Both the position numbers and the translations under genes were made by a program. Below are positions 1 through 48,177 of a stretch of 48,177 nt of DNA, piece after piece (position 1 is the stretch's first letter; each line of letters begins with the position of its first letter). The stretch is from an uncultured Opitutaceae bacterium. GTDB taxonomy: Bacteria > Verrucomicrobiota > Verrucomicrobiia > Opitutales > Opitutaceae. The notes below the pieces were generated by a model. That model was not told the origin of the DNA. It ran no database searches and saw nothing but the letters and a program-made list of their open reading frames with translations. The DNA is taken from the NCBI GenBank assembly GCA_903916755.1, contig CAIWXW010000197.1, forward strand, positions 1 to 48,177. Direction: 5' to 3'.

Positions 1-525
1 GGAGCTCACGCTGCTCAGGTAGTCGGTGAAGATGAAGGTCGTGCCGCTGCCGTCCGAGCGGTGAACCACGACGATCTCCTGCGCGGGCAGGTCGACCCCG
101 GGGTTCTGGCTCTTGATGGCGGCGTCATCCCACTTGGTGATCTTGCCCAGGAAGATGCTCGCCAGGGTCGGACCATCGAGCTTCAGCTTCGGGTTGCCGG
201 GGACATTGTAGCTGATGACGACCGCACCGGCCACCGTCGGGATGTGCCAGAGGGCGCGGGGCGCCTTGGCCAGATTCTCGTCGGACATCGGGCCGTCCGA
301 GGCGCCGAAGTCGACCGTCTCGGCCAGGATCTGCTTCTGGCCGCCGCCGGAGCCAATGCCCTGGTAGTTGAACTGGACCGAGGAATCGATCTTCCCGAAC
401 TCCGAGAACCACTTGGTATAGATCGGCTGGGGGAAGGTGGCGCCGGCGCCGTTGATCTGCATCTGCGCCTGGGCCGCGCCCGTCAGGGCGAGGCCGCAGA
501 TCGCGGTAAGGAGGAAGTTTTTCAT
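1..525 (-). CDS. pstS: Phosphate-binding protein PstS, C-terminal part beyond the window
   Basis: This would be the periplasmic phosphate-binding subunit of the high-affinity Pst ABC importer. The 175 visible codons start at the ATG at 525 and stay open to the left edge. Residues 1-20 form a signal peptide (MKNFLL, ending AQAQ). The mature part carries family hallmarks: [13 protein letters not shown] near residue 24, the glycine-rich [16 protein letters not shown], and [17 protein letters not shown] near the edge, whose Ser/Gly/Thr loop contacts phosphate in the family. It lies 24 bases downstream of the porin gene on the same strand, so the two are probably co-transcribed. pstC, pstA and pstB would be expected further left but are out of view. 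The identification is firm. The C-terminal half is unseen only because of the window edge. Confidence 0.95.
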
Positions 526-549
526 GAGGGGAGCGAGTTGAGAGCTAGA

Positions 550-1917
550 TTAGAAGTTAACTTGAAGCTGGGTGCGAATGCCGTCGGTCGAGGCCTTGAT
601 GGCTGTGCCATTGGGCACGACACCGGTGGCGGTGGTGGGCAGGATGGCGCCCTTGGACTGGCCGTGGATGTAGCCGAGCTGGAGCTTCACGTCGTTGCCT
701 TCAATGTACCAGTTGCCGCCGAAGTACCACTCTTCCATCTTGTTCATCGTCCCGCCGGAGGTGGCGCCGCGGATGCCATCGGACAGGGCCACGCCGCGAT
801 CGTCGGAGTCGACGTAGCTGTAGCGGGCCACCGCCTCGAGGACCTTCGGGATGACGTAATAGGAGGGCTGGATCCAGGCGCCATCGGGCTTCGCGGCCCG
901 GGTCATGCCGCGGACGACGACCGCGTTCTGGTCGTTGGCCTTCATGTATTCCGCCTGGAGGTTGAAGTCGCCCGCCGTTAGGTCGGTGTAGGCGCCGTAG
1001 ATCGAGAGGTTGTTGCCGAGGCCCACCGTGGTGCCGGGGCCGCCCTGGTCGGGCAGGTAGCCCGCCTCAACGCCGACCTTGTACGTCAGCCAGTCGAACT
1101 TGCCGCCGTAGCCGCCCCAGCCGTAGTAGGCCAGGTTGTTGTTGGTGCTCGTGCTGTAGTTGCCGACGCCGCCGCTGCCGTTGACCGAGTCGGTCGTGGC
1201 GGTGGAGCCCGCGGTGGAGTCGCCGCTGTACTCGTTGCGCTCCGGGTTGGTGACGGCGACCATGTAGAACCAGCCGTCCTGGGTCCCGCTGGCGTAGAGG
1301 CCGGTGCGGTAGCTGGCGGCGCCGAGGCGGCGGCCGTTGTTCGGCTCGTCAAAGTAGCGGGTGATCGGCGAGCGCTCGATCGCCTTCAAGGCGCCGCTCG
1401 AGGTCACTTCCTCGTAATCGAAGGGCGCCTTGCGCAAGCCGGCGTCCAGGACGAGGAAATCGCTCTGCTTCCATTCAATGTAGGCCGCGTCAAAGGAGAC
1501 ATTGGCAAAGTCATAGTTCACGTAACCCGAGAAATTATCGGTGAAGTCGACCTTGGTGCCGAGGTAGACGCGGCGGAGGAGGAAGTGCTCGGAGGCGACG
1601 GGGTGCGCCGGCGCGACGGCCGGGGCGAAATTCTGGAAGCCGTCGATGCTGGTGCCGAGGTCGGCGAACTGCACCTGGAAGCGGCCCGTCAGGGTGATCC
1701 GCTTGAGGAACTTGTCCGCGGGATTGCTCATCACGTCGTTGCCCGCGTTGTTCTTGGCCATCTCGTCGGTGATCTGCTGGGCCTCACCGGCGGTGAGCAC
1801 CCCTTTGTCGATCAGGACGTTCAGGAGGGCCTTGTCATTGGTCTGCGCCAGCGCGGCGGAGGCGCTGAGGAGGGCACTGCCCAGCAGGGCGCACCAGGTC
1901 ATTTTCGAGGGAAGCAT
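550..1917 (-). CDS. Phosphate-selective porin (OprO/OprP-like)
   Basis: This is an outer-membrane beta-barrel porin of 455 residues. I chose the ATG at 1917 because it is followed at once by a signal peptide (MLPSKMTWCALLG..., ending ALA-Q at about residue 24); a second ATG at 1902 is possible. The frame stays open further upstream, but that part has no signal sequence. A short helical segment after the signal (LLNVLIDKGVLT, GEAQQITDEM) is followed by alternating aromatic beta-strand sequence, a low-complexity Ser/Thr/Gly/Asn loop around residues 235-265, and a terminal phenylalanine (LQVNF) typical of barrel insertion signals. The sequence fits the Porin_O_P family. pstS follows immediately downstream, which supports a phosphate or polyphosphate role. 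I see no convincing Pho box upstream, although the regulator's consensus in this lineage is unknown to me. Confidence 0.85.
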   Translation of the reverse strand: MLPSKMTWCALLGSALLSASAALAQTNDKALLNVLIDKGVLTAGEAQQITDEMAKNNAGNDVMSNPADKFLKRITLTGRFQVQFADLGTSIDGFQNFAPAVAPAHPVASEHFLLRRVYLGTKVDFTDNFSGYVNYDFANVSFDAAYIEWKQSDFLVLDAGLRKAPFDYEEVTSSGALKAIERSPITRYFDEPNNGRRLGAASYRTGLYASGTQDGWFYMVAVTNPERNEYSGDSTAGSTATTDSVNGSGGVGNYSTSTNNNLAYYGWGGYGGKFDWLTYKVGVEAGYLPDQGGPGTTVGLGNNLSIYGAYTDLTAGDFNLQAEYMKANDQNAVVVRGMTRAAKPDGAWIQPSYYVIPKVLEAVARYSYVDSDDRGVALSDGIRGATSGGTMNKMEEWYFGGNWYIEGNDVKLQLGYIHGQSKGAILPTTATGVVPNGTAIKASTDGIRTQLQVNF

Positions 1918-2030
1918 GGAGGGAGTATTATTCTGAATGGGTTGGTATGCGGTGAGCACCCCCCAGTTGTAGCAGGCGATTGTTACGAACGCGTGGCGGC
2001 CCCGCGACAACGCGGCGAAGAAGAATCTGC

Positions 2031-2044
2031 TTTGCGCTTTGCGC
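2031..2044 (+). repeat. Tandem 7-base repeat in the porin/SulP divergent region
   Basis: TTTGCGC occurs twice head to tail. Just before it, CCGCG at 2002-2006 and CGCGG at 2011-2015 form a small dyad with an ACAA loop. Both sit between the divergent porin and SulP genes, where operators would be expected. No binding protein can be named. Confidence 0.35.
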
Positions 2045-2065
2045 CTTTCCACCAACCCTTTGGGG

Positions 2066-3904
2066 ATGAACCCGGTGGCTGAGCTGACGGAGGGGGTGGC
2101 GACCCTGAGCGCGAACATGTTCCGCGTCCGGTTCCCCTTCTTTGGCGAGCTTCGGCGCTACTCCTGGGAAAAATTCCGCGCCGACCTGCTCTCGGCCTGC
2201 ACGGTCTCCCTGGTCTCGATTCCCCAGGCGATCGGCTTCGCCCTGATCCTGGGCCTCCCACCCCTGCCCGTGATCACCTCGGTCGTCGTGGGCGGCTTCG
2301 TCGGGGCGCTGTTCTTCTCCTCGCATCACCACGTCTTCGGGCCCACCAACTCGATCAGCATCATCGTGGCGTCGACCCTCGCCGCCCATGCCGCCAGCGG
2401 GCTGACCCCGCTGCAGCTGGCGGTCTACCTCTCGCTGCTGATCGGCGCCATCCAGCTGGTCGCCGGGCTGTTCAACTTCGGCGAGCTGACCAAGTTCATC
2501 TCCCGCTCGGTGGTCATCAGCTACAGCACGGGGATCGGCATCCTCCTCATCGTCGGCCAGCTGCACAACGGCCTCGGCATGGAAAGCAACACGGGCGCCA
2601 GCTTCCGGGAGTGGGTGTGGCACGCGGCGGAATCGGTCTCGACCGGGCGCTTCAATCCGTGGGCGCTCGGCATCTCCGTCCTGACCCTCCTGATCTTCGA
2701 GGGGGTGCGCCGCTGGCGGCCGAGCTGGCCCGAGGCCCTGATCGGCCTGGCGGTCCTCGGCGTCGCCTCGCGGCTCTATTCCCACTTCAACGGCCATCCG
2801 CCCTTCCGGCTGATCCTCGACGAGGGCGCCCTGACCGCCGCCGTCCCGATGTTCTCGGGCTGGCACTTCGGCCACCAGCACCTGGCCCTCCTCCCCACCC
2901 TCGTGGGCACCGCGGTCGCCGTCTCCATCCTGGGCATGCTCGAGGCCGCCTCGATCACCAAGTCGCTGGCGGCGAAAAGCGGCCAGAAGATCGAGCCCAA
3001 CCAGGAACTGATCGGGATGGGGGTCGGCAACATCGCCTGCGCCCTCTTCAACGCGGTGCCCGGCTCCTCCTCCTTCACCCGGTCGGCGGTCGCCTACCAG
3101 AGCGGGGCCCGCACCCAGCTGGCCTCGATCTTCAGCAGCGGCGTCGTGCTCCTGGTCCTCCTGTTCATCGCGCCGATCGTGAACTACATCCCGGTGGCCG
3201 CGCTGGCCACCCACCTGATCAGGGTCGGCGTGAAGATGATCAACTGGCCCCACATCCGGGTCGCCTGCCGCGCCACCCGCTCCGACGCGGTCGTCTTCGG
3301 CATCACGCTGGTCGCCTGCCTGGTCCTCAAGCTGGACACCGCGATCTACGTGGGCATCGGCATGTCCCTGGCCCTCTTCCTGCAGAAATCGGCCACCCCG
3401 ATCCTGGTGGAGTACAGCTTCAACGAGAGCGGCAACCTGGCGGAGCTGACGGACGAGGCCAAGCGGCCCAATCCTCAGATCTCGATCATCCATGTCGAGG
3501 GCGAGCTTTTCTTCGGCGCCGCCGACCTGTTCCAGTCCCAGGTGCGCCGGCAGGCGGAGGACGAGAACATCCGCGTGTTCATCCTGCGGATGAAGAATGC
3601 GCGCCACCTCGACGCCACGACCGTGCTCGCCCTGGAGCAGCTGCACGAGTACCTGCGGACCACCAACCGCCACCTGCTGATCAGCGGCAGCACGCCCGAG
3701 GTCACGACGGTCCTGCGCCGCAGCGGGCTGCTGGCGAAGATCGGCGCCGAGAACATCTTTCCCGCCGAGGCCAATCCGACGGCGGCGACGCGGCGCGCGC
3801 TCAAGCGGGCGAACGAGATCCTCCCGCCCAACGCGGATGTCCGGCTCTTCTACGAGAAGCTGCAGGACCCGCTCGACGGCTCGCTCGCCGAATACGAGAT
3901 CTAG
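2066..3904 (+). CDS. SulP-family inorganic anion transporter with STAS domain
   Basis: This is an inner-membrane anion transporter or exchanger of about 612 residues. Residues from about 45 to 430 form the multi-span SulP core. It opens with the family-typical stretch YSWEKFRADLLSACTVSLVSIPQAIGFAL and holds the loops FGPTNSISIIVAS and FNAVPGSSSFTRSAV. A C-terminal STAS domain begins near ISIIHVEGELFFGAADL and continues through LDATTVLALEQL. Starts at 2039, 2066 and 2117 are possible. I prefer the ATG at 2066, preceded by a GGGG run; the family core begins after 2117. Substrate (sulfate, bicarbonate or another anion) cannot be told from sequence. The gene is divergent from the porin. Its TAG stop overlaps the stop of the convergent SNF2 gene inside a CTAG palindrome. 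Confidence 0.9.
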   Translation: MNPVAELTEGVATLSANMFRVRFPFFGELRRYSWEKFRADLLSACTVSLVSIPQAIGFALILGLPPLPVITSVVVGGFVGALFFSSHHHVFGPTNSISIIVASTLAAHAASGLTPLQLAVYLSLLIGAIQLVAGLFNFGELTKFISRSVVISYSTGIGILLIVGQLHNGLGMESNTGASFREWVWHAAESVSTGRFNPWALGISVLTLLIFEGVRRWRPSWPEALIGLAVLGVASRLYSHFNGHPPFRLILDEGALTAAVPMFSGWHFGHQHLALLPTLVGTAVAVSILGMLEAASITKSLAAKSGQKIEPNQELIGMGVGNIACALFNAVPGSSSFTRSAVAYQSGARTQLASIFSSGVVLLVLLFIAPIVNYIPVAALATHLIRVGVKMINWPHIRVACRATRSDAVVFGITLVACLVLKLDTAIYVGIGMSLALFLQKSATPILVEYSFNESGNLAELTDEAKRPNPQISIIHVEGELFFGAADLFQSQVRRQAEDENIRVFILRMKNARHLDATTVLALEQLHEYLRTTNRHLLISGSTPEVTTVLRRSGLLAKIGAENIFPAEANPTAATRRALKRANEILPPNADVRLFYEKLQDPLDGSLAEYEI

Positions 3905-6516
3905 GCGACGGTGACGACCGGCGGCGGCTCCGCCAGGGCATCCGTCGCCGGGGGCGCCGGCGCCTCCGTCTGCTCGGGCTCGGCGTGCGCGGTCAGCTGC
4001 ACCAGGCTATGGAGCGACGTGAAATGCTGGCTCAGGTCAAAGTCGCCGCCGAGGCCGTCGACCAGCTTGTCGAAGAGGTCCTTCTTGGACGCCTTGAGGA
4101 CCTGGATCCGCTCCTCGACCGTGCCCGCCGTGACCATCCGGTAGACGAACACCGTGCTGCGCTGGCCGATGCGGTGCACCCGGTCGACGGCCTGGGCCTC
4201 GACGGCGGGATTCCACCAGGGATCGAGGAGAAACACGTAATCGGCCGCGTGCAGCGTGATGCCGGTGCCCGCCGCCTTGAGCGACACCAGCATCGCGGCG
4301 GCGCCCGTCGCGGTCTGGAAGCCCTGCACGGGCTTCTGCCGGTCGAGCGTCATGCCCGTCAGCTCATAGCGCGGCAGGTCGGGGAAATGCTTCATCAGCG
4401 CCGAGCGCACGCGGTCCAGCAGCATGACAAACTGCGAGAAGATCACGACCTTGTGGCCGCTGCTGACCACCTCGGCCAGCTTCTCGATCAGCAGGTTGAT
4501 CTTGCCGGAATCCTCGAGCGGCGCCTTCAGCCAGGGCAGCATGTCCGGATCGCAGCAGGTCTGCCGCAGCCGGGTCAGGAGCGCGAGGAAGCCGAAGGAC
4601 TTCTCGCGCATCGCGGCGCCCACGTCGTCGCCCAGGCGCGCCAGGCCCTCCGTGCAGATGCGCGCGTATTCGGAGCGCTGGACGTCCGTCAGCGGGCAGA
4701 TCAGGTCCATCTCCACCTTCGGCGGCAGCTCCTGCGCGACCTCGCGCTTGGTGCGCCGCAGGATGAACGGCGCCAGCTGCGCCCGGAGGCGGCCCAGGGT
4801 CCCGTCGCGGTCGGCGGTCAGTGCCCCCTCGAAGGAGGCCCGCGAACCCAGCAGGCCCGGCAGGAGGAAGCGGAAGATGCTCCAGAGATCGAGCTGCCGG
4901 TTCTCCAGCGGGGTGCCGGTCAGGACCAGCCGGTGCCGGGCGCGGACCGCGAAGCAGGTCTGGGTCACCTTGGCGTCGGGATTCTTGATGAACTGCCCCT
5001 CGTCGAGGACGGCATAGCCAAAGTCCACGCCGTCGAGGAGCGAACGGTGCTTGCGCAGCTGGGTGTAGCTGGCGAGCCAGATCACCGGGTCGCGGTTCGC
5101 GGTGAAGTCGTGGCCGGTCTTGAGGACCTCGACCTTCAGCTGCGGGAAGAACTTGACGATCTCCTCGCGCCAGACCGGAACCACGCTCGCCGGGCACACG
5201 ATCAGGCTCGGCCGGTCGTCGATGGGGCGGACGGCCAGCAGGGCCAGGATTTGCACGGTCTTGCCCAGGCCCATCTCGTCGGCCAGGAGCCCGTGGCAGC
5301 CGGAGCCCGCCAGGTGGTGCATCCATTCCACGCCGCGGCGCTGGTAGGGGCGGAGCCAATCCGGCAGGACCGGGGGCTGCGGCGGCCCGGTCAGGACCCC
5401 GGCGCGCCAGGCCTCGATCTCCGGGGACAGCGTCAGCTTCATCCGCGCGTCGTTGAAGAGGGAGAAGATCAGGTAGGGCGGCAGGGTGTCGCTTCCGCCC
5501 GAGGCCTCCTCGATGTTCTTCTGCCAGGCGCTGTAGGAATCCCAGCGGTCGGCCGGCAGCGAAACGATGCCCAGGTTCGGCAGGATGACGGGCTGGCCGT
5601 CGCGCTTGAGGAGGGTGGCGACCTCGCTGTCGGTCAGCAGCCGCTCGCCGGCCCGAAAGATCCACCGCAGGTTCAGCCCGCCGTTTTCGCGCCGCGACGT
5701 GCCCGGGGTGCCCTCGGCCACCGCCTCGATCTCGATCGCCCGGGTGCCCTTGAGGAGGTTGGCCGCCTTGTCGTCGAGCTCGATGGCGAACATCTTCCGC
5801 CAGGCGGGCAGCGTGACCTTCAGGAAATTGGGAATCTCGACCAGCGATTCCATCCGGTAGACGCCGGTCTCCTGGTCGTAGTGGAAATGCGCCTTGCGCG
5901 CATAAGCCGCCAGGCCGATCAATTTTGCCCGCTCGCTGGATGAGACATGGCCGTTGCCGTTGGCATGGGCGTCCGGCCCCAGGGCCGGCATCCGGGTCTT
6001 GTGGTCGAGCTCGACCCAATAGGCCCGGAAGGCCAGGCCGGTCACCCGGATCTTGAAGACGAGCAGGAGGGGCCGGGAAGGGCCGCCCTGCTTCACGACC
6101 GGGGCCGCGGCGGACGCGGCGCCGTTGCCCGCGGGCAGGCCGGAACCATCCTGGGAGTTCCGGCTCTCGCCCGGCAGCGGGGAAATCTCGTCGGCCACCA
6201 GCTCCTCGATTTCATGCAGGCCGGCGACCGCCAGGGCGTGGGCCAGCTCCCGGTCGGTCGTGGATGAGCGGACGGCCAGCCCCTCCAGGCTCCATTCGAT
6301 GACCGCGTACTCGTCCTTTTTGTCGATCCGGCGGTGGACGACCGCATGGCTGTCCGTGAGTTCCAACTCGCGCACCTCGCCCGCTCGGTAGAGGCGGCGG
6401 CCTTCTTCCAGCTGGGCTGGAGTGAAGGCTCCGGCCCAGTCGACCTCGAGCTTACCGAACCAAAACTCGAGCGAATGGGGAGTGTAGAAGCGTTTAGGGC
6501 CGTGCGACTGCATCAC
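3901..6516 (-). CDS. SNF2-family DEAD/H-type helicase
   Basis: This is a Swi2/Snf2 ATP-dependent DNA translocase of 871 residues. Residues 1-380 are an N-terminal region without a recognised catalytic motif. The ATPase core follows: motif I DEMGLGKT at about 413-420, motif Ia region IVCPASVVPVW, motif II as DEGQ near 505, motif III LTGTPLENR, then FILRRTKREV. The second lobe has VVIFSQFVMLLDRV, AGTGITLHAADYVFLLDPWWNP and VHRIGQRSTVFVYR (motifs V-VI). Related bacterial proteins often begin with a Cys/His SWIM zinc finger; I see no such motif here. The start is GTG at 6516, followed directly by ATG at 6513. It is not in an obvious operon. A role in transcription or chromosome maintenance is plausible, but no partner is visible. 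Confidence 0.92.
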   Translation of the reverse strand: MMQSHGPKRFYTPHSLEFWFGKLEVDWAGAFTPAQLEEGRRLYRAGEVRELELTDSHAVVHRRIDKKDEYAVIEWSLEGLAVRSSTTDRELAHALAVAGLHEIEELVADEISPLPGESRNSQDGSGLPAGNGAASAAAPVVKQGGPSRPLLLVFKIRVTGLAFRAYWVELDHKTRMPALGPDAHANGNGHVSSSERAKLIGLAAYARKAHFHYDQETGVYRMESLVEIPNFLKVTLPAWRKMFAIELDDKAANLLKGTRAIEIEAVAEGTPGTSRRENGGLNLRWIFRAGERLLTDSEVATLLKRDGQPVILPNLGIVSLPADRWDSYSAWQKNIEEASGGSDTLPPYLIFSLFNDARMKLTLSPEIEAWRAGVLTGPPQPPVLPDWLRPYQRRGVEWMHHLAGSGCHGLLADEMGLGKTVQILALLAVRPIDDRPSLIVCPASVVPVWREEIVKFFPQLKVEVLKTGHDFTANRDPVIWLASYTQLRKHRSLLDGVDFGYAVLDEGQFIKNPDAKVTQTCFAVRARHRLVLTGTPLENRQLDLWSIFRFLLPGLLGSRASFEGALTADRDGTLGRLRAQLAPFILRRTKREVAQELPPKVEMDLICPLTDVQRSEYARICTEGLARLGDDVGAAMREKSFGFLALLTRLRQTCCDPDMLPWLKAPLEDSGKINLLIEKLAEVVSSGHKVVIFSQFVMLLDRVRSALMKHFPDLPRYELTGMTLDRQKPVQGFQTATGAAAMLVSLKAAGTGITLHAADYVFLLDPWWNPAVEAQAVDRVHRIGQRSTVFVYRMVTAGTVEERIQVLKASKKDLFDKLVDGLGGDFDLSQHFTSLHSLVQLTAHAEPEQTEAPAPPATDALAEPPPVVTVA

Positions 6517-6538
6517 CTAAAAAGGATCAACGTAGAGA

Positions 6539-6556
6539 GCGCGGCCGAAGCCGCGC
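6539..6556 (-). promoter_or_regulatory. UUCG-capped hairpin in the SNF2 leader
   Basis: Read on the minus strand, GCGCGGC-TTCG-GCCGCGC forms a perfect 7-bp stem with a UUCG tetraloop, an exceptionally stable RNA fold. It lies 22 bases before the SNF2 start. A T5 run lies between the hairpin and the start codon, so the layout resembles an attenuator. A second 5-bp dyad (CTCGG/CCGAG) sits at 6579-6594. Confidence 0.45.
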
Positions 6557-6625
6557 AACCTAAATTTCGCCGGGGGCCCTCGGTGAAATCCGAGCGTCGG
6601 GTGGATAAACGGCTTGCCGGACCGC

Positions 6626-6653
6626 GCCGGGAGGGCTGCCGTAACGACCCGGC
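6626..6653 (+). promoter_or_regulatory. Inverted repeat abutting the ABC permease start
   Basis: GCCGGG (6626-6631) and CCCGGC (6648-6653) are perfect inverted arms around a 16-base loop that holds the only AGGG-like ribosome site. The 3' arm ends immediately before the ATG at 6654. Six-base GC arms are common by chance in such GC-rich DNA, so this is weak evidence for control of translation. Confidence 0.25.
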
Positions 6654-8393
6654 ATGGCGATTACCTTGACCCGACCTGTTCCCGAACGACGCTCGGCCGT
6701 CTGGCTCGACGCGCTCATTCTGGTCGGCTTCGCCGCTTTCCTCTTCGGCGCGGCGAGCGTTGCCCGCGAATGGAGCCAGCCCCGCAACCTGACGGTCGAC
6801 ATCGACCTCTCGCTGCGCTCGCTGCCCAAATACGCGCTCTACACCTTCGCGCGGGCCTGGCTGGCCTATCTCCTCTCGCTCCTCTTCACGCTGATCGTCG
6901 CCTCCTGGGCCTTCTATGACGAGCGGGCCCGGCGCTTCATCCTGGTCGCGCTCGACATTCTGCAGAGCCTGCCCGTCCTCGCCTTCCTGCCCGTCTTCGA
7001 GCTGCCGCTGATCGCGCTGTTCCCGCACAGCAACGTCGGGCTGGAGCTGGTCTGCGTCCTGGCGATGTTCACGGGCCAGGTCTGGAACATGACGTTCAGC
7101 TACTACGATTCGCTGCGCGGCACGCCGCCGGACTTCCGGATGCTGGGCAAGCTCTACAATTTCAACTGGTGGAACCGGTTCTGGCGGGTCGAGCTCCCGT
7201 TCGGCGCGCAGGGACTCCTTTACAACAGCATGGTCTCGATGGCGGGCGGCTGGTTTTTCCTGACGATCACCGAAGCCTCGACCATCGGCAACCAGGCCTA
7301 CCGCGTGCCCGGGCTCGGATCCTACATGAGCGTCGCCAACGACCGGGGCGACGTCCGCGCCGTCATCTACGGCATCATCGCGATGAGCCTGGTGATCGTC
7401 GTCGTCGACCGCCTGATCTGGGGCCCGCTCGTCTCCTGGTCGCGCAAGTTCAAGCTGGATGACTTCGGGACCGGCGGCTCCCGCAAGTCCCGCCTCCAGC
7501 TCTGGCTGGCGCGCTCCGTGGCGGCCCAGCAGATCGGGGCGTTCCTCCAGCGCGGCAAGAGCCGCCTGATTCCCCCGCCCAAGCCGCCGACCGCGGCGGA
7601 GTCCCTCGTTCCGCCCGGCACGCCCCCGGCGCAGCGCGGCAAGTTCAACCGGGGGCTCTACTATGTCCTCCTCTTTGTGCTGGTGCTTCTCCTCGCCAAG
7701 GGCGCCCAGTCGATCTGGCTCCTGCTGGCGCAGGTCCGCGGCAGCGAGTGGCTGATCATCCTGCGCGACGCCGGGCTGAGCTTCGCCCGGGTGCTGGCGG
7801 CGGTCCTCCTCGGCACGCTCTGGACGGTCCCGTTCGGGATCTGGATCGGGCTCAATCCCAAGCTGTCCAACCGCTTCCAGCCCTTCATCCAGTTTGTCGC
7901 TTCGTTCCCGTCCCCCATGATCTACCCCGCCCTCCTGCTGCTGGTGCTCGCCGTCGGCGGGACGCTGCAATGGGGTGCCGTGCTCCTGATCCTGTTCGGC
8001 ACGCAGTGGTACATCCTGTTCAACGTCGCGGGCGCGGCCGCGGCCATTCCCAACGACATCGTCTGCTGCGCGGACATCCTGCGCCTGTCGGGCTGGCGCC
8101 GCTGGCAGAAGTTCCTGATTCCGGCCATCCTGCCCGGGCTGGTCACTGGCTGGATCACCGCCGCCGGCGGGGCCTGGAACGCCACCATCGTCTCCGAAAT
8201 CCTCACGGTGCACGGCCATGCCTATGAGGCCACCGGGCTGGGCGCCTACATCTCGCACGCGACCGACGCGGGCGACTTCTCCCGGCTGACCGCCGCCTCG
8301 CTGGTCATGGCGCTGATCGTGGTCGTCGTGAACCGCAGCGTGTGGAAGCGCATCCAGAGCCTCGCCAACGAACGCTGCCGCTTTATCACCTGA
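6654..8393 (+). CDS. ABC importer permease, two permease domains fused in one chain
   Basis: This membrane protein of 579 residues contains two binding-protein-dependent permease domains in tandem, where most importers use two copies of a subunit. Each half has its own EAA-like loop that docks on the ATPase: around PDFRMLGKLYNF followed by VELPFGAQGLLYN in the first half, and ADILRLSGWRRW followed by LIPAILPGLVTG in the second. A hydrophilic Pro/Ala/Lys-rich linker (about residues 270-325) joins the halves. The sequence resembles the nitrate/sulfonate/bicarbonate (NitT/TauT) class. The ATPase gene follows after 5 bases. No substrate-binding protein gene lies nearby, so the substrate is unknown. 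An ancestral duplication followed by fusion is inferred from the two loops. Confidence 0.88.
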   Translation: MAITLTRPVPERRSAVWLDALILVGFAAFLFGAASVAREWSQPRNLTVDIDLSLRSLPKYALYTFARAWLAYLLSLLFTLIVASWAFYDERARRFILVALDILQSLPVLAFLPVFELPLIALFPHSNVGLELVCVLAMFTGQVWNMTFSYYDSLRGTPPDFRMLGKLYNFNWWNRFWRVELPFGAQGLLYNSMVSMAGGWFFLTITEASTIGNQAYRVPGLGSYMSVANDRGDVRAVIYGIIAMSLVIVVVDRLIWGPLVSWSRKFKLDDFGTGGSRKSRLQLWLARSVAAQQIGAFLQRGKSRLIPPPKPPTAAESLVPPGTPPAQRGKFNRGLYYVLLFVLVLLLAKGAQSIWLLLAQVRGSEWLIILRDAGLSFARVLAAVLLGTLWTVPFGIWIGLNPKLSNRFQPFIQFVASFPSPMIYPALLLLVLAVGGTLQWGAVLLILFGTQWYILFNVAGAAAAIPNDIVCCADILRLSGWRRWQKFLIPAILPGLVTGWITAAGGAWNATIVSEILTVHGHAYEATGLGAYISHATDAGDFSRLTAASLVMALIVVVVNRSVWKRIQSLANERCRFIT

Positions 8394-8398
8394 ACGCC

Positions 8399-9766
8399 AT
8401 GGATTCCGCCTCGACGCCCCTGATCGAACTTCGCCACATCGGCCACGACTACGCGGCGGCCGGCCAGCAGAGCGAGCCGGTGCTGAGCGACATCAACCTG
8501 ACGATCCGCGAGAACGACGCCGTCGCGCTCCTCGGGCCCTCCGGCTGCGGCAAGTCCACGCTGCTGCGCGTCATGGCCGGCCTGATCTCGCCGACCCAGG
8601 GGGAGGTCTTCTACAAGGGCATGCTGCTGCGCGGGATCTCCCCGGGCGTGTCGATGGTCTTCCAGAACTTCGCCCTCTTTCCCTGGCTGACGGTGCATGG
8701 GAACGTCCTCCTGCCGGTGGGCACGCTGCCCGCGGCCGAGCAGCAGTCGCGCCTCGAGAAGGTCCTCAACACCGTCGGCCTGGGCGCCTATGAATATGCC
8801 TATCCCCGCGAGCTTTCCGGCGGCATGAAGCAGCGGGTGGGCATCGCCCGCGCCCTGATCGCGGAGCCCGAGGTGCTGGCGATGGACGAACCCTTCAGCG
8901 CCCTCGACGTCCTCACGGCCGAAACGCTCCGCGGTGAAATCGGCCGGCTGGTGGCGGATCCGAACCACCCCCTGCGAACGATGGTGTTCGTGACCCACAA
9001 CATCACGGAAGCCGTCTTCCTCGCGACCCGCATCGTCGTCATGGCGGCCGGACCCGGGCGCGTGGACGTGGTCGTCCCCAACACCCTGCCCTATCCGCGC
9101 GATCCCGATGCCCCGGAATTCAAGCAGATCGTCGAGCGGCTCCATGGCATTCTCACCCACACCAACCTCCCGGAGACGACGCCGGCCGAAGCCGGGCGGG
9201 TGGTCACCCCGATCGACGAGTCCCGCCGCCGCATCGCGCCGGTCTCGCTCCCCTATGTCACCCCGGCCGAGGTCCTCGGCCTCCTGGCGCTGATGGGCGA
9301 CGCGTCCACCGACGTCTTCGAGCTGGCCGAGCGCTTCGGCAAGGAGTTCGGCTATGTCGTGCGCGTGGTCAAGGCCGCCGAACTGCTCGAATTCGTGCAG
9401 ACCCCCCAGCATGACGCCCTGCTGACGCCGCTGGGCCAGCGGCTGGTCGCCGCGTCCACGGCCGACCAGAAGCGGATGGTCCGCGAGCAGCTGCTGAAGC
9501 TGAAGATCTTCGAACTGCTGGTCCGGCTGATCAAGGTCCAGGAGAACCAGCAGCTGACCGCCGAGGAGCTCCTGCGCGAGCTGCAGGCCGCCCTGCCCCA
9601 CGAGAAGCCCAAGCTGCTCTTCCGCACGCTCCTCAGCTGGGGCCGGTACGCGGAAATCATCAGCTACGACCAGCGCCGGCACCTGATCCGCAATTACGAG
9701 AGCCGCGGGGCGCAGCGGACCCGGACCGCGGCGGCGGTTCCGCCGGCCGACGTAGCGCAATCGTAA
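8399..9766 (+). CDS. ABC importer ATPase with C-terminal AAA-associated domain
   Basis: This is the ATP-hydrolysing subunit for the preceding permease, 455 residues. Walker A is GPSGCGKST (46-54), the Q-loop is near FQNFALFP, the signature is LSGGMKQR (139-146), Walker B is VLAMDEP (159-165), and the switch histidine follows in VFVTHN. I set the start at the ATG at 8399 (MDSASTPLIEL); an upstream ATG at 8342 would overlap the permease by 52 bases. After the ATPase core (about 260 residues) comes an extra domain of roughly 150 residues, beginning near VTPAEVLGLLALMGD and helical through LLRELQAALPHEK. It matches the AAA-associated C-terminal domain found on some NitT/TauT-type ATPases and may sense the substrate or regulate the pump. 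The last 20 residues are Arg/Ala-rich and probably disordered. Confidence 0.9.
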   Translation: MDSASTPLIELRHIGHDYAAAGQQSEPVLSDINLTIRENDAVALLGPSGCGKSTLLRVMAGLISPTQGEVFYKGMLLRGISPGVSMVFQNFALFPWLTVHGNVLLPVGTLPAAEQQSRLEKVLNTVGLGAYEYAYPRELSGGMKQRVGIARALIAEPEVLAMDEPFSALDVLTAETLRGEIGRLVADPNHPLRTMVFVTHNITEAVFLATRIVVMAAGPGRVDVVVPNTLPYPRDPDAPEFKQIVERLHGILTHTNLPETTPAEAGRVVTPIDESRRRIAPVSLPYVTPAEVLGLLALMGDASTDVFELAERFGKEFGYVVRVVKAAELLEFVQTPQHDALLTPLGQRLVAASTADQKRMVREQLLKLKIFELLVRLIKVQENQQLTAEELLRELQAALPHEKPKLLFRTLLSWGRYAEIISYDQRRHLIRNYESRGAQRTRTAAAVPPADVAQS

Positions 9767-9786
9767 CCGGGGCGACACCGCCCCGG
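9767..9786 (+). terminator. GC-rich hairpin directly after the ABC ATPase gene
   Basis: CCGGGGCG and CGCCCCGG form a perfect 8-bp stem with an ACAC loop, starting at the base after the TAA stop. No T-tract follows, so if it terminates transcription it is not a classical intrinsic terminator. It may instead stabilise the upstream mRNA or insulate the two operons. Confidence 0.55.
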
Positions 9787-9817
9787 CACATCGCTCCGCT
9801 TTAATAGCGGCGATGTG
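9787..9817 (+). promoter_or_regulatory. Start-codon-sequestering hairpin of the lipid operon
   Basis: CACATCGC (9787-9794) pairs perfectly with GCGATGTG (9810-9817). Inside it, CGCT (9797-9800) pairs with AGCG (9806-9809) around a TTAAT loop, leaving a two-base bulge TC. The result is a 12-bp stem whose last three 3' bases are the GTG start codon at 9815. It begins one base after the preceding hairpin ends. The position suggests translational control of the glycosyltransferase gene. The ligand or trigger is unknown. Confidence 0.55.
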
Positions 9818-10999
9818 AAACTCGCCTTCGTCACCGAAACCTTCCCGCCCGAGGTCAACGGCGTCGCCATGACGTTCGGGGTGATCGCGCGGGAGCTGGC
9901 CCGCCGGGGCCATGCGGTGACGGTGTTTCGGCCGGAACGGCCGCCCGGGACGACGGCCGCCGCGGAGGCTCCCTTCCGGGAGGTGCCGATGCCAGGCTGT
10001 CCGGTGCCCGGCTATCCCGCCCTCCGGCTGGGACTGCCCGCCCGGCGCGCCCTGCGGATCCGCTGGGGCGCCAATCGGCCCGACCTGGTGCACGTGGTCA
10101 CCGAAGGTCCCCTGGGCGCCTCGGCCGTCGGCGCCGCGCGCGATCTCAACCTCCCGGTCACCTCCCGCTTCCATACGAACTTTCACCGCTACGCGCGCGA
10201 TTATCGCTGCGGCTGGCTGCGGCCCCTGGCGCTCGCCTGGCTGCGGCGGGTGCATAACCGCACCCGCCGGACCTTCGTGCCGACGGCCGAGCTGCAGGCC
10301 GAGCTGGCGCGGGCGGGGTTTCGCGGCCTGGGGCTGCTCTCGCGGGGGGTGGACACGGCGCAGTTTCATCCGGGCCACCGCTGCGCGGCGCTCCGCGCCT
10401 CCTGGGCCGCCGGGCCGGCGGATCCGGTCGTGCTGCACGTGGGCCGGCTGGCCGCGGAAAAGAACTATCCCCTCCTCTTCCGGGCCTACGCCGCCATGCG
10501 CGCAATCAATCCGCGCTGCCGCTTTGTCGTGGCCGGCGAGGGCCCGCTGGAAGGCCGGCTTAAGCGCGAGCACCCCGACTGCATCTTCGCGGGCTTCTTC
10601 TCCCGCGACGAGATCGGCCGCTACTATGCCTCCGCGGATATCTACATCCACGCCAGCTCCTCCGAGACCTTCGGCAACGTCCTGACCGAGGCCATGGCGA
10701 GCGGCCTGGCCGTCGCGGGCTTTGACTACGCCGCCGCGCGCCAGTTTGTCCGGCACGGGGAAAACGGACTGGCCACTCCCCTGGGCGATCCCTCGGGCCT
10801 GATCGAAGCCGCGGCCCGGCTGGCCGCCGATCCCGCGCTCCGGCAGCGGCTCCGCCAGGGGGCCCGCGCCGCCGTGGAGGCGCAGGCCTGGGAAAAAGTC
10901 ATCGTCCGCTTCGAAACCGACCTGATCCGCGTGATCGAGGAGGCCCGGAGTTCCGCCCCGCTTCCGCCCGTGTCCCTTTCCGCCCATGCTGCTGCCTGA
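9815..10999 (+). CDS. GT4-family glycosyltransferase, probably acting on a lipid
   Basis: This is a retaining glycosyltransferase of the GT-B fold, 394 residues. The N-terminal MKLAFVTETFPPEVNGV and VTEGPLGASAVGAAR are typical of the SqdX/MgtA/Agt-like branch. The C-terminal domain carries HVGRLAAEKNYPLL, the E-x7-E-type motif region SSSETFGNVLTEAMASGLAV, and a following stretch rich in Ala and Arg. Family members add a sugar to diacylglycerol or to related lipid or mannoside acceptors. Its neighbours (GT28 lipid glycosyltransferase, diacylglycerol kinase, PlcP-like phosphoesterase) favour diacylglycerol here, but the sugar cannot be read from sequence. The GTG start lies within a hairpin stem (9787-9817), and no good Shine-Dalgarno precedes it. 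The 3' end overlaps the next gene by 14 bases. Confidence 0.88.
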   Translation: MKLAFVTETFPPEVNGVAMTFGVIARELARRGHAVTVFRPERPPGTTAAAEAPFREVPMPGCPVPGYPALRLGLPARRALRIRWGANRPDLVHVVTEGPLGASAVGAARDLNLPVTSRFHTNFHRYARDYRCGWLRPLALAWLRRVHNRTRRTFVPTAELQAELARAGFRGLGLLSRGVDTAQFHPGHRCAALRASWAAGPADPVVLHVGRLAAEKNYPLLFRAYAAMRAINPRCRFVVAGEGPLEGRLKREHPDCIFAGFFSRDEIGRYYASADIYIHASSSETFGNVLTEAMASGLAVAGFDYAAARQFVRHGENGLATPLGDPSGLIEAAARLAADPALRQRLRQGARAAVEAQAWEKVIVRFETDLIRVIEEARSSAPLPPVSLSAHAAA

Positions 11000-12143
11000 A
11001 TCCGCCGGCCGCGCCGGGCCTCCCATCCTCGTCCTGACCGCCGGCTACGGCGAGGGTCATAACGCGGCCGCCCGCGCGCTGGCCGCCGCCATCGACGACG
11101 AGGCCGGCCCGGGCACCGCCCGCATCATCGATCTCTTCGCCCTGGCCACGCCCCGGCTGAACACGGTCGTCCGGCGGGCCTACTTCGGGGCGATCAACCC
11201 CACGCCACGCCTGTGGGGCCGGCTCTTCAACTGGCTGGACCGCCACGATACGATCCCGCGGCGCCTGAGCCTGATGCCGGCGCCGCTGCGCAAGCTCGAG
11301 GCGATCCTGGCCGCCGAGCAGCCCGTCGCCGTCTGCAGCACGTATCCGGCCTACGGGATCATGCTCGATCACCTGGCCCGCCAGGGGCGTTTCGCCCTCG
11401 CCCATTTCACGGTTGTGACCGATTCGATCAGCATCAATTCGCTGTGGTGGCGGGCCCCGTCCACCGGCTGGTTTCTCCCCAACGAGGAATCCGCCGACGT
11501 CCTGCGCCGGGCCGGCGTAGCGCCCGGCCGGGTGCACGTGCACGGCTTCCCGGTACCCCGTTATTTTGGCGACGAGGCGGCCCGGCTCGCGCCGCCCGAC
11601 CTGACCGCCGGCGCCGCGCCCCGCGTCCTCTACATCGTGCACTCGGGCACGCGGCATGCCGGCCAGACCGCCCGGCTGCTGCTGGCCGAGACCGACTGGG
11701 AGATCACCTTCGCCGTCGGGCGCGACGAGGCGCTGCGCCGGGAACTGGCCGCGCTGGCCCGGAACCGGTTCCGCCGCGCCGAGGTCCTCGGCTGGACCAA
11801 TCGCATCCCGGAACTGCTGATGACCCACCACGCGGTCGTCAGCAAGGCGGGCGGCGCCACCGTGCAGGAGGCGATCGCCGCCCTGTGTCCGATGATCGTC
11901 AATCAGATCGTGCCCGGCCAGGAAGAGGGCAACTACGAGCTTATGCGGCGCCGCGGCGCCGGCGCTCTCGCGCAGACTCCCGACGAGGTCATCAGCGCCC
12001 TCCGGCGCGCCTTCGCCTGGCGGGGCGCCGTCTGGCGCCAGTGGCGCCGCGCGCTGGAGCCCCTGGCTCGCCCCTCCGCCGCGCGTGACATCGCCCTCCA
12101 TGTCCTCGACCATGCCCGGGCGCCCCGCGCCGACCGCGTCTGA
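10986..12143 (+). CDS. MGDG-synthase-like GT28 glycosyltransferase
   Basis: This is an inverting glycosyltransferase of 385 residues resembling monogalactosyldiacylglycerol synthase and the processive diacylglycerol glucosyltransferase UgtP. The N-terminal lipid-binding signature is ILVLTAGYGEGHNAAARAL (about residues 14-32), with its Gly/His core. Next come VCSTYPAYGIMLDHLA and VVTDSISINSLWW. The nucleotide-sugar site is VVSKAGGATVQEAIAALCP followed by QIVPGQEEGNYELM. It overlaps the GT4 gene by 14 bases, which indicates translational coupling. It probably transfers a hexose from a UDP-sugar to diacylglycerol, or a second sugar to the GT4 product, at the inner membrane. A MurG-like role is less likely because the N-terminal signature matches the MGDG branch. 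Confidence 0.88.
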   Translation: MLLPESAGRAGPPILVLTAGYGEGHNAAARALAAAIDDEAGPGTARIIDLFALATPRLNTVVRRAYFGAINPTPRLWGRLFNWLDRHDTIPRRLSLMPAPLRKLEAILAAEQPVAVCSTYPAYGIMLDHLARQGRFALAHFTVVTDSISINSLWWRAPSTGWFLPNEESADVLRRAGVAPGRVHVHGFPVPRYFGDEAARLAPPDLTAGAAPRVLYIVHSGTRHAGQTARLLLAETDWEITFAVGRDEALRRELAALARNRFRRAEVLGWTNRIPELLMTHHAVVSKAGGATVQEAIAALCPMIVNQIVPGQEEGNYELMRRRGAGALAQTPDEVISALRRAFAWRGAVWRQWRRALEPLARPSAARDIALHVLDHARAPRADRV

Positions 12144-12151
12144 CCTGACCG

Positions 12152-13114
12152 ATGCCGCCGCACCCTTCCTCCGCCCCCTTTCCCTCCCCGCGCCGCCCGA
12201 TTCGCGGCACCGGCGGTGCCGTCCCGCTGTCGGCGGGTAAGATGCGGTTCATTTTCAACCCCCATTCGGGCAATTTCCGGCGGAACGAGCAGCTGCTGTC
12301 GCTGCTCCGCCATTTCCTCGCGACCAGCGGCGTTGACGGGGACCTGCAGCTGACGACCGGCCCCGGGCATGCCACCGCGCTGGCCCGGGAAGCCGTCCGC
12401 CACGGCTGCGGCCGGGTGATCGCGATCGGCGGCGACGGCACCGTCAATGAGGTCGCCCAGGGGCTCCGCCACACCGCCGCGGCGCTGGCCATCGTGCCGA
12501 CCGGTTCGGGCAACGGACTGGCCCGCCACCTGCGACTTCCTTCCGATCCGGAAGCGGCGCTGCGCCTCGCCACCGCGCCCCAGGCGCGGATCGTCGCCCT
12601 CGACTACGGCACGGTCAATGGGCGCCCATTTTTCAACGCCATGGGCTTCGGCCTCGACGCGGAGATCAGCCGGCGCTTCAACCGGCTGAAACGCCGCGGC
12701 CTGCCCGCCTACGTGCGGACGGCGCTCGCCGCCTTCTTCAGCCGCACCTCCGAGCCCTGCGTCGTCTCGGACCACCACGGGCGCGAGGCCATGGAGATCC
12801 TCCTGCTGGCGGTCGCCAATTCGGATCAGTATGGCAATGGCGCGGTCATCGCCCCGGGCGCCCGCATGGACGACGGCGAGCTCGACCTCGTGGCGGTGCG
12901 CCCCGTCGGCCTCATCGCCGCCACCCTCCTGGGCGCCCGCCTCTTCCTGGGCACCTTCGATCGCGGCGCCGCCGTGCGCCGGCTGCGCGGCGCCCGCTTT
13001 CGCATCGAGCGCGCCGCCCCCGGCGACATCCACACGGACGGGGAAGTGCACGCGGCGGCCGCCGTCCTCGATGTCGTCGTGCATCCCCGCAGCCTTCACG
13101 TCGTCGTCCCATGA
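12152..13114 (+). CDS. Diacylglycerol kinase family lipid kinase
   Basis: This is a DAGK-catalytic-domain lipid kinase related to DgkB and YegS, 320 residues from this ATG. The family core begins at RFIFNPHSGN, so the ATG at 12242 (290 residues) is an equally good start; the first 30 residues are Pro/Arg-rich and not part of the domain. Key motifs are IAIGGDGTVNEVAQ (nucleotide binding and catalysis) and IVPTGSGNGLARHL, with DDGELDLV and the HTDGEV turn near the end. It would phosphorylate diacylglycerol to phosphatidate using ATP. The related ceramide or other lipid kinase activities cannot be excluded. It lies 8 bases after the GT28 gene, and its TGA overlaps the next ATG (ATGA). In this operon it could limit or recycle the diacylglycerol used for glycolipid synthesis. 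Confidence 0.9.
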   Translation: MPPHPSSAPFPSPRRPIRGTGGAVPLSAGKMRFIFNPHSGNFRRNEQLLSLLRHFLATSGVDGDLQLTTGPGHATALAREAVRHGCGRVIAIGGDGTVNEVAQGLRHTAAALAIVPTGSGNGLARHLRLPSDPEAALRLATAPQARIVALDYGTVNGRPFFNAMGFGLDAEISRRFNRLKRRGLPAYVRTALAAFFSRTSEPCVVSDHHGREAMEILLLAVANSDQYGNGAVIAPGARMDDGELDLVAVRPVGLIAATLLGARLFLGTFDRGAAVRRLRGARFRIERAAPGDIHTDGEVHAAAAVLDVVVHPRSLHVVVP

Positions 13115-13950
13115 AGAAACTCCGCGTTCGGACCGTGATCCTCTCCGACGTGCATCTCGGCACGCCGGAATGCAAGTTCCGGGAGGTGAATCACTTCCTG
13201 CGGCACGTGCGTTGCGACAAGCTGATCCTGAACGGCGACATCATCGATGGGTGGTATCTCCGCCGCGCCGGGCAGTGGCACAAGGGCCACACCCGCTTCA
13301 TCCGCATCATCCTCAAGATGCTGGAGAAAAAGGATACCGAAGTGGTGTACCTGCGCGGCAATCACGACGACATCCTGGCCAAGTTTCTGCCGATGTCGTT
13401 CGCCCGGCTCTCGATCGTCGAGGACCACGTCCACGTCGGCCCGCGCGGGCGCTACCTCGTCCTGCACGGGGACATCTTCGACACGATCACCAGCCAGTTC
13501 GTGTTCCTGGCGCACGTCGGCGACTGGGGCTACCATCTCCTCCTGAAGATCAACCGGGCCTACAATGCCTGGCGGGCCTGGCGCGGCCAGGAATACTGGT
13601 CCCTGAGCAAGGCGATCAAGGCGCGGGTCAAGTCCGCGGTCAGCCATGTGTCGAAATTCGAGGACCACCTGGTGCGGCTCGCCCGGCAGCGCGGCTGCGT
13701 GGGCGTCATCTGCGGGCACATCCATACCCCGGCCGACAAGATGCTCGGTGAGATTCACTACCTGAATTCCGGTGACTGGGTGGAGTCCCTGACCGCGATC
13801 GTGGAGCATTGGGACGGCAGCTATGAGCTGGTCGAATACACCGCCTTTGCCCGCGATTTCCCGTCCGGCGGAGGCAATGAAGAGGACGCCGCCCCTGCGG
13901 TGGTGCTGGAAGCGCCGCTGCCCGGCGTGGCGCCCGTGGCCGCGGGCTAG
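13111..13950 (+). CDS. PlcP-like metallophosphoesterase (phospholipase C candidate)
   Basis: This is a calcineurin-like metallophosphoesterase of 279 residues. All metal and catalytic motifs are present: SDVHLG (D13, H15), NGDIIDGW (D43), GNHDD (N84, H85), LHGDIFD (H119) and CGHIHTP (H203, H205). The overall sequence, including WSLSKAIKARVKSAVSHVSKFED and LNSGDWVESLTAIVEH, matches what I know of PlcP, the phospholipase C that rhizobia and marine bacteria use to strip phospholipids under phosphate limitation. Databases often label such proteins UDP-2,3-diacylglucosamine hydrolase (LpxH-like), which remains an alternative. It overlaps the kinase gene by four bases and is last in the operon. Grouping with two diacylglycerol glycosyltransferases favours the PlcP reading: phospholipid to diacylglycerol plus phosphorylated head group. 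About 20 C-terminal residues are Ala/Pro-rich. Confidence 0.85.
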   Translation: MKKLRVRTVILSDVHLGTPECKFREVNHFLRHVRCDKLILNGDIIDGWYLRRAGQWHKGHTRFIRIILKMLEKKDTEVVYLRGNHDDILAKFLPMSFARLSIVEDHVHVGPRGRYLVLHGDIFDTITSQFVFLAHVGDWGYHLLLKINRAYNAWRAWRGQEYWSLSKAIKARVKSAVSHVSKFEDHLVRLARQRGCVGVICGHIHTPADKMLGEIHYLNSGDWVESLTAIVEHWDGSYELVEYTAFARDFPSGGGNEEDAAPAVVLEAPLPGVAPVAAG

Positions 13951-13983
13951 TGCGCGACGGGTCTCGGGGGGCGACGGTTGGCG

Positions 13984-14041
13984 ACAGTCAGCCACCCGGA
14001 CTGTAAGGCATATTCAAGTTTGTCCGCGGACGGATAGTCCG
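13984..14041 (+). promoter_or_regulatory. Cluster of dyads upstream of the MFS gene
   Basis: ACAGTC (13984-13989) and GACTGT (13999-14004) are inverted arms. Next come the 10-base palindrome GTCCGCGGAC (14022-14031) and a dyad CGGAC/GTCCG (14027-14031 and 14037-14041). A weak promoter reading is TTGGCG at 13978-13983 with TGTAAG at 14002-14007 (18-base spacer). The dyads would flank or overlap it, as operators do. They could also be the transcript end of the lipid operon, although no T-tract follows. Confidence 0.35.
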
Positions 14042-14066
14042 ACACCAACGCCTACCCCTTACCCCC

Positions 14067-15308
14067 ATGAGACCTTCGCGCCTGTTTACGGCCAGCTGCC
14101 TGGCCTTGATTGTCACCGCGATGAGCTTTGCCCTCCGTGGCGCCGCTTCCGACGCCTGGGCCGCCGAGTTCCATCTCACGAACGAACAGATCGGCTGGGT
14201 CAACGGCACCGCCTTTTGGGGCTTCACCCTGGCGATGCTCTTTGGCGGGCCGCTTTGCGATGTGCTCGGTCTCGGCAAGATCATCGGGCTCGCGCTGGTG
14301 GGACACCTGGCCGGCCTCCTGCTGACGATCTTCGCCTGGAACTATTCCAGCCTTTACGCCGGGACGCTCATCTTCGGCATCGCCAACGGCTCGGTGGAGG
14401 CGGCATGCAATCCGCTGATCGCCGCGCTTTATCCCGGGGAAAAGACCACGAAGCTCAATCACTTCCACAGCTGGTTTCCGGGCGGCATCGTGATCGGGGG
14501 CCTTCTGGCGTACGGCATCGGCCGGGCCGGCCTGGGATGGAAGTACCAATTCGCGACGATGGCCCTGCCGCTCGCCGGGTACGCCATCGCCTTCTTTGGC
14601 CAGACTTTCCCTCCTACCGAGCGGGTCCGGACGGGAGTGTCCACGGGTTCTATGTTCAAGGCCTGCGTCCAGCCGCTATTTCTCCTGATGGTCGGCTGCA
14701 TGCTGCTGACCGCCGCCACTGAGCTCGGGCCCAACCAGTGGATCCCGGCCATCCTGACGAACGCGGGGGTTTCCGGCATCCTCGTCCTGGTCTGGATCAC
14801 CGGGCTGATGGCCTTGGGCCGCCAGTGCGCGGGGGCTTTTGTCCATCGGCTTTCCCCGCTCGGCATGTTGCTCGTGAGCGCGATCCTCAGCTGCGCGGGC
14901 CTTTATGCGATGGGCCATTCGCACGGTCCCATGCTGTTCGCGGCGGCGACGGTGTTTGCGCTCGGCGTCTGCTTCTTTTGGCCGACCATGCTCGGCTACG
15001 TGAACGAGTCCTTCCCCCGGACCGGCGCCCTCGGCCTCGCGATCATGGGGGGCGTGGGCATGTTGAGCGTCAGCTTCGTCCTGCCGGCGATGGGCCGGGT
15101 TTTTGACCAGGGCATCGCGTCCCGACTGCCGGCCGGGCAATCGGTCGCCATGCTGGGCGCGGCTGCGCCCGGAACCGCCGGGGCCTCGCTTTGGATGGAC
15201 ATCCAGGCCAACGCGGGGCTGGAGACGCTCGGCCGCGTCGCGGTCTTGCCCGCCCTGTTGACGGTGATCTTTGCCGTCCTACTGGTCGCGCGCCGCCGCC
15301 GCGCTTGA
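14067..15308 (+). CDS. Major facilitator superfamily transporter
   Basis: This is an inner-membrane secondary transporter of 413 residues with about 12 hydrophobic segments. The loop between helices 2 and 3 carries GGPLCDVLGLGKII, the place of the MFS G-x3-D signature. NHFHSWFPGGIVIGG in the fourth/fifth segment is typical of a sugar-type (FucP/nucleoside-like) branch. The second half begins after a Ser/Thr/Gly loop near residue 192 (GVSTGSMFKACVQPL). It ends in a basic tail (VARRRRA). It stands alone between the lipid operon, 116 bases upstream, and convergent waaA. The substrate cannot be named. Sugars or small organic acids are the usual cargo of relatives. Confidence 0.85.
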   Translation: MRPSRLFTASCLALIVTAMSFALRGAASDAWAAEFHLTNEQIGWVNGTAFWGFTLAMLFGGPLCDVLGLGKIIGLALVGHLAGLLLTIFAWNYSSLYAGTLIFGIANGSVEAACNPLIAALYPGEKTTKLNHFHSWFPGGIVIGGLLAYGIGRAGLGWKYQFATMALPLAGYAIAFFGQTFPPTERVRTGVSTGSMFKACVQPLFLLMVGCMLLTAATELGPNQWIPAILTNAGVSGILVLVWITGLMALGRQCAGAFVHRLSPLGMLLVSAILSCAGLYAMGHSHGPMLFAAATVFALGVCFFWPTMLGYVNESFPRTGALGLAIMGGVGMLSVSFVLPAMGRVFDQGIASRLPAGQSVAMLGAAAPGTAGASLWMDIQANAGLETLGRVAVLPALLTVIFAVLLVARRRRA

Positions 15309-15339
15309 TTGGCTCGGTTATGAGGTTTGAAGTCGCGAC

Positions 15340-16620
15340 CTAGCCGCGGGACTGCAATTCCTCGCGGATCACCGCCAGGGTCCGCTCCATGGCGCCCGCA
15401 TTTTCCCGGCGCCATGCCTCCGCCCCCCGCGCCAGGCCGTCCCGGCTCGCGGTGTCGTGCAGCAACCGCAGCGCCTGGGCCGCCAGGTCGGGAGCGTCTT
15501 CTACCCGCCGGGCGGCACCTCGGTTGACCAGGTCGCCGGCCAGCTGGCGGAAATTGCCCATGCCCGGCCCAAAAAGGATGGGTTTTCCCAGCGCCGCCGC
15601 CTCCACCGGCGTCTGGCCCTCGCTGTGCGGGGGCAGGCTCTTGCCCACGAACACCAGGTCGGCCAGCTGCGTGAGCTGGCGCAATTCGCCCGTCGTATCG
15701 GCCACCGCCACGTCGACGGGGCCGGGCGCCGCCCCGGCCGTGCGGAAATGGTAGGTCAGGCCGGTGCCGCGCAGGAGCGTCTCGATCTCCCCGCGCCGCT
15801 CGGCATGGCGGGGGACGAGGAGGAGCGAGCCCTGCAGGCCGTCGGCGCGCGCGCGCCGCAGCGCCTCGACCAGGGCGGCTTCCTCTCCCGGCCAGGTGGA
15901 GGAGCCGAGCAGGACAAAGCCGGGGGGAAGGCCAAGCTCCCCGCGGAGGCGGACCCGCGCGGCCTCGTCGAGCCGCGGAATCTCGATATCCAGCTTGATG
16001 TTGCCGACCATCCGCATCCGCGCCGGCGGGAATCCCAGCGCGGTGAACCGGGCTTCATCCTGGAGCGAGGTCGGCAGCAGGCGCGCGATCCCGTCGAGCA
16101 TGAGCCGGGCAACCGGTGAAATCAGGCGCAGGCGCCGGTAGCTTCGGTCGGAGATGCGGGCGTTGATGCAGAGCACCGGGGCGCCATGCCGCCGGGCCTG
16201 GTGAATGTGCTCTGGCCAGCGCTCGCCCTCCGTAAGGATGACCAGGTCGGGAGCGATCCGGCGCCACGCCCGCGCCGAGAAGGGCCACCAATCGATCGGG
16301 AAATACCCGACATCCAGGACCAGGGCGCGGTAGCGTTCCATCGCCATCCGGTAGCCCGTGCTGGTGGTGGTCGTCAGGTAGACCTCGGCGTTGTCCCGGC
16401 GGAGGGCCTCCAGCATCGGCCCGATCGCCAGCATCTCCCCGACGCTGACGGCCTGGAGCCATATCCGCTTCGTGCCCACCCGCCGGGCCGCGACCACCTG
16501 GCCGCCAAAGCGGTGGCTGAACTTCTCCCCGTAGCCGCCGCGCCGCCGCATCCGCCGCAGGTACGAGGGTGCGACCAGGAGAAAGACCGGGAGGAAAAGC
16601 AGCCGATAGAGCCAAAGCAT
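15340..16620 (-). CDS. waaA: 3-deoxy-D-manno-octulosonic acid (Kdo) transferase
   Basis: WaaA transfers Kdo from CMP-Kdo to lipid A precursor at the inner membrane, a core step of lipopolysaccharide synthesis. The protein has 426 residues, the usual length. An N-terminal membrane anchor (MLWLYRLLFLPVFLLVAP) precedes the GT30 glycosyltransferase fold. The conserved WLQAVSVGE holds the catalytic glutamate near residue 62. The segment usually read as E-T-E-x-W-P-N appears here as EGERWPE, keeping the two Glu and the Trp-Pro. GSSTWPGEE and the C-terminal GKSLPPHSEGQTPVEAAALGKPILFGP are the donor-binding signatures; LPPHSEGQ corresponds to the usual G-G-Q-N region. It is convergent with the MFS gene and divergent from the M16 genes. 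Its presence shows that this organism makes LPS. Confidence 0.93.
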   Translation of the reverse strand: MLWLYRLLFLPVFLLVAPSYLRRMRRRGGYGEKFSHRFGGQVVAARRVGTKRIWLQAVSVGEMLAIGPMLEALRRDNAEVYLTTTTSTGYRMAMERYRALVLDVGYFPIDWWPFSARAWRRIAPDLVILTEGERWPEHIHQARRHGAPVLCINARISDRSYRRLRLISPVARLMLDGIARLLPTSLQDEARFTALGFPPARMRMVGNIKLDIEIPRLDEAARVRLRGELGLPPGFVLLGSSTWPGEEAALVEALRRARADGLQGSLLLVPRHAERRGEIETLLRGTGLTYHFRTAGAAPGPVDVAVADTTGELRQLTQLADLVFVGKSLPPHSEGQTPVEAAALGKPILFGPGMGNFRQLAGDLVNRGAARRVEDAPDLAAQALRLLHDTASRDGLARGAEAWRRENAGAMERTLAVIREELQSRG

Positions 16621-16657
16621 GGGTCCGGCCGAGGTTGGAGCCGGGAGGCGCCCGGCG

Positions 16658-16693
16658 GCAATGCCACTCTTTCGGGCACCGTTCGGGCATTGC
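16658..16693. promoter_or_regulatory. Inverted repeat enclosing phased direct repeats between waaA and the peptidase genes
   Basis: GCAATGCC (16658-16665) and GGCATTGC (16686-16693) are perfect 8-base inverted arms. Within and beside them TTCGGGCA occurs twice (16671-16678 and 16682-16689), exactly 11 bases apart, one helical turn. Such phasing is typical of response-regulator sites, for example PhoB-type boxes, though the bases themselves do not match the E. coli Pho box. It sits in the 107-base divergent region and could control waaA, the peptidase pair, or both. Confidence 0.45.
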
Positions 16694-16727
16694 GGGTGTC
16701 CCCCAGGTCGTCCACGATGGACATTTC

Positions 16728-19568
16728 ATGAAGAAGCTCTTTGCCGTCCTCCTGGTTGGCCTGGCCGCCAGGCTCTCCGCGCTGCCGCCGACCCCCTTCC
16801 CCCAAGCCGACAGCGACCTTCGGCCGGACGTCCAGACCCACTTCGGGGCCCTGCCGAACGGACTGCGCTACGTGATTCGGCCCAACCACGAGCCCAAGGA
16901 CCGGGCATCCCTGCGCCTCCTGGTGCTTTCCGGCTCCCTCCAGGAGGCCGACGACCAGCGCGGCCTGGCTCATTTCCTCGAGCACATGGCCTTCAACGGG
17001 AGCACCCATTATGCCCCCGGTACCTTGGTCGAGTATTTCCAGCGGCTGGGGATGAGTTTCGGCGGCGACACCAATGCCTACACCTCCTTCGACCACACTG
17101 CCTACCAGATCGAACTGCCCAACACCAAGCCGGACACGATCGCCGAGGGCCTGCAGGTCTTCGCCGACTTCGCCAACAACCTGCTCCTGCGCCCGGACAT
17201 GATCACCAAGGAGCGCCCGATCATCCTGAGTGAGAAGCGCACCCGTGACTCCGTCGAATTTCGGCAGTTTGTGGCCTCCTTCGAATTCCTCCTGGGCGAC
17301 ACCCGCTTCCCCCGCCGGATCCCGATCGGGCTCACCCCGGTCATCGAGCAGGCCCAGCGCGACCGCTTTGTCGCCCTCTACAACACGTGGTACCGGCCCG
17401 AGCGGATGGTGGCCATTGTCGTCGGCGACATCGATCCTGCCGCGGTGGAAAAGCAGATCGCGGCCGCCTTCGGCGGCGTGACCGACCGCGCGCCCTCGCC
17501 GGCGCCGGTCGACTATGGCGCCATCGCGATCGCGCTCGGACTGCACACGGGCTACCACGCCGAGCCCGAGGCCGGGGCCACCGACGTCAGCATCGACGTG
17601 ATGGCGCCCTATTCCTACCAGCCGGACACCGCCGCCCTGCGGCTGCGGCATCTGGCCCGCGACCTGGCGGTCGCCATGCTCAACCGGCGGCTGGACATCC
17701 TCTCCAAGCGGGACGGCGCCCCCTTTATCCGCGGCACGACCCAGATCCAGGAAAGCTTCAATTTCTTCCGCGACGCCGGCATCGATCTAACCTGCCAGCC
17801 GGGCCAGTGGCCGGCGGCGCTCGCCCTGGGTGAGCAGGAGCTGCGGCGCGCGCTCCAGTTTGGATTCACGCCCGCCGAGCTCCATGAGGCGATCGCCAAC
17901 GTCCGCAACGACCTGCAGCAGGCCGTGGCCACCGCCGCCACCCGCCGCTCGCCCGCCCTGGCCCAGGAGATCATCGACACCCTGGTCGATCGCACCGTGT
18001 TCACCAGCCCCGCCCAGGACTATGCGGTCGACGGGCCGGCGCTGGACCGGCTTACCCCCGAGGATTGCACCAACGCGCTGCGGGTGGTCTTCAGCCCCCC
18101 GGGGCGGTACGTGATGGTCTCCGGCAATGCCCAGATCCCGGGCGACGCCCAGGCGGCGATCGCGGCCGCTTACCAGGCGGCCCATGCAGTGCCGATTCGG
18201 GCGCCCGAGGCGCACACCTCGATCGCCTTCGGCTACACCGACTTCGGCGCGCCGGGGAAGATCGCCGAACGCACCTATGTGAAGGACCTCGACCTCACGC
18301 TCGTCCGCTTCGCGAACGGGGTCAGGGTCAACTTGAAGAAGACACCGTTTGAGGCCAACCAGATCCGCCTCAGCGTCCGGGTGGGCGCCGGCAAGCTGAT
18401 CGAGCCCGCCAACGAGCCCGGCCTGGCCGTGTTTTCCGACCTGACCTTCGACGCCGGCGGCCTCGGCCGCCACAGCGAGGACGACCTCGAGCGCATCCTG
18501 GCGGGCCGCAATGTCGGCATGGAATTCACCGTGGGCGAGGACGCCCTGACCTTTGTCGGCTCCACCACCCGCGAAGACCTGCTCCTCCAGTGCGAGCTGC
18601 TGACGGCCCACCTGACCGATCCCGGCTATCGTCCGGAAGCGCTCCGGCTCGCCCGCAAGAACATCGAGGAGGTCTACAACCAGCTCGCCCATTCCGCGGA
18701 AGGGCCCCTGCGCGCCGAGGTGCCCCGCCTCCTGGCGAACGGTGACTCGCGCTTCGGGCTGCCCTCCCGCGAAACCGAGCTTACCCGGACCCTCGACGAG
18801 GAAAAGGCCTGGCTCACGCCGCAGCTGACGAGCGGGCCGATCGAGATCGGGATCGTCGGCGACATCGATCTCGAGGCCACCCTCGCCGCCCTGGCCCAGA
18901 CGGTGGGCGCCCTGCCTCCGCGGCAGCCGAAGCCCGCCTATGCGGCCGAGCGCAGCGTTCATTTTCCCTCCGAGCCCTTCACCAAGCAGTATGACGTTCC
19001 CACCGCCATCCCGAAGGCCACGGTGGCGCTCTACTGGCCGACCACCGACAGCCGCGATGTCCATACCGCCCGCCGCCTGCAATTGCTGGCCAATGTGCTC
19101 AGCGACCGGCTGCGGGTGAAGGTCCGCGAGCAGCTCGGCGGGGCGTACAGCCCCGGCGCGGCGAGCGAGCCGAGCGATGTCTTCAGCGACTACGGCCTCA
19201 TGCTGGCGGAATCGACCGTCGACCCCAAGCGCACCCACGAAATCGCCGACTCGATCGCGGCCGTGGCCGCCGATCTCCAGGCCCACGGCGTGACCGCGGA
19301 CGAGCTGGCCCGGGCCAAGCAGCCGATCCTGACCATGCTGCGGGAATCCGCCCGGACCAATGCCTATTGGCTGACCGCCGTCCTGTCCCGCTGCCAGGAG
19401 TTCCCGCAGCGGCTGGACTGGTCGCGGACCCGCCAGACTGACATCGCGGCGATCACCGAGGCGGACCTGAACACCCTGGCGCGGGCCTACCTCGCCTCCG
19501 ACCGCGCGTTCCGCGTGATCGTGTCGCCCGCCCCGGCGGCCGCTGCAGTTGAAAAGGCCGCAAACTAG
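16728..19568 (+). CDS. M16-family zinc metallopeptidase, first of a pair
   Basis: This is a secreted or periplasmic pitrilysin-type peptidase of 946 residues. The ATG at 16728 is chosen because it opens a signal peptide (MKKLFAVLLVGLAARLSALP); the frame is open further upstream without one. The inverted zinc motif HFLEH is at 82-86, with downstream acidic residues E162 and E169 in KERPIILSE, where the third zinc ligand of the family lies. The length corresponds to four M16 subdomains in one chain, forming the clamshell seen in this family, and the second half lacks a zinc motif as expected. PqqL-like relatives cleave small peptides in the periplasm. The stop overlaps the next gene by 20 bases, so the two are probably translated together. 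Confidence 0.9.
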   Translation: MKKLFAVLLVGLAARLSALPPTPFPQADSDLRPDVQTHFGALPNGLRYVIRPNHEPKDRASLRLLVLSGSLQEADDQRGLAHFLEHMAFNGSTHYAPGTLVEYFQRLGMSFGGDTNAYTSFDHTAYQIELPNTKPDTIAEGLQVFADFANNLLLRPDMITKERPIILSEKRTRDSVEFRQFVASFEFLLGDTRFPRRIPIGLTPVIEQAQRDRFVALYNTWYRPERMVAIVVGDIDPAAVEKQIAAAFGGVTDRAPSPAPVDYGAIAIALGLHTGYHAEPEAGATDVSIDVMAPYSYQPDTAALRLRHLARDLAVAMLNRRLDILSKRDGAPFIRGTTQIQESFNFFRDAGIDLTCQPGQWPAALALGEQELRRALQFGFTPAELHEAIANVRNDLQQAVATAATRRSPALAQEIIDTLVDRTVFTSPAQDYAVDGPALDRLTPEDCTNALRVVFSPPGRYVMVSGNAQIPGDAQAAIAAAYQAAHAVPIRAPEAHTSIAFGYTDFGAPGKIAERTYVKDLDLTLVRFANGVRVNLKKTPFEANQIRLSVRVGAGKLIEPANEPGLAVFSDLTFDAGGLGRHSEDDLERILAGRNVGMEFTVGEDALTFVGSTTREDLLLQCELLTAHLTDPGYRPEALRLARKNIEEVYNQLAHSAEGPLRAEVPRLLANGDSRFGLPSRETELTRTLDEEKAWLTPQLTSGPIEIGIVGDIDLEATLAALAQTVGALPPRQPKPAYAAERSVHFPSEPFTKQYDVPTAIPKATVALYWPTTDSRDVHTARRLQLLANVLSDRLRVKVREQLGGAYSPGAASEPSDVFSDYGLMLAESTVDPKRTHEIADSIAAVAADLQAHGVTADELARAKQPILTMLRESARTNAYWLTAVLSRCQEFPQRLDWSRTRQTDIAAITEADLNTLARAYLASDRAFRVIVSPAPAAAAVEKAAN

Positions 19569-22368
19569 CCGCGGCCTGCTTTTCGCCCTGATCGGGCTCG
19601 GGGCGGCCGCCACGCTGGCCGCCGCGCCGCCGGCGGATTCGCCGTTGCCGCGCGATCCTAACCTTGTATCCGGCGCGCTGCCCAACGGGCTGCGCTATTT
19701 TCTGCTGCCACGCCGCAGCGAGCCCGATCACGCGAGCCTGCGCCTGATCGTGCAGGCCGGTTCGCTCGACGAGCACGATGACGAACGGGGCTACGCCCAT
19801 TTCATCGAGCACATGGCATTCGAGGGCTCGACCCACTATCCGAACGGGCAGATCGTGGAGTTCCTGCAGACGCTCGGCCTTGGTTTTGGCGCCGACCTCA
19901 ACGCCGACACCAGCTTCACCCATACCCTCTACAAGCTGGATTTGCCCAGCACCCGCTTTCTGCCCGAGGCCCTGCAGGTCTTCCGCGACTATGCCGATGG
20001 CCTGAACTTTCCAGCCGCCAAGGTGGCCAGCCAGAAGGGCGTCATCCTCAGCGAACGGGAGGCCCGCGACACCGGAACCTTTCAGGTCCGGCTCCATTGG
20101 CTCGGGAGCATCTTTGCCGGGACCACCCTCCCCGCCCGGATTCCGATCGGCGAGGTCGCTCGGATCAAGTCGGCCGATCCCGCCTCCTTGCAGGCGTTCT
20201 ATCGCCGGTGCTACCGGCCCGAACGGATGATCATCCTCGTGGTCGGCGACATCGACCCCGCCGCGGTGGCGGCCGCCGTGAAAAGCCAGTTCGCCACCCT
20301 GAAGTCCCCCGGGCGCCGGCTGCCGCCCGCCCCGATGCAAGTGCCGCCCAGCCGCGGCTTCACCGGCGACGTGATCGCGCTGCGGCCGGAGACCGCCGCG
20401 GTGGTCGACCTGGTGGCGGTCGTCCCGCATGAGCCGGACAGCTTCGCCGGGCTGGAGGTGCGGGAAACCCGCGCCATCGTGATGGGCCTGCTGGACCGGC
20501 GGCTCAGCCGGCGGGCGGCGGAGGACCCCCTGATCGGCCGCGCGGGCGCGGCGATGGAGCCCGGGCCGGACGAATGGTTCACCCTGTTTCGCCTGCAGGC
20601 GCAGGCGAAGCCCGAAAACGGGCAGCGCGCCACCGCCCTGGTCGCCCGCGAACTGGCGCGGGCGCGGCGGTTCGGGTTTTCCGCGGAGGAGGTCCGCGAG
20701 GGCGCGCTCGGCCTTGCCGCCAACCTCCGCGGCTACCGGGACCAGCTGGCGACCCTTCGGCCCGCGCCCCTCGCCGACTTGGCGATGCCCCTGCTGGCCG
20801 ACAACCGTACGTGGCCTGATTTCAATGCCGAGCTCGCCGCCGACGCCGACTTCCTCCCCCAGCTGACGCCGGCCGACGCGAACGCCGCCTTCAACCAGAT
20901 TTTTTCCGAAGCCACGCTGCATCTCGTGGAGTCCCGCCCGACTCCGCTGCCGGGCGGAGCCGATCGCCTGGTCGCCGACTTCCGGGCCGGCGCCCAGGAA
21001 CCGCTGGCGGCGCCCGCGGCGGCGCCCGCGCATCCGGTCCTATTTCACTATGGCGACAGCCTGCCCCCCGGCGCGGTGGTGGCCCGCCGGCGGGATGCCG
21101 AGTCGCGGATCGACCTGGCCACGTTCGCCAACGGCGTCCGGCTGAACGTCCGGGCCAGCCGCGGCGAGCAGCGCCGCTTCGGCCTCAGCGCCCGCCTGGG
21201 ATCCGGTTTCGCCGACCTGGCCGGCAGCAAGCCCCGGCTCGAATTCCTGGCCCTGGCCCTGGTGGCGTTTGCCGACCTGGGGCGGAATACCCAGGAAGAA
21301 ATCCGGCGGCTCATGTCGCTGCACGCCGTTACCTTCGGCATCACCCTCGGCGACAACCAAACGACCCTCAATGCCTCGGGGCCGGCCACGGAGCTCCCGT
21401 TCTTCCTGCGCTACCTGGCCGCCTTTCTGTCGGACGCGCAGCTCGACCCGAAAAAGCTCCCGCGCGCGGTCGAGCAGTATGATGTCGTGCAGCGACGCGA
21501 GGCCGGCTCGACGACGGCCTGGGCGCGCAACCAGCTGCTTTTCGGAATGGCCCATGGCGATCCCCGGGAACGGCTGCCCAGCTCCCAGCAGATCGCCGGC
21601 TATCCGTTTGACGAGGTCGCCGACTGGACCCGCCGGCACTGGCTCGGGGGACCGCTGGAGGTGGGCGTCACCGGCGACGTGCAGCCGGACGAAGTCATCG
21701 CCCTCGCGGCGGTCACCATTGGCACGCTGCCCGTCCGGGCGGCGCCGCCCCCCCCCGCTGCGGGGCGGCTGGTGCTGGCGGCCCGGCCCTATCGCAAGAC
21801 GCTGACCGAATCGCTGCCGGACCAGGCCGCCGCCCTGCGGATCGGCTGGCCCGCGCCGGGCGGCGCCCAGGTGGACATCGCCGGCAATTCCGCCCTGTCC
21901 CTCGCCGTGGATGCGGTGGTGGACCGGCTGCGGATCCGGCTGCGGGAAACCCTGGGCTCCACCTACTCGCCGGAAGGCGGCCTGTACGCTGAGCCGACCC
22001 AACCCGACTTCCGCTTTGCCTGGATCGGGCTAACCTTCGATCCCGCCCACGCCAAGGCCATGAGCGAACAGGCGCTGGCCATTGCCGACCAGGTGGCCGC
22101 CCAGGGCCTGACCGCGGAGGAATTCGAACGCGTGCGCGCGCCGCGCCGCACGCTCATCGCCGCCGCGGTGACGTCGGATGACTGGTGGCTGCACCAGGTC
22201 CTTAACTGCGCGCAGGGCCGGCCCGACGCCATCGCCGACGCTCACACGCTGGCCGGGGCCTTCTCCGCCGTGACCCGCGAGGACGTCAATCGGGCGGCGG
22301 CCCGCTATCTCCGCGCCGCCGCGGCCAGCACCGTCCTGGTCATCCCGCGGGCTGGTTCACCGCACTGA
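19549..22368 (+). CDS. M16-family zinc metallopeptidase, second of a pair
   Basis: This paralogue of the preceding peptidase has 939 residues and a signal peptide (GLLFALIGLGAAATLAAAP). The start is TTG at 19549, 20 bases inside the upstream gene; no ATG or GTG precedes the signal peptide in this frame. The zinc motif HFIEH is at 84-88, and the later glutamate is kept as SE at 168-169. The glutamate seven residues earlier in the partner (E162) is glutamine here (SQKGVILSE), which may lower activity. The surrounding sequences align closely (GALPNGLRY, HMAFEGSTHY), pointing to a tandem duplication. The two could form a heterodimer, but each chain is already full length. The gene ends 29 bases inside convergent murJ. 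Confidence 0.9.
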   Translation: MKRPQTSRGLLFALIGLGAAATLAAAPPADSPLPRDPNLVSGALPNGLRYFLLPRRSEPDHASLRLIVQAGSLDEHDDERGYAHFIEHMAFEGSTHYPNGQIVEFLQTLGLGFGADLNADTSFTHTLYKLDLPSTRFLPEALQVFRDYADGLNFPAAKVASQKGVILSEREARDTGTFQVRLHWLGSIFAGTTLPARIPIGEVARIKSADPASLQAFYRRCYRPERMIILVVGDIDPAAVAAAVKSQFATLKSPGRRLPPAPMQVPPSRGFTGDVIALRPETAAVVDLVAVVPHEPDSFAGLEVRETRAIVMGLLDRRLSRRAAEDPLIGRAGAAMEPGPDEWFTLFRLQAQAKPENGQRATALVARELARARRFGFSAEEVREGALGLAANLRGYRDQLATLRPAPLADLAMPLLADNRTWPDFNAELAADADFLPQLTPADANAAFNQIFSEATLHLVESRPTPLPGGADRLVADFRAGAQEPLAAPAAAPAHPVLFHYGDSLPPGAVVARRRDAESRIDLATFANGVRLNVRASRGEQRRFGLSARLGSGFADLAGSKPRLEFLALALVAFADLGRNTQEEIRRLMSLHAVTFGITLGDNQTTLNASGPATELPFFLRYLAAFLSDAQLDPKKLPRAVEQYDVVQRREAGSTTAWARNQLLFGMAHGDPRERLPSSQQIAGYPFDEVADWTRRHWLGGPLEVGVTGDVQPDEVIALAAVTIGTLPVRAAPPPPAAGRLVLAARPYRKTLTESLPDQAAALRIGWPAPGGAQVDIAGNSALSLAVDAVVDRLRIRLRETLGSTYSPEGGLYAEPTQPDFRFAWIGLTFDPAHAKAMSEQALAIADQVAAQGLTAEEFERVRAPRRTLIAAAVTSDDWWLHQVLNCAQGRPDAIADAHTLAGAFSAVTREDVNRAAARYLRAAAASTVLVIPRAGSPH

Positions 22369-23929
22369 CCTTCGTCCGGCTGCCCGGGCGCAGCCGCCGC
22401 GCAAGCGTCCCCAATTCCTCCCGGCCTTCGATGCGCAGCAGCCAGAGGGCCGCCGCGTACACCGCGATACCCACCGGGATCAGGCCCAGGAGCGCCACCA
22501 GCTCGGAAAAATGGAGGCCAAGGCGGGAAGACTGCAGGTAATGCCAGCCCATCCAGACCACGGCACTCATGCAGAGCGTGGCCACGGCGACCTTGCCGAC
22601 GCTGCGCCAGAGCGGACGGAAGGTGAGTTCGGGCAGCCGCCGCACCAGCGCGCGCTGCAGCAGGAGCGTCTGGACGATGATGGCCGACGTGCTCGCGATC
22701 ACGAGCCCGGCCGCCCCGAACCGTCCCATCAGCAGGAGGCTCAGGCCCAGGTTGAGCGCGAAGTCGAACACGCCGACCTTGACCGGCGTCTTGGTGTCCT
22801 TGACCGCGTAAAAGGCCCGCACCGTCAGGTTGACCACGGAGAAAAAGGGCATGCCAATCGCGAAAAGCGTCACCAGCCGCGCCAGGGCCGCGGCGTTGGC
22901 GGCGGTGAAATGGCCGTGCTGGTAGATGAAAAAGACGATGGGATGGCTCAGGAGCGCCAGCCCCGCGGCCGCCGGCACATTGATGATCAGGATCAGCCGC
23001 AGGCCCTTGCGGTAGTCCTCCGCCATGCCCTTCCGGTTGCCCTCCGTCGCATGGCGCGCGATCAGCGGGTAGACCACGGTCGAGATCGCGATCGCGAACA
23101 CGCCGATCGGGAATTCCATCAGCCGGTTGCCGATGAAGAGCAGCGTGACCGAGGCGTCGTCAATCTTCAGCGCCAGGACGCGCGAGACGAGGATGTTGAT
23201 CTGGTAGATCGCCGTGCCGAAAAATCCGGGGACCATGAGCCACGCGATTTCCTGGACGCGGGGCGAAAGGGTGAGATCGAATCGCGGCCGCCAGCCCTTG
23301 CGGATCAGGACCGCGGCGGAGGTGGACATCTGCAGAAACCCGCCCAGCAGCACCCCTCCCACCAGCCAGTACATCTCGCCCATCGGCGTGTGCGCGAAGT
23401 GCAGCCCCGCGCCGCCCAGCGAGGCGATCATCGCCAGGTTGAGCCAGATGGGCGAAAGCGTCGGCTCGGTGAAATGCTGGAAGACGTTCAGGGTCGCGTT
23501 GCAGGCGGCCGCCACCGCGATGAAGATCAGGTAGGGAAAGAGCAGCGCGGTCAGGTCCGCCGCCTGGTACCAGCGCTCGGGATGGCCGGGCAGGAGGCGG
23601 GAATAGCGGAAGACGACCATCACGAGGGCGGACATCACCGCGGTGATCGCGAAAAGCCATGACGTGACCTGGGAAAGCAGGCGGAAGGCCCCCTCCTCCT
23701 TGTGGTGATGCAGCTCGTCCTGCAGCGTGGGGATGAATGCCGCCGTCAGGGAGCCCTCCGCCAGCAGCCGGCGAAAAAGGTTCGGCATGGCGAAGCCGGT
23801 CAGAAAGGCCGAATAGAGGCCGCTCGCCCCGAAGACGATTCCGCCCAGCAGGTCGCGGGTCACCCCCAGAACTCGGGAAATGATCGTCAGGAACGAGACG
23901 ATCCCGATGTTCTTGAGATGCTTGGACAC
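22340..23929 (-). CDS. murJ: Lipid II flippase MurJ
   Basis: MurJ flips lipid-linked peptidoglycan precursors across the inner membrane. This protein has 529 residues and about 14 hydrophobic segments, and belongs to the MOP (MviN) superfamily. The N-terminal SRVLGVTRDLLGGIVFGASG and AMPNLFRRLLAEGSLTAAFIP are diagnostic, and GNRLMEFPIGVFAIAISTVVYP marks the seventh-eighth helix region. Charged residues along the central cavity (R18, R24, R52 region) are retained. The start is GTG at 23929. fmdB lies 23 bases upstream on the same strand and is likely co-transcribed. The C-terminal end overlaps the convergent M16 gene by 29 bases, so opposing transcripts would be complementary there. Confidence 0.95.
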   Translation of the reverse strand: MSKHLKNIGIVSFLTIISRVLGVTRDLLGGIVFGASGLYSAFLTGFAMPNLFRRLLAEGSLTAAFIPTLQDELHHHKEEGAFRLLSQVTSWLFAITAVMSALVMVVFRYSRLLPGHPERWYQAADLTALLFPYLIFIAVAAACNATLNVFQHFTEPTLSPIWLNLAMIASLGGAGLHFAHTPMGEMYWLVGGVLLGGFLQMSTSAAVLIRKGWRPRFDLTLSPRVQEIAWLMVPGFFGTAIYQINILVSRVLALKIDDASVTLLFIGNRLMEFPIGVFAIAISTVVYPLIARHATEGNRKGMAEDYRKGLRLILIINVPAAAGLALLSHPIVFFIYQHGHFTAANAAALARLVTLFAIGMPFFSVVNLTVRAFYAVKDTKTPVKVGVFDFALNLGLSLLLMGRFGAAGLVIASTSAIIVQTLLLQRALVRRLPELTFRPLWRSVGKVAVATLCMSAVVWMGWHYLQSSRLGLHFSELVALLGLIPVGIAVYAAALWLLRIEGREELGTLARRLRPGSRTKVSAVNQPAG

Positions 23930-23952
23930 GCGTCGGGGCGGGACGGTGAAGC

Positions 23953-24291
23953 CTATTTTTTCTCTTTGGCGCCCTTGCCGGCCTTCGTCTCCCCCGTGGA
24001 CTTCGCCGGCTCCGTCGCCTTGGCCGGCTTGGCGGCTTCCGGCGCCGGCTTGCCCTCGCCGGCGGCGCGCTTCTCCCCCTCGGACTTCACGGTCTCGGGC
24101 GACCCCGTCTTCTTGTAGTCCGTGATGTAGAAGCCGGTGCCCTTGAAAATGAGGCCGGCCCCCGCCCCGACCAGACGCTTCAGCCCCAGCTTCTTACACT
24201 GGGGGCATCGCTTCAGGGGCTCGTCCTTCATCGACTGGAACTGCTCAAATTCGTGTCCGCACTTGGGACAAAGGTACTCGTAGGTGGGCAT
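23953..24291 (-). CDS. FmdB-type zinc-ribbon protein
   Basis: This small protein of 112 residues starts at MPTYEYLCPKCG; the ATG at 24318 would add nine residues that are not part of the family. Residues 1-60 form the FmdB/CxxC regulatory zinc ribbon, with Cys pairs CPKC and CPQC and the conserved AGLIFKGTGFYITDY. The rest (from about 63) is a low-complexity Lys/Ala/Pro/Glu tail, probably disordered. FmdB proteins are small putative regulators of unknown mechanism. It precedes murJ by 23 bases and diverges from ispA. Confidence 0.88.
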   Translation of the reverse strand: MPTYEYLCPKCGHEFEQFQSMKDEPLKRCPQCKKLGLKRLVGAGAGLIFKGTGFYITDYKKTGSPETVKSEGEKRAAGEGKPAPEAAKPAKATEPAKSTGETKAGKGAKEKK

Positions 24292-24329
24292 GGCGGGAGC
24301 AGCAGAGCGAGTTTTCACTTTGCCTACAA

Positions 24330-24357
24330 GCGGGCTTTCGCGAACTTAGGAGCCCGC
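24330..24357 (+). promoter_or_regulatory. Hairpin around the ribosome-binding site of ispA
   Basis: GCGGGCT (24330-24336) and AGCCCGC (24351-24357) are perfect 7-base arms ending one base before the ATG. The loop holds the palindrome TTCGCGAA (24337-24344). The Shine-Dalgarno TTAGGAG (24346-24352) lies mostly in the loop but partly in the 3' arm. This is one of the few clear Shine-Dalgarno sites in the window, and folding would mask it in part. Confidence 0.4.
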
Positions 24358-24358
24358 C

Positions 24359-25252
24359 ATGGATTTCGCCGCCGAAATGAGCCGCCACGCCGCCCGCGTC
24401 GAAGCCGGGATCGAGCGGCTGCTGCCCTCCGGCGAAACCCGCCCCGCCCGGCTCCACGCCGCCATGCGCTACGCGATGCAGGCTGGCGGCAAGCGGCTCC
24501 GGCCGGTGCTCGTCCTGGCCGCGGCCGAGCTCTTTCCCTCCGCCGCCGAGGAGCGGGCCGATCCCCTGGCCGCCGCGGTGGCGATCGAGTGCCTGCATAC
24601 CTATTCGCTGATCCATGACGACCTGCCCTGCATGGACAACGACGACCTGCGGCGGGGCCGGCCCACCGCCCACCGGGCCTTCGACGAGGCCACCGCCCTC
24701 CTGGCCGGCGACGCGCTGCTGACCCACGCCTTCGCCCTGCTCGCGACCGGATATGCCGCCCAGCCGGCCCTGAGCCAGGCCCTCGTGGCCGTCCTGGCCG
24801 ACGCCGCCGGCAGCCGCCGGCTGATCGGCGGGCAGATGGAAGACCTGCTGGCCGAGAAAAAGACCGACGCCACGCGCGAGGAACTGGAGTTCATCCACCT
24901 GAACAAGACCGCGGCCATGATCGAGGCCGCGCTGGTCCTGGGGGCCCACTGCGGCGATGCCACCAAGCACGAGATCGATCTCCTGACCCAGGCCGGCCGC
25001 AACCTGGGTCTGGCCTTTCAGATCACCGACGACGTGCTCGACGCCACCGCGGACAGCGCGACCTTGGGCAAGACCGCCGGTAAAGACGCCAAGGCCGGCA
25101 AGACGACCTTCGTGCGCCTCCACGGCCTGGAAGATTCCCGGCGTCTGGCCATCGAGCATACCGACGCGGCCATCGCCGATCTGCGGAAATTACCCGGCGA
25201 AGCACCCTTTCTCGTGGCGCTCGCGGAAAACATGGGTCGCCGCTCGAAATAA
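24359..25252 (+). CDS. ispA: Polyprenyl synthase (farnesyl/geranylgeranyl diphosphate synthase)
   Basis: This would be a short-chain trans-prenyl transferase that condenses isopentenyl diphosphate with allylic diphosphates, of 297 residues, the normal length for IspA. The first aspartate-rich motif is DDLPCMD (87-93) preceded by HTYSLIH; the second is DDVLD (224-228). The GGKRLRP diphosphate loop is at 43-49 and KTAGKDAKAGKTT lies near the C-terminal. The two-residue insertion in the first motif (Pro-Cys) is typical of bacterial farnesyl diphosphate synthases, but C20 product formation cannot be excluded. A good Shine-Dalgarno (TTAGGAG) lies six bases before the ATG. The SDR gene starts two bases after the stop. 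Confidence 0.92.
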   Translation: MDFAAEMSRHAARVEAGIERLLPSGETRPARLHAAMRYAMQAGGKRLRPVLVLAAAELFPSAAEERADPLAAAVAIECLHTYSLIHDDLPCMDNDDLRRGRPTAHRAFDEATALLAGDALLTHAFALLATGYAAQPALSQALVAVLADAAGSRRLIGGQMEDLLAEKKTDATREELEFIHLNKTAAMIEAALVLGAHCGDATKHEIDLLTQAGRNLGLAFQITDDVLDATADSATLGKTAGKDAKAGKTTFVRLHGLEDSRRLAIEHTDAAIADLRKLPGEAPFLVALAENMGRRSK

Positions 25253-25254
25253 TC

Positions 25255-26037
25255 ATGCATCTTGGACTCAACGGAAAAGTCGCATTGATCACCGGCGCCA
25301 GCCAGGGGCTGGGCCGGGCCATGGCGCTGCGCCTGGCCCAGGAAGGCATGGCGATCGCCGCGGCCGCCCGCAATGAGGCCAACCTGCACGGCGTGGCCCG
25401 CGAGATCGAGGCGATCGGCGGCCGCTGCCTCGTGCATCCGGCCGACCTCAGCCAGCCGGCGGCGCCCGCCGCCTTCGCCGCTGCCGCCGAGAAGCAGTTC
25501 GGCCGCATCGACCTGGTGGTGAACAATGCGGGCGCGACGGCCCGCGGGGATTTCCTCGCGCTGACCGAGCAGCAGTGGCAGGACGGCTTTGCGCTCAAGT
25601 TCTTCGGCGCGGTCCGGCTCTGCCATGCCGCGTGGCCTTTGCTCGTCGCCGGCCAGGGCTCCATCGTGAACATCGCCGGCGTCGGCGGCCGCACCGGCAG
25701 CGCGGACTTCACGATCGGCGGCCCGGTGAACGCGGCGCTCCTCAATTTCACCAAGTGCCTGGCCGACCGCGGCATGAAGGAAGGCGTGCGGGTGAACGCC
25801 CTCAATCCCGGCTACATCGAGACCAACCGGCTGACCCAGCGCGTCGCGCTCTATGCCTCGGTGAACCAGGTTTCCCTGGAAGAGGCCAAAGCAGGCATCG
25901 CCCACGAGGCGGGCCTGCCCCGCTTCGGCCAGCCGGACGAGATCGCCAACGCGGTCGCCTTCCTCGCCAGCGCCGCCGCCGGCTACATCCAGGGCGTCAT
26001 CCTCGACGTCGACGGCGGGCTCACCCGCACCCTCTGA
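25255..26037 (+). CDS. SDR-family protein lacking the usual catalytic tetrad
   Basis: This 260-residue protein has the short-chain dehydrogenase/reductase Rossmann fold. The NAD(P) motif TGASQGLG is at 13-20, and NNAG at 90-93 is normal. The catalytic residues are not: the helix-4 asparagine position is lysine (ALKFFG, K115), the serine position falls in NIAGVGG, and the Tyr-x3-Lys site reads G-G-P-V-N (155-159). The C-terminal NPGYIETNRL and LDVDGGLTR are intact. I recall bacterial SDR proteins with a similar IGG-x-VN-AA motif, so this is a subfamily trait, not damage. It may bind cofactor without classical catalysis or use other residues. It forms a two-gene unit with ispA, with a gap of two bases. 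Confidence 0.85.
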   Translation: MHLGLNGKVALITGASQGLGRAMALRLAQEGMAIAAAARNEANLHGVAREIEAIGGRCLVHPADLSQPAAPAAFAAAAEKQFGRIDLVVNNAGATARGDFLALTEQQWQDGFALKFFGAVRLCHAAWPLLVAGQGSIVNIAGVGGRTGSADFTIGGPVNAALLNFTKCLADRGMKEGVRVNALNPGYIETNRLTQRVALYASVNQVSLEEAKAGIAHEAGLPRFGQPDEIANAVAFLASAAAGYIQGVILDVDGGLTRTL

Positions 26038-26041
26038 TCGC

Positions 26042-27406
26042 CTAGACCGCGGCGTGCCGCTCGACAAAGGCGCGGACCGAAGCGGGATCGCCCTTGATCC
26101 GGTGCTTGACCAGCGGCCGAGCCTTCAGGGCCTCCAGTGACGGATGCTGCGGCTCGAGCCCGATGGCATTGCGGATCACATCCGGAAACTTGGCCGGATG
26201 CGCCGTCGCCAGGACGACGTTCACCCGATCGGGCGCCAGGTCCTTGAACCCGCAGGCCGTGTGCGGGTCGATCAGGTAGTGGTGCTCCCGGTACACGCGG
26301 CCGATGATCTGGCTGATCTCCGCGTCGGTGCAGTGCGAGGCCGTGAAGCTATCCCGGTCGAAATGCTCGAAGGCGTAGCGGCCCGTCCGCTGAAAGGTCG
26401 CCATGACCTCCCGCACGCGCGCGGGGTCGCGGCCGACGCTGTAATAGAGGAACCGCTCGAAATTGGACGCCACCTGGATGTCCATCGAGGGGGCGAAACT
26501 GGGATGAACGTCCCCCACCTGGTAGGTCCCGCGGGTGAACAGCCGGTACAGGATGTCATTCTGGTTGGTCGCGATGCGGAAGCCCCGGATCGGGACCCCC
26601 ATCTTCTGGAGCATCCAGCCGGCGAGCACATTGCCGAAATTGCCGGTCGGGACCACGAACTCCGCGTTACCCTTCGCCGCGGCCGGCAGCCGGAGCCAGG
26701 CGTAGAGGTAGTACACGCATTGGGCCAGCACCCGCGCCAGGTTGATCGAATTGACCGCGGAGAGGTGGTGGCGGACCCGGAATTCCTGGTCGGCGAAGAC
26801 CTCCTTCAGGGCGGACTGGGCGTGATCGAAGGTGCCGTCGACCGCCAGGGCGTAGACGTTGCCGGCCCCGGTGCAGGCCATCTGGCGCTCCTGCAGCGGC
26901 GAGACGCGGCCATCCGGATAGAGGATGAAGACGGCGGTGCGGGCGGCGTTCTGGAGGCCATGGATGGCCGCGGCGCCCGTGTCGCCCGAGGTGGCGCCGA
27001 GGGCGTTGAGCGGCTGCCGGCGCAGCCGGCACTGCCGCTCGTAGAGCCGGCCCAGCACCTGCAGCGCGAAATCCTTGAACGCGAGGGTCGGCCCGTGGAA
27101 CAGCTCGAGGACGTACGTCTTCGCGTCGAGCGGGATCAGGGGCGCCACGTCCGCGCGGTCGAAGGCGGCATAGGCCGCGTCGATGATGCCCCGCAGCTCG
27201 GCCGCGGGGATGTCGGTCGCGAAGCGCCGCAGGAACTCGAAGCAGAGCTCGGCGTAGCCGAGCGGCTCGAAGCACGCGAGATCCGTCGCCGTCAGGGCCG
27301 GCAGGCTCTCCGGCAGGTACAGGCCGCCATCGGGCGCGAGGCCGGTCGCGACCGCCTCGGAAAAGCTCAGGGACGGCGCCTGGCCGCGAGTGGAGATGAA
27401 GCGCAC
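26042..27406 (-). CDS. thrC: Threonine synthase
   Basis: ThrC is a PLP enzyme that converts O-phosphohomoserine to threonine. I chose GTG at 27406, which gives the usual opening MRFISTRGQAPSLSF and 454 residues; a longer frame would overlap lysC. The PLP lysine is K111 in HGPTLAFKDFALQ. The phosphate loop GATSGDTGAAAIHGL and VPTGNFGNVLAG are conserved. The HTACGFKDL and ATAHPAKFPDVI segments near the end fit the long (E. coli-like) class. It is last in the serA-plsY-hom-lysC-thrC operon, 22 bases after lysC, and convergent with the SDR gene with four bases between stops. Confidence 0.95.
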   Translation of the reverse strand: MRFISTRGQAPSLSFSEAVATGLAPDGGLYLPESLPALTATDLACFEPLGYAELCFEFLRRFATDIPAAELRGIIDAAYAAFDRADVAPLIPLDAKTYVLELFHGPTLAFKDFALQVLGRLYERQCRLRRQPLNALGATSGDTGAAAIHGLQNAARTAVFILYPDGRVSPLQERQMACTGAGNVYALAVDGTFDHAQSALKEVFADQEFRVRHHLSAVNSINLARVLAQCVYYLYAWLRLPAAAKGNAEFVVPTGNFGNVLAGWMLQKMGVPIRGFRIATNQNDILYRLFTRGTYQVGDVHPSFAPSMDIQVASNFERFLYYSVGRDPARVREVMATFQRTGRYAFEHFDRDSFTASHCTDAEISQIIGRVYREHHYLIDPHTACGFKDLAPDRVNVVLATAHPAKFPDVIRNAIGLEPQHPSLEALKARPLVKHRIKGDPASVRAFVERHAAV

Positions 27407-27428
27407 GGCCCGGTGGTTCGGCCCGGCC

Positions 27429-28658
27429 TCAGGCCACGGCCGGCTTGGCCTCGCCGAGCCCAAAGGCGGCGTGGACGAGGCGCGCGCCCTCGTCGGCCCG
27501 GTCCAGGGCGATCACGACCGAGATCTTGATCTCGGAAGTGCTGATCAGCTGGAGGTTGATCCCGGCTTCCGCGAGCTGCTGGAAGACGGTGGCGGCGACG
27601 CCGCTGTGGGTCTTCATGCCGACGCCGACGACCGAGAGCTTGGCGATCTGCTCCTGCACCGTGACCTCGCCGCCCGTCTCCTTGAGCACCGGCCCGAGGG
27701 ACGCGACCGCCTTGGCCTTGTCGGCCGACGGGACCGTGAAGGTGAGCGCGGCCACCCCGCCCTGGCCGACGTTCTGGACGATCATGTCGACGATGATGTT
27801 CGCGTCGGCCAGCGCCCGGAAGACCTTGGCCGCCGAGCCCGGCTTGTCCGCGATGTTGCTCACGACGATTTTGGCTTGGTCCTTGTCCACGGCCACGCCG
27901 CGGACCACGACCTTTTCCATGTAGGCGACTTCTTCTTTCACGAGGGTTCCTGGGTTTTGATTAAAAGAGGATCGGACTTCAAAGATGACGCCGTACTTCT
28001 TGGCGAACTCCACGGAGCGGGACTGCATGACCTTCGAGCCGGCCGACGCCAGCTCCAGCATCTCGTCGTAGGAAATCTCGTTCAGCTTCTGGGCGGTCTT
28101 CACCACCCGCGGGTCGGCGGTGTAAACCCCGTCGACGTCCGTGTAGATCTCGCACTTGTCCGCCTTGAGGGCCGCCGCGAGCGCGATCGCCGTCAGGTCG
28201 GAGCCGCCGCGCCCGAGGGTCGTGATCTGGCCCTCCTCGTCGATCCCCTGGAAGCCGGCGACGATGACCACCCGCCCCGCCTTCAGGTCCTTCTCGATCG
28301 GCTTCGGGTTGATCGTCTTGATCTTGGCCTTGGTATAGCCCTTGTCGGTGAAGATGCCGGCCTGCGCGCCGGTGTAGCTGACCGCGTCCACGCCGATCGC
28401 ATGGAGGGCGATCGCGGTCAGGGCGATCGTCTCCTGCTCGCCCACGGCCAGCAGCTGGTCGAGCTCGCGCTCGCTCGGCAGCGGGCTCAGGGCCTTGGCC
28501 CGGGCCAGCAGCTCGTTGGTCACGCCGGAGCGGGCCGAGACGACGATGACCAGCTCGTCGCCGCCCGCGCGCGAGGCGAGGACGCGCTGCGCCACGTTTT
28601 TGATCCGGTCGACGTCGCCAACCGACGTGCCGCCATATTTCTGGACGATGCGGGCCAT
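27429..28658 (-). CDS. lysC: Aspartate kinase
   Basis: LysC phosphorylates aspartate, the entry to lysine, threonine and methionine synthesis. The 409-residue chain has the kinase signature KYGGTSVGD (7-15), GRGGSDLTA and TDVDGVYTADPR, followed by two ACT domains (about 255-330 and 340-405) that bind allosteric amino acids. The class resembles the alpha-beta enzymes of Corynebacterium and Bacillus, where a beta subunit is made from an internal start. A matching internal GTG with its own ribosome site is present at codon 240 (separate entry). The gene lies eight bases after hom and shares its operon with thrC. No attenuator or riboswitch is visible before it, since its upstream neighbour is so close. 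Confidence 0.95.
   Translation of the reverse strand: MARIVQKYGGTSVGDVDRIKNVAQRVLASRAGGDELVIVVSARSGVTNELLARAKALSPLPSERELDQLLAVGEQETIALTAIALHAIGVDAVSYTGAQAGIFTDKGYTKAKIKTINPKPIEKDLKAGRVVIVAGFQGIDEEGQITTLGRGGSDLTAIALAAALKADKCEIYTDVDGVYTADPRVVKTAQKLNEISYDEMLELASAGSKVMQSRSVEFAKKYGVIFEVRSSFNQNPGTLVKEEVAYMEKVVVRGVAVDKDQAKIVVSNIADKPGSAAKVFRALADANIIVDMIVQNVGQGGVAALTFTVPSADKAKAVASLGPVLKETGGEVTVQEQIAKLSVVGVGMKTHSGVAATVFQQLAEAGINLQLISTSEIKISVVIALDRADEGARLVHAAFGLGEAKPAVA
27939..27951 (-). promoter_or_regulatory. Internal ribosome site and GTG start in lysC
   Basis: On the minus strand AGGA (27951-27948), a six-base spacer, and GTG (27941-27939) form a good initiation site in frame with lysC at codon 240. 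Translation from here would give a 170-residue protein made of the two ACT domains (VKEEVAYMEKVVV...). The surrounding 45 bases are AT-rich, with codons for SSFNQNP, in an otherwise GC-rich gene, as expected for an open initiation region. Confidence 0.6.
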
Positions 28659-28666
28659 GAAAGGGC

Positions 28667-29998
28667 TTAGCGGCGGTCGGCAAAATCGCCGATCCGCAGC
28701 AGCAGGGGTTGCTCGAGCACGCTCTCGAGGCGGCCGATCGCCTGCAGCGTGCTGCGGAGCGACTGCTCATCGCTCTCGTGGGTCGTCAGGACGAGCGAAG
28801 CCGCGCCCGGGCGCTCGGCCGCGTGCTGGATGACGGTCGCGATGCTCACCTTGCTCCGGGCCATCGCCGAAGCCACGCGCGCGAGGACGCCGGGCCGGTC
28901 CACGACCGTCAGCCGGACGTAGTAGCGGCAGCGGATGTGGCGGAGCGGCGCGGGGCGGCATTCGCCCGCCGGGGCCAGGCGCTCGCTCATCAGCCGGGCG
29001 CCCGCGCCCTGCCGGAGCAGGAGGGCCGCGTCCGCGAGGTCGCCGATCACGGCGCTGGCCGTGGCATCCTGCCCCGCGCCGCGGCCGATATAGAGGGTGG
29101 TCCCGACCACGTCGCCGGTGACCGAGACGGCGTTCAGGGCGCCGGCGACCGTGGCCATGACGCTGCCCGCCGGCACCAGGGTCGGGTGCACGCGGACGCT
29201 CAGCTCCCCGCGCGCGTAGTCGCGCTCGATGATCGCCAGCAGCTTGATGCCGTAGCCCAAGGCCGCCGCGTTCGCGAAGTCCGCCGGGGCGACCCGCTCG
29301 ATGCCCTCCACGATCATCTGTTCGGGGCGGACCCAGACGCCATGGGCCAGCCAGGCGAGCACCGCCGCCTTGTGCGCGGTGTCCCAGCCCTGCACGTCGA
29401 GCGACTCGTCCGCCTCGGCGTAGCCGAGGCGCTTGGCCTCGGCCAGGACCCGCGCGTAGGGTGTCCCGCGGGCGGCCATCTCGGACAGGATGTAATTGCA
29501 GGTGCCGTTGAGGATGCCGAAGATTCGCGGGAACCGGTTGGCCACCAGGCCCTCCCGCAGAGCCTTGATGATCGGGATGCCTCCGGCCACGCTGGCCTCG
29601 AAGAGGAAGTGGCCGCCGTGCCGGCGCGCCGCCGCGAAGATTTCGGCGCCGTGGGCGCAGATGAGGGCCTTGTTGGCCGAGACCACGATCTTGCCCCGCG
29701 CCAGCGCCGCCAAGGTGACCTGGCGGGCCACCGTGGTGCCGCCGATCAGCTCGCAGACGATGTCGATCGCGGGATCACGCGCGATCGCGAGGGCATCGGT
29801 CGTCAGCCGCGCGGCCGGCAGCCGGACGCCGCGCACCTTGCGCAGGCTGCGGACGGCGGCCCGGCGCACGACCAGCCGCACGCCCAGCCGCGCCTCCAGG
29901 TCGCCGCGGGCGCGCTGGAGATGCTTCAGCACCCCCTGGCCCACCGTGCCAAGGCCGCAGAGGCCCACCGCTATGACCGGAACCGGCTCCGCCTTCAT
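28667..29998 (-). CDS. hom: Homoserine dehydrogenase
   Basis: Hom reduces aspartate semialdehyde to homoserine with NAD(P)H. The protein has 443 residues from the ATG at 29998 (MKAEPVPVIAVGLCGLGTVG); the frame extends upstream through plsY but has no business there. The nucleotide motif GLGTVGQG is at about 15-22. VVSANKALIC carries the catalytic lysine region, GILNGTCNYIL and EADESLDVQGWDTAHK are substrate-site signatures, and a C-terminal ACT domain (VRLTVVDRPGVLARV onward) gives feedback control. The start overlaps the plsY stop by four bases (ATGA), and lysC begins eight bases after its stop. Confidence 0.95.
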   Translation of the reverse strand: MKAEPVPVIAVGLCGLGTVGQGVLKHLQRARGDLEARLGVRLVVRRAAVRSLRKVRGVRLPAARLTTDALAIARDPAIDIVCELIGGTTVARQVTLAALARGKIVVSANKALICAHGAEIFAAARRHGGHFLFEASVAGGIPIIKALREGLVANRFPRIFGILNGTCNYILSEMAARGTPYARVLAEAKRLGYAEADESLDVQGWDTAHKAAVLAWLAHGVWVRPEQMIVEGIERVAPADFANAAALGYGIKLLAIIERDYARGELSVRVHPTLVPAGSVMATVAGALNAVSVTGDVVGTTLYIGRGAGQDATASAVIGDLADAALLLRQGAGARLMSERLAPAGECRPAPLRHIRCRYYVRLTVVDRPGVLARVASAMARSKVSIATVIQHAAERPGAASLVLTTHESDEQSLRSTLQAIGRLESVLEQPLLLRIGDFADRR

Positions 29999-30636
29999 GC
30001 CTCGTCCTTTTTCTTCTGGAATTTGTTCTCCGTGCCCGCGATCAGCCGGCCGATGTTGGCCCGGTGCCGCCCGATGACGAAGAGCGAGATCAGCATGGCC
30101 GTGATCACGAGCAGCGGCCGCCCCTCGAAGATCAGGCATGCCGCCAGGGGCAGGGTCACCGCCGCGAGGATCGAAGCCAGCGAGACGTAGCCGGTCGCAT
30201 AGAACGCCACCACCCAGACGATGGCCGCCACCAGGGTGCTGCTCGGCAGGAGCACCAGCAGGCCGCCGGTCCCGGTCGCGACGCCCTTGCCCCCCTTGAA
30301 GCGGGTGAAGCAGGAGAAGCTGTGGCCCAGCAGCGCCGCCGCGAGGCTGATCAGGCAGAAGATCGCATGCTGGTCGCGATGGAGCATGAGGGTCGCCAGG
30401 ATCGGGCGGTGCAGGCCCACCAGGAGGGGCCAGCCGGCGGCGGCGGCGCCCTTCAGGACATCCAGCACGAAGACCAGGTTGCCCGGTCCCTTGCCCAGGA
30501 CCCGGCGGACGTTGGTCGCGCCGGAGCTGCGGCTGCCGACCTCGAAGATGTTCACCCCGCGCAGCCGCGCCACGAACCACCCGAACGGCAGGGAGCCGAG
30601 CAGGTAGCCGAGCGCGGCAGCGACGAGATAGTTCAC
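29995..30636 (-). CDS. plsY: Acyl-phosphate:glycerol-3-phosphate acyltransferase PlsY
   Basis: PlsY is an integral membrane acyltransferase that makes lysophosphatidate from acyl-phosphate, the first committed step of phospholipid synthesis. The protein has 213 residues and about five to seven membrane segments. The three family motifs are present: GSRSSGATNVRR (motif 1), FKGGKGVAT (motif 2, phosphate binding) and GRHRANIGRL (motif 3). The GTG start at 30636 overlaps the serA stop (GTGA), and its own TGA overlaps the hom ATG, so the gene is locked by translational coupling into an amino-acid operon. The tail is lysine-rich (KFQKKKDEA). Confidence 0.95.
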   Translation of the reverse strand: MNYLVAAALGYLLGSLPFGWFVARLRGVNIFEVGSRSSGATNVRRVLGKGPGNLVFVLDVLKGAAAAGWPLLVGLHRPILATLMLHRDQHAIFCLISLAAALLGHSFSCFTRFKGGKGVATGTGGLLVLLPSSTLVAAIVWVVAFYATGYVSLASILAAVTLPLAACLIFEGRPLLVITAMLISLFVIGRHRANIGRLIAGTENKFQKKKDEA

Positions 30637-32222
30637 AGCTGGACGAATTTCGCCTGCTTGATGGCGGGATGGCCCTTGATCTCCCGCCGGGCGTTCTCGC
30701 TCGGCTCGGTGTCGACGCGGACGACCATGTAGGCGCTGCCGCCCGGGGTCAGCCGGCTGAGCGACATGTCGGCGATGTTGACGCTATCCTTGCCCAGGAT
30801 GGTGCCGATCGTGCCGACCATCCCGGGCTGGTCGACGTTCTCAAGGACGAGCAGCTTGCCCTCGGCCGCGACCTCGACCTCGCGGCCGTTGATCCCGACG
30901 ATGCGCGGCTGGTTGTGGGTGCCGATGAGGGTGCCGACCGCGGAGAAGCTGGCCCCGTCCGGGGCGGTCGCCTCGACCTGGATCAGCTCGGTGTAGTCGC
31001 TCGGGCTGGCCGACTTGACCACCTCGGCATGGATGCCGAGGCGCTGCAGAAAGACCGGCGCATTGACGAAATTGACCGCCTCGCCGCTGATCCGGCGCAG
31101 GAAGCCGCGCTCGATCGCGCGGGTGATCGAATTGACGTCCAGGTCGACGATCTTGCCCCAGTAGGTGATGCGGAGGGTCGCGATCTGCTGCGGGGCGATC
31201 TGCTGCACCAGGGTCCCCAGGCGGCTGCCGAGGTCCAGGTAGGGCCCGAGGGCCTCCAGCGCCGCGGCGTCGATCGAGGGCATGTTCACCGCGTTGCGGA
31301 TGATGCCACCCTTGAGGACGTCGGCGATCTGCTCGGCGATCTCGACGCCGACGGCGTCCTGCGCCTCCGCGGTCGAGGCGCCCAGGTGGGGGGTCAGCAC
31401 GACGTTGGGCAGCTTGCGCAGCTCGCTGTCGGCCGCCAGGGGCTCGTCCTCATAGACATCGAGGCCGGCCGCGGCCACCTGGCCGGACTTGAGGGCCGCC
31501 ACGAGGGCCGCCTCCTTGATGATGCCGCCGCGGGCGCAGTTGAACACGCGGACGCCCTTGCGGGTCTTGGCAAAGGCCGCCTCGTCGATCATGTACTTGG
31601 TGTCGTCCGTCAACGGCATGTGCACCGTGATGTAGTCGGCCTGGGCCAGGAGCTCGTCGAGCGTCACCGCCTCGATCTGCATGGCCTTGGCGCGGGCGGG
31701 CGCGAGGTAGGGATCATAGGCCAGGACGCGCATCCCGAAGGCCTGGGCGCGCTTGGCGACCTCGCTGCCGATCCGGCCGAGGCCGACGATGCCGAGGGTC
31801 TTCCGGAACAGCTCGAGGCCCGAGAAGCTCTTGCGGTCCCACTGGCCGGCCTTCATCGAGGCCGCCGCCTGCGGCACGGGGCGTGCTCCGCAGAGGATAT
31901 GCGTAAAGGTCAGCTCAGCCGTGGCGATCGTGTTGCCCGACGGGGTATTCATGACGATGACCCCCCGTTCGGTGGCGGCATCGACGTCCACATTGTCCAC
32001 GCCGACCCCGGCGCGGCCCACGACCTTGAGGAGGGGGGCGGCCGCCAGGACCTCCGCCGTGATCTTGGTCTCCGAGCGGACCGCGATCGCCTGCACATCC
32101 TTCACCAGCTCAAGGAGCTTGGCGGGACTGGAGCCGTAGGCCTCCACGATGGTCAGGCCGGGCTGCTGACGCAGCCAGGCGACGCCTTTGGGTGAGATCT
32201 TGTCGGCGACGAGGATTTTCAT
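30633..32222 (-). CDS. serA: D-3-phosphoglycerate dehydrogenase
   Basis: SerA oxidises 3-phosphoglycerate, the first step of serine synthesis. The 529 residues match the long form, with N-terminal substrate and nucleotide domains, an intervening domain and a C-terminal ACT domain. The start is the ATG at 32222 (MKILVADKISPKG); the frame is open upstream for 54 codons without family similarity. GLGRIGSEVAKRA is the NAD motif. NCARGGII (Arg), DVYEDEP (Glu) and TPHLGAST (His) carry the catalytic triad. The ACT domain starts near LLVLENVDQPGMVGTIG. It leads the operon, so the promoter should lie in 32223-32427, opposite the RND gene. Confidence 0.95.
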   Translation of the reverse strand: MKILVADKISPKGVAWLRQQPGLTIVEAYGSSPAKLLELVKDVQAIAVRSETKITAEVLAAAPLLKVVGRAGVGVDNVDVDAATERGVIVMNTPSGNTIATAELTFTHILCGARPVPQAAASMKAGQWDRKSFSGLELFRKTLGIVGLGRIGSEVAKRAQAFGMRVLAYDPYLAPARAKAMQIEAVTLDELLAQADYITVHMPLTDDTKYMIDEAAFAKTRKGVRVFNCARGGIIKEAALVAALKSGQVAAAGLDVYEDEPLAADSELRKLPNVVLTPHLGASTAEAQDAVGVEIAEQIADVLKGGIIRNAVNMPSIDAAALEALGPYLDLGSRLGTLVQQIAPQQIATLRITYWGKIVDLDVNSITRAIERGFLRRISGEAVNFVNAPVFLQRLGIHAEVVKSASPSDYTELIQVEATAPDGASFSAVGTLIGTHNQPRIVGINGREVEVAAEGKLLVLENVDQPGMVGTIGTILGKDSVNIADMSLSRLTPGGSAYMVVRVDTEPSENARREIKGHPAIKQAKFVQL

Positions 32223-32270
32223 GGGTACAAAATGCCCTTGAGAGAAAAGTCGTCCGGCCTGCCAAGCAAG

Positions 32271-32312
32271 GAAATCCCGGAACAGGGGTTTCTTTGGGGG
32301 CCAAGGCGCCTT
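32271..32312 (-). promoter_or_regulatory. Hairpin and palindrome in the serA/RND divergent region
   Basis: GAAATCCC (32271-32278) pairs with GGGGTTTC (32285-32292) as an 8-bp stem with one wobble pair and a six-base loop, about 50 bases before the serA start. A 10-base palindrome AAGGCGCCTT lies at 32303-32312. The whole region (32223-32427) shows no clear promoter hexamers on either strand. I see no T-box or other known riboswitch core. Confidence 0.3.
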
Positions 32313-32427
32313 TTTCGGGACGAATCGCTCGCCGGAACGCGCAGGCCGCACGGACGCAAAGTCAACCATGATTGGCAGTTGCAAGTTTCCCAGTCCGAAC
32401 TAGGCGTTTTAGCGTCTCTCTCTATTC

Positions 32428-35400
32428 ATGTGGATCGTCCGCCTCGCCCTTCGCCGGCCCTATACCTTCACCGTGATGGCGCTCCTGATCGTCATCCTGG
32501 GCCTTCTGGCTGGCCTGGGGATGGCCAAGGACATCTTCCCTTCGATCGACATCCCGGTGGTCAGCGTGGTCTGGAGCTACGGCGGGCTGACTCCCGACGA
32601 GATGGAAAAGCGGATCGTCTTTCTCTCCGAGCGCTCGATGACCACCACGGTCAACGACATCGAGCACATCGAGTCCAATTCGTACCTTGGCGTGGGGGTC
32701 ATCAAGGTCTTCTTTCATCCCGGCACCAGCGTCGATGCAGCCGTCGCCCAGGTGACCGCCGCCAGCCAGAATGTGGTGAAGCAGATGCCCCCGGGCTCCA
32801 CCCCGCCCCTGATCATCCGCTATAGCGCCACCAACGTGCCGGTGCTGCAGCTCGGCATCGGCAGCCGGACGCTCTCCGAGCAAACCCTCTTCGACACCGC
32901 CCTCAATTTCGTGCGGGTGCCGCTGGCGACCGTCCAGGGCGCCTCGATGCCGCTGCCGAGCGGCGGCAAGCAGCGCCAGATCAACATCGATATCAATCCG
33001 CGTGCCCTCCAGGCAAACGGGGTGACCCCGGCGGACGTGAGCAACGCGATCAACGCCCAGAACCTCACCTTCCCTTCCGGCACGGTGAAAGTCGGCGACC
33101 ACGAATACGGGGTCCGGCTGAACAACAGCCCGGATCTGGTCGCCGAAATGGGCAATTTCCCGATCAAGCAGGTGAACGGCGCCACGATCTACATCCGCGA
33201 CGTGGCCCAGGTCCGCGACGGCAACTCGCCGCAGACCAGCATCATTCGCCAGGACGGCCGCCGCGGCGTCCTGCTGACCGTCATGAAAAGCGGGGGCGCC
33301 TCGACCCTGGACATCATCCGCCGGGTCAAGGCGGCGCTCCCCCGGGTCCGGTCCACCCTGCCAGCCGCGATCAACGTGGTGCCGCTCCTCGACCAGTCGA
33401 TCTTTGTCCGCGCTTCGCTGAACGGGGTGATCCGCGAGGCCATCCTCGCCGCCCTGCTGACCGCGGCCATGATTCTCCTCTTCCTCGGCACCTGGCGGAA
33501 CACGCTGGTCGTCGCCCTCTCGATCCCGCTCTCGATCTTCTGCTCGGTGATCTGCCTGGCGATCTTCGGCCAGACGATCAACGCGATGACCCTGGGCGGC
33601 CTGGCGCTCGCCGTCGGCATCCTGGTCGACGATGCGACCGTCACGATCGAGAACATCGAGCGCAACCACGCGCTGCACAAGACCTTGGTGCGGGCGATCC
33701 TCGACGGCGCCGAGCAGATTGCCGCCCCCGCCTTCGTCTCGACGCTCTGCATCTGCATCGTCTTCGTCCCGATCTTTTTCCTGGCGGGCGTGGCCAAGTA
33801 CCTCTTCGCCCCGCTCGCGATGGCGGTCATCTTTGCGATGCTCGCCTCCTACCTGCTGTCCCGGACGGTGGTGCCGACGTTCGTCCATTACCTGATGGCG
33901 GGCCAGCCGGTCATGCACGACGACGGCCAGGACCACCCGGACGCCCCCAGGGGCGACATCGTCTGGCGGGTGCACCGGCGCTTCAACCGCCACTTCGACC
34001 GCTTCCGCGATGGCTACGTTCGCCGGCTCCACTGGTGCCTCGATCATCGCGGGCTGGTCGCGATCGGAATGGGCGCGCTCCTGGTGGTGACCGCCGGCCT
34101 CGTGCCCTTCCTCGGCCGCGACTTCTTTCCGCGCGTCGACGCCGGCTCGTTCCGGCTCCACGTGCGGGCCCCCGCCGGCACGCGCATCGAGGAGACGGAG
34201 CGGATCTTCACCCAGGTCGACAACGCGATCCGGCAGGTTATCCCGGCGGCGGAGATTGAGACCATCATCGACAATATCGGCCTGCCAAACAGCGGGCTCA
34301 ACCTGGCCAGCGGCGACCTGGCGACGGTCGGCACCGGCGATGGGGAGATCGTGGTCTCTCTCAACCCCGCAAAGCACGGCTCGACCTGGGGGTATGTGCA
34401 CCAGATCCGCGAGAAATTGAACCGGCAATTCCCGCAGTGCCAGTTCTTCACCCAGTCGTCGGACATCGTGGGCCAGATCCTCAACTTCGGGCTGCCCGCC
34501 CCGATCGACGTCCAGATCGCGGGCCGCGACCGCGAGCGCAACTACGCGCTGGCCCAGGAGCTTTCGCGGCAGATCGCCGCCGTCCCCGGCGCGGTCGACG
34601 TCCACGTGCACCAGGTGGTCAACGTCCCCTATTTCGAGGTTCAGGTCGACCGCACCCGCGCGGGCGAGCTCGGGCTGACCCAGAGCGCGATCGCGAGCAA
34701 CCTGCTCATCTCCCTCTCCGGCTCGGGCCAGGCGGCCCCGAACTTTTGGCTGAGCCAGGACACCGGGGTCCAGTATTCGGTCGTGACGCAGACGCCGCAG
34801 TTCCAGATCGACTCGCTCAACGCCCTGCTCAACACGCCGGTCGGCCGGGGCGGCGGCGCCGCCGGGGTGCCGCAGCAGCTGAGCAACGTGGCGACCGTCG
34901 TGCGGACCAACCGGCCGGCCATCGTCAGCCACTATGACGTGCAGCCGGTGTTCGACATCTACGCCAACGTCGACGGGCGCGACCTGGGCTCGGTCGCCAG
35001 CGGAGTTCGCCGGTTGATCTCGCAGATCGAGCCCCGGCTGCCGCGCGGCAGCTTCATCACGCTGCGGGGCCAGGTGCAAAGCATGGACGAATCCTTCGTC
35101 GGGCTCGCGGTCGGCATCGTCTTCGCGGTCGTCCTGGTCTACCTGCTCATGGTGATCAACTTCCAGTCCTGGCTGGACCCCTTCATCATCATCATGGCCC
35201 TCCCCGGCGCCCTCTGCGGCATCGTCTGGATGCTCTTCCTGACGCGGACCACCCTCAGCGTGCCCTCGCTGATGGGCGCCATCATGGGCGTGGGCGTGGC
35301 CACCGCCAATTCGATCCTGCTCGTCACCTTCGCGAACGACCAGCGCCGCGAGGGCAAGGACGCCCGCGCCGCCGCGGTCGAGGCCGGCCACACCCGCATC

Positions 35401-35643
35401 CGGCCGGTGCTCATGACCGCGCTGGCCATGGTCATCGGCATGCTGCCGATGTCGCTCGGACTCGGCGAGGGCGGCGAGCAGAACGCCCCCCTGGGCCGCG
35501 CCGTGATCGGCGGCCTGCTCCTGGCCACCGTCGCGACCCTGCTCTTCGTGCCGGTGGTTTACGCCACCCTGCGCACGAAGGCCGGTCACCGCCCCGAGGA
35601 GGACCTTGAGGCCGAACTGCACGCCCCCCCGCCTTCCGCCTGA
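32428..35643 (+). CDS. RND efflux transporter (AcrB-like)
   Basis: This is a proton-driven inner-membrane pump subunit of the resistance-nodulation-division superfamily, 1071 residues, normal for the HAE/multidrug group. The first helix is at about 12-32 (TVMALLIVILGLLAGLGM), followed by a large periplasmic domain (to about 330), helices 2-7, a second periplasmic domain and helices 8-12. The proton-relay aspartate pair is in GILVDDATVTIEN at the usual place in helix 4. GSTPPLIIRYSATNVPVL is a typical porter-domain motif. It heads an RND-adaptor-outer membrane factor operon. Substrate cannot be told; the twin aspartates favour organic compounds over heavy metals. Confidence 0.93.
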   Translation: MWIVRLALRRPYTFTVMALLIVILGLLAGLGMAKDIFPSIDIPVVSVVWSYGGLTPDEMEKRIVFLSERSMTTTVNDIEHIESNSYLGVGVIKVFFHPGTSVDAAVAQVTAASQNVVKQMPPGSTPPLIIRYSATNVPVLQLGIGSRTLSEQTLFDTALNFVRVPLATVQGASMPLPSGGKQRQINIDINPRALQANGVTPADVSNAINAQNLTFPSGTVKVGDHEYGVRLNNSPDLVAEMGNFPIKQVNGATIYIRDVAQVRDGNSPQTSIIRQDGRRGVLLTVMKSGGASTLDIIRRVKAALPRVRSTLPAAINVVPLLDQSIFVRASLNGVIREAILAALLTAAMILLFLGTWRNTLVVALSIPLSIFCSVICLAIFGQTINAMTLGGLALAVGILVDDATVTIENIERNHALHKTLVRAILDGAEQIAAPAFVSTLCICIVFVPIFFLAGVAKYLFAPLAMAVIFAMLASYLLSRTVVPTFVHYLMAGQPVMHDDGQDHPDAPRGDIVWRVHRRFNRHFDRFRDGYVRRLHWCLDHRGLVAIGMGALLVVTAGLVPFLGRDFFPRVDAGSFRLHVRAPAGTRIEETERIFTQVDNAIRQVIPAAEIETIIDNIGLPNSGLNLASGDLATVGTGDGEIVVSLNPAKHGSTWGYVHQIREKLNRQFPQCQFFTQSSDIVGQILNFGLPAPIDVQIAGRDRERNYALAQELSRQIAAVPGAVDVHVHQVVNVPYFEVQVDRTRAGELGLTQSAIASNLLISLSGSGQAAPNFWLSQDTGVQYSVVTQTPQFQIDSLNALLNTPVGRGGGAAGVPQQLSNVATVVRTNRPAIVSHYDVQPVFDIYANVDGRDLGSVASGVRRLISQIEPRLPRGSFITLRGQVQSMDESFVGLAVGIVFAVVLVYLLMVINFQSWLDPFIIIMALPGALCGIVWMLFLTRTTLSVPSLMGAIMGVGVATANSILLVTFANDQRREGKDARAAAVEAGHTRIRPVLMTALAMVIGMLPMSLGLGEGGEQNAPLGRAVIGGLLLATVATLLFVPVVYATLRTKAGHRPEEDLEAELHAPPPSA

Positions 35644-35649
35644 TTTCCC

Positions 35650-36786
35650 ATGAAGCCTCGCTCCCTCGTCATCCTGCTGCTGGTGGCCCTCGCCGCGGCG
35701 GTCTATTTCCTCGGGATCCGTCCCCGCCAGCAGGCGGACGCGGCCGCGGGCGACGAGGCCCGCGCCTCGGCGCACCCGTCCGTCAACGTGGTCGTGGCCG
35801 AGCGGACCACCGCGGAGCGCGAGCTGGTGCTGCCCGGCGCCCTCGAGGCGTTCGACGACACGGCGATTCATGCGCGCGCCAGCGGCTACCTCGGCAAGTG
35901 GCTGGTGGACATCGGAGACCACGTGAAGGCCGGCCAGCCCCTGGCCAAGATCGATTCACCTGAAATCGACCAGGAACTCCGGCAGGGCCGCGCCAACCTC
36001 GAGGTGGCCCGCGCCAACAGGGAGCTGGCCCGCGTCACCACCGACCGCTGGAAGGCGCTCGGGGACCAGCATGCCGTGGCGCAGCAGGACGTGGACCAGC
36101 GCGCCGCCGACTATGCCGCGCGGCAGGCGGACTACGCCGCCGCCCAGGCCAATGTCCAGCGGCTCGAGGAACTGCAGGGATTCGAGACGATCACCGCCCC
36201 CTTCGCGGGCGTGATCTCAACCCGCAATGTGGACGTCGGCGCACTGATCAGCGCCGGCAGCGGGCCCGAACTCTTCCATCTCAGCCAGAGCAGCACCCTC
36301 CGCGTCTATGTCAACGTCCCGCAGGCCTACGTGCCCGATGTCAAAGTCGGGCTGCCGGTTGACGTGCTGGTCGAGGAATTTCCCCGCCAGGCCTTTCCCG
36401 GGAAGATCGTGCGATTTGCCGGGGCCCTCGATCCGGCCTCCCGCACGCTCCTGGTCGAGGTGCAGATTCCCAACGCCGCGGGCGCCCTGTATCCGGGGAT
36501 GTTCTGCCGCCTGCGCTTTCATCTGCCCGCCGATCCCGCGATCCTCATCCCTTCGAGCGATGTCATCATTCGCGCCGAGGGCACGCTGGTCGCCGTCGTC
36601 ACCGCCCAGGACACGCTCCACTTTCAGCGGGTCTCGCTGGGCCGCGACTTCGGCACGGTGATCGAGGTGCGCGCCGGCCTCGAGGCCGGTGCGCACGTCG
36701 TGGACAATCCCAGTGACGCCCTGGCCGAGGGCGAGCAGGTGGAGCCCATCCTGCTCGCGCCGGACACGGCCAAGCCCCAGCGCTGA
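35650..36786 (+). CDS. RND efflux periplasmic adaptor (membrane fusion protein)
   Basis: This adaptor of 378 residues links the RND pump to the outer-membrane channel. One N-terminal membrane anchor (SLVILLLVALAAAVYFLGI) without a lipobox is followed by half a lipoyl domain (ASGYLGKWLVDIGDHVKAGQPLAKID). An Ala/Arg/Gln-rich coiled-coil hairpin (about 108-170), the second lipoyl half (ETITAPFAGVISTRNVDVG) and beta-barrel and membrane-proximal domains (TLRVYVNVPQAYV onward) complete it. It starts six bases after the pump gene and ends four bases before the outer-membrane factor gene. Confidence 0.93.
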   Translation: MKPRSLVILLLVALAAAVYFLGIRPRQQADAAAGDEARASAHPSVNVVVAERTTAERELVLPGALEAFDDTAIHARASGYLGKWLVDIGDHVKAGQPLAKIDSPEIDQELRQGRANLEVARANRELARVTTDRWKALGDQHAVAQQDVDQRAADYAARQADYAAAQANVQRLEELQGFETITAPFAGVISTRNVDVGALISAGSGPELFHLSQSSTLRVYVNVPQAYVPDVKVGLPVDVLVEEFPRQAFPGKIVRFAGALDPASRTLLVEVQIPNAAGALYPGMFCRLRFHLPADPAILIPSSDVIIRAEGTLVAVVTAQDTLHFQRVSLGRDFGTVIEVRAGLEAGAHVVDNPSDALAEGEQVEPILLAPDTAKPQR

Positions 36787-36790
36787 AGCG

Positions 36791-38194
36791 ATGCATCCGC
36801 TCCGGCTGCTTCTCCCGGCTGCCCTGGCCCTGCTGGCCGGGTGCGCGGTCGGCCCCGACTATCACCGGCCGGCCGCGGCCATGCCGCCCACCTTCCAGGA
36901 GCCCGGCCCCTGGAAGGTGGCGGCGCCCAAGGATACCCTGCCCAAGGAAGGCTGGTGGAAGACCTTCCAGGACGCCAAGCTGGACGACCTTGAGACGCAT
37001 GCCCTGGCGGCCAACCTGACGGCGCAGGCCGCCCTGGACCGCTTCGACGAGGCCCGCGCGATCGCGCGGGTGAGCCGGGCCGCTTTCCTCCCCTCGGTTG
37101 GACTGAACGCCAGCGCCGCGCGCGAGCGCTTTTCCGGGCACCGTGAAGTGTCGCCCGGCTCCGGCCACGCCGCCTACGAGACCAACACCTACGACCTGCC
37201 GCTGGACCTGAGCTACCAGGTGGATGTCTTCGGCCGGGTCCGGCGCGGCTATGAGAGCGCCCGCGCCCTCGCGCAGGCGCAGTGGGCGGACTACCAGACC
37301 GTGCTGCTCGGGCTCGAGGCCGAGGTGGCCCAGGACTACTACACGCTGCGCTCCCTTCGCTCCCAGCACGACCTGCTGGCCCGCGCGATCGATCTGCGGG
37401 AACAGGCGCTGGACCTCGTGCAGAAGCGGCGGGGCGGCGGCGCCAGCGATGACCTCGACGTCTACCAGGCGCAGGCCGAACTTGCGACCACCCAGAGCCA
37501 GGCGCTCGCCACCGACCAGGCCAGCGCCCAGCTGCGCCACGCCCTGGCGGTCCTGCTCGGCCGGCTGCCGGAAGATTTTGTCTTCGCGGCGGATCCCCTC
37601 GATGTCGGCCCGCCCGCGGTGCCCGCGGGCCTCCCCAGCGAGCTCCTCGAGCGGCGGCCCGACGTCGCGGCGGCGGAGCGCACCCTCGCCTCCGCCAACG
37701 CCCTGGTCGGGTTCGCCCGGGCCGCCTTCTTCCCGACCATCGGCCTGACGGGCGATGCCGGCTTCAACAGCTCCTCCTTCAGCTCCCTCCTCCACTCCAA
37801 CAGCCGCGAGTGGAGCATCGGGCCCTTCGTCACGCTTCCGATCTTCGCCGGCGGCGCGGTGGACGCCGGCTACCAGCGGGCGAAGGCGGCCTACCAGGAG
37901 GCATTGGCGCTCTACCGCCAGCAGGTCCTGGTGGCCTTCCGCGACGTGGAGGACGGCCTGTCCGCGGTTCGCTATCTCGCTGCGCAGGGGGAGGCCCTGG
38001 GCCGCGCCCAGGTCGCCTCGACCAAGGCCGCCGATCTTTCGCTCGTCCGCTACAAGCAGGGCGTGGCCGACTATTTCGAGGTCATCGACGCGCAGCGCAC
38101 CGCGCTCGACAACCAACTCCAGGCGACGCAGGTCCAGGGGCAGCGCTTTGTCGGCAACGTGCTGCTGGTCAAGGCCCTCGGCGGCGGCTGGTAA
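36791..38194 (+). CDS. Outer-membrane efflux lipoprotein (NodT/OprM-like)
   Basis: This is the outer-membrane channel of the tripartite pump, 467 residues. The start at 36791 gives a lipoprotein signal with lipobox LLAGC (cysteine 18), then the family opening AVGPDYHRP. Two OEP repeats follow, each ending in long helices; the LDLSYQVDVFGRVRRGYESA and VTLPIFAGGAVDAGYQRAKA regions are typical. The frame also runs upstream into the adaptor gene, but that part lacks the lipobox. The gene order pump-adaptor-channel is less common than adaptor-pump-channel. Confidence 0.93.
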   Translation: MHPLRLLLPAALALLAGCAVGPDYHRPAAAMPPTFQEPGPWKVAAPKDTLPKEGWWKTFQDAKLDDLETHALAANLTAQAALDRFDEARAIARVSRAAFLPSVGLNASAARERFSGHREVSPGSGHAAYETNTYDLPLDLSYQVDVFGRVRRGYESARALAQAQWADYQTVLLGLEAEVAQDYYTLRSLRSQHDLLARAIDLREQALDLVQKRRGGGASDDLDVYQAQAELATTQSQALATDQASAQLRHALAVLLGRLPEDFVFAADPLDVGPPAVPAGLPSELLERRPDVAAAERTLASANALVGFARAAFFPTIGLTGDAGFNSSSFSSLLHSNSREWSIGPFVTLPIFAGGAVDAGYQRAKAAYQEALALYRQQVLVAFRDVEDGLSAVRYLAAQGEALGRAQVASTKAADLSLVRYKQGVADYFEVIDAQRTALDNQLQATQVQGQRFVGNVLLVKALGGGW

Positions 38195-38319
38195 AATCAC
38201 GCCAGCGGGCGCCAACTTCGGGCAACCAACTCAAAAATTCCGCGTCTTATGGAGGGCGGGGCGGAACATTTGAGCCCCCGTGGCATTCTACCAGCTAAGA
38301 TCAACCCACGAACCCTACA

Positions 38320-39468
38320 ATGACATCCTCGCTGCAAGGCGGGAAGGTGGGCGGGCGCGATCTGCGCTTCGATTCGCTGCGCGGGCTGATGCTCGTCACG
38401 ATGACGATCAACCATTTGCCGAGCTCGGTGCGGGCGGTCACCGATGAGTCGCTCGGCATCTTCTCGTCGGCGGAGGGGTTTGTCTTTCTCTCCGGTCTGC
38501 TCGCCGGATTTGTGTACAGCCGCCGCCTCCGGCGGGACGGGCCCGCCGGCCTGCGCGCGACAATCGCGCAGCGCGCGAGCCGGATCTACGGGTGGCATGT
38601 GGCGGCGTTCCTGACCGCCCTGGTCGCCGTCCAGCTCTGTTCCCGGCTGACGGGCTTCTGCTCCTGGGCCAATCCTCCCCTCTTCTATGCCCACCCCTGG
38701 GGGGCCGCGCTGCTCGGCTCGGCCATGCTTTACCAGCCCGGCCTGCTCGACATCCTGCCGATGTACTGCGTCTTCGTCCTGCTGCTGCCGCACGTCCTGA
38801 ACGCCCTGGAGGCCGGGCACCGCTGGCGCGTCCTCGGCTGGAGCCTCTTCGCCTGGTTCGTCGTGCAGTGGATTCCGCCGGTCGACGGGGCCCCCCTCTA
38901 TCCGATCCACGTCGGCTCCTTCAACATCTTCGCCTGGCAGCTGCTCTTCGTTTTCGGGGCCGCCTTGGGCCATGCCCGCCTGTCCGACTTGCGGCCCCAG
39001 GTGCCCTTCCGCCCGCTCCTGTTTCTCGGGGCGGTCGCGGTCGTGGTCTACGGCTACGGCGTGCAGAAGCTGCACTGGCGCCCGGGCGGCCCGGAATGGC
39101 TCTTCGGCGTCCTCCTGAACAAGCCCAACCTTGGCGCCCTGCGCCTGGCCGACTTTGGGATGGCGGCTTACCTCGTGGCGCTGGTCGGCGCGCGCTGGCC
39201 CGCCCTCGTCACCTGGCGGCCCCTGGCGTTCATCGGGCAGCACTCGCTGGTGGTCGTAGCCGCCCAAAGCGTCCTGGTCATGATCCTGATCCAGTTCAAC
39301 ACCCTCTTCGACACGAAGCTCCACGACTACCTGACCACGGCGGGCGCCGTGGCTTTTCTCTTTGGCGCGGCCGGGATTCACCAGTGGATCACCAGGTGGG
39401 CGGCGCTCCGCACTCGCCAAGCCGCGCCCGTGCCGGTAAGCCGGGCGCATGACGTCCCCGCGGCTTGA
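38320..39468 (+). CDS. OpgC-like membrane acyltransferase
   Basis: This 382-residue multi-span membrane protein resembles OpgC, which succinylates osmoregulated periplasmic glucans. The cytoplasmic N-terminal DLRFDSLRGLMLVTMTINHL is the family signature, with the conserved H near helix 1 and an SSAEGFVFLSG segment in helix 2. About ten hydrophobic segments follow. The C-terminal tail is basic and loosely composed. No glucan synthase (opgGH) is in the window, so the acceptor may be another periplasmic or surface glycan. The last 20 bases overlap the HD hydrolase gene. The upstream region contains a -10-like TAAGAT at 38296-38301 but no well-spaced -35. Confidence 0.8.
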   Translation: MTSSLQGGKVGGRDLRFDSLRGLMLVTMTINHLPSSVRAVTDESLGIFSSAEGFVFLSGLLAGFVYSRRLRRDGPAGLRATIAQRASRIYGWHVAAFLTALVAVQLCSRLTGFCSWANPPLFYAHPWGAALLGSAMLYQPGLLDILPMYCVFVLLLPHVLNALEAGHRWRVLGWSLFAWFVVQWIPPVDGAPLYPIHVGSFNIFAWQLLFVFGAALGHARLSDLRPQVPFRPLLFLGAVAVVVYGYGVQKLHWRPGGPEWLFGVLLNKPNLGALRLADFGMAAYLVALVGARWPALVTWRPLAFIGQHSLVVVAAQSVLVMILIQFNTLFDTKLHDYLTTAGAVAFLFGAAGIHQWITRWAALRTRQAAPVPVSRAHDVPAA

Positions 39469-40063
39469 GCAGCAGATCCAGTTTCTCCTCGAGGCCGACA
39501 AGCTGAAGGAGATTTTCCGGCAGACCCTCCTCTCGCAGAGCGGCCGGCGGGAGAACGATGCCGAACACTCCTGGCACCTCTGCCTCCTGGCCATCGTGCT
39601 GGCCGAGCAGGCCAACGCCCCGGCCCTCCGGCTTGAGCGCGTCCTGCGGATGCTCATCATCCACGACCTGGTCGAGATCGATGCCGGCGACACCTACGCC
39701 TATGACGAGGCGCGGATGGTCGACCAGCACGCGCGCGAGATGGTCGCGGCCGACCGGATCTTCGGGATGCTTCCGGCGGACCAAGCCCGGGAATTCCGGG
39801 CGGCCTGGGACGAGTTCGAGGAGCGGAAGACGCCGGAAGCCAAGTTCGCCGCCGCCGTCGACCGCTTTCAGCCCATGCTGCTCAACTGTGTCAGCGGGGG
39901 AATTTCCTGGCGGGAACACCAGATCACCCAGGACCGCGTGCTGAAGCGCAACGCCCACATCGCCGACGGCTCGGTCGCGCTGTGGGAGTATGCCGTGAAG
40001 ATGGTCCAGCAAGCGGTGGACGCGGGGCATCTCGCGCCCCCGCCGGGCCCGCCCTCGGCCTAG
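39449..40063 (+). CDS. HD-domain hydrolase (YfbR/HDDC2-like deoxynucleotidase)
   Basis: This is a metal-dependent phosphohydrolase of 204 residues. The HD motif residues are visible: NDAEHSWHL (H40), IIHDLVEIDAGD (H72, D73) and a later acidic VDRF. Relatives dephosphorylate deoxynucleoside monophosphates, so a nucleotide clean-up role is likely. The start at 39449 lies inside the OpgC-like gene (20-base overlap), suggesting coupling between otherwise unrelated functions. The tail is Pro/Gly-rich (HLAPPPGPPSA). Confidence 0.88.
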   Translation: MTSPRLEQQIQFLLEADKLKEIFRQTLLSQSGRRENDAEHSWHLCLLAIVLAEQANAPALRLERVLRMLIIHDLVEIDAGDTYAYDEARMVDQHAREMVAADRIFGMLPADQAREFRAAWDEFEERKTPEAKFAAAVDRFQPMLLNCVSGGISWREHQITQDRVLKRNAHIADGSVALWEYAVKMVQQAVDAGHLAPPPGPPSA

Positions 40064-40066
40064 GCG

Positions 40067-40468
40067 CTACCCGCCGGCGCTGGCGGGAGCTACCTGATCC
40101 AACGCGCGGTCAATTGCCGCGAACAGCTGCGCCCGGCTGAAGGGCTTGGGCAGCACGTCGGCGGCGCCGAGCGCCCTCGCCTTTGCCATCCCTTCGGCAC
40201 TGCTGCAGAAAAGGCTCCCCGAGACGAGGATGATGGCGAGCGTCGGGTGGCGCTCGTGGATCAGCGCGATCATCTCCCAGCCGTTGTGCCCGGGCATCAT
40301 CAGGTCGGTGAGCACGACGTCGAACGTGTCGGTGCTCAGGTGCCCGAGCGCCTCCGTCCCATCCGCGGCACAGACGATGCGGTAGCCGGGAATCTGGAAA
40401 AAAGCCTGCAGCAACGCCCGGATGATGGGGTCGTCCTCGATGGCGAGAATGGAGCGGATGGCGGGCAC
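40067..40468 (-). CDS. Stand-alone receiver-domain response regulator
   Basis: This is a CheY-like receiver of 133 residues with no output domain. The acidic pocket is D12-D13 (AIEDDP), the phosphoacceptor is D55 (LTDLMMPG), the switch serine is S83 (LVSGS), and the lysine is K108 (PKPF). The start is GTG at 40468. No histidine kinase is nearby. It may relay phosphate in a larger network or bind a partner protein. It is convergent with the HD hydrolase, three bases apart. Confidence 0.92.
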   Translation of the reverse strand: MPAIRSILAIEDDPIIRALLQAFFQIPGYRIVCAADGTEALGHLSTDTFDVVLTDLMMPGHNGWEMIALIHERHPTLAIILVSGSLFCSSAEGMAKARALGAADVLPKPFSRAQLFAAIDRALDQVAPASAGG

Positions 40469-40532
40469 GGGCTGAACGTTAACCCAGGGTAGACCCGATC
40501 CGGGGGCAGGGGTGCCATGCCGACGGCAATCG

Positions 40533-40560
40533 TTGCGTACCGGAATCCGCTGTTTAAGAT
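40533..40560 (+). promoter_or_regulatory. Candidate promoter giving a leaderless mRNA for 40567
   Basis: TTGCGT (40533-40538) and TAAGAT (40555-40560) are separated by 16 bases. The -10 ends six bases before the ATG at 40567, so transcription would begin at or next to the start codon. Matches to consensus are modest (3/6 and 4/6). Confidence 0.35.
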
Positions 40561-40566
40561 CCCGTA

Positions 40567-41214
40567 ATGCCCCACGACCCCCACGAGCAGTTCGACCACG
40601 CCCTCCTCGATCTGATTGAGCACAATCCAGCGGCCGCCGTCCCCTATACTCCCACCCACCAGGAGGCGTTAAAGCGCCTCTATGCCGCCCACCAGGTCTA
40701 CGCCAATGCCGACCGTCCCGGCGGCCACGTCACCGCCAGGTCGCTGGCCGCGCTGCCGGCCTTCCACGCCCGGAACCTGGATGATTTGATCGCGGGCCGG
40801 ATCGCGCCGGAAGCGCTGGAGCCCAATGCCGGCATCTTCGATCGCTATGTGCAGTCCCTGCCGGCGGAGCGGAGGCCCCAAGCGGAGGCGCGGCGCCTCG
40901 CGGTGGCCGGCCGGGTGGTGCACCACCGGCCCCACCACGGCGGTGTCGTGGCGCACGATCCCGTGCGCAGCCTCTTCCTGGTGCCGGGCGCCGGCCCGCA
41001 CCCCGGGCTGCCGGGAAACTACCTTTACGGCCATTTCTATGAGACGGCGGGCGCGGGCGGGCCGTGGGCGATCAGCATCCATGACAACGACGACGGCCGG
41101 ATGGTCATCGACGCCACCAGCCTGAAGGAGGTCCTCGACCAGCTGCCGGAAGTGATCGCCAGCGCCCCCTTCACCCTGGCGGAGCTCGAGGCGTTCGGTT
41201 TCAGGTGGGTGTGA
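40567..41214 (+). CDS. Protein of unknown function
   Basis: I do not recognise this 215-residue protein. It has no signal peptide or membrane segment. The N-terminal half is helical and rich in Ala, His and Arg (HDPHEQFDHALLDLIEHNP; QEALKRLYAAHQVYANA). The C-terminal half has a His-rich stretch (VVHHRPHHGGVVAHDP), the hydrophobic LFLVPGAGPHPGLPGNYLYGHFYE, and an ending that looks like a mixed alpha/beta domain (WAISIHDNDDGRMVIDATSLKEVL). The ORF is well isolated, its codon use fits its neighbours, and it fills the gap between the receiver gene and the protease gene, so it is probably real. The start is the first ATG after a plausible promoter. It converges with the protease gene (five bases between stops). 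Confidence 0.75.
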   Translation: MPHDPHEQFDHALLDLIEHNPAAAVPYTPTHQEALKRLYAAHQVYANADRPGGHVTARSLAALPAFHARNLDDLIAGRIAPEALEPNAGIFDRYVQSLPAERRPQAEARRLAVAGRVVHHRPHHGGVVAHDPVRSLFLVPGAGPHPGLPGNYLYGHFYETAGAGGPWAISIHDNDDGRMVIDATSLKEVLDQLPEVIASAPFTLAELEAFGFRWV

Positions 41215-41219
41215 CCGGC

Positions 41220-43340
41220 CTACGGCGCGGGGCCGTCCGGCGACAGGCGGGCCAGTTCCGCGCGCGCGAGGGCAGTCTCGGCCGACTCGGGCGCGGCGGC
41301 GGCGCTGGCGGCGAAAAATCCGCGCGCGCCGTCGGCGTCATCGGCGAGGAGATGCGCCATCCCGACATAGTAGGCGGCCTGGCCCCGGTGCGCCCCGGGC
41401 TCCGCGGGCGCCCCTCCGGCGGCCTGGGCGAGAAAGTCGGCCTCGGGCAGCGCGCCCGTCAGGAAGGCGGCCACCGTTTTCAGCCATGGATCACGCCAGC
41501 GCGCCTGCGTGTCCAGGCCGGCGGAGGCGTCGGCCAGGTGCAGCCGGCGCAGGCAGAGGGCGAGCAGCAGCCGTTCGCGGTAGGAGCCGTCGGGCCGCAC
41601 GGCGATCGCCGCCGCATAGTCCATGGAGGCATCCACAAAATCCCCCTGACGCACCTTCACCCCCGCCCGGTTCGCCAGCGCGAACCGGTCCTGGGGATGG
41701 AGCGCCAGACCCCGCGAATAGTCTGCGATCGCCGCCTCGTACTGCCGGTTGTCGGCCTCGGCCCGGGCGCGCTGGTACAGCAGGGCCGGATTGTTTGGGT
41801 TGACGGAGACCGCGGTGTCGTAGTCCCGGATGGCCTCATCATACGCATGGAGCTGCTCACGCAGGTAGGCTCGATTGGCGAGGGCGCCCGCGTCCTTCGG
41901 GTTGAGCGCAATCGCCTGGTCGTAGTCGGCGATCGCGCCGGTGTAGTCGCCCGAGAGGAGCTTGGCATAGGCGCGATTGCCGTAGGCGTCCGCGTTTTTT
42001 GGCCCCAGCGCGATGAGCTGGTCGTCGTCGGCGATCGCGCCTGCGTAGTCCTTGTGTTTCGCCCTCAGGAAGGCCCGTCGCGCGAGGGCGAAGGCGTCCT
42101 TCGGTTCCAGCCGGAGCCACAGGTCGTAGACGGAGATGTCGGCCACCAGGGCATGGCTGATGGGAACGGGCAGGTCGGGGCCGATGAGATTCTGGAGGAC
42201 CACGTGCGCGATGTAGGTCCGCGTGCCGCGCCGGAGGGTCAGGAATGACTGCGACCCGGCCGGACGTTCCCACCAGGCGTGGAGCAGCTGGGTCATGGCC
42301 GGCTCGGTCCGCCAGGTCGTGACATTGAGCGCATCGATCTGGATCAGGACGTCGCCGTCGCGGATGCCCGCCCGGTAGGCCGGTCCGCCCTTGATCACGT
42401 GCGCCAGCAGGGGGTCGCTCGAAAGGTCCACCGGCGCGAACACCGCGCCGAGCCGGTTGTGCTGGTAGGGCGCCGGGGGATTCTTGCGCGGGTTCACGTA
42501 GGCCACGCCCTTGCGCCCGTCGACCACGAGGTCGATCCGCAGGAGGGCGGCGAGGCCCAGCGTGCCCGCATAGATGGAGCGGCCCGCCGTGGATTTTTCC
42601 GCCACATTGGCTTTCCGGACCGGCACCGATGTCAGCGTCAGGCCGCCGATCGAGAGCTTGTCCGCCCAGGCCTCCTCGCTGACCACCAGGCCCGCTCCCG
42701 GCATGTAATACGCGCCGATCGTGACCGGCGCGCGCGGATGGGCGGCGCGCCACCGGTCCCATTCCGCCGGGGGCAGCGACACGCCCCCGGAGTCGCCCGT
42801 GTCGATGGAGAGCGTCTTGGCTCGGTCGCGGCCGGTGAGCGGCGTAAGTTCGAGCGTCGGCAGGTCGGGCTGGACGCGGTACTTGGCCCAGTGCGCGGCC
42901 GCTTTCGGCACCGCCGAGGCAAAGGAGAGGTTCTTTTCCACGCCGCTCAGGACCAGGATGTTGTCCTTGCCGGCGGCCCAGCCCAGCACGCCGTCGAAGT
43001 CCATCGCCAGATCCTTCGGGGCGTCATAGACGCCCAAGCGGGAGTTGACGAACGTATGGCCCATCAGGGTGACCTGCACCGGCTCGGTCACGCTCACGTG
43101 CACCCGGCCGTTGGCGGCGTCCGGAAGGTCCGGCTCCGGCATGACTTCCAGTCCCAACCGGTCCACGGCCGTCCGCCACAGCAGAACGCCCGCTCCCGCT
43201 CCCGTGTCGAAGACGAGGCGCACCGGCGTCCCGTTGACCGCCGCATCCGGCACCTCGATCCGGTCTTCGGCCGCCCGGCCGAGGCCGCCAAAGCCAAAAA
43301 GGCCGGCGAGAACGAGAACCAGCGCGAACGGATAAGGCAT
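41220..43340 (-). CDS. Two-lobed aspartyl protease with PDZ and TPR domains
   Basis: This exported multidomain protein has about 706 residues. The ATG at 43340 opens a signal peptide (MPYPFALVLVLAGLFGFGG). Two retropepsin-type lobes follow: the first has LVFDTGAGAG (DTG at 45-47) and GVLGW; the second has LSIDTGDSGG (DTG at 180-182) and GTLGLAALL. Each lobe thus has an Asp-Thr-Gly and a hydrophobic-Gly element, as in a pepsin-like bilobed active site. A PDZ domain lies at about 295-385 (KGGPAYRAGIRDGDVLIQID). About five TPR units follow at 413-580 (for example AYAKLLSGDYTGAIADYDQAIALNP). It probably binds or cleaves peptides in the periplasm. The upstream 99 bases end with a short T-rich hairpin. 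Confidence 0.82.
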   Translation of the reverse strand: MPYPFALVLVLAGLFGFGGLGRAAEDRIEVPDAAVNGTPVRLVFDTGAGAGVLLWRTAVDRLGLEVMPEPDLPDAANGRVHVSVTEPVQVTLMGHTFVNSRLGVYDAPKDLAMDFDGVLGWAAGKDNILVLSGVEKNLSFASAVPKAAAHWAKYRVQPDLPTLELTPLTGRDRAKTLSIDTGDSGGVSLPPAEWDRWRAAHPRAPVTIGAYYMPGAGLVVSEEAWADKLSIGGLTLTSVPVRKANVAEKSTAGRSIYAGTLGLAALLRIDLVVDGRKGVAYVNPRKNPPAPYQHNRLGAVFAPVDLSSDPLLAHVIKGGPAYRAGIRDGDVLIQIDALNVTTWRTEPAMTQLLHAWWERPAGSQSFLTLRRGTRTYIAHVVLQNLIGPDLPVPISHALVADISVYDLWLRLEPKDAFALARRAFLRAKHKDYAGAIADDDQLIALGPKNADAYGNRAYAKLLSGDYTGAIADYDQAIALNPKDAGALANRAYLREQLHAYDEAIRDYDTAVSVNPNNPALLYQRARAEADNRQYEAAIADYSRGLALHPQDRFALANRAGVKVRQGDFVDASMDYAAAIAVRPDGSYRERLLLALCLRRLHLADASAGLDTQARWRDPWLKTVAAFLTGALPEADFLAQAAGGAPAEPGAHRGQAAYYVGMAHLLADDADGARGFFAASAAAAPESAETALARAELARLSPDGPAP

Positions 43341-43362
43341 AATCAAGATATCCCCGGGATGG

Positions 43363-43381
43363 AAAAAAAGCCAGACCGGCT
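43363..43381 (-). terminator. Weak intrinsic terminator after the dGTPase-like gene
   Basis: On the minus strand AGCC-GGTCT-GGCT is followed by a run of seven Ts (43369-43363). The stem has only four pairs, so termination would be inefficient. It lies 69 bases after the dGTPase-like stop and 23 bases before the protease start. Confidence 0.35.
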
Positions 43382-43449
43382 CATTACCGCGAAGCTCCCG
43401 CCCATCGGGTCCCTCCGAGCCATTCCAGCCGGGAAGACGCCGGACCGGC

Positions 43450-44718
43450 CTAGCTCAGGTCCCGGATCGAGCCGAATTCGGGATCAAACAGGCGCCGGTA
43501 GGTCCGGACGATCATGCCGTCCGTCAGCCCCGCGAGCCAGTCGCAGATCCGCCGGGCCTTGCCCGCGCGGGTCGCTTCCGCGTCGATCAGCCGGCCAACC
43601 TGGGGCGGCAGGACCCGGATGATCCGGCCCTCCGTCTCCACATAGTTGCGCCACGCCGAGTTCCAAAGGTCGAAGAGGATGCGGCGGGCCTTGTGCTCCA
43701 TCTGCTGGAGCTGGGGGCTCTCGAAAATGATGTCATTGGCCATCTTCTTGAAGAAGAGGGCCGTCCCCTCGGCCTCGGGCGCGACGACCAGCTCATACCG
43801 GTAGCGATGCGTCGCCGCGGCCATGAAATGCCGCCGCTCCCGCAGCCGGCAGGCGGTGATGAACTGTCCGACCTTGGAGGAAAAGACGCTTTCCAGCCGG
43901 TCCGAGCGGATGGCGCCCGCCAGCTCATCGAGCAACTGCTGGCGGCCGGCGTCGATCGCCTCACCCGCCGCCCAGTGCTCGATCCGCTCGATGGTCAGGA
44001 AGCCCGCCTTCACGCCGTCGACGATGTCGTTCAGCGAATAGGCCGCGTCGTCCGCCCAGTCCATGATCTGGCACTCGACGCTCTTGCAGGCGTTGAGCCG
44101 GTCGCCGACCTGGAACTCCTCCGGCACCGGCGCGCCGCCAAAGACGAAGGCGCGCACGGGCTCCTGCGGATCGTAGAGAAAGTGATGCGAGGGCGGCGTG
44201 GGAAACTCCCGGAAAAGCTTCTTGTACTTGAGGACGCCGTCGAGGAGGGCGCGGGTCGGCTGCATGCCCCGCACCCCGCTCTCGTTCTGGTACAGGGTCT
44301 CGGTGAGCAGGTGGAGGGTCTGCGCGTTCCCCTCGAACCCGCCCCACGGCAGCATCAGCTCCTGCAGCGTGCGCTCGCCGGAATGGCCGAAGGGCGGATG
44401 GCCGAGATCGTGGGCCAGGCAGACGGCCTCGACCAGGTCGGGATCGATCCGGAAGTCGTCGCGCAGGATTCCACCCTGGACCTGGAGGTATTGGCAGATC
44501 GAGCGGCCGATCTGCGCCACCTCCATCGAATGGGTCAGGCGCGTCCGGTAGAAATCGTATTCGCCCGACAGGAAGACCTGGGTCTTCGCCTGCAGCTTGC
44601 GGAAAGCCTGGGCGTGGATGATCCGGTCGCGGTCGATCTGAAACGCATTGCGGTAGTCCGTCTTGCGCGGGCCGCCATAGGTTTCGCGATCGAAGTCGCG
44701 GTAGAACTCATTCGTCAT
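43450..44718 (-). CDS. Deoxyguanosinetriphosphate triphosphohydrolase-like protein
   Basis: This is an HD-domain dNTPase of 422 residues related to Dgt and SAMHD1. The N-terminal RDFDRETYGGPRKTDYRNAFQIDRDRIIHAQAFRKLQ-type opening is diagnostic. H63 in RTRLTHSMEVAQIGR and H103-D104 in AHDLGHPPFGHSGE are metal ligands. It converts dNTPs to deoxynucleosides plus triphosphate, controlling pool size. I chose the ATG at 44718 (MTNEFYRDFD); the frame extends to 44760 with a non-family Arg-rich stretch. It is divergent from cdd, with 71 bases between, and may share nucleotide-metabolism regulation with it. Confidence 0.92.
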   Translation of the reverse strand: MTNEFYRDFDRETYGGPRKTDYRNAFQIDRDRIIHAQAFRKLQAKTQVFLSGEYDFYRTRLTHSMEVAQIGRSICQYLQVQGGILRDDFRIDPDLVEAVCLAHDLGHPPFGHSGERTLQELMLPWGGFEGNAQTLHLLTETLYQNESGVRGMQPTRALLDGVLKYKKLFREFPTPPSHHFLYDPQEPVRAFVFGGAPVPEEFQVGDRLNACKSVECQIMDWADDAAYSLNDIVDGVKAGFLTIERIEHWAAGEAIDAGRQQLLDELAGAIRSDRLESVFSSKVGQFITACRLRERRHFMAAATHRYRYELVVAPEAEGTALFFKKMANDIIFESPQLQQMEHKARRILFDLWNSAWRNYVETEGRIIRVLPPQVGRLIDAEATRAGKARRICDWLAGLTDGMIVRTYRRLFDPEFGSIRDLS

Positions 44719-44749
44719 CAGGAGCGTAACAGGGTGCCACTCGCGCCTT

Positions 44750-44773
44750 CGCCGTTGCAAATCCTTTGCGGCG
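44750..44773 (+). promoter_or_regulatory. Dyad between the dGTPase-like gene and cdd
   Basis: CGCC (44750-44753) and GGCG (44770-44773) enclose an inner pair GCAAA (44757-44761) and TTTGC (44765-44769), with a three-base bulge and a TCC loop. It is 16 bases before the cdd ATG. It may be an operator or an RNA hairpin. No partner is known. Confidence 0.3.
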
Positions 44774-44789
44774 CGGCTTCCTCTTTTCC

Positions 44790-45314
44790 ATGGCCGGCCG
44801 CATCCCCTCCCCCCTCCTCCGCCGCCTCGAAAAGACGGCCAAGGCCGCGGCCCGCGCCGCCTACGCGCCCTATTCCCACTTTTCGGTCGGCGCCGCCGTC
44901 CTGGCCGGCTCCGGCAAGATCTACGCCGGCTGCAATGTCGAGAACGCCTCGTATGGCCTGTGCAACTGCGCCGAGCGCACCGCGATCTTCACCGCGGTCG
45001 CCGCCGGCGAGCGCGCGGTGCGGGCGGTCGCCGTCTACACCCCGACCGCCCGGGCCACCGCGCCCTGCGGCGCCTGCCGCCAGGTGATCAGCGAATTCGG
45101 GCCGGAAGCCCTGGTGATCAGCGGGTGCGATTCGGCCGACCGGCTGGAGAGCAGCGTCCCGGGCCTCCTGCCCGCGGCCTTCGGGCCGGGCGACCTGGGC
45201 CGCAAGCCGCCGGCGGCTAACGCCCGCCGGCGCAGAAGAAATCCTTCTCCGCCTCGGCCACGCCGCCAAGGGGGATCTCGCGCTCGCTGCGCTCGCAGAG
45301 GTCGCGGAACTTGA
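44790..45314 (+). CDS. cdd: Cytidine deaminase with a 40-residue C-terminal read-through
   Basis: Cdd deaminates cytidine and deoxycytidine. From the ATG at 44790 the protein has 174 residues; family members are normally near 130-140. The catalytic region is complete: NVENASYGLCNCAER gives C60 and E62, and PCGACRQ gives C93 and C96, the zinc ligands. The enzyme seems to end near LLPAAFGPGDLG (about 137). The remaining residues (RKPPAANARRRRRNPS...) are Arg/Pro-rich and encoded antisense to the end of hisS, so the two genes overlap by 98 bases. A TAA at 45218-45220 lies in the +2 frame, so a one-base shift near the end would restore normal length. The ATG at 44766 would add eight residues. Confidence 0.88.
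   Translation: MAGRIPSPLLRRLEKTAKAAARAAYAPYSHFSVGAAVLAGSGKIYAGCNVENASYGLCNCAERTAIFTAVAAGERAVRAVAVYTPTARATAPCGACRQVISEFGPEALVISGCDSADRLESSVPGLLPAAFGPGDLGRKPPAANARRRRRNPSPPRPRRQGGSRARCARRGRGT
45208..45232. terminator. Bidirectional hairpin on the hisS stop codon
   Basis: CGCCGGCGG (45208-45216) and CCGCCGGCG (45224-45232) form a 9-bp GC stem with the loop CTAACGC. The loop contains the hisS stop (CTA on the plus strand). It would serve both convergent genes, but neither side has a T-tract, and it lies inside the extended cdd frame. Confidence 0.5.
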
Positions 45315-46542
45315 CGACGCCCTTCGCGAGCTCGTCGCTGCCGTAAATGAGCGCGAGGCGCGCCCCGGAGTCCGACGCGGCCTTGAACTGCTTGCCGAAC
45401 GCCGGCGCGCGGAGCGGATAGTCGACGCGGTAACCCGCGGCGCGCAGCCGGTGCACGTCGCCCAGGGCGGTCCGCCGCGGCTCCCCTTCGCCCGAGACGA
45501 CGTAGACGTCCGGCGCGCTGATCAGGGCCGGCATCACGCCGCGCTGCTCCAGCAGGATCCCCGTCGTCACATCGCCGATCGCAAAACCGACCGCCGGCAG
45601 GTCCGGTCCGCCGAGCTTCTTGACCAGGTCGTTGTACCGGCCGCCGCCCGCCAGCGCCCGCAGGTCGCCCTTGCGGTCGAAGGCCTCGAAGACAAAACCG
45701 GTGTAGTACGCGAGCCCGCGGACGACACCCAGGTCCACCTGCACGAAATCGCCCAGGCCCATGGCCGCGAGGCCGCCCAGCACCTTCTCCCAGTCGGCCA
45801 GCCGCGCGGCCAATTTCCCGCTGCCGGCCCCGCCCTCGGCCAGATGGGCCCGCAGGGCCGCCAGCGACTTGATTTCCAAGAAGGCGAGCACGGCCGCCTT
45901 GCGCGCCGGCGCGAGTTCGCCGTGCGCCTCGGCGTAGCCCTTGAAGGCGTCGTCGCCCATCTTCTCGAAGCGGTCGACGGCTGAAAGGAGGCTGCGCGAT
46001 TCCGCGTCCGTGCAGCCCAGCGATTCAAGATAGAAGAACCAGAGGTCGCGGTCGCTCAGCCGGACGTAGAAATCCTGCGCGGTCAGGCCAAAGCCGGCGA
46101 GGCACTGCACGAGCAGGGCGATGATCTCGATCTCAGCCTCCGGGCCCGCCTCGCCGAAAATATCCGCGTTGAACTGGTAGAATGAGCGCTGGCGGCCCTT
46201 CTGCGCCCGCTCGTAGCGATAGAATTCCGCGATGCTGAACCACTTGATCGGCCGCTTGAGCGACCCGGCCCGTTCGCCGACCAGGCGGCAGACCGTCGGC
46301 GTCATCTCGGGCCGGAGCGCGACCTCGCGCCCGCCCTTGTCGGTGAAGCTGAAAAGCTGTGTTTCGATCTCGTCGCCCGACTTGGTCTTGTAGAGCTCGA
46401 GCGGCTCGAGCACCGGACCGTCATATTCCTCGAAGCCGAAGGCCCGGGCATTCTGGCGCCAGACGCGGAAGAGGTGGCTCCGGCGGGCGAGGTCTTCGGG
46501 ATAAAAGTCGCGGAAGCCCGGCAGACTCTGAAACGTAGCCAT
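45217..46542 (-). CDS. hisS: Histidyl-tRNA synthetase
   Basis: HisS charges tRNA-His. The protein has 441 residues, class II. The opening MATFQSLPGFRDFYPED is typical. Motif 2 is FRYERAQKGRQRSFYQFNADIFG-like at about 106-130, preceded by ALRPEMTPTVCRLV. The histidine-specific signature RGLAYYTGFVFEAF and motif 3 region GGGRYNDLVKKLGG follow, and an anticodon-binding domain ends the chain. A ribosome site AGG lies about six bases before the ATG. The gene follows the HU/IHF-like gene by 28 bases. Its 3' end overlaps cdd by 98 bases. Confidence 0.96.
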   Translation of the reverse strand: MATFQSLPGFRDFYPEDLARRSHLFRVWRQNARAFGFEEYDGPVLEPLELYKTKSGDEIETQLFSFTDKGGREVALRPEMTPTVCRLVGERAGSLKRPIKWFSIAEFYRYERAQKGRQRSFYQFNADIFGEAGPEAEIEIIALLVQCLAGFGLTAQDFYVRLSDRDLWFFYLESLGCTDAESRSLLSAVDRFEKMGDDAFKGYAEAHGELAPARKAAVLAFLEIKSLAALRAHLAEGGAGSGKLAARLADWEKVLGGLAAMGLGDFVQVDLGVVRGLAYYTGFVFEAFDRKGDLRALAGGGRYNDLVKKLGGPDLPAVGFAIGDVTTGILLEQRGVMPALISAPDVYVVSGEGEPRRTALGDVHRLRAAGYRVDYPLRAPAFGKQFKAASDSGARLALIYGSDELAKGVVKFRDLCERSEREIPLGGVAEAEKDFFCAGGR

Positions 46543-46570
46543 GCGGCCTGAAACGGAACGAACGCTCCGT

Positions 46571-46885
46571 TCAGACGGCGAGCTTCGTGATATCCAGCTT
46601 CTTCAGCTGCTGCTTGAGGATCTTGCCGGACTTGAACTTAACGACCGCGCGCTGGGGAATAATGACTTCGGCCTCCGGTTTGTTCGGGTTGCGTCCGATC
46701 CGCTGTTTGCGGACCTGCACCTCGAGCACGCCGAAGTTGCGCAACTCGACGTTACGACCGTTGGCCAGCGCCCGCTGGACGATGTCGAGGGTCTGTTGCA
46801 CCGTATCGACAATCTGCTTTTGCGGGAATCCCGCCTTCCGGTAGATTTCCAGCACGATCTCGCGTTTGGTCAGGTTGGTTGACAT
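46571..46885 (-). CDS. HU/IHF-family DNA-bending protein
   Basis: This 104-residue protein has the HU/IHF fold. N-terminal helices (LTKREIVLEIYRKAGFPQKQIVDTVQQTLDIV) precede the dimer core RNVELRNFGVLEV, the DNA-intercalating arm GRNPNKP (64-70), and PQRAVVKFKSGKILKQ. The arm carries Asn-Lys-Pro where the PROSITE-type pattern has Pro-x-Thr. The IHF-like choice over HU rests on ELRNFGVLEV and is tentative. AAAGGAG eight bases before the ATG is the strongest Shine-Dalgarno in the window. The AT-rich 88-base upstream region is shared with ubiE. hisS follows on the same strand. Confidence 0.92.
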   Translation of the reverse strand: MSTNLTKREIVLEIYRKAGFPQKQIVDTVQQTLDIVQRALANGRNVELRNFGVLEVQVRKQRIGRNPNKPEAEVIIPQRAVVKFKSGKILKQQLKKLDITKLAV

Positions 46886-46973
46886 AGGAACTCCTTTGGT
46901 TGCTTGGCTATACGGAACAATTTAAATGATTTGTGGCAACTGAATTACGTCAATATTCGCATATCCATCAGCT
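46886..46973. promoter_or_regulatory. AT-rich divergent promoter region (HU/IHF-like and ubiE)
   Basis: This stretch is clearly AT-rich against the surrounding DNA and contains TTTAAAT and CAATATTCGCATAT. For ubiE, TTGTGG (46931-46936) and TATTCG (46954-46959) are spaced by 17 bases. For the minus-strand gene, TTGCCA (46940-46935) is a -35 candidate but no good -10 follows at 17; GTATAG at 20 is the best. Such regions are natural binding sites for the encoded DNA-bending protein, so autoregulation is plausible. Confidence 0.45.
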
Positions 46974-47669
46974 ATGCCCGACTCCACCGCCGTCAACTCC
47001 ATGTTCGGGCGCATCGCCCGCCGGTACGATGTGGCCAATCGTCTCCTAAGTATGGGCCAGGATGAGGGCTGGCGCAGGCGGATGGTGGCCGCGGCCGCCC
47101 GCGCCAATCCGGGGGATATCCTCGATCTGGCGACAGGCAGCGGGGACGTGGCTTTCGCCCTGGCCCGGCGGCTGCCGGCAGCCCGGGTGGTCGGCGCCGA
47201 CTTCTGCGCCCCCATGCTGGCGGAGGCGGAAAGAAAGAAGGAGGCGGCCGGCGGATTCCCCCGCGTGAGCTTTCAGCAGGCGGACGCCCTCGCCCTCCCC
47301 TTCGCCCCGCGGCAATTCGACGCGATCACGATTTCCTTCGGCCTGCGCAACCTGGCCGACCGCCCGCGCGGCCTGGCGGAGATGCGCCGGGTCCTGCGGC
47401 CCGGCGGGAAGCTCTTCGTCCTCGAATTTTCCCAGCCCTATGCCTGGGTCCGCCCCTTCTATCTCCTCTACCTCCGCTTCATCCTCCCCGCGCTCGCCGG
47501 CCAGGTGACGGGTGACCGCGCCGCCTATGTCTATCTGAATGAGAGCATCGAGCAGTTTCCCGGCCGCCCCGCCCTCGCGGCGGAAATTAGGGACGCCGGG
47601 TTCACGGCGGTGCGCGCGAAGGCGCTGCTCTGCGGGATCGTCGCCCTCCACGAGGCGACCGCCCCCTGA
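46974..47669 (+). CDS. ubiE: Menaquinone/ubiquinone C-methyltransferase UbiE/MenG
   Basis: This is a SAM-dependent methyltransferase of 231 residues that methylates the demethylquinone ring. The family start SMFGRIARRYDVANRLLS is followed by motif I ILDLATGSGDVA (49-60), ADALALPFAPRQFDAITISFGLRNLADR and RVLRPGGKLFVLEFS, all diagnostic. The C-terminal AYVYLNESIEQFPGR is conserved. Which quinone is used cannot be told; menaquinone is the commoner choice in this type of organism. It is divergent from the HU/IHF-like gene. Confidence 0.93.
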   Translation: MPDSTAVNSMFGRIARRYDVANRLLSMGQDEGWRRRMVAAAARANPGDILDLATGSGDVAFALARRLPAARVVGADFCAPMLAEAERKKEAAGGFPRVSFQQADALALPFAPRQFDAITISFGLRNLADRPRGLAEMRRVLRPGGKLFVLEFSQPYAWVRPFYLLYLRFILPALAGQVTGDRAAYVYLNESIEQFPGRPALAAEIRDAGFTAVRAKALLCGIVALHEATAP

Positions 47670-47682
47670 GCGCCCGCTCCGC

Positions 47683-48000
47683 TCAGTTGAACGACTTGCC
47701 GCACCCGCAGGTCGACTTCGCGTTCGGGTTGCGGATCTCAAAGCCCTTGCCGTGCAGGCCATCGTCGAAATCGATGCTGACGCCCTGCAGGTGGGCCAGG
47801 CTCGCCGGATCGACCAGCATCGGCACGCCCTCGCTCTCGAATGCGGCGTCACCGTCCTTCGCCTCGTCGAACGACATGCCGTACTGCATGCCGGAGCAGC
47901 CGCCGTTTTCAACCGAGACCCGCAGGCGGCCAGCGCCGGGCCCCTGCGCCTCGCGCATGCTGCGCACCTGCGCGGCGGCACGGGAAGTAAGAGTAACCAT
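47683..48000 (-). CDS. IscA/ErpA-type iron-sulfur carrier
   Basis: This A-type Fe-S cluster carrier has 105 residues, the usual length. Its three conserved cysteines are C35 in GGCSGMQYGMSF and C98 and C100 in STCGCGKSF, which bind and hand over [2Fe-2S] or [4Fe-4S] clusters. VDPASLAHLQGVSIDF is the family's conserved beta region. No isc or suf gene is adjacent, so the partner machinery is elsewhere. It converges with ubiE, 13 bases between stops. Confidence 0.93.
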   Translation of the reverse strand: MVTLTSRAAAQVRSMREAQGPGAGRLRVSVENGGCSGMQYGMSFDEAKDGDAAFESEGVPMLVDPASLAHLQGVSIDFDDGLHGKGFEIRNPNAKSTCGCGKSFN

Positions 48001-48112
48001 TCCGCCAATTTAGGGCCGCCCGCCGGGCTGTCAAATCGAGGCCGCAGCATAAATCGGGCCGAATCCGAATCATTTCTTGCCACTGCGTCTTGCTCCGGCT
48101 TGATTGGGGCCT

Positions 48113-48177
48113 GTGAATCCTGCCTCCGACCCTTCCGCTGCGCCCCACCGGATGAACTTTTTGGTTCTACACGCGCA
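48113..48177 (+). CDS. Possible gene start cut by the right edge
   Basis: GTG at 48113 opens 21 codons (VNPASDPSAAPHRMNFLVLHA) that run off the window; an ATG at 48152 is also in frame. GGGG at 48106-48109 could serve as a weak ribosome site. The hydrophobic NFLVLHA may begin a membrane helix. TTGCCA at 48077-48082 is a possible -35 with only a poor -10. Too little is visible to name a function. Confidence 0.35.
   Translation, partial: MNPASDPSAAPHRMNFLVLHA

Follow-up and report, generated by a model that had tools for sequence, protein, structure and literature searches.

The window analysed here, a stretch of 48,177 nucleotides from an uncultured Opitutaceae bacterium, packs into positions 9815-13950 of its plus strand four open reading frames, for a GT4 glycosyltransferase, a GT28 glycosyltransferase, a lipid kinase and a metallophosphoesterase. 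An original prediction made from the sequence had described four close-packed or overlapping genes at this position, and this is borne out by the reading frames, their domains and their spacings: GT4 and GT28 overlap by 14 bp, GT28 and the kinase are separated by 8 bp, and the kinase and the phosphoesterase overlap by 4 bp. The features on which the argument draws are as follows.

13-480, minus strand: gene for a PstS-type phosphate-binding protein (PF12849, 114.6 bits), cut by the contig start
550-2118, minus strand: Porin_O_P gene (PF07396, 73.9 bits), preceding pstS, an arrangement shared with many relatives
6654-8393, plus strand: double-domain ABC permease of the NitT/TauT type, with two PF00528 stretches
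8342-9766, plus strand: ABC ATPase with AAA_assoc_C (PF00005 and PF09821), ending 48 bp before GT4
9750-9767, plus strand: weak Pho-box-like direct repeat (10.3 bits with the pstC-trained matrix), which starts 65 bp upstream of GT4 and overlaps the end of the ATPase gene
9815-10999, plus strand: GT4, 394 aa, GTG start, domains Glyco_transf_4/Glycos_transf_1 (PF13439/PF00534); Agt-like, predicted diacylglycerol glycosyltransferase
10986-12143, plus strand: GT28, 385 aa, MGDG_synth (PF06925); MGDG-synthase/UgtP type, predicted second diacylglycerol glycosyltransferase
12152-13114, plus strand: lipid kinase of the YegS/DgkB type, 320 aa, DAGK_cat (PF00781) and YegS_C (PF19279); predicted diacylglycerol kinase
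13111-13950, plus strand: metallophosphoesterase of the PlcP type, 279 aa, Metallophos (PF00149); predicted diacylglycerol-releasing phospholipase C

The ABC permease/ATPase pair, the PstS-type gene and the porin gene are absent from the original prediction. The ABC permease is possibly co-transcribed with the lipid genes, and in two surveyed loci (L058 and L145) an ABC permease gene lies downstream of GT28. Scans of the whole window for tRNA genes and Rfam families returned zero matches, and promoter and terminator scans of the cluster region gave no signal beyond chance.

Judged by its sequence, the phosphoesterase is PlcP and not LpxH, and a phospholipase C activity is predicted for it. In alignment it is 38% identical over 275 aa to the protein of the S. 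meliloti PlcP locus and 45% identical over 240 aa to P. aeruginosa PlcP, against 26% over 215 aa for E. coli LpxH. The S. meliloti locus (L175) is one which we take, from the adjoining acyl-homoserine-lactone synthase and LuxR genes, to be the characterised SMc00171 locus. The P. aeruginosa locus (L176) is judged to be PA3219 by its layout and the available text of PMC8528852. The metal-site motifs GD-D, GNHD, HGD and GHIH and the C-terminal GDWVE are present, and these metal-site and GDWVE residues are invariant in 34 aligned rows, 5 of them from outside the phylum; GNHD and GDWVES are common to the PlcP-type rows and absent from LpxH, which has GNRD in place of GNHD. The score against the curated LpxH model is 35.1 bits, below the cut-off of 134. 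LpxI was found in the window's own genome and in each of 34 family genomes, including five without a match to the window phosphoesterase, so that the phosphoesterase would not have to supply the UDP-2,3-diacylglucosamine hydrolase of the genome. A whole-genome search with the LpxH model at E 0.01 gave no match, but it also missed the 35-bit window protein and therefore argues only against a close LpxH. The predicted structure (19-row model, mean pLDDT 75.8) has LpxH as its nearest solved fold at a TM of about 0.5, and so middling a model cannot separate PlcP from LpxH. The LpxH identity was rejected on the model score, the LpxI searches and the alignment, and the PlcP-like assignment of the original prediction was upheld on the same evidence together with the motifs. 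Among the plasmid matches listed, 20 of 25 are annotated as “UDP-2,3-diacylglucosamine diphosphatase”. Genes that carry this label may be PlcP.

The GT4 protein aligns with the P. aeruginosa glycosyltransferase whose gene overlaps a PlcP-type gene (33.6% over 321 aa, E 2e-38), and its two best NCBIfam models are lipid glycosyltransferases, with scores far under the equivalog cut-off. An Agt-like assignment, with diacylglycerol as the predicted acceptor, is thus supported by the GT4 domains and by the similarity (about 34%) to a transferase beside plcP, in agreement with the original prediction. The MGDG type proposed for the second transferase was likewise supported by PF06925, where GT28 scores 58.5 bits, above the gathering score of 25, by the UgtP model PRK13609 (E 5e-40), and by its solved relatives, the processive diacylglycerol beta-glucosyltransferase 9wde and MGD1 4wyi. 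The score against PRK13609 is 137.7 bits, below the equivalog cut-off of 500, so that GT28 ranks as a homologue of UgtP. In a tree, the 16 GT28 proteins from Opitutaceae-type clusters form a single clade (support 100/100); in all 13 of the 13 listed loci of other families in the class, the GT28 homologue does not lie within 1.5 kb of PlcP.

The presence of one lipid kinase in the cluster, also part of the original prediction, is corroborated by the DAGK_cat and YegS_C domains, by a TIGR00147 score above the cut-off, and by the fact that this gene is the sole DAGK_cat match in the window genome, which has a separate DgkA-family gene besides. Its best solved relatives are BmrU, a diacylglycerol kinase, YegS and DgkB, with a sphingosine kinase among the weaker matches. 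The ATG as called leaves about 28 residues before the conserved part, and the true start may therefore lie further in. In the kinase tree the cluster kinases do not group in one branch but are interspersed with kinases sited elsewhere, a pattern that does not distinguish a single entry into the cluster from several.

The neighbourhoods of PlcP homologues, whose survey the original prediction had proposed as a check, were examined in two sets of loci. Survey 1 covers 60 loci, drawn from 59 of the 124 genomes that have a phosphoesterase match (61 order-level loci with the window included), and survey 2 covers 80 named loci, which are the best 80 of at least 575 confirmed matches to the window phosphoesterase; the two have 8 loci in common, some of the surveyed stretches stop only a few kb from the gene, locus names follow the record titles, and genes were called by script simply as open reading frames. 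The window's set of four genes, order included, is found in 6 of the 61 order-level loci, where internal gaps are at most 151 bases, and in 30 of the 80 named loci, a fraction which is biased upward because these are the best matches, and in 2 of these 30 GT4 and GT28 are fused. Since the same order recurs in both sets, the four-gene grouping is, on this comparison of gene order, not a product of chance.

The GT4-PlcP core recurs more widely: in 40 of the 61 order-level loci a GT4 gene is found no more than 4.5 kb from the phosphoesterase gene and on its strand. Of the 18 survey-1 loci that have GT28, 16 also have GT4, and a PlcP-GT28 pair with GT4 not nearby is found in two order-level loci. 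The kinase is placed with PlcP in 15 of the 61 loci; outside the six four-gene loci, it stands between GT4 and PlcP in another 8 (one with a 1409-base gap). In the seven survey-1 genomes with GT4, PlcP and GT28 the only DAGK_cat gene is 19-25 kb off. GT4, GT28 and the kinase are all lacking within 4.5 kb of the phosphoesterase in 18 of the 61 loci, a few of which end nearby, and the partners are there dispensable or located elsewhere. Fusions also occur, of GT4 to PlcP in 4 Akkermansiaceae-type loci (66-93% mutual identity) and of GT4 to GT28 in 2 close loci. As read from these gene orders, what is conserved at the core is the already known GT4-PlcP (agt-plcP) pair; GT28 and the kinase are Opitutaceae-type additions in shuffled orders. 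A Parabacteroides transferase adjoining its phosphoesterase was considered as a GT28 and rejected, its domain being PF13528 instead.

New evidence for a phosphate setting comes from pst linkage and from Pho-box promoters. Of the 35 family genomes, 25 were examined for this linkage: the phosphoesterase has a PstS gene within 25 kb in 16 of them, the window included; in 6 it is on another contig of a draft, and in 3 it is truly distant. All 15 fetched pst stretches carry pstSCAB-phoU, and a related porin precedes pstS in 9 of the 15. A matrix trained on 7 distinct pstC sites, themselves chosen with a relaxed repeat, reaches its threshold of 10 bits in 56 of 123 cluster promoters (4.8 expected), in 5 of 13 porin promoters (0.45 expected), in 2 of 23 PstS promoters (0.9 expected) and in 11 of 19 pstC promoters, which are its training set. 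The controls gave 0 of 72 (KdtA 0/22, PhoU 0/22, PiT 0/12, PstA 0/16), two of them, PhoU and PstA, being genes inside pst operons; in all of these counts related sequences are not independent, since merging was limited to identical upstream regions. The relaxed repeat itself, at 12 or more of 14 positions, occurs in 36 of 130 loci against 4.5 expected, a count which is post hoc because the repeat was formed partly from rows of the strict scan and from pst matches. With 3-4 mismatches allowed, the strict E. coli-type Pho box is not enriched across 132 loci (28 found where about 25 would be expected). The window has none, and its own Pho-box-like repeat is weak when taken alone, because 10 bits are reached by about 4% of shuffled upstream regions. 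The phosphate-stress setting of the original prediction is thus sustained by the pst linkage and by the promoter motifs of relatives. From these, phosphate control of a phospholipid-to-glycolipid remodelling is well supported at the level of sequence, and the window's own copy may share it.

It is probable, in our assessment, that the genes are a lipid-remodelling cluster of plcP-agt type which belongs to the Pho regulon and has gained members in Opitutaceae-type Verrucomicrobiota. Under low phosphate, PlcP would split phospholipids into diacylglycerol and a phosphorylated headgroup, the Agt-like GT4 and here also the UgtP/MGDG-type GT28 would add sugar to the diacylglycerol, yielding phosphorus-free glycolipids, and the YegS/DgkB-type kinase would convert surplus diacylglycerol to phosphatidate, acting as a relief valve with no return from glycolipid. 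Here we infer the enzymatic steps, the acceptor and sugar of each transferase and the way in which GT4 and GT28 share the work. Counting against the reading are the lack of a strict Pho box in the window and the weakness of its relaxed one, the 18 loci whose phosphoesterase lacks all three partners nearby, the scores of both transferases below the cut-offs of characterised lipid-transferase models, the GT28 homologues of other families that do not adjoin PlcP, the KdtA genes near some loci and the LpxH-like predicted fold. The “complete, reversible switch in one operon” of the original prediction is not supported, because the kinase would return only free diacylglycerol to phosphatidate; moreover, no glycolipid-hydrolysing gene was seen here, and the kinase is often elsewhere.

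This reading has to be weighed against three others. That the phosphoesterase is an LpxH-like lipid A enzyme, and that the cluster serves LPS assembly with neighbouring KdtA while the transferases act on the LPS core, is very improbable: the nearest solved fold and the weak LpxH-model match favour it, and KdtA is nearby in 13 of the 61 loci, leaving an LPS role possible for a transferase, but the far greater nearness to PlcP, the ubiquity of LpxI in the family, and the contrast between the Pho-type promoters and pst linkage of the cluster and the 0/22 of KdtA all oppose it. It is also unlikely that GT4 and PlcP alone are the functional unit, with GT28 and the kinase having other duties such as phospholipid turnover or constitutive glycolipid synthesis. 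The tight spacing of the six order-level four-gene loci, the GT4::GT28 fusion, the two PlcP-GT28 pairs and the kinases standing between GT4 and PlcP count against such a division, which would account for the wide spread of the pair and for the variable presence and place of the other two genes. The YegS/DgkB-type family includes kinases for other lipids, and a kinase acting on ceramide, a sphingoid base, undecaprenol or monoacylglycerol would provide no diacylglycerol valve. Given the diacylglycerol kinases and their kin among the best solved relatives, and the 15 of 61 loci in which the kinase is sited with PlcP, we think there is little chance of this, even with the sphingosine kinase match and the separate DgkA-family gene on its side.

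A stronger form of the Pho-regulon remodelling reading, which we hold only tentatively and consider rather doubtful, is that in Opitutaceae-type Verrucomicrobiota PlcP, both glycosyltransferases and the kinase are joined, under the control of Pho, in a single physical complex for handling diacylglycerol, in which PlcP would pass diacylglycerol directly to GT4 and GT28 for two kinds of glycolipid and the kinase would meter the return to phospholipid. The handover to GT4 is tied to the GT4::PlcP fusions in relatives, and that to GT28 to the GT4::GT28 fusions; these natural fusions are handles on the question of channelling. The present analysis extends phosphate-saving membrane remodelling, described mostly from Proteobacteria, to a group of Verrucomicrobiota whose gene set for it is richer and for which there is now a testable form of the Pho box.

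The claim that the four-part arrangement is undescribed stands in part. Clusters of plcP with a glycosyltransferase have already been described, with Verrucomicrobia among the clades named in the available text of PMC4796936, and no description of a metered four-part diacylglycerol hub was found in the literature searched. Several known systems share some of its parts. In P. putida BIRD-1, PlcP and DagK are Pho-dependent proteins (PMC5082522), which resembles the present case in pairing a kinase and PlcP as phosphate-controlled lipid-remodelling proteins; in the accessible part of that report, the enzymes named beside them are those of ornithine lipids and not glycosyltransferases, and gene clustering is not stated. 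Version C of the flexible phosphate island of HIMB59 likewise brings genes for a diacylglycerol kinase, an “LpxH” and a glycosyltransferase together with pst and phoRB (PMC10734472), but it is a marine alphaproteobacterial island of 19 genes, for which the portion of the source available names no GT28 and gives no lipid-remodelling reading. Type Ia methanotrophs have plcP adjoining a gene like that of UgtP, a type of transferase whose products in B. subtilis are mono- to tetraglycosyl diacylglycerol, and, according to the sections available, no agt was found beside plcP there (PMC9239053), whereas GT4 accompanies GT28 in nearly all survey-1 GT28 loci. Another close likeness is to the plcP-agt operon of Sinorhizobium, Agrobacterium, SAR11, Pseudomonas and methanotrophs, in which, as far as the available texts describe it, PlcP also adjoins a GT4 and promoters carry Pho boxes (PMC4796936, PMC8528852, PMC9239053, PMC8231724); compared with that operon, the verrucomicrobial cluster adds GT28 and a lipid kinase, has the transferase first and PlcP last in its four-gene form, lies near pst genes in 16 of 25 family genomes, and occurs in fused versions.

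The window lies at the start of its contig in a draft genome of 227 contigs, and it contains a real, conserved lipid-remodelling cluster of four genes at 9815-13950 on the + strand, with spacings of -14, 8 and -4 bases, whose named relatives are Opitutaceae-type Verrucomicrobiota.

13-480, - strand, PstS-type gene, incomplete at the contig start
550-2118, - strand, Porin_O_P gene
9815-10999, + strand, cluster gene 1, GT4 (GT4 domains, Pfam)
10986-12143, + strand, cluster gene 2, GT28 (MGDG_synth, Pfam)
12152-13114, + strand, cluster gene 3, kinase (DAGK_cat with YegS_C, Pfam)
13111-13950, + strand, cluster gene 4, phosphoesterase (Metallophos, Pfam)

Functionally meaningful stretches well kept among relatives are ETFGNVLTE in the GT4, GGAT and VPGQEEGN in the GT28, GGDGT in the kinase, and GDIIDGW, GNHD, HGD and GHIH in the phosphoesterase. 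Upstream lies a NitT/TauT-type ABC pair (double permease and ATPase with AAA_assoc_C, 6654-9766), which adjoins the lipid cluster downstream at two other loci (L058, L145). At 16569-22368 there is also a head-to-tail overlapping pair of genes for M16 peptidases, with ORF lengths of 999 and 939 aa.

The phosphoesterase is a PlcP by sequence, and its catalysis would be that of PlcP. It shares 38% identity over 275 aa with a protein of an S. meliloti locus (L175) whose gene adjoins acyl-homoserine-lactone synthase and LuxR genes, and which we take to be SMc00171/PlcP. The record of that locus (CP090106.1, 3.7 Mb) is labelled plasmid pSymB, possibly wrongly; the gene neighbourhood is presumably chromosomal. 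Identity to a P. aeruginosa phosphoesterase (L176) is 45% over 240 aa, and the gene there overlaps a glycosyltransferase gene, a layout matching that given for PA3219-PA3218 in PMC8528852. Identity to E. coli LpxH is 26% over 215 aa (E 2e-5). An LpxH-only activity, which the original prediction named as fatal to it, is unlikely, because PlcP is closer, because the enzyme carries GNHD and GDWVES, common to PlcP-type sequences and lacking in LpxH, and because LpxI is present in the window's genome and in 34/34 other family genomes.

The neighbourhood survey of PlcP homologues proposed in the original prediction recovered the four-gene set in 35 of 133 non-redundant loci, pooled from two surveys. 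The first (61 loci: the window and 60 at order level) contained PlcP without any partner (18), GT4-PlcP (15), GT4-kinase-PlcP (8), GT4-PlcP-GT28 (7), all four (6), GT4-GT28-PlcP (3), PlcP-GT28 (2), kinase-PlcP (1) and PlcP-GT4 (1). The second, covering 80 record-titled loci that are the best of at least 575 phosphoesterase matches, contained all four (28, and a further 2 in which GT4 and GT28 are fused), PlcP by itself (16), GT4-GT28-PlcP (8), GT4-PlcP (7), GT4-PlcP-GT28 (6), GT4-kinase-PlcP (4), fused GT4::PlcP (4) and others (5). The core of the cluster is therefore GT4-PlcP, to which GT28 and the kinase have been added by lineage. The GT4::PlcP fusions are single ORFs of 645-673 aa (L162, L164, L166, L168), of which three come from records titled Akkermansiaceae and the fourth from one titled Akkermansia muciniphila. 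The proteins are 66-93% identical to one another and their linkers are continuous, which makes an assembly error improbable. The GT4::GT28 fusion is a 761-aa ORF at 3766-6051 of two loci (L112, L119), followed by kinase and then PlcP, and is counted as one event since the two copies are 92% identical.

The GT4 shares 34% identity over 321 aa with the P. aeruginosa PlcP partner. The GT28 has two solved relatives, one a processive diacylglycerol beta-glucosyltransferase and the other MGD1 of plants. Neither transferase reaches the equivalog cut-offs in a model search, and acceptor and product are therefore putative. A phylum-level search matched the GT28 (E 1e-10) in 139 of 387 genomes. All 16 cluster GT28s of Opitutaceae type group in a single clade (100/100), subdivided by gene order. 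In other families of the class, tblastn with the window's proteins found no PlcP, GT4 or kinase within 1.5 kb of GT28 in 13/13 loci, although one or two of the stretches searched were truncated. The GT28-PlcP union thus looks specific to this family, except for PlcP-GT28 pairs in one other family of the order. Elsewhere in the window's genome (contig C164, 8732-9229) there is another gene of the MGDG_synth family, a weak match at 26.8 bits.

The cluster kinase is the sole DAGK_cat match of its genome, which also has a DgkA-family gene on contig C89; DAGK_cat occurs in 29/34 other family genomes. In the seven GT4-PlcP-GT28 genomes of the first survey the single DAGK_cat gene has the same orientation and is found 19-25 kb upstream, and cluster and non-cluster kinases are intermixed in the kinase tree.

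The cluster is probably under phosphate control, judging from its surroundings and promoters. Of 25 family genomes searched, 16, among them the window's, have PstS no more than 25 kb from the phosphoesterase; it is on another contig in 6 and truly far away in 3 (G050, G114, G164). Fifteen of these PstS-bearing stretches were retrieved, and they contain pstSCAB and phoU (15/15), a related porin (9/15) and a PiT transporter (11/15). A repeat, most commonly TTGT(C/A)AC-N4-C(T/C)GTAAC, precedes pstC, with at least 13 of its 14 positions matched in 10/20 loci, against 0.03 expected. A Pho-box matrix built from seven distinct sites of this repeat scored at least 10 bits in 56 of 123 cluster promoters (4.8 expected), and in none of the upstream regions of KdtA (0/22), PhoU (0/22), PiT (0/12) or PstA (0/16). 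The window's top site, 65 bp before the GT4, is weak alone, at 10.3 bits; because the ABC genes end 48 bp before the GT4, transcription of the cluster may also start at a more distant upstream point. One genome (G154) has an expansion of 39 PF12849 (PstS-like) matches on its contig C1, at about 1.446-1.508 Mb and 3.08 Mb, most in one stretch.

Low phosphate would be predicted to induce Pho-driven transcription of the cluster; PlcP would free diacylglycerol, which GT4 and GT28 would turn into glycolipid, while the kinase would send surplus diacylglycerol back to phosphatidate, every catalytic step being inferred from sequence. The original description of a "reversible" switch is too strong, since the kinase step does not undo glycolipid formation.

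Several components have precedents in published work. PMC4796936 describes six plcP contexts in marine isolates, with Verrucomicrobia among the named clades, and a SAR11 agt whose product was demonstrated; PMC9239053 places plcP near a UgtP-like gene and reports that PlcP is absent from verrucomicrobial methanotrophs; and PMC8231724 assigns Agt and its kin to GT4. Pho-dependent lipid-remodelling proteins include PlcP and DagK (PMC5082522). One phosphate island combines an "LpxH" gene with genes for a diacylglycerol kinase and a glycosyltransferase (PMC10734472); from annotation habits, this HIMB59 "LpxH" may well be PlcP. Among genes of SAR11 that were over-represented in a single ocean data set, PMC3686209 tabulates, next to phosphonate genes, three that are HTCC7211-only: one with a DAGK catalytic domain, one for a metallophosphoesterase and one for a group 1 glycosyltransferase. 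Neither the four-gene arrangement nor the fusions turned up in the literature listings searched, which cover few subscription papers. The cluster is a variant of the known plcP-agt system of phosphate-stress lipid remodelling, not a separate kind of system.
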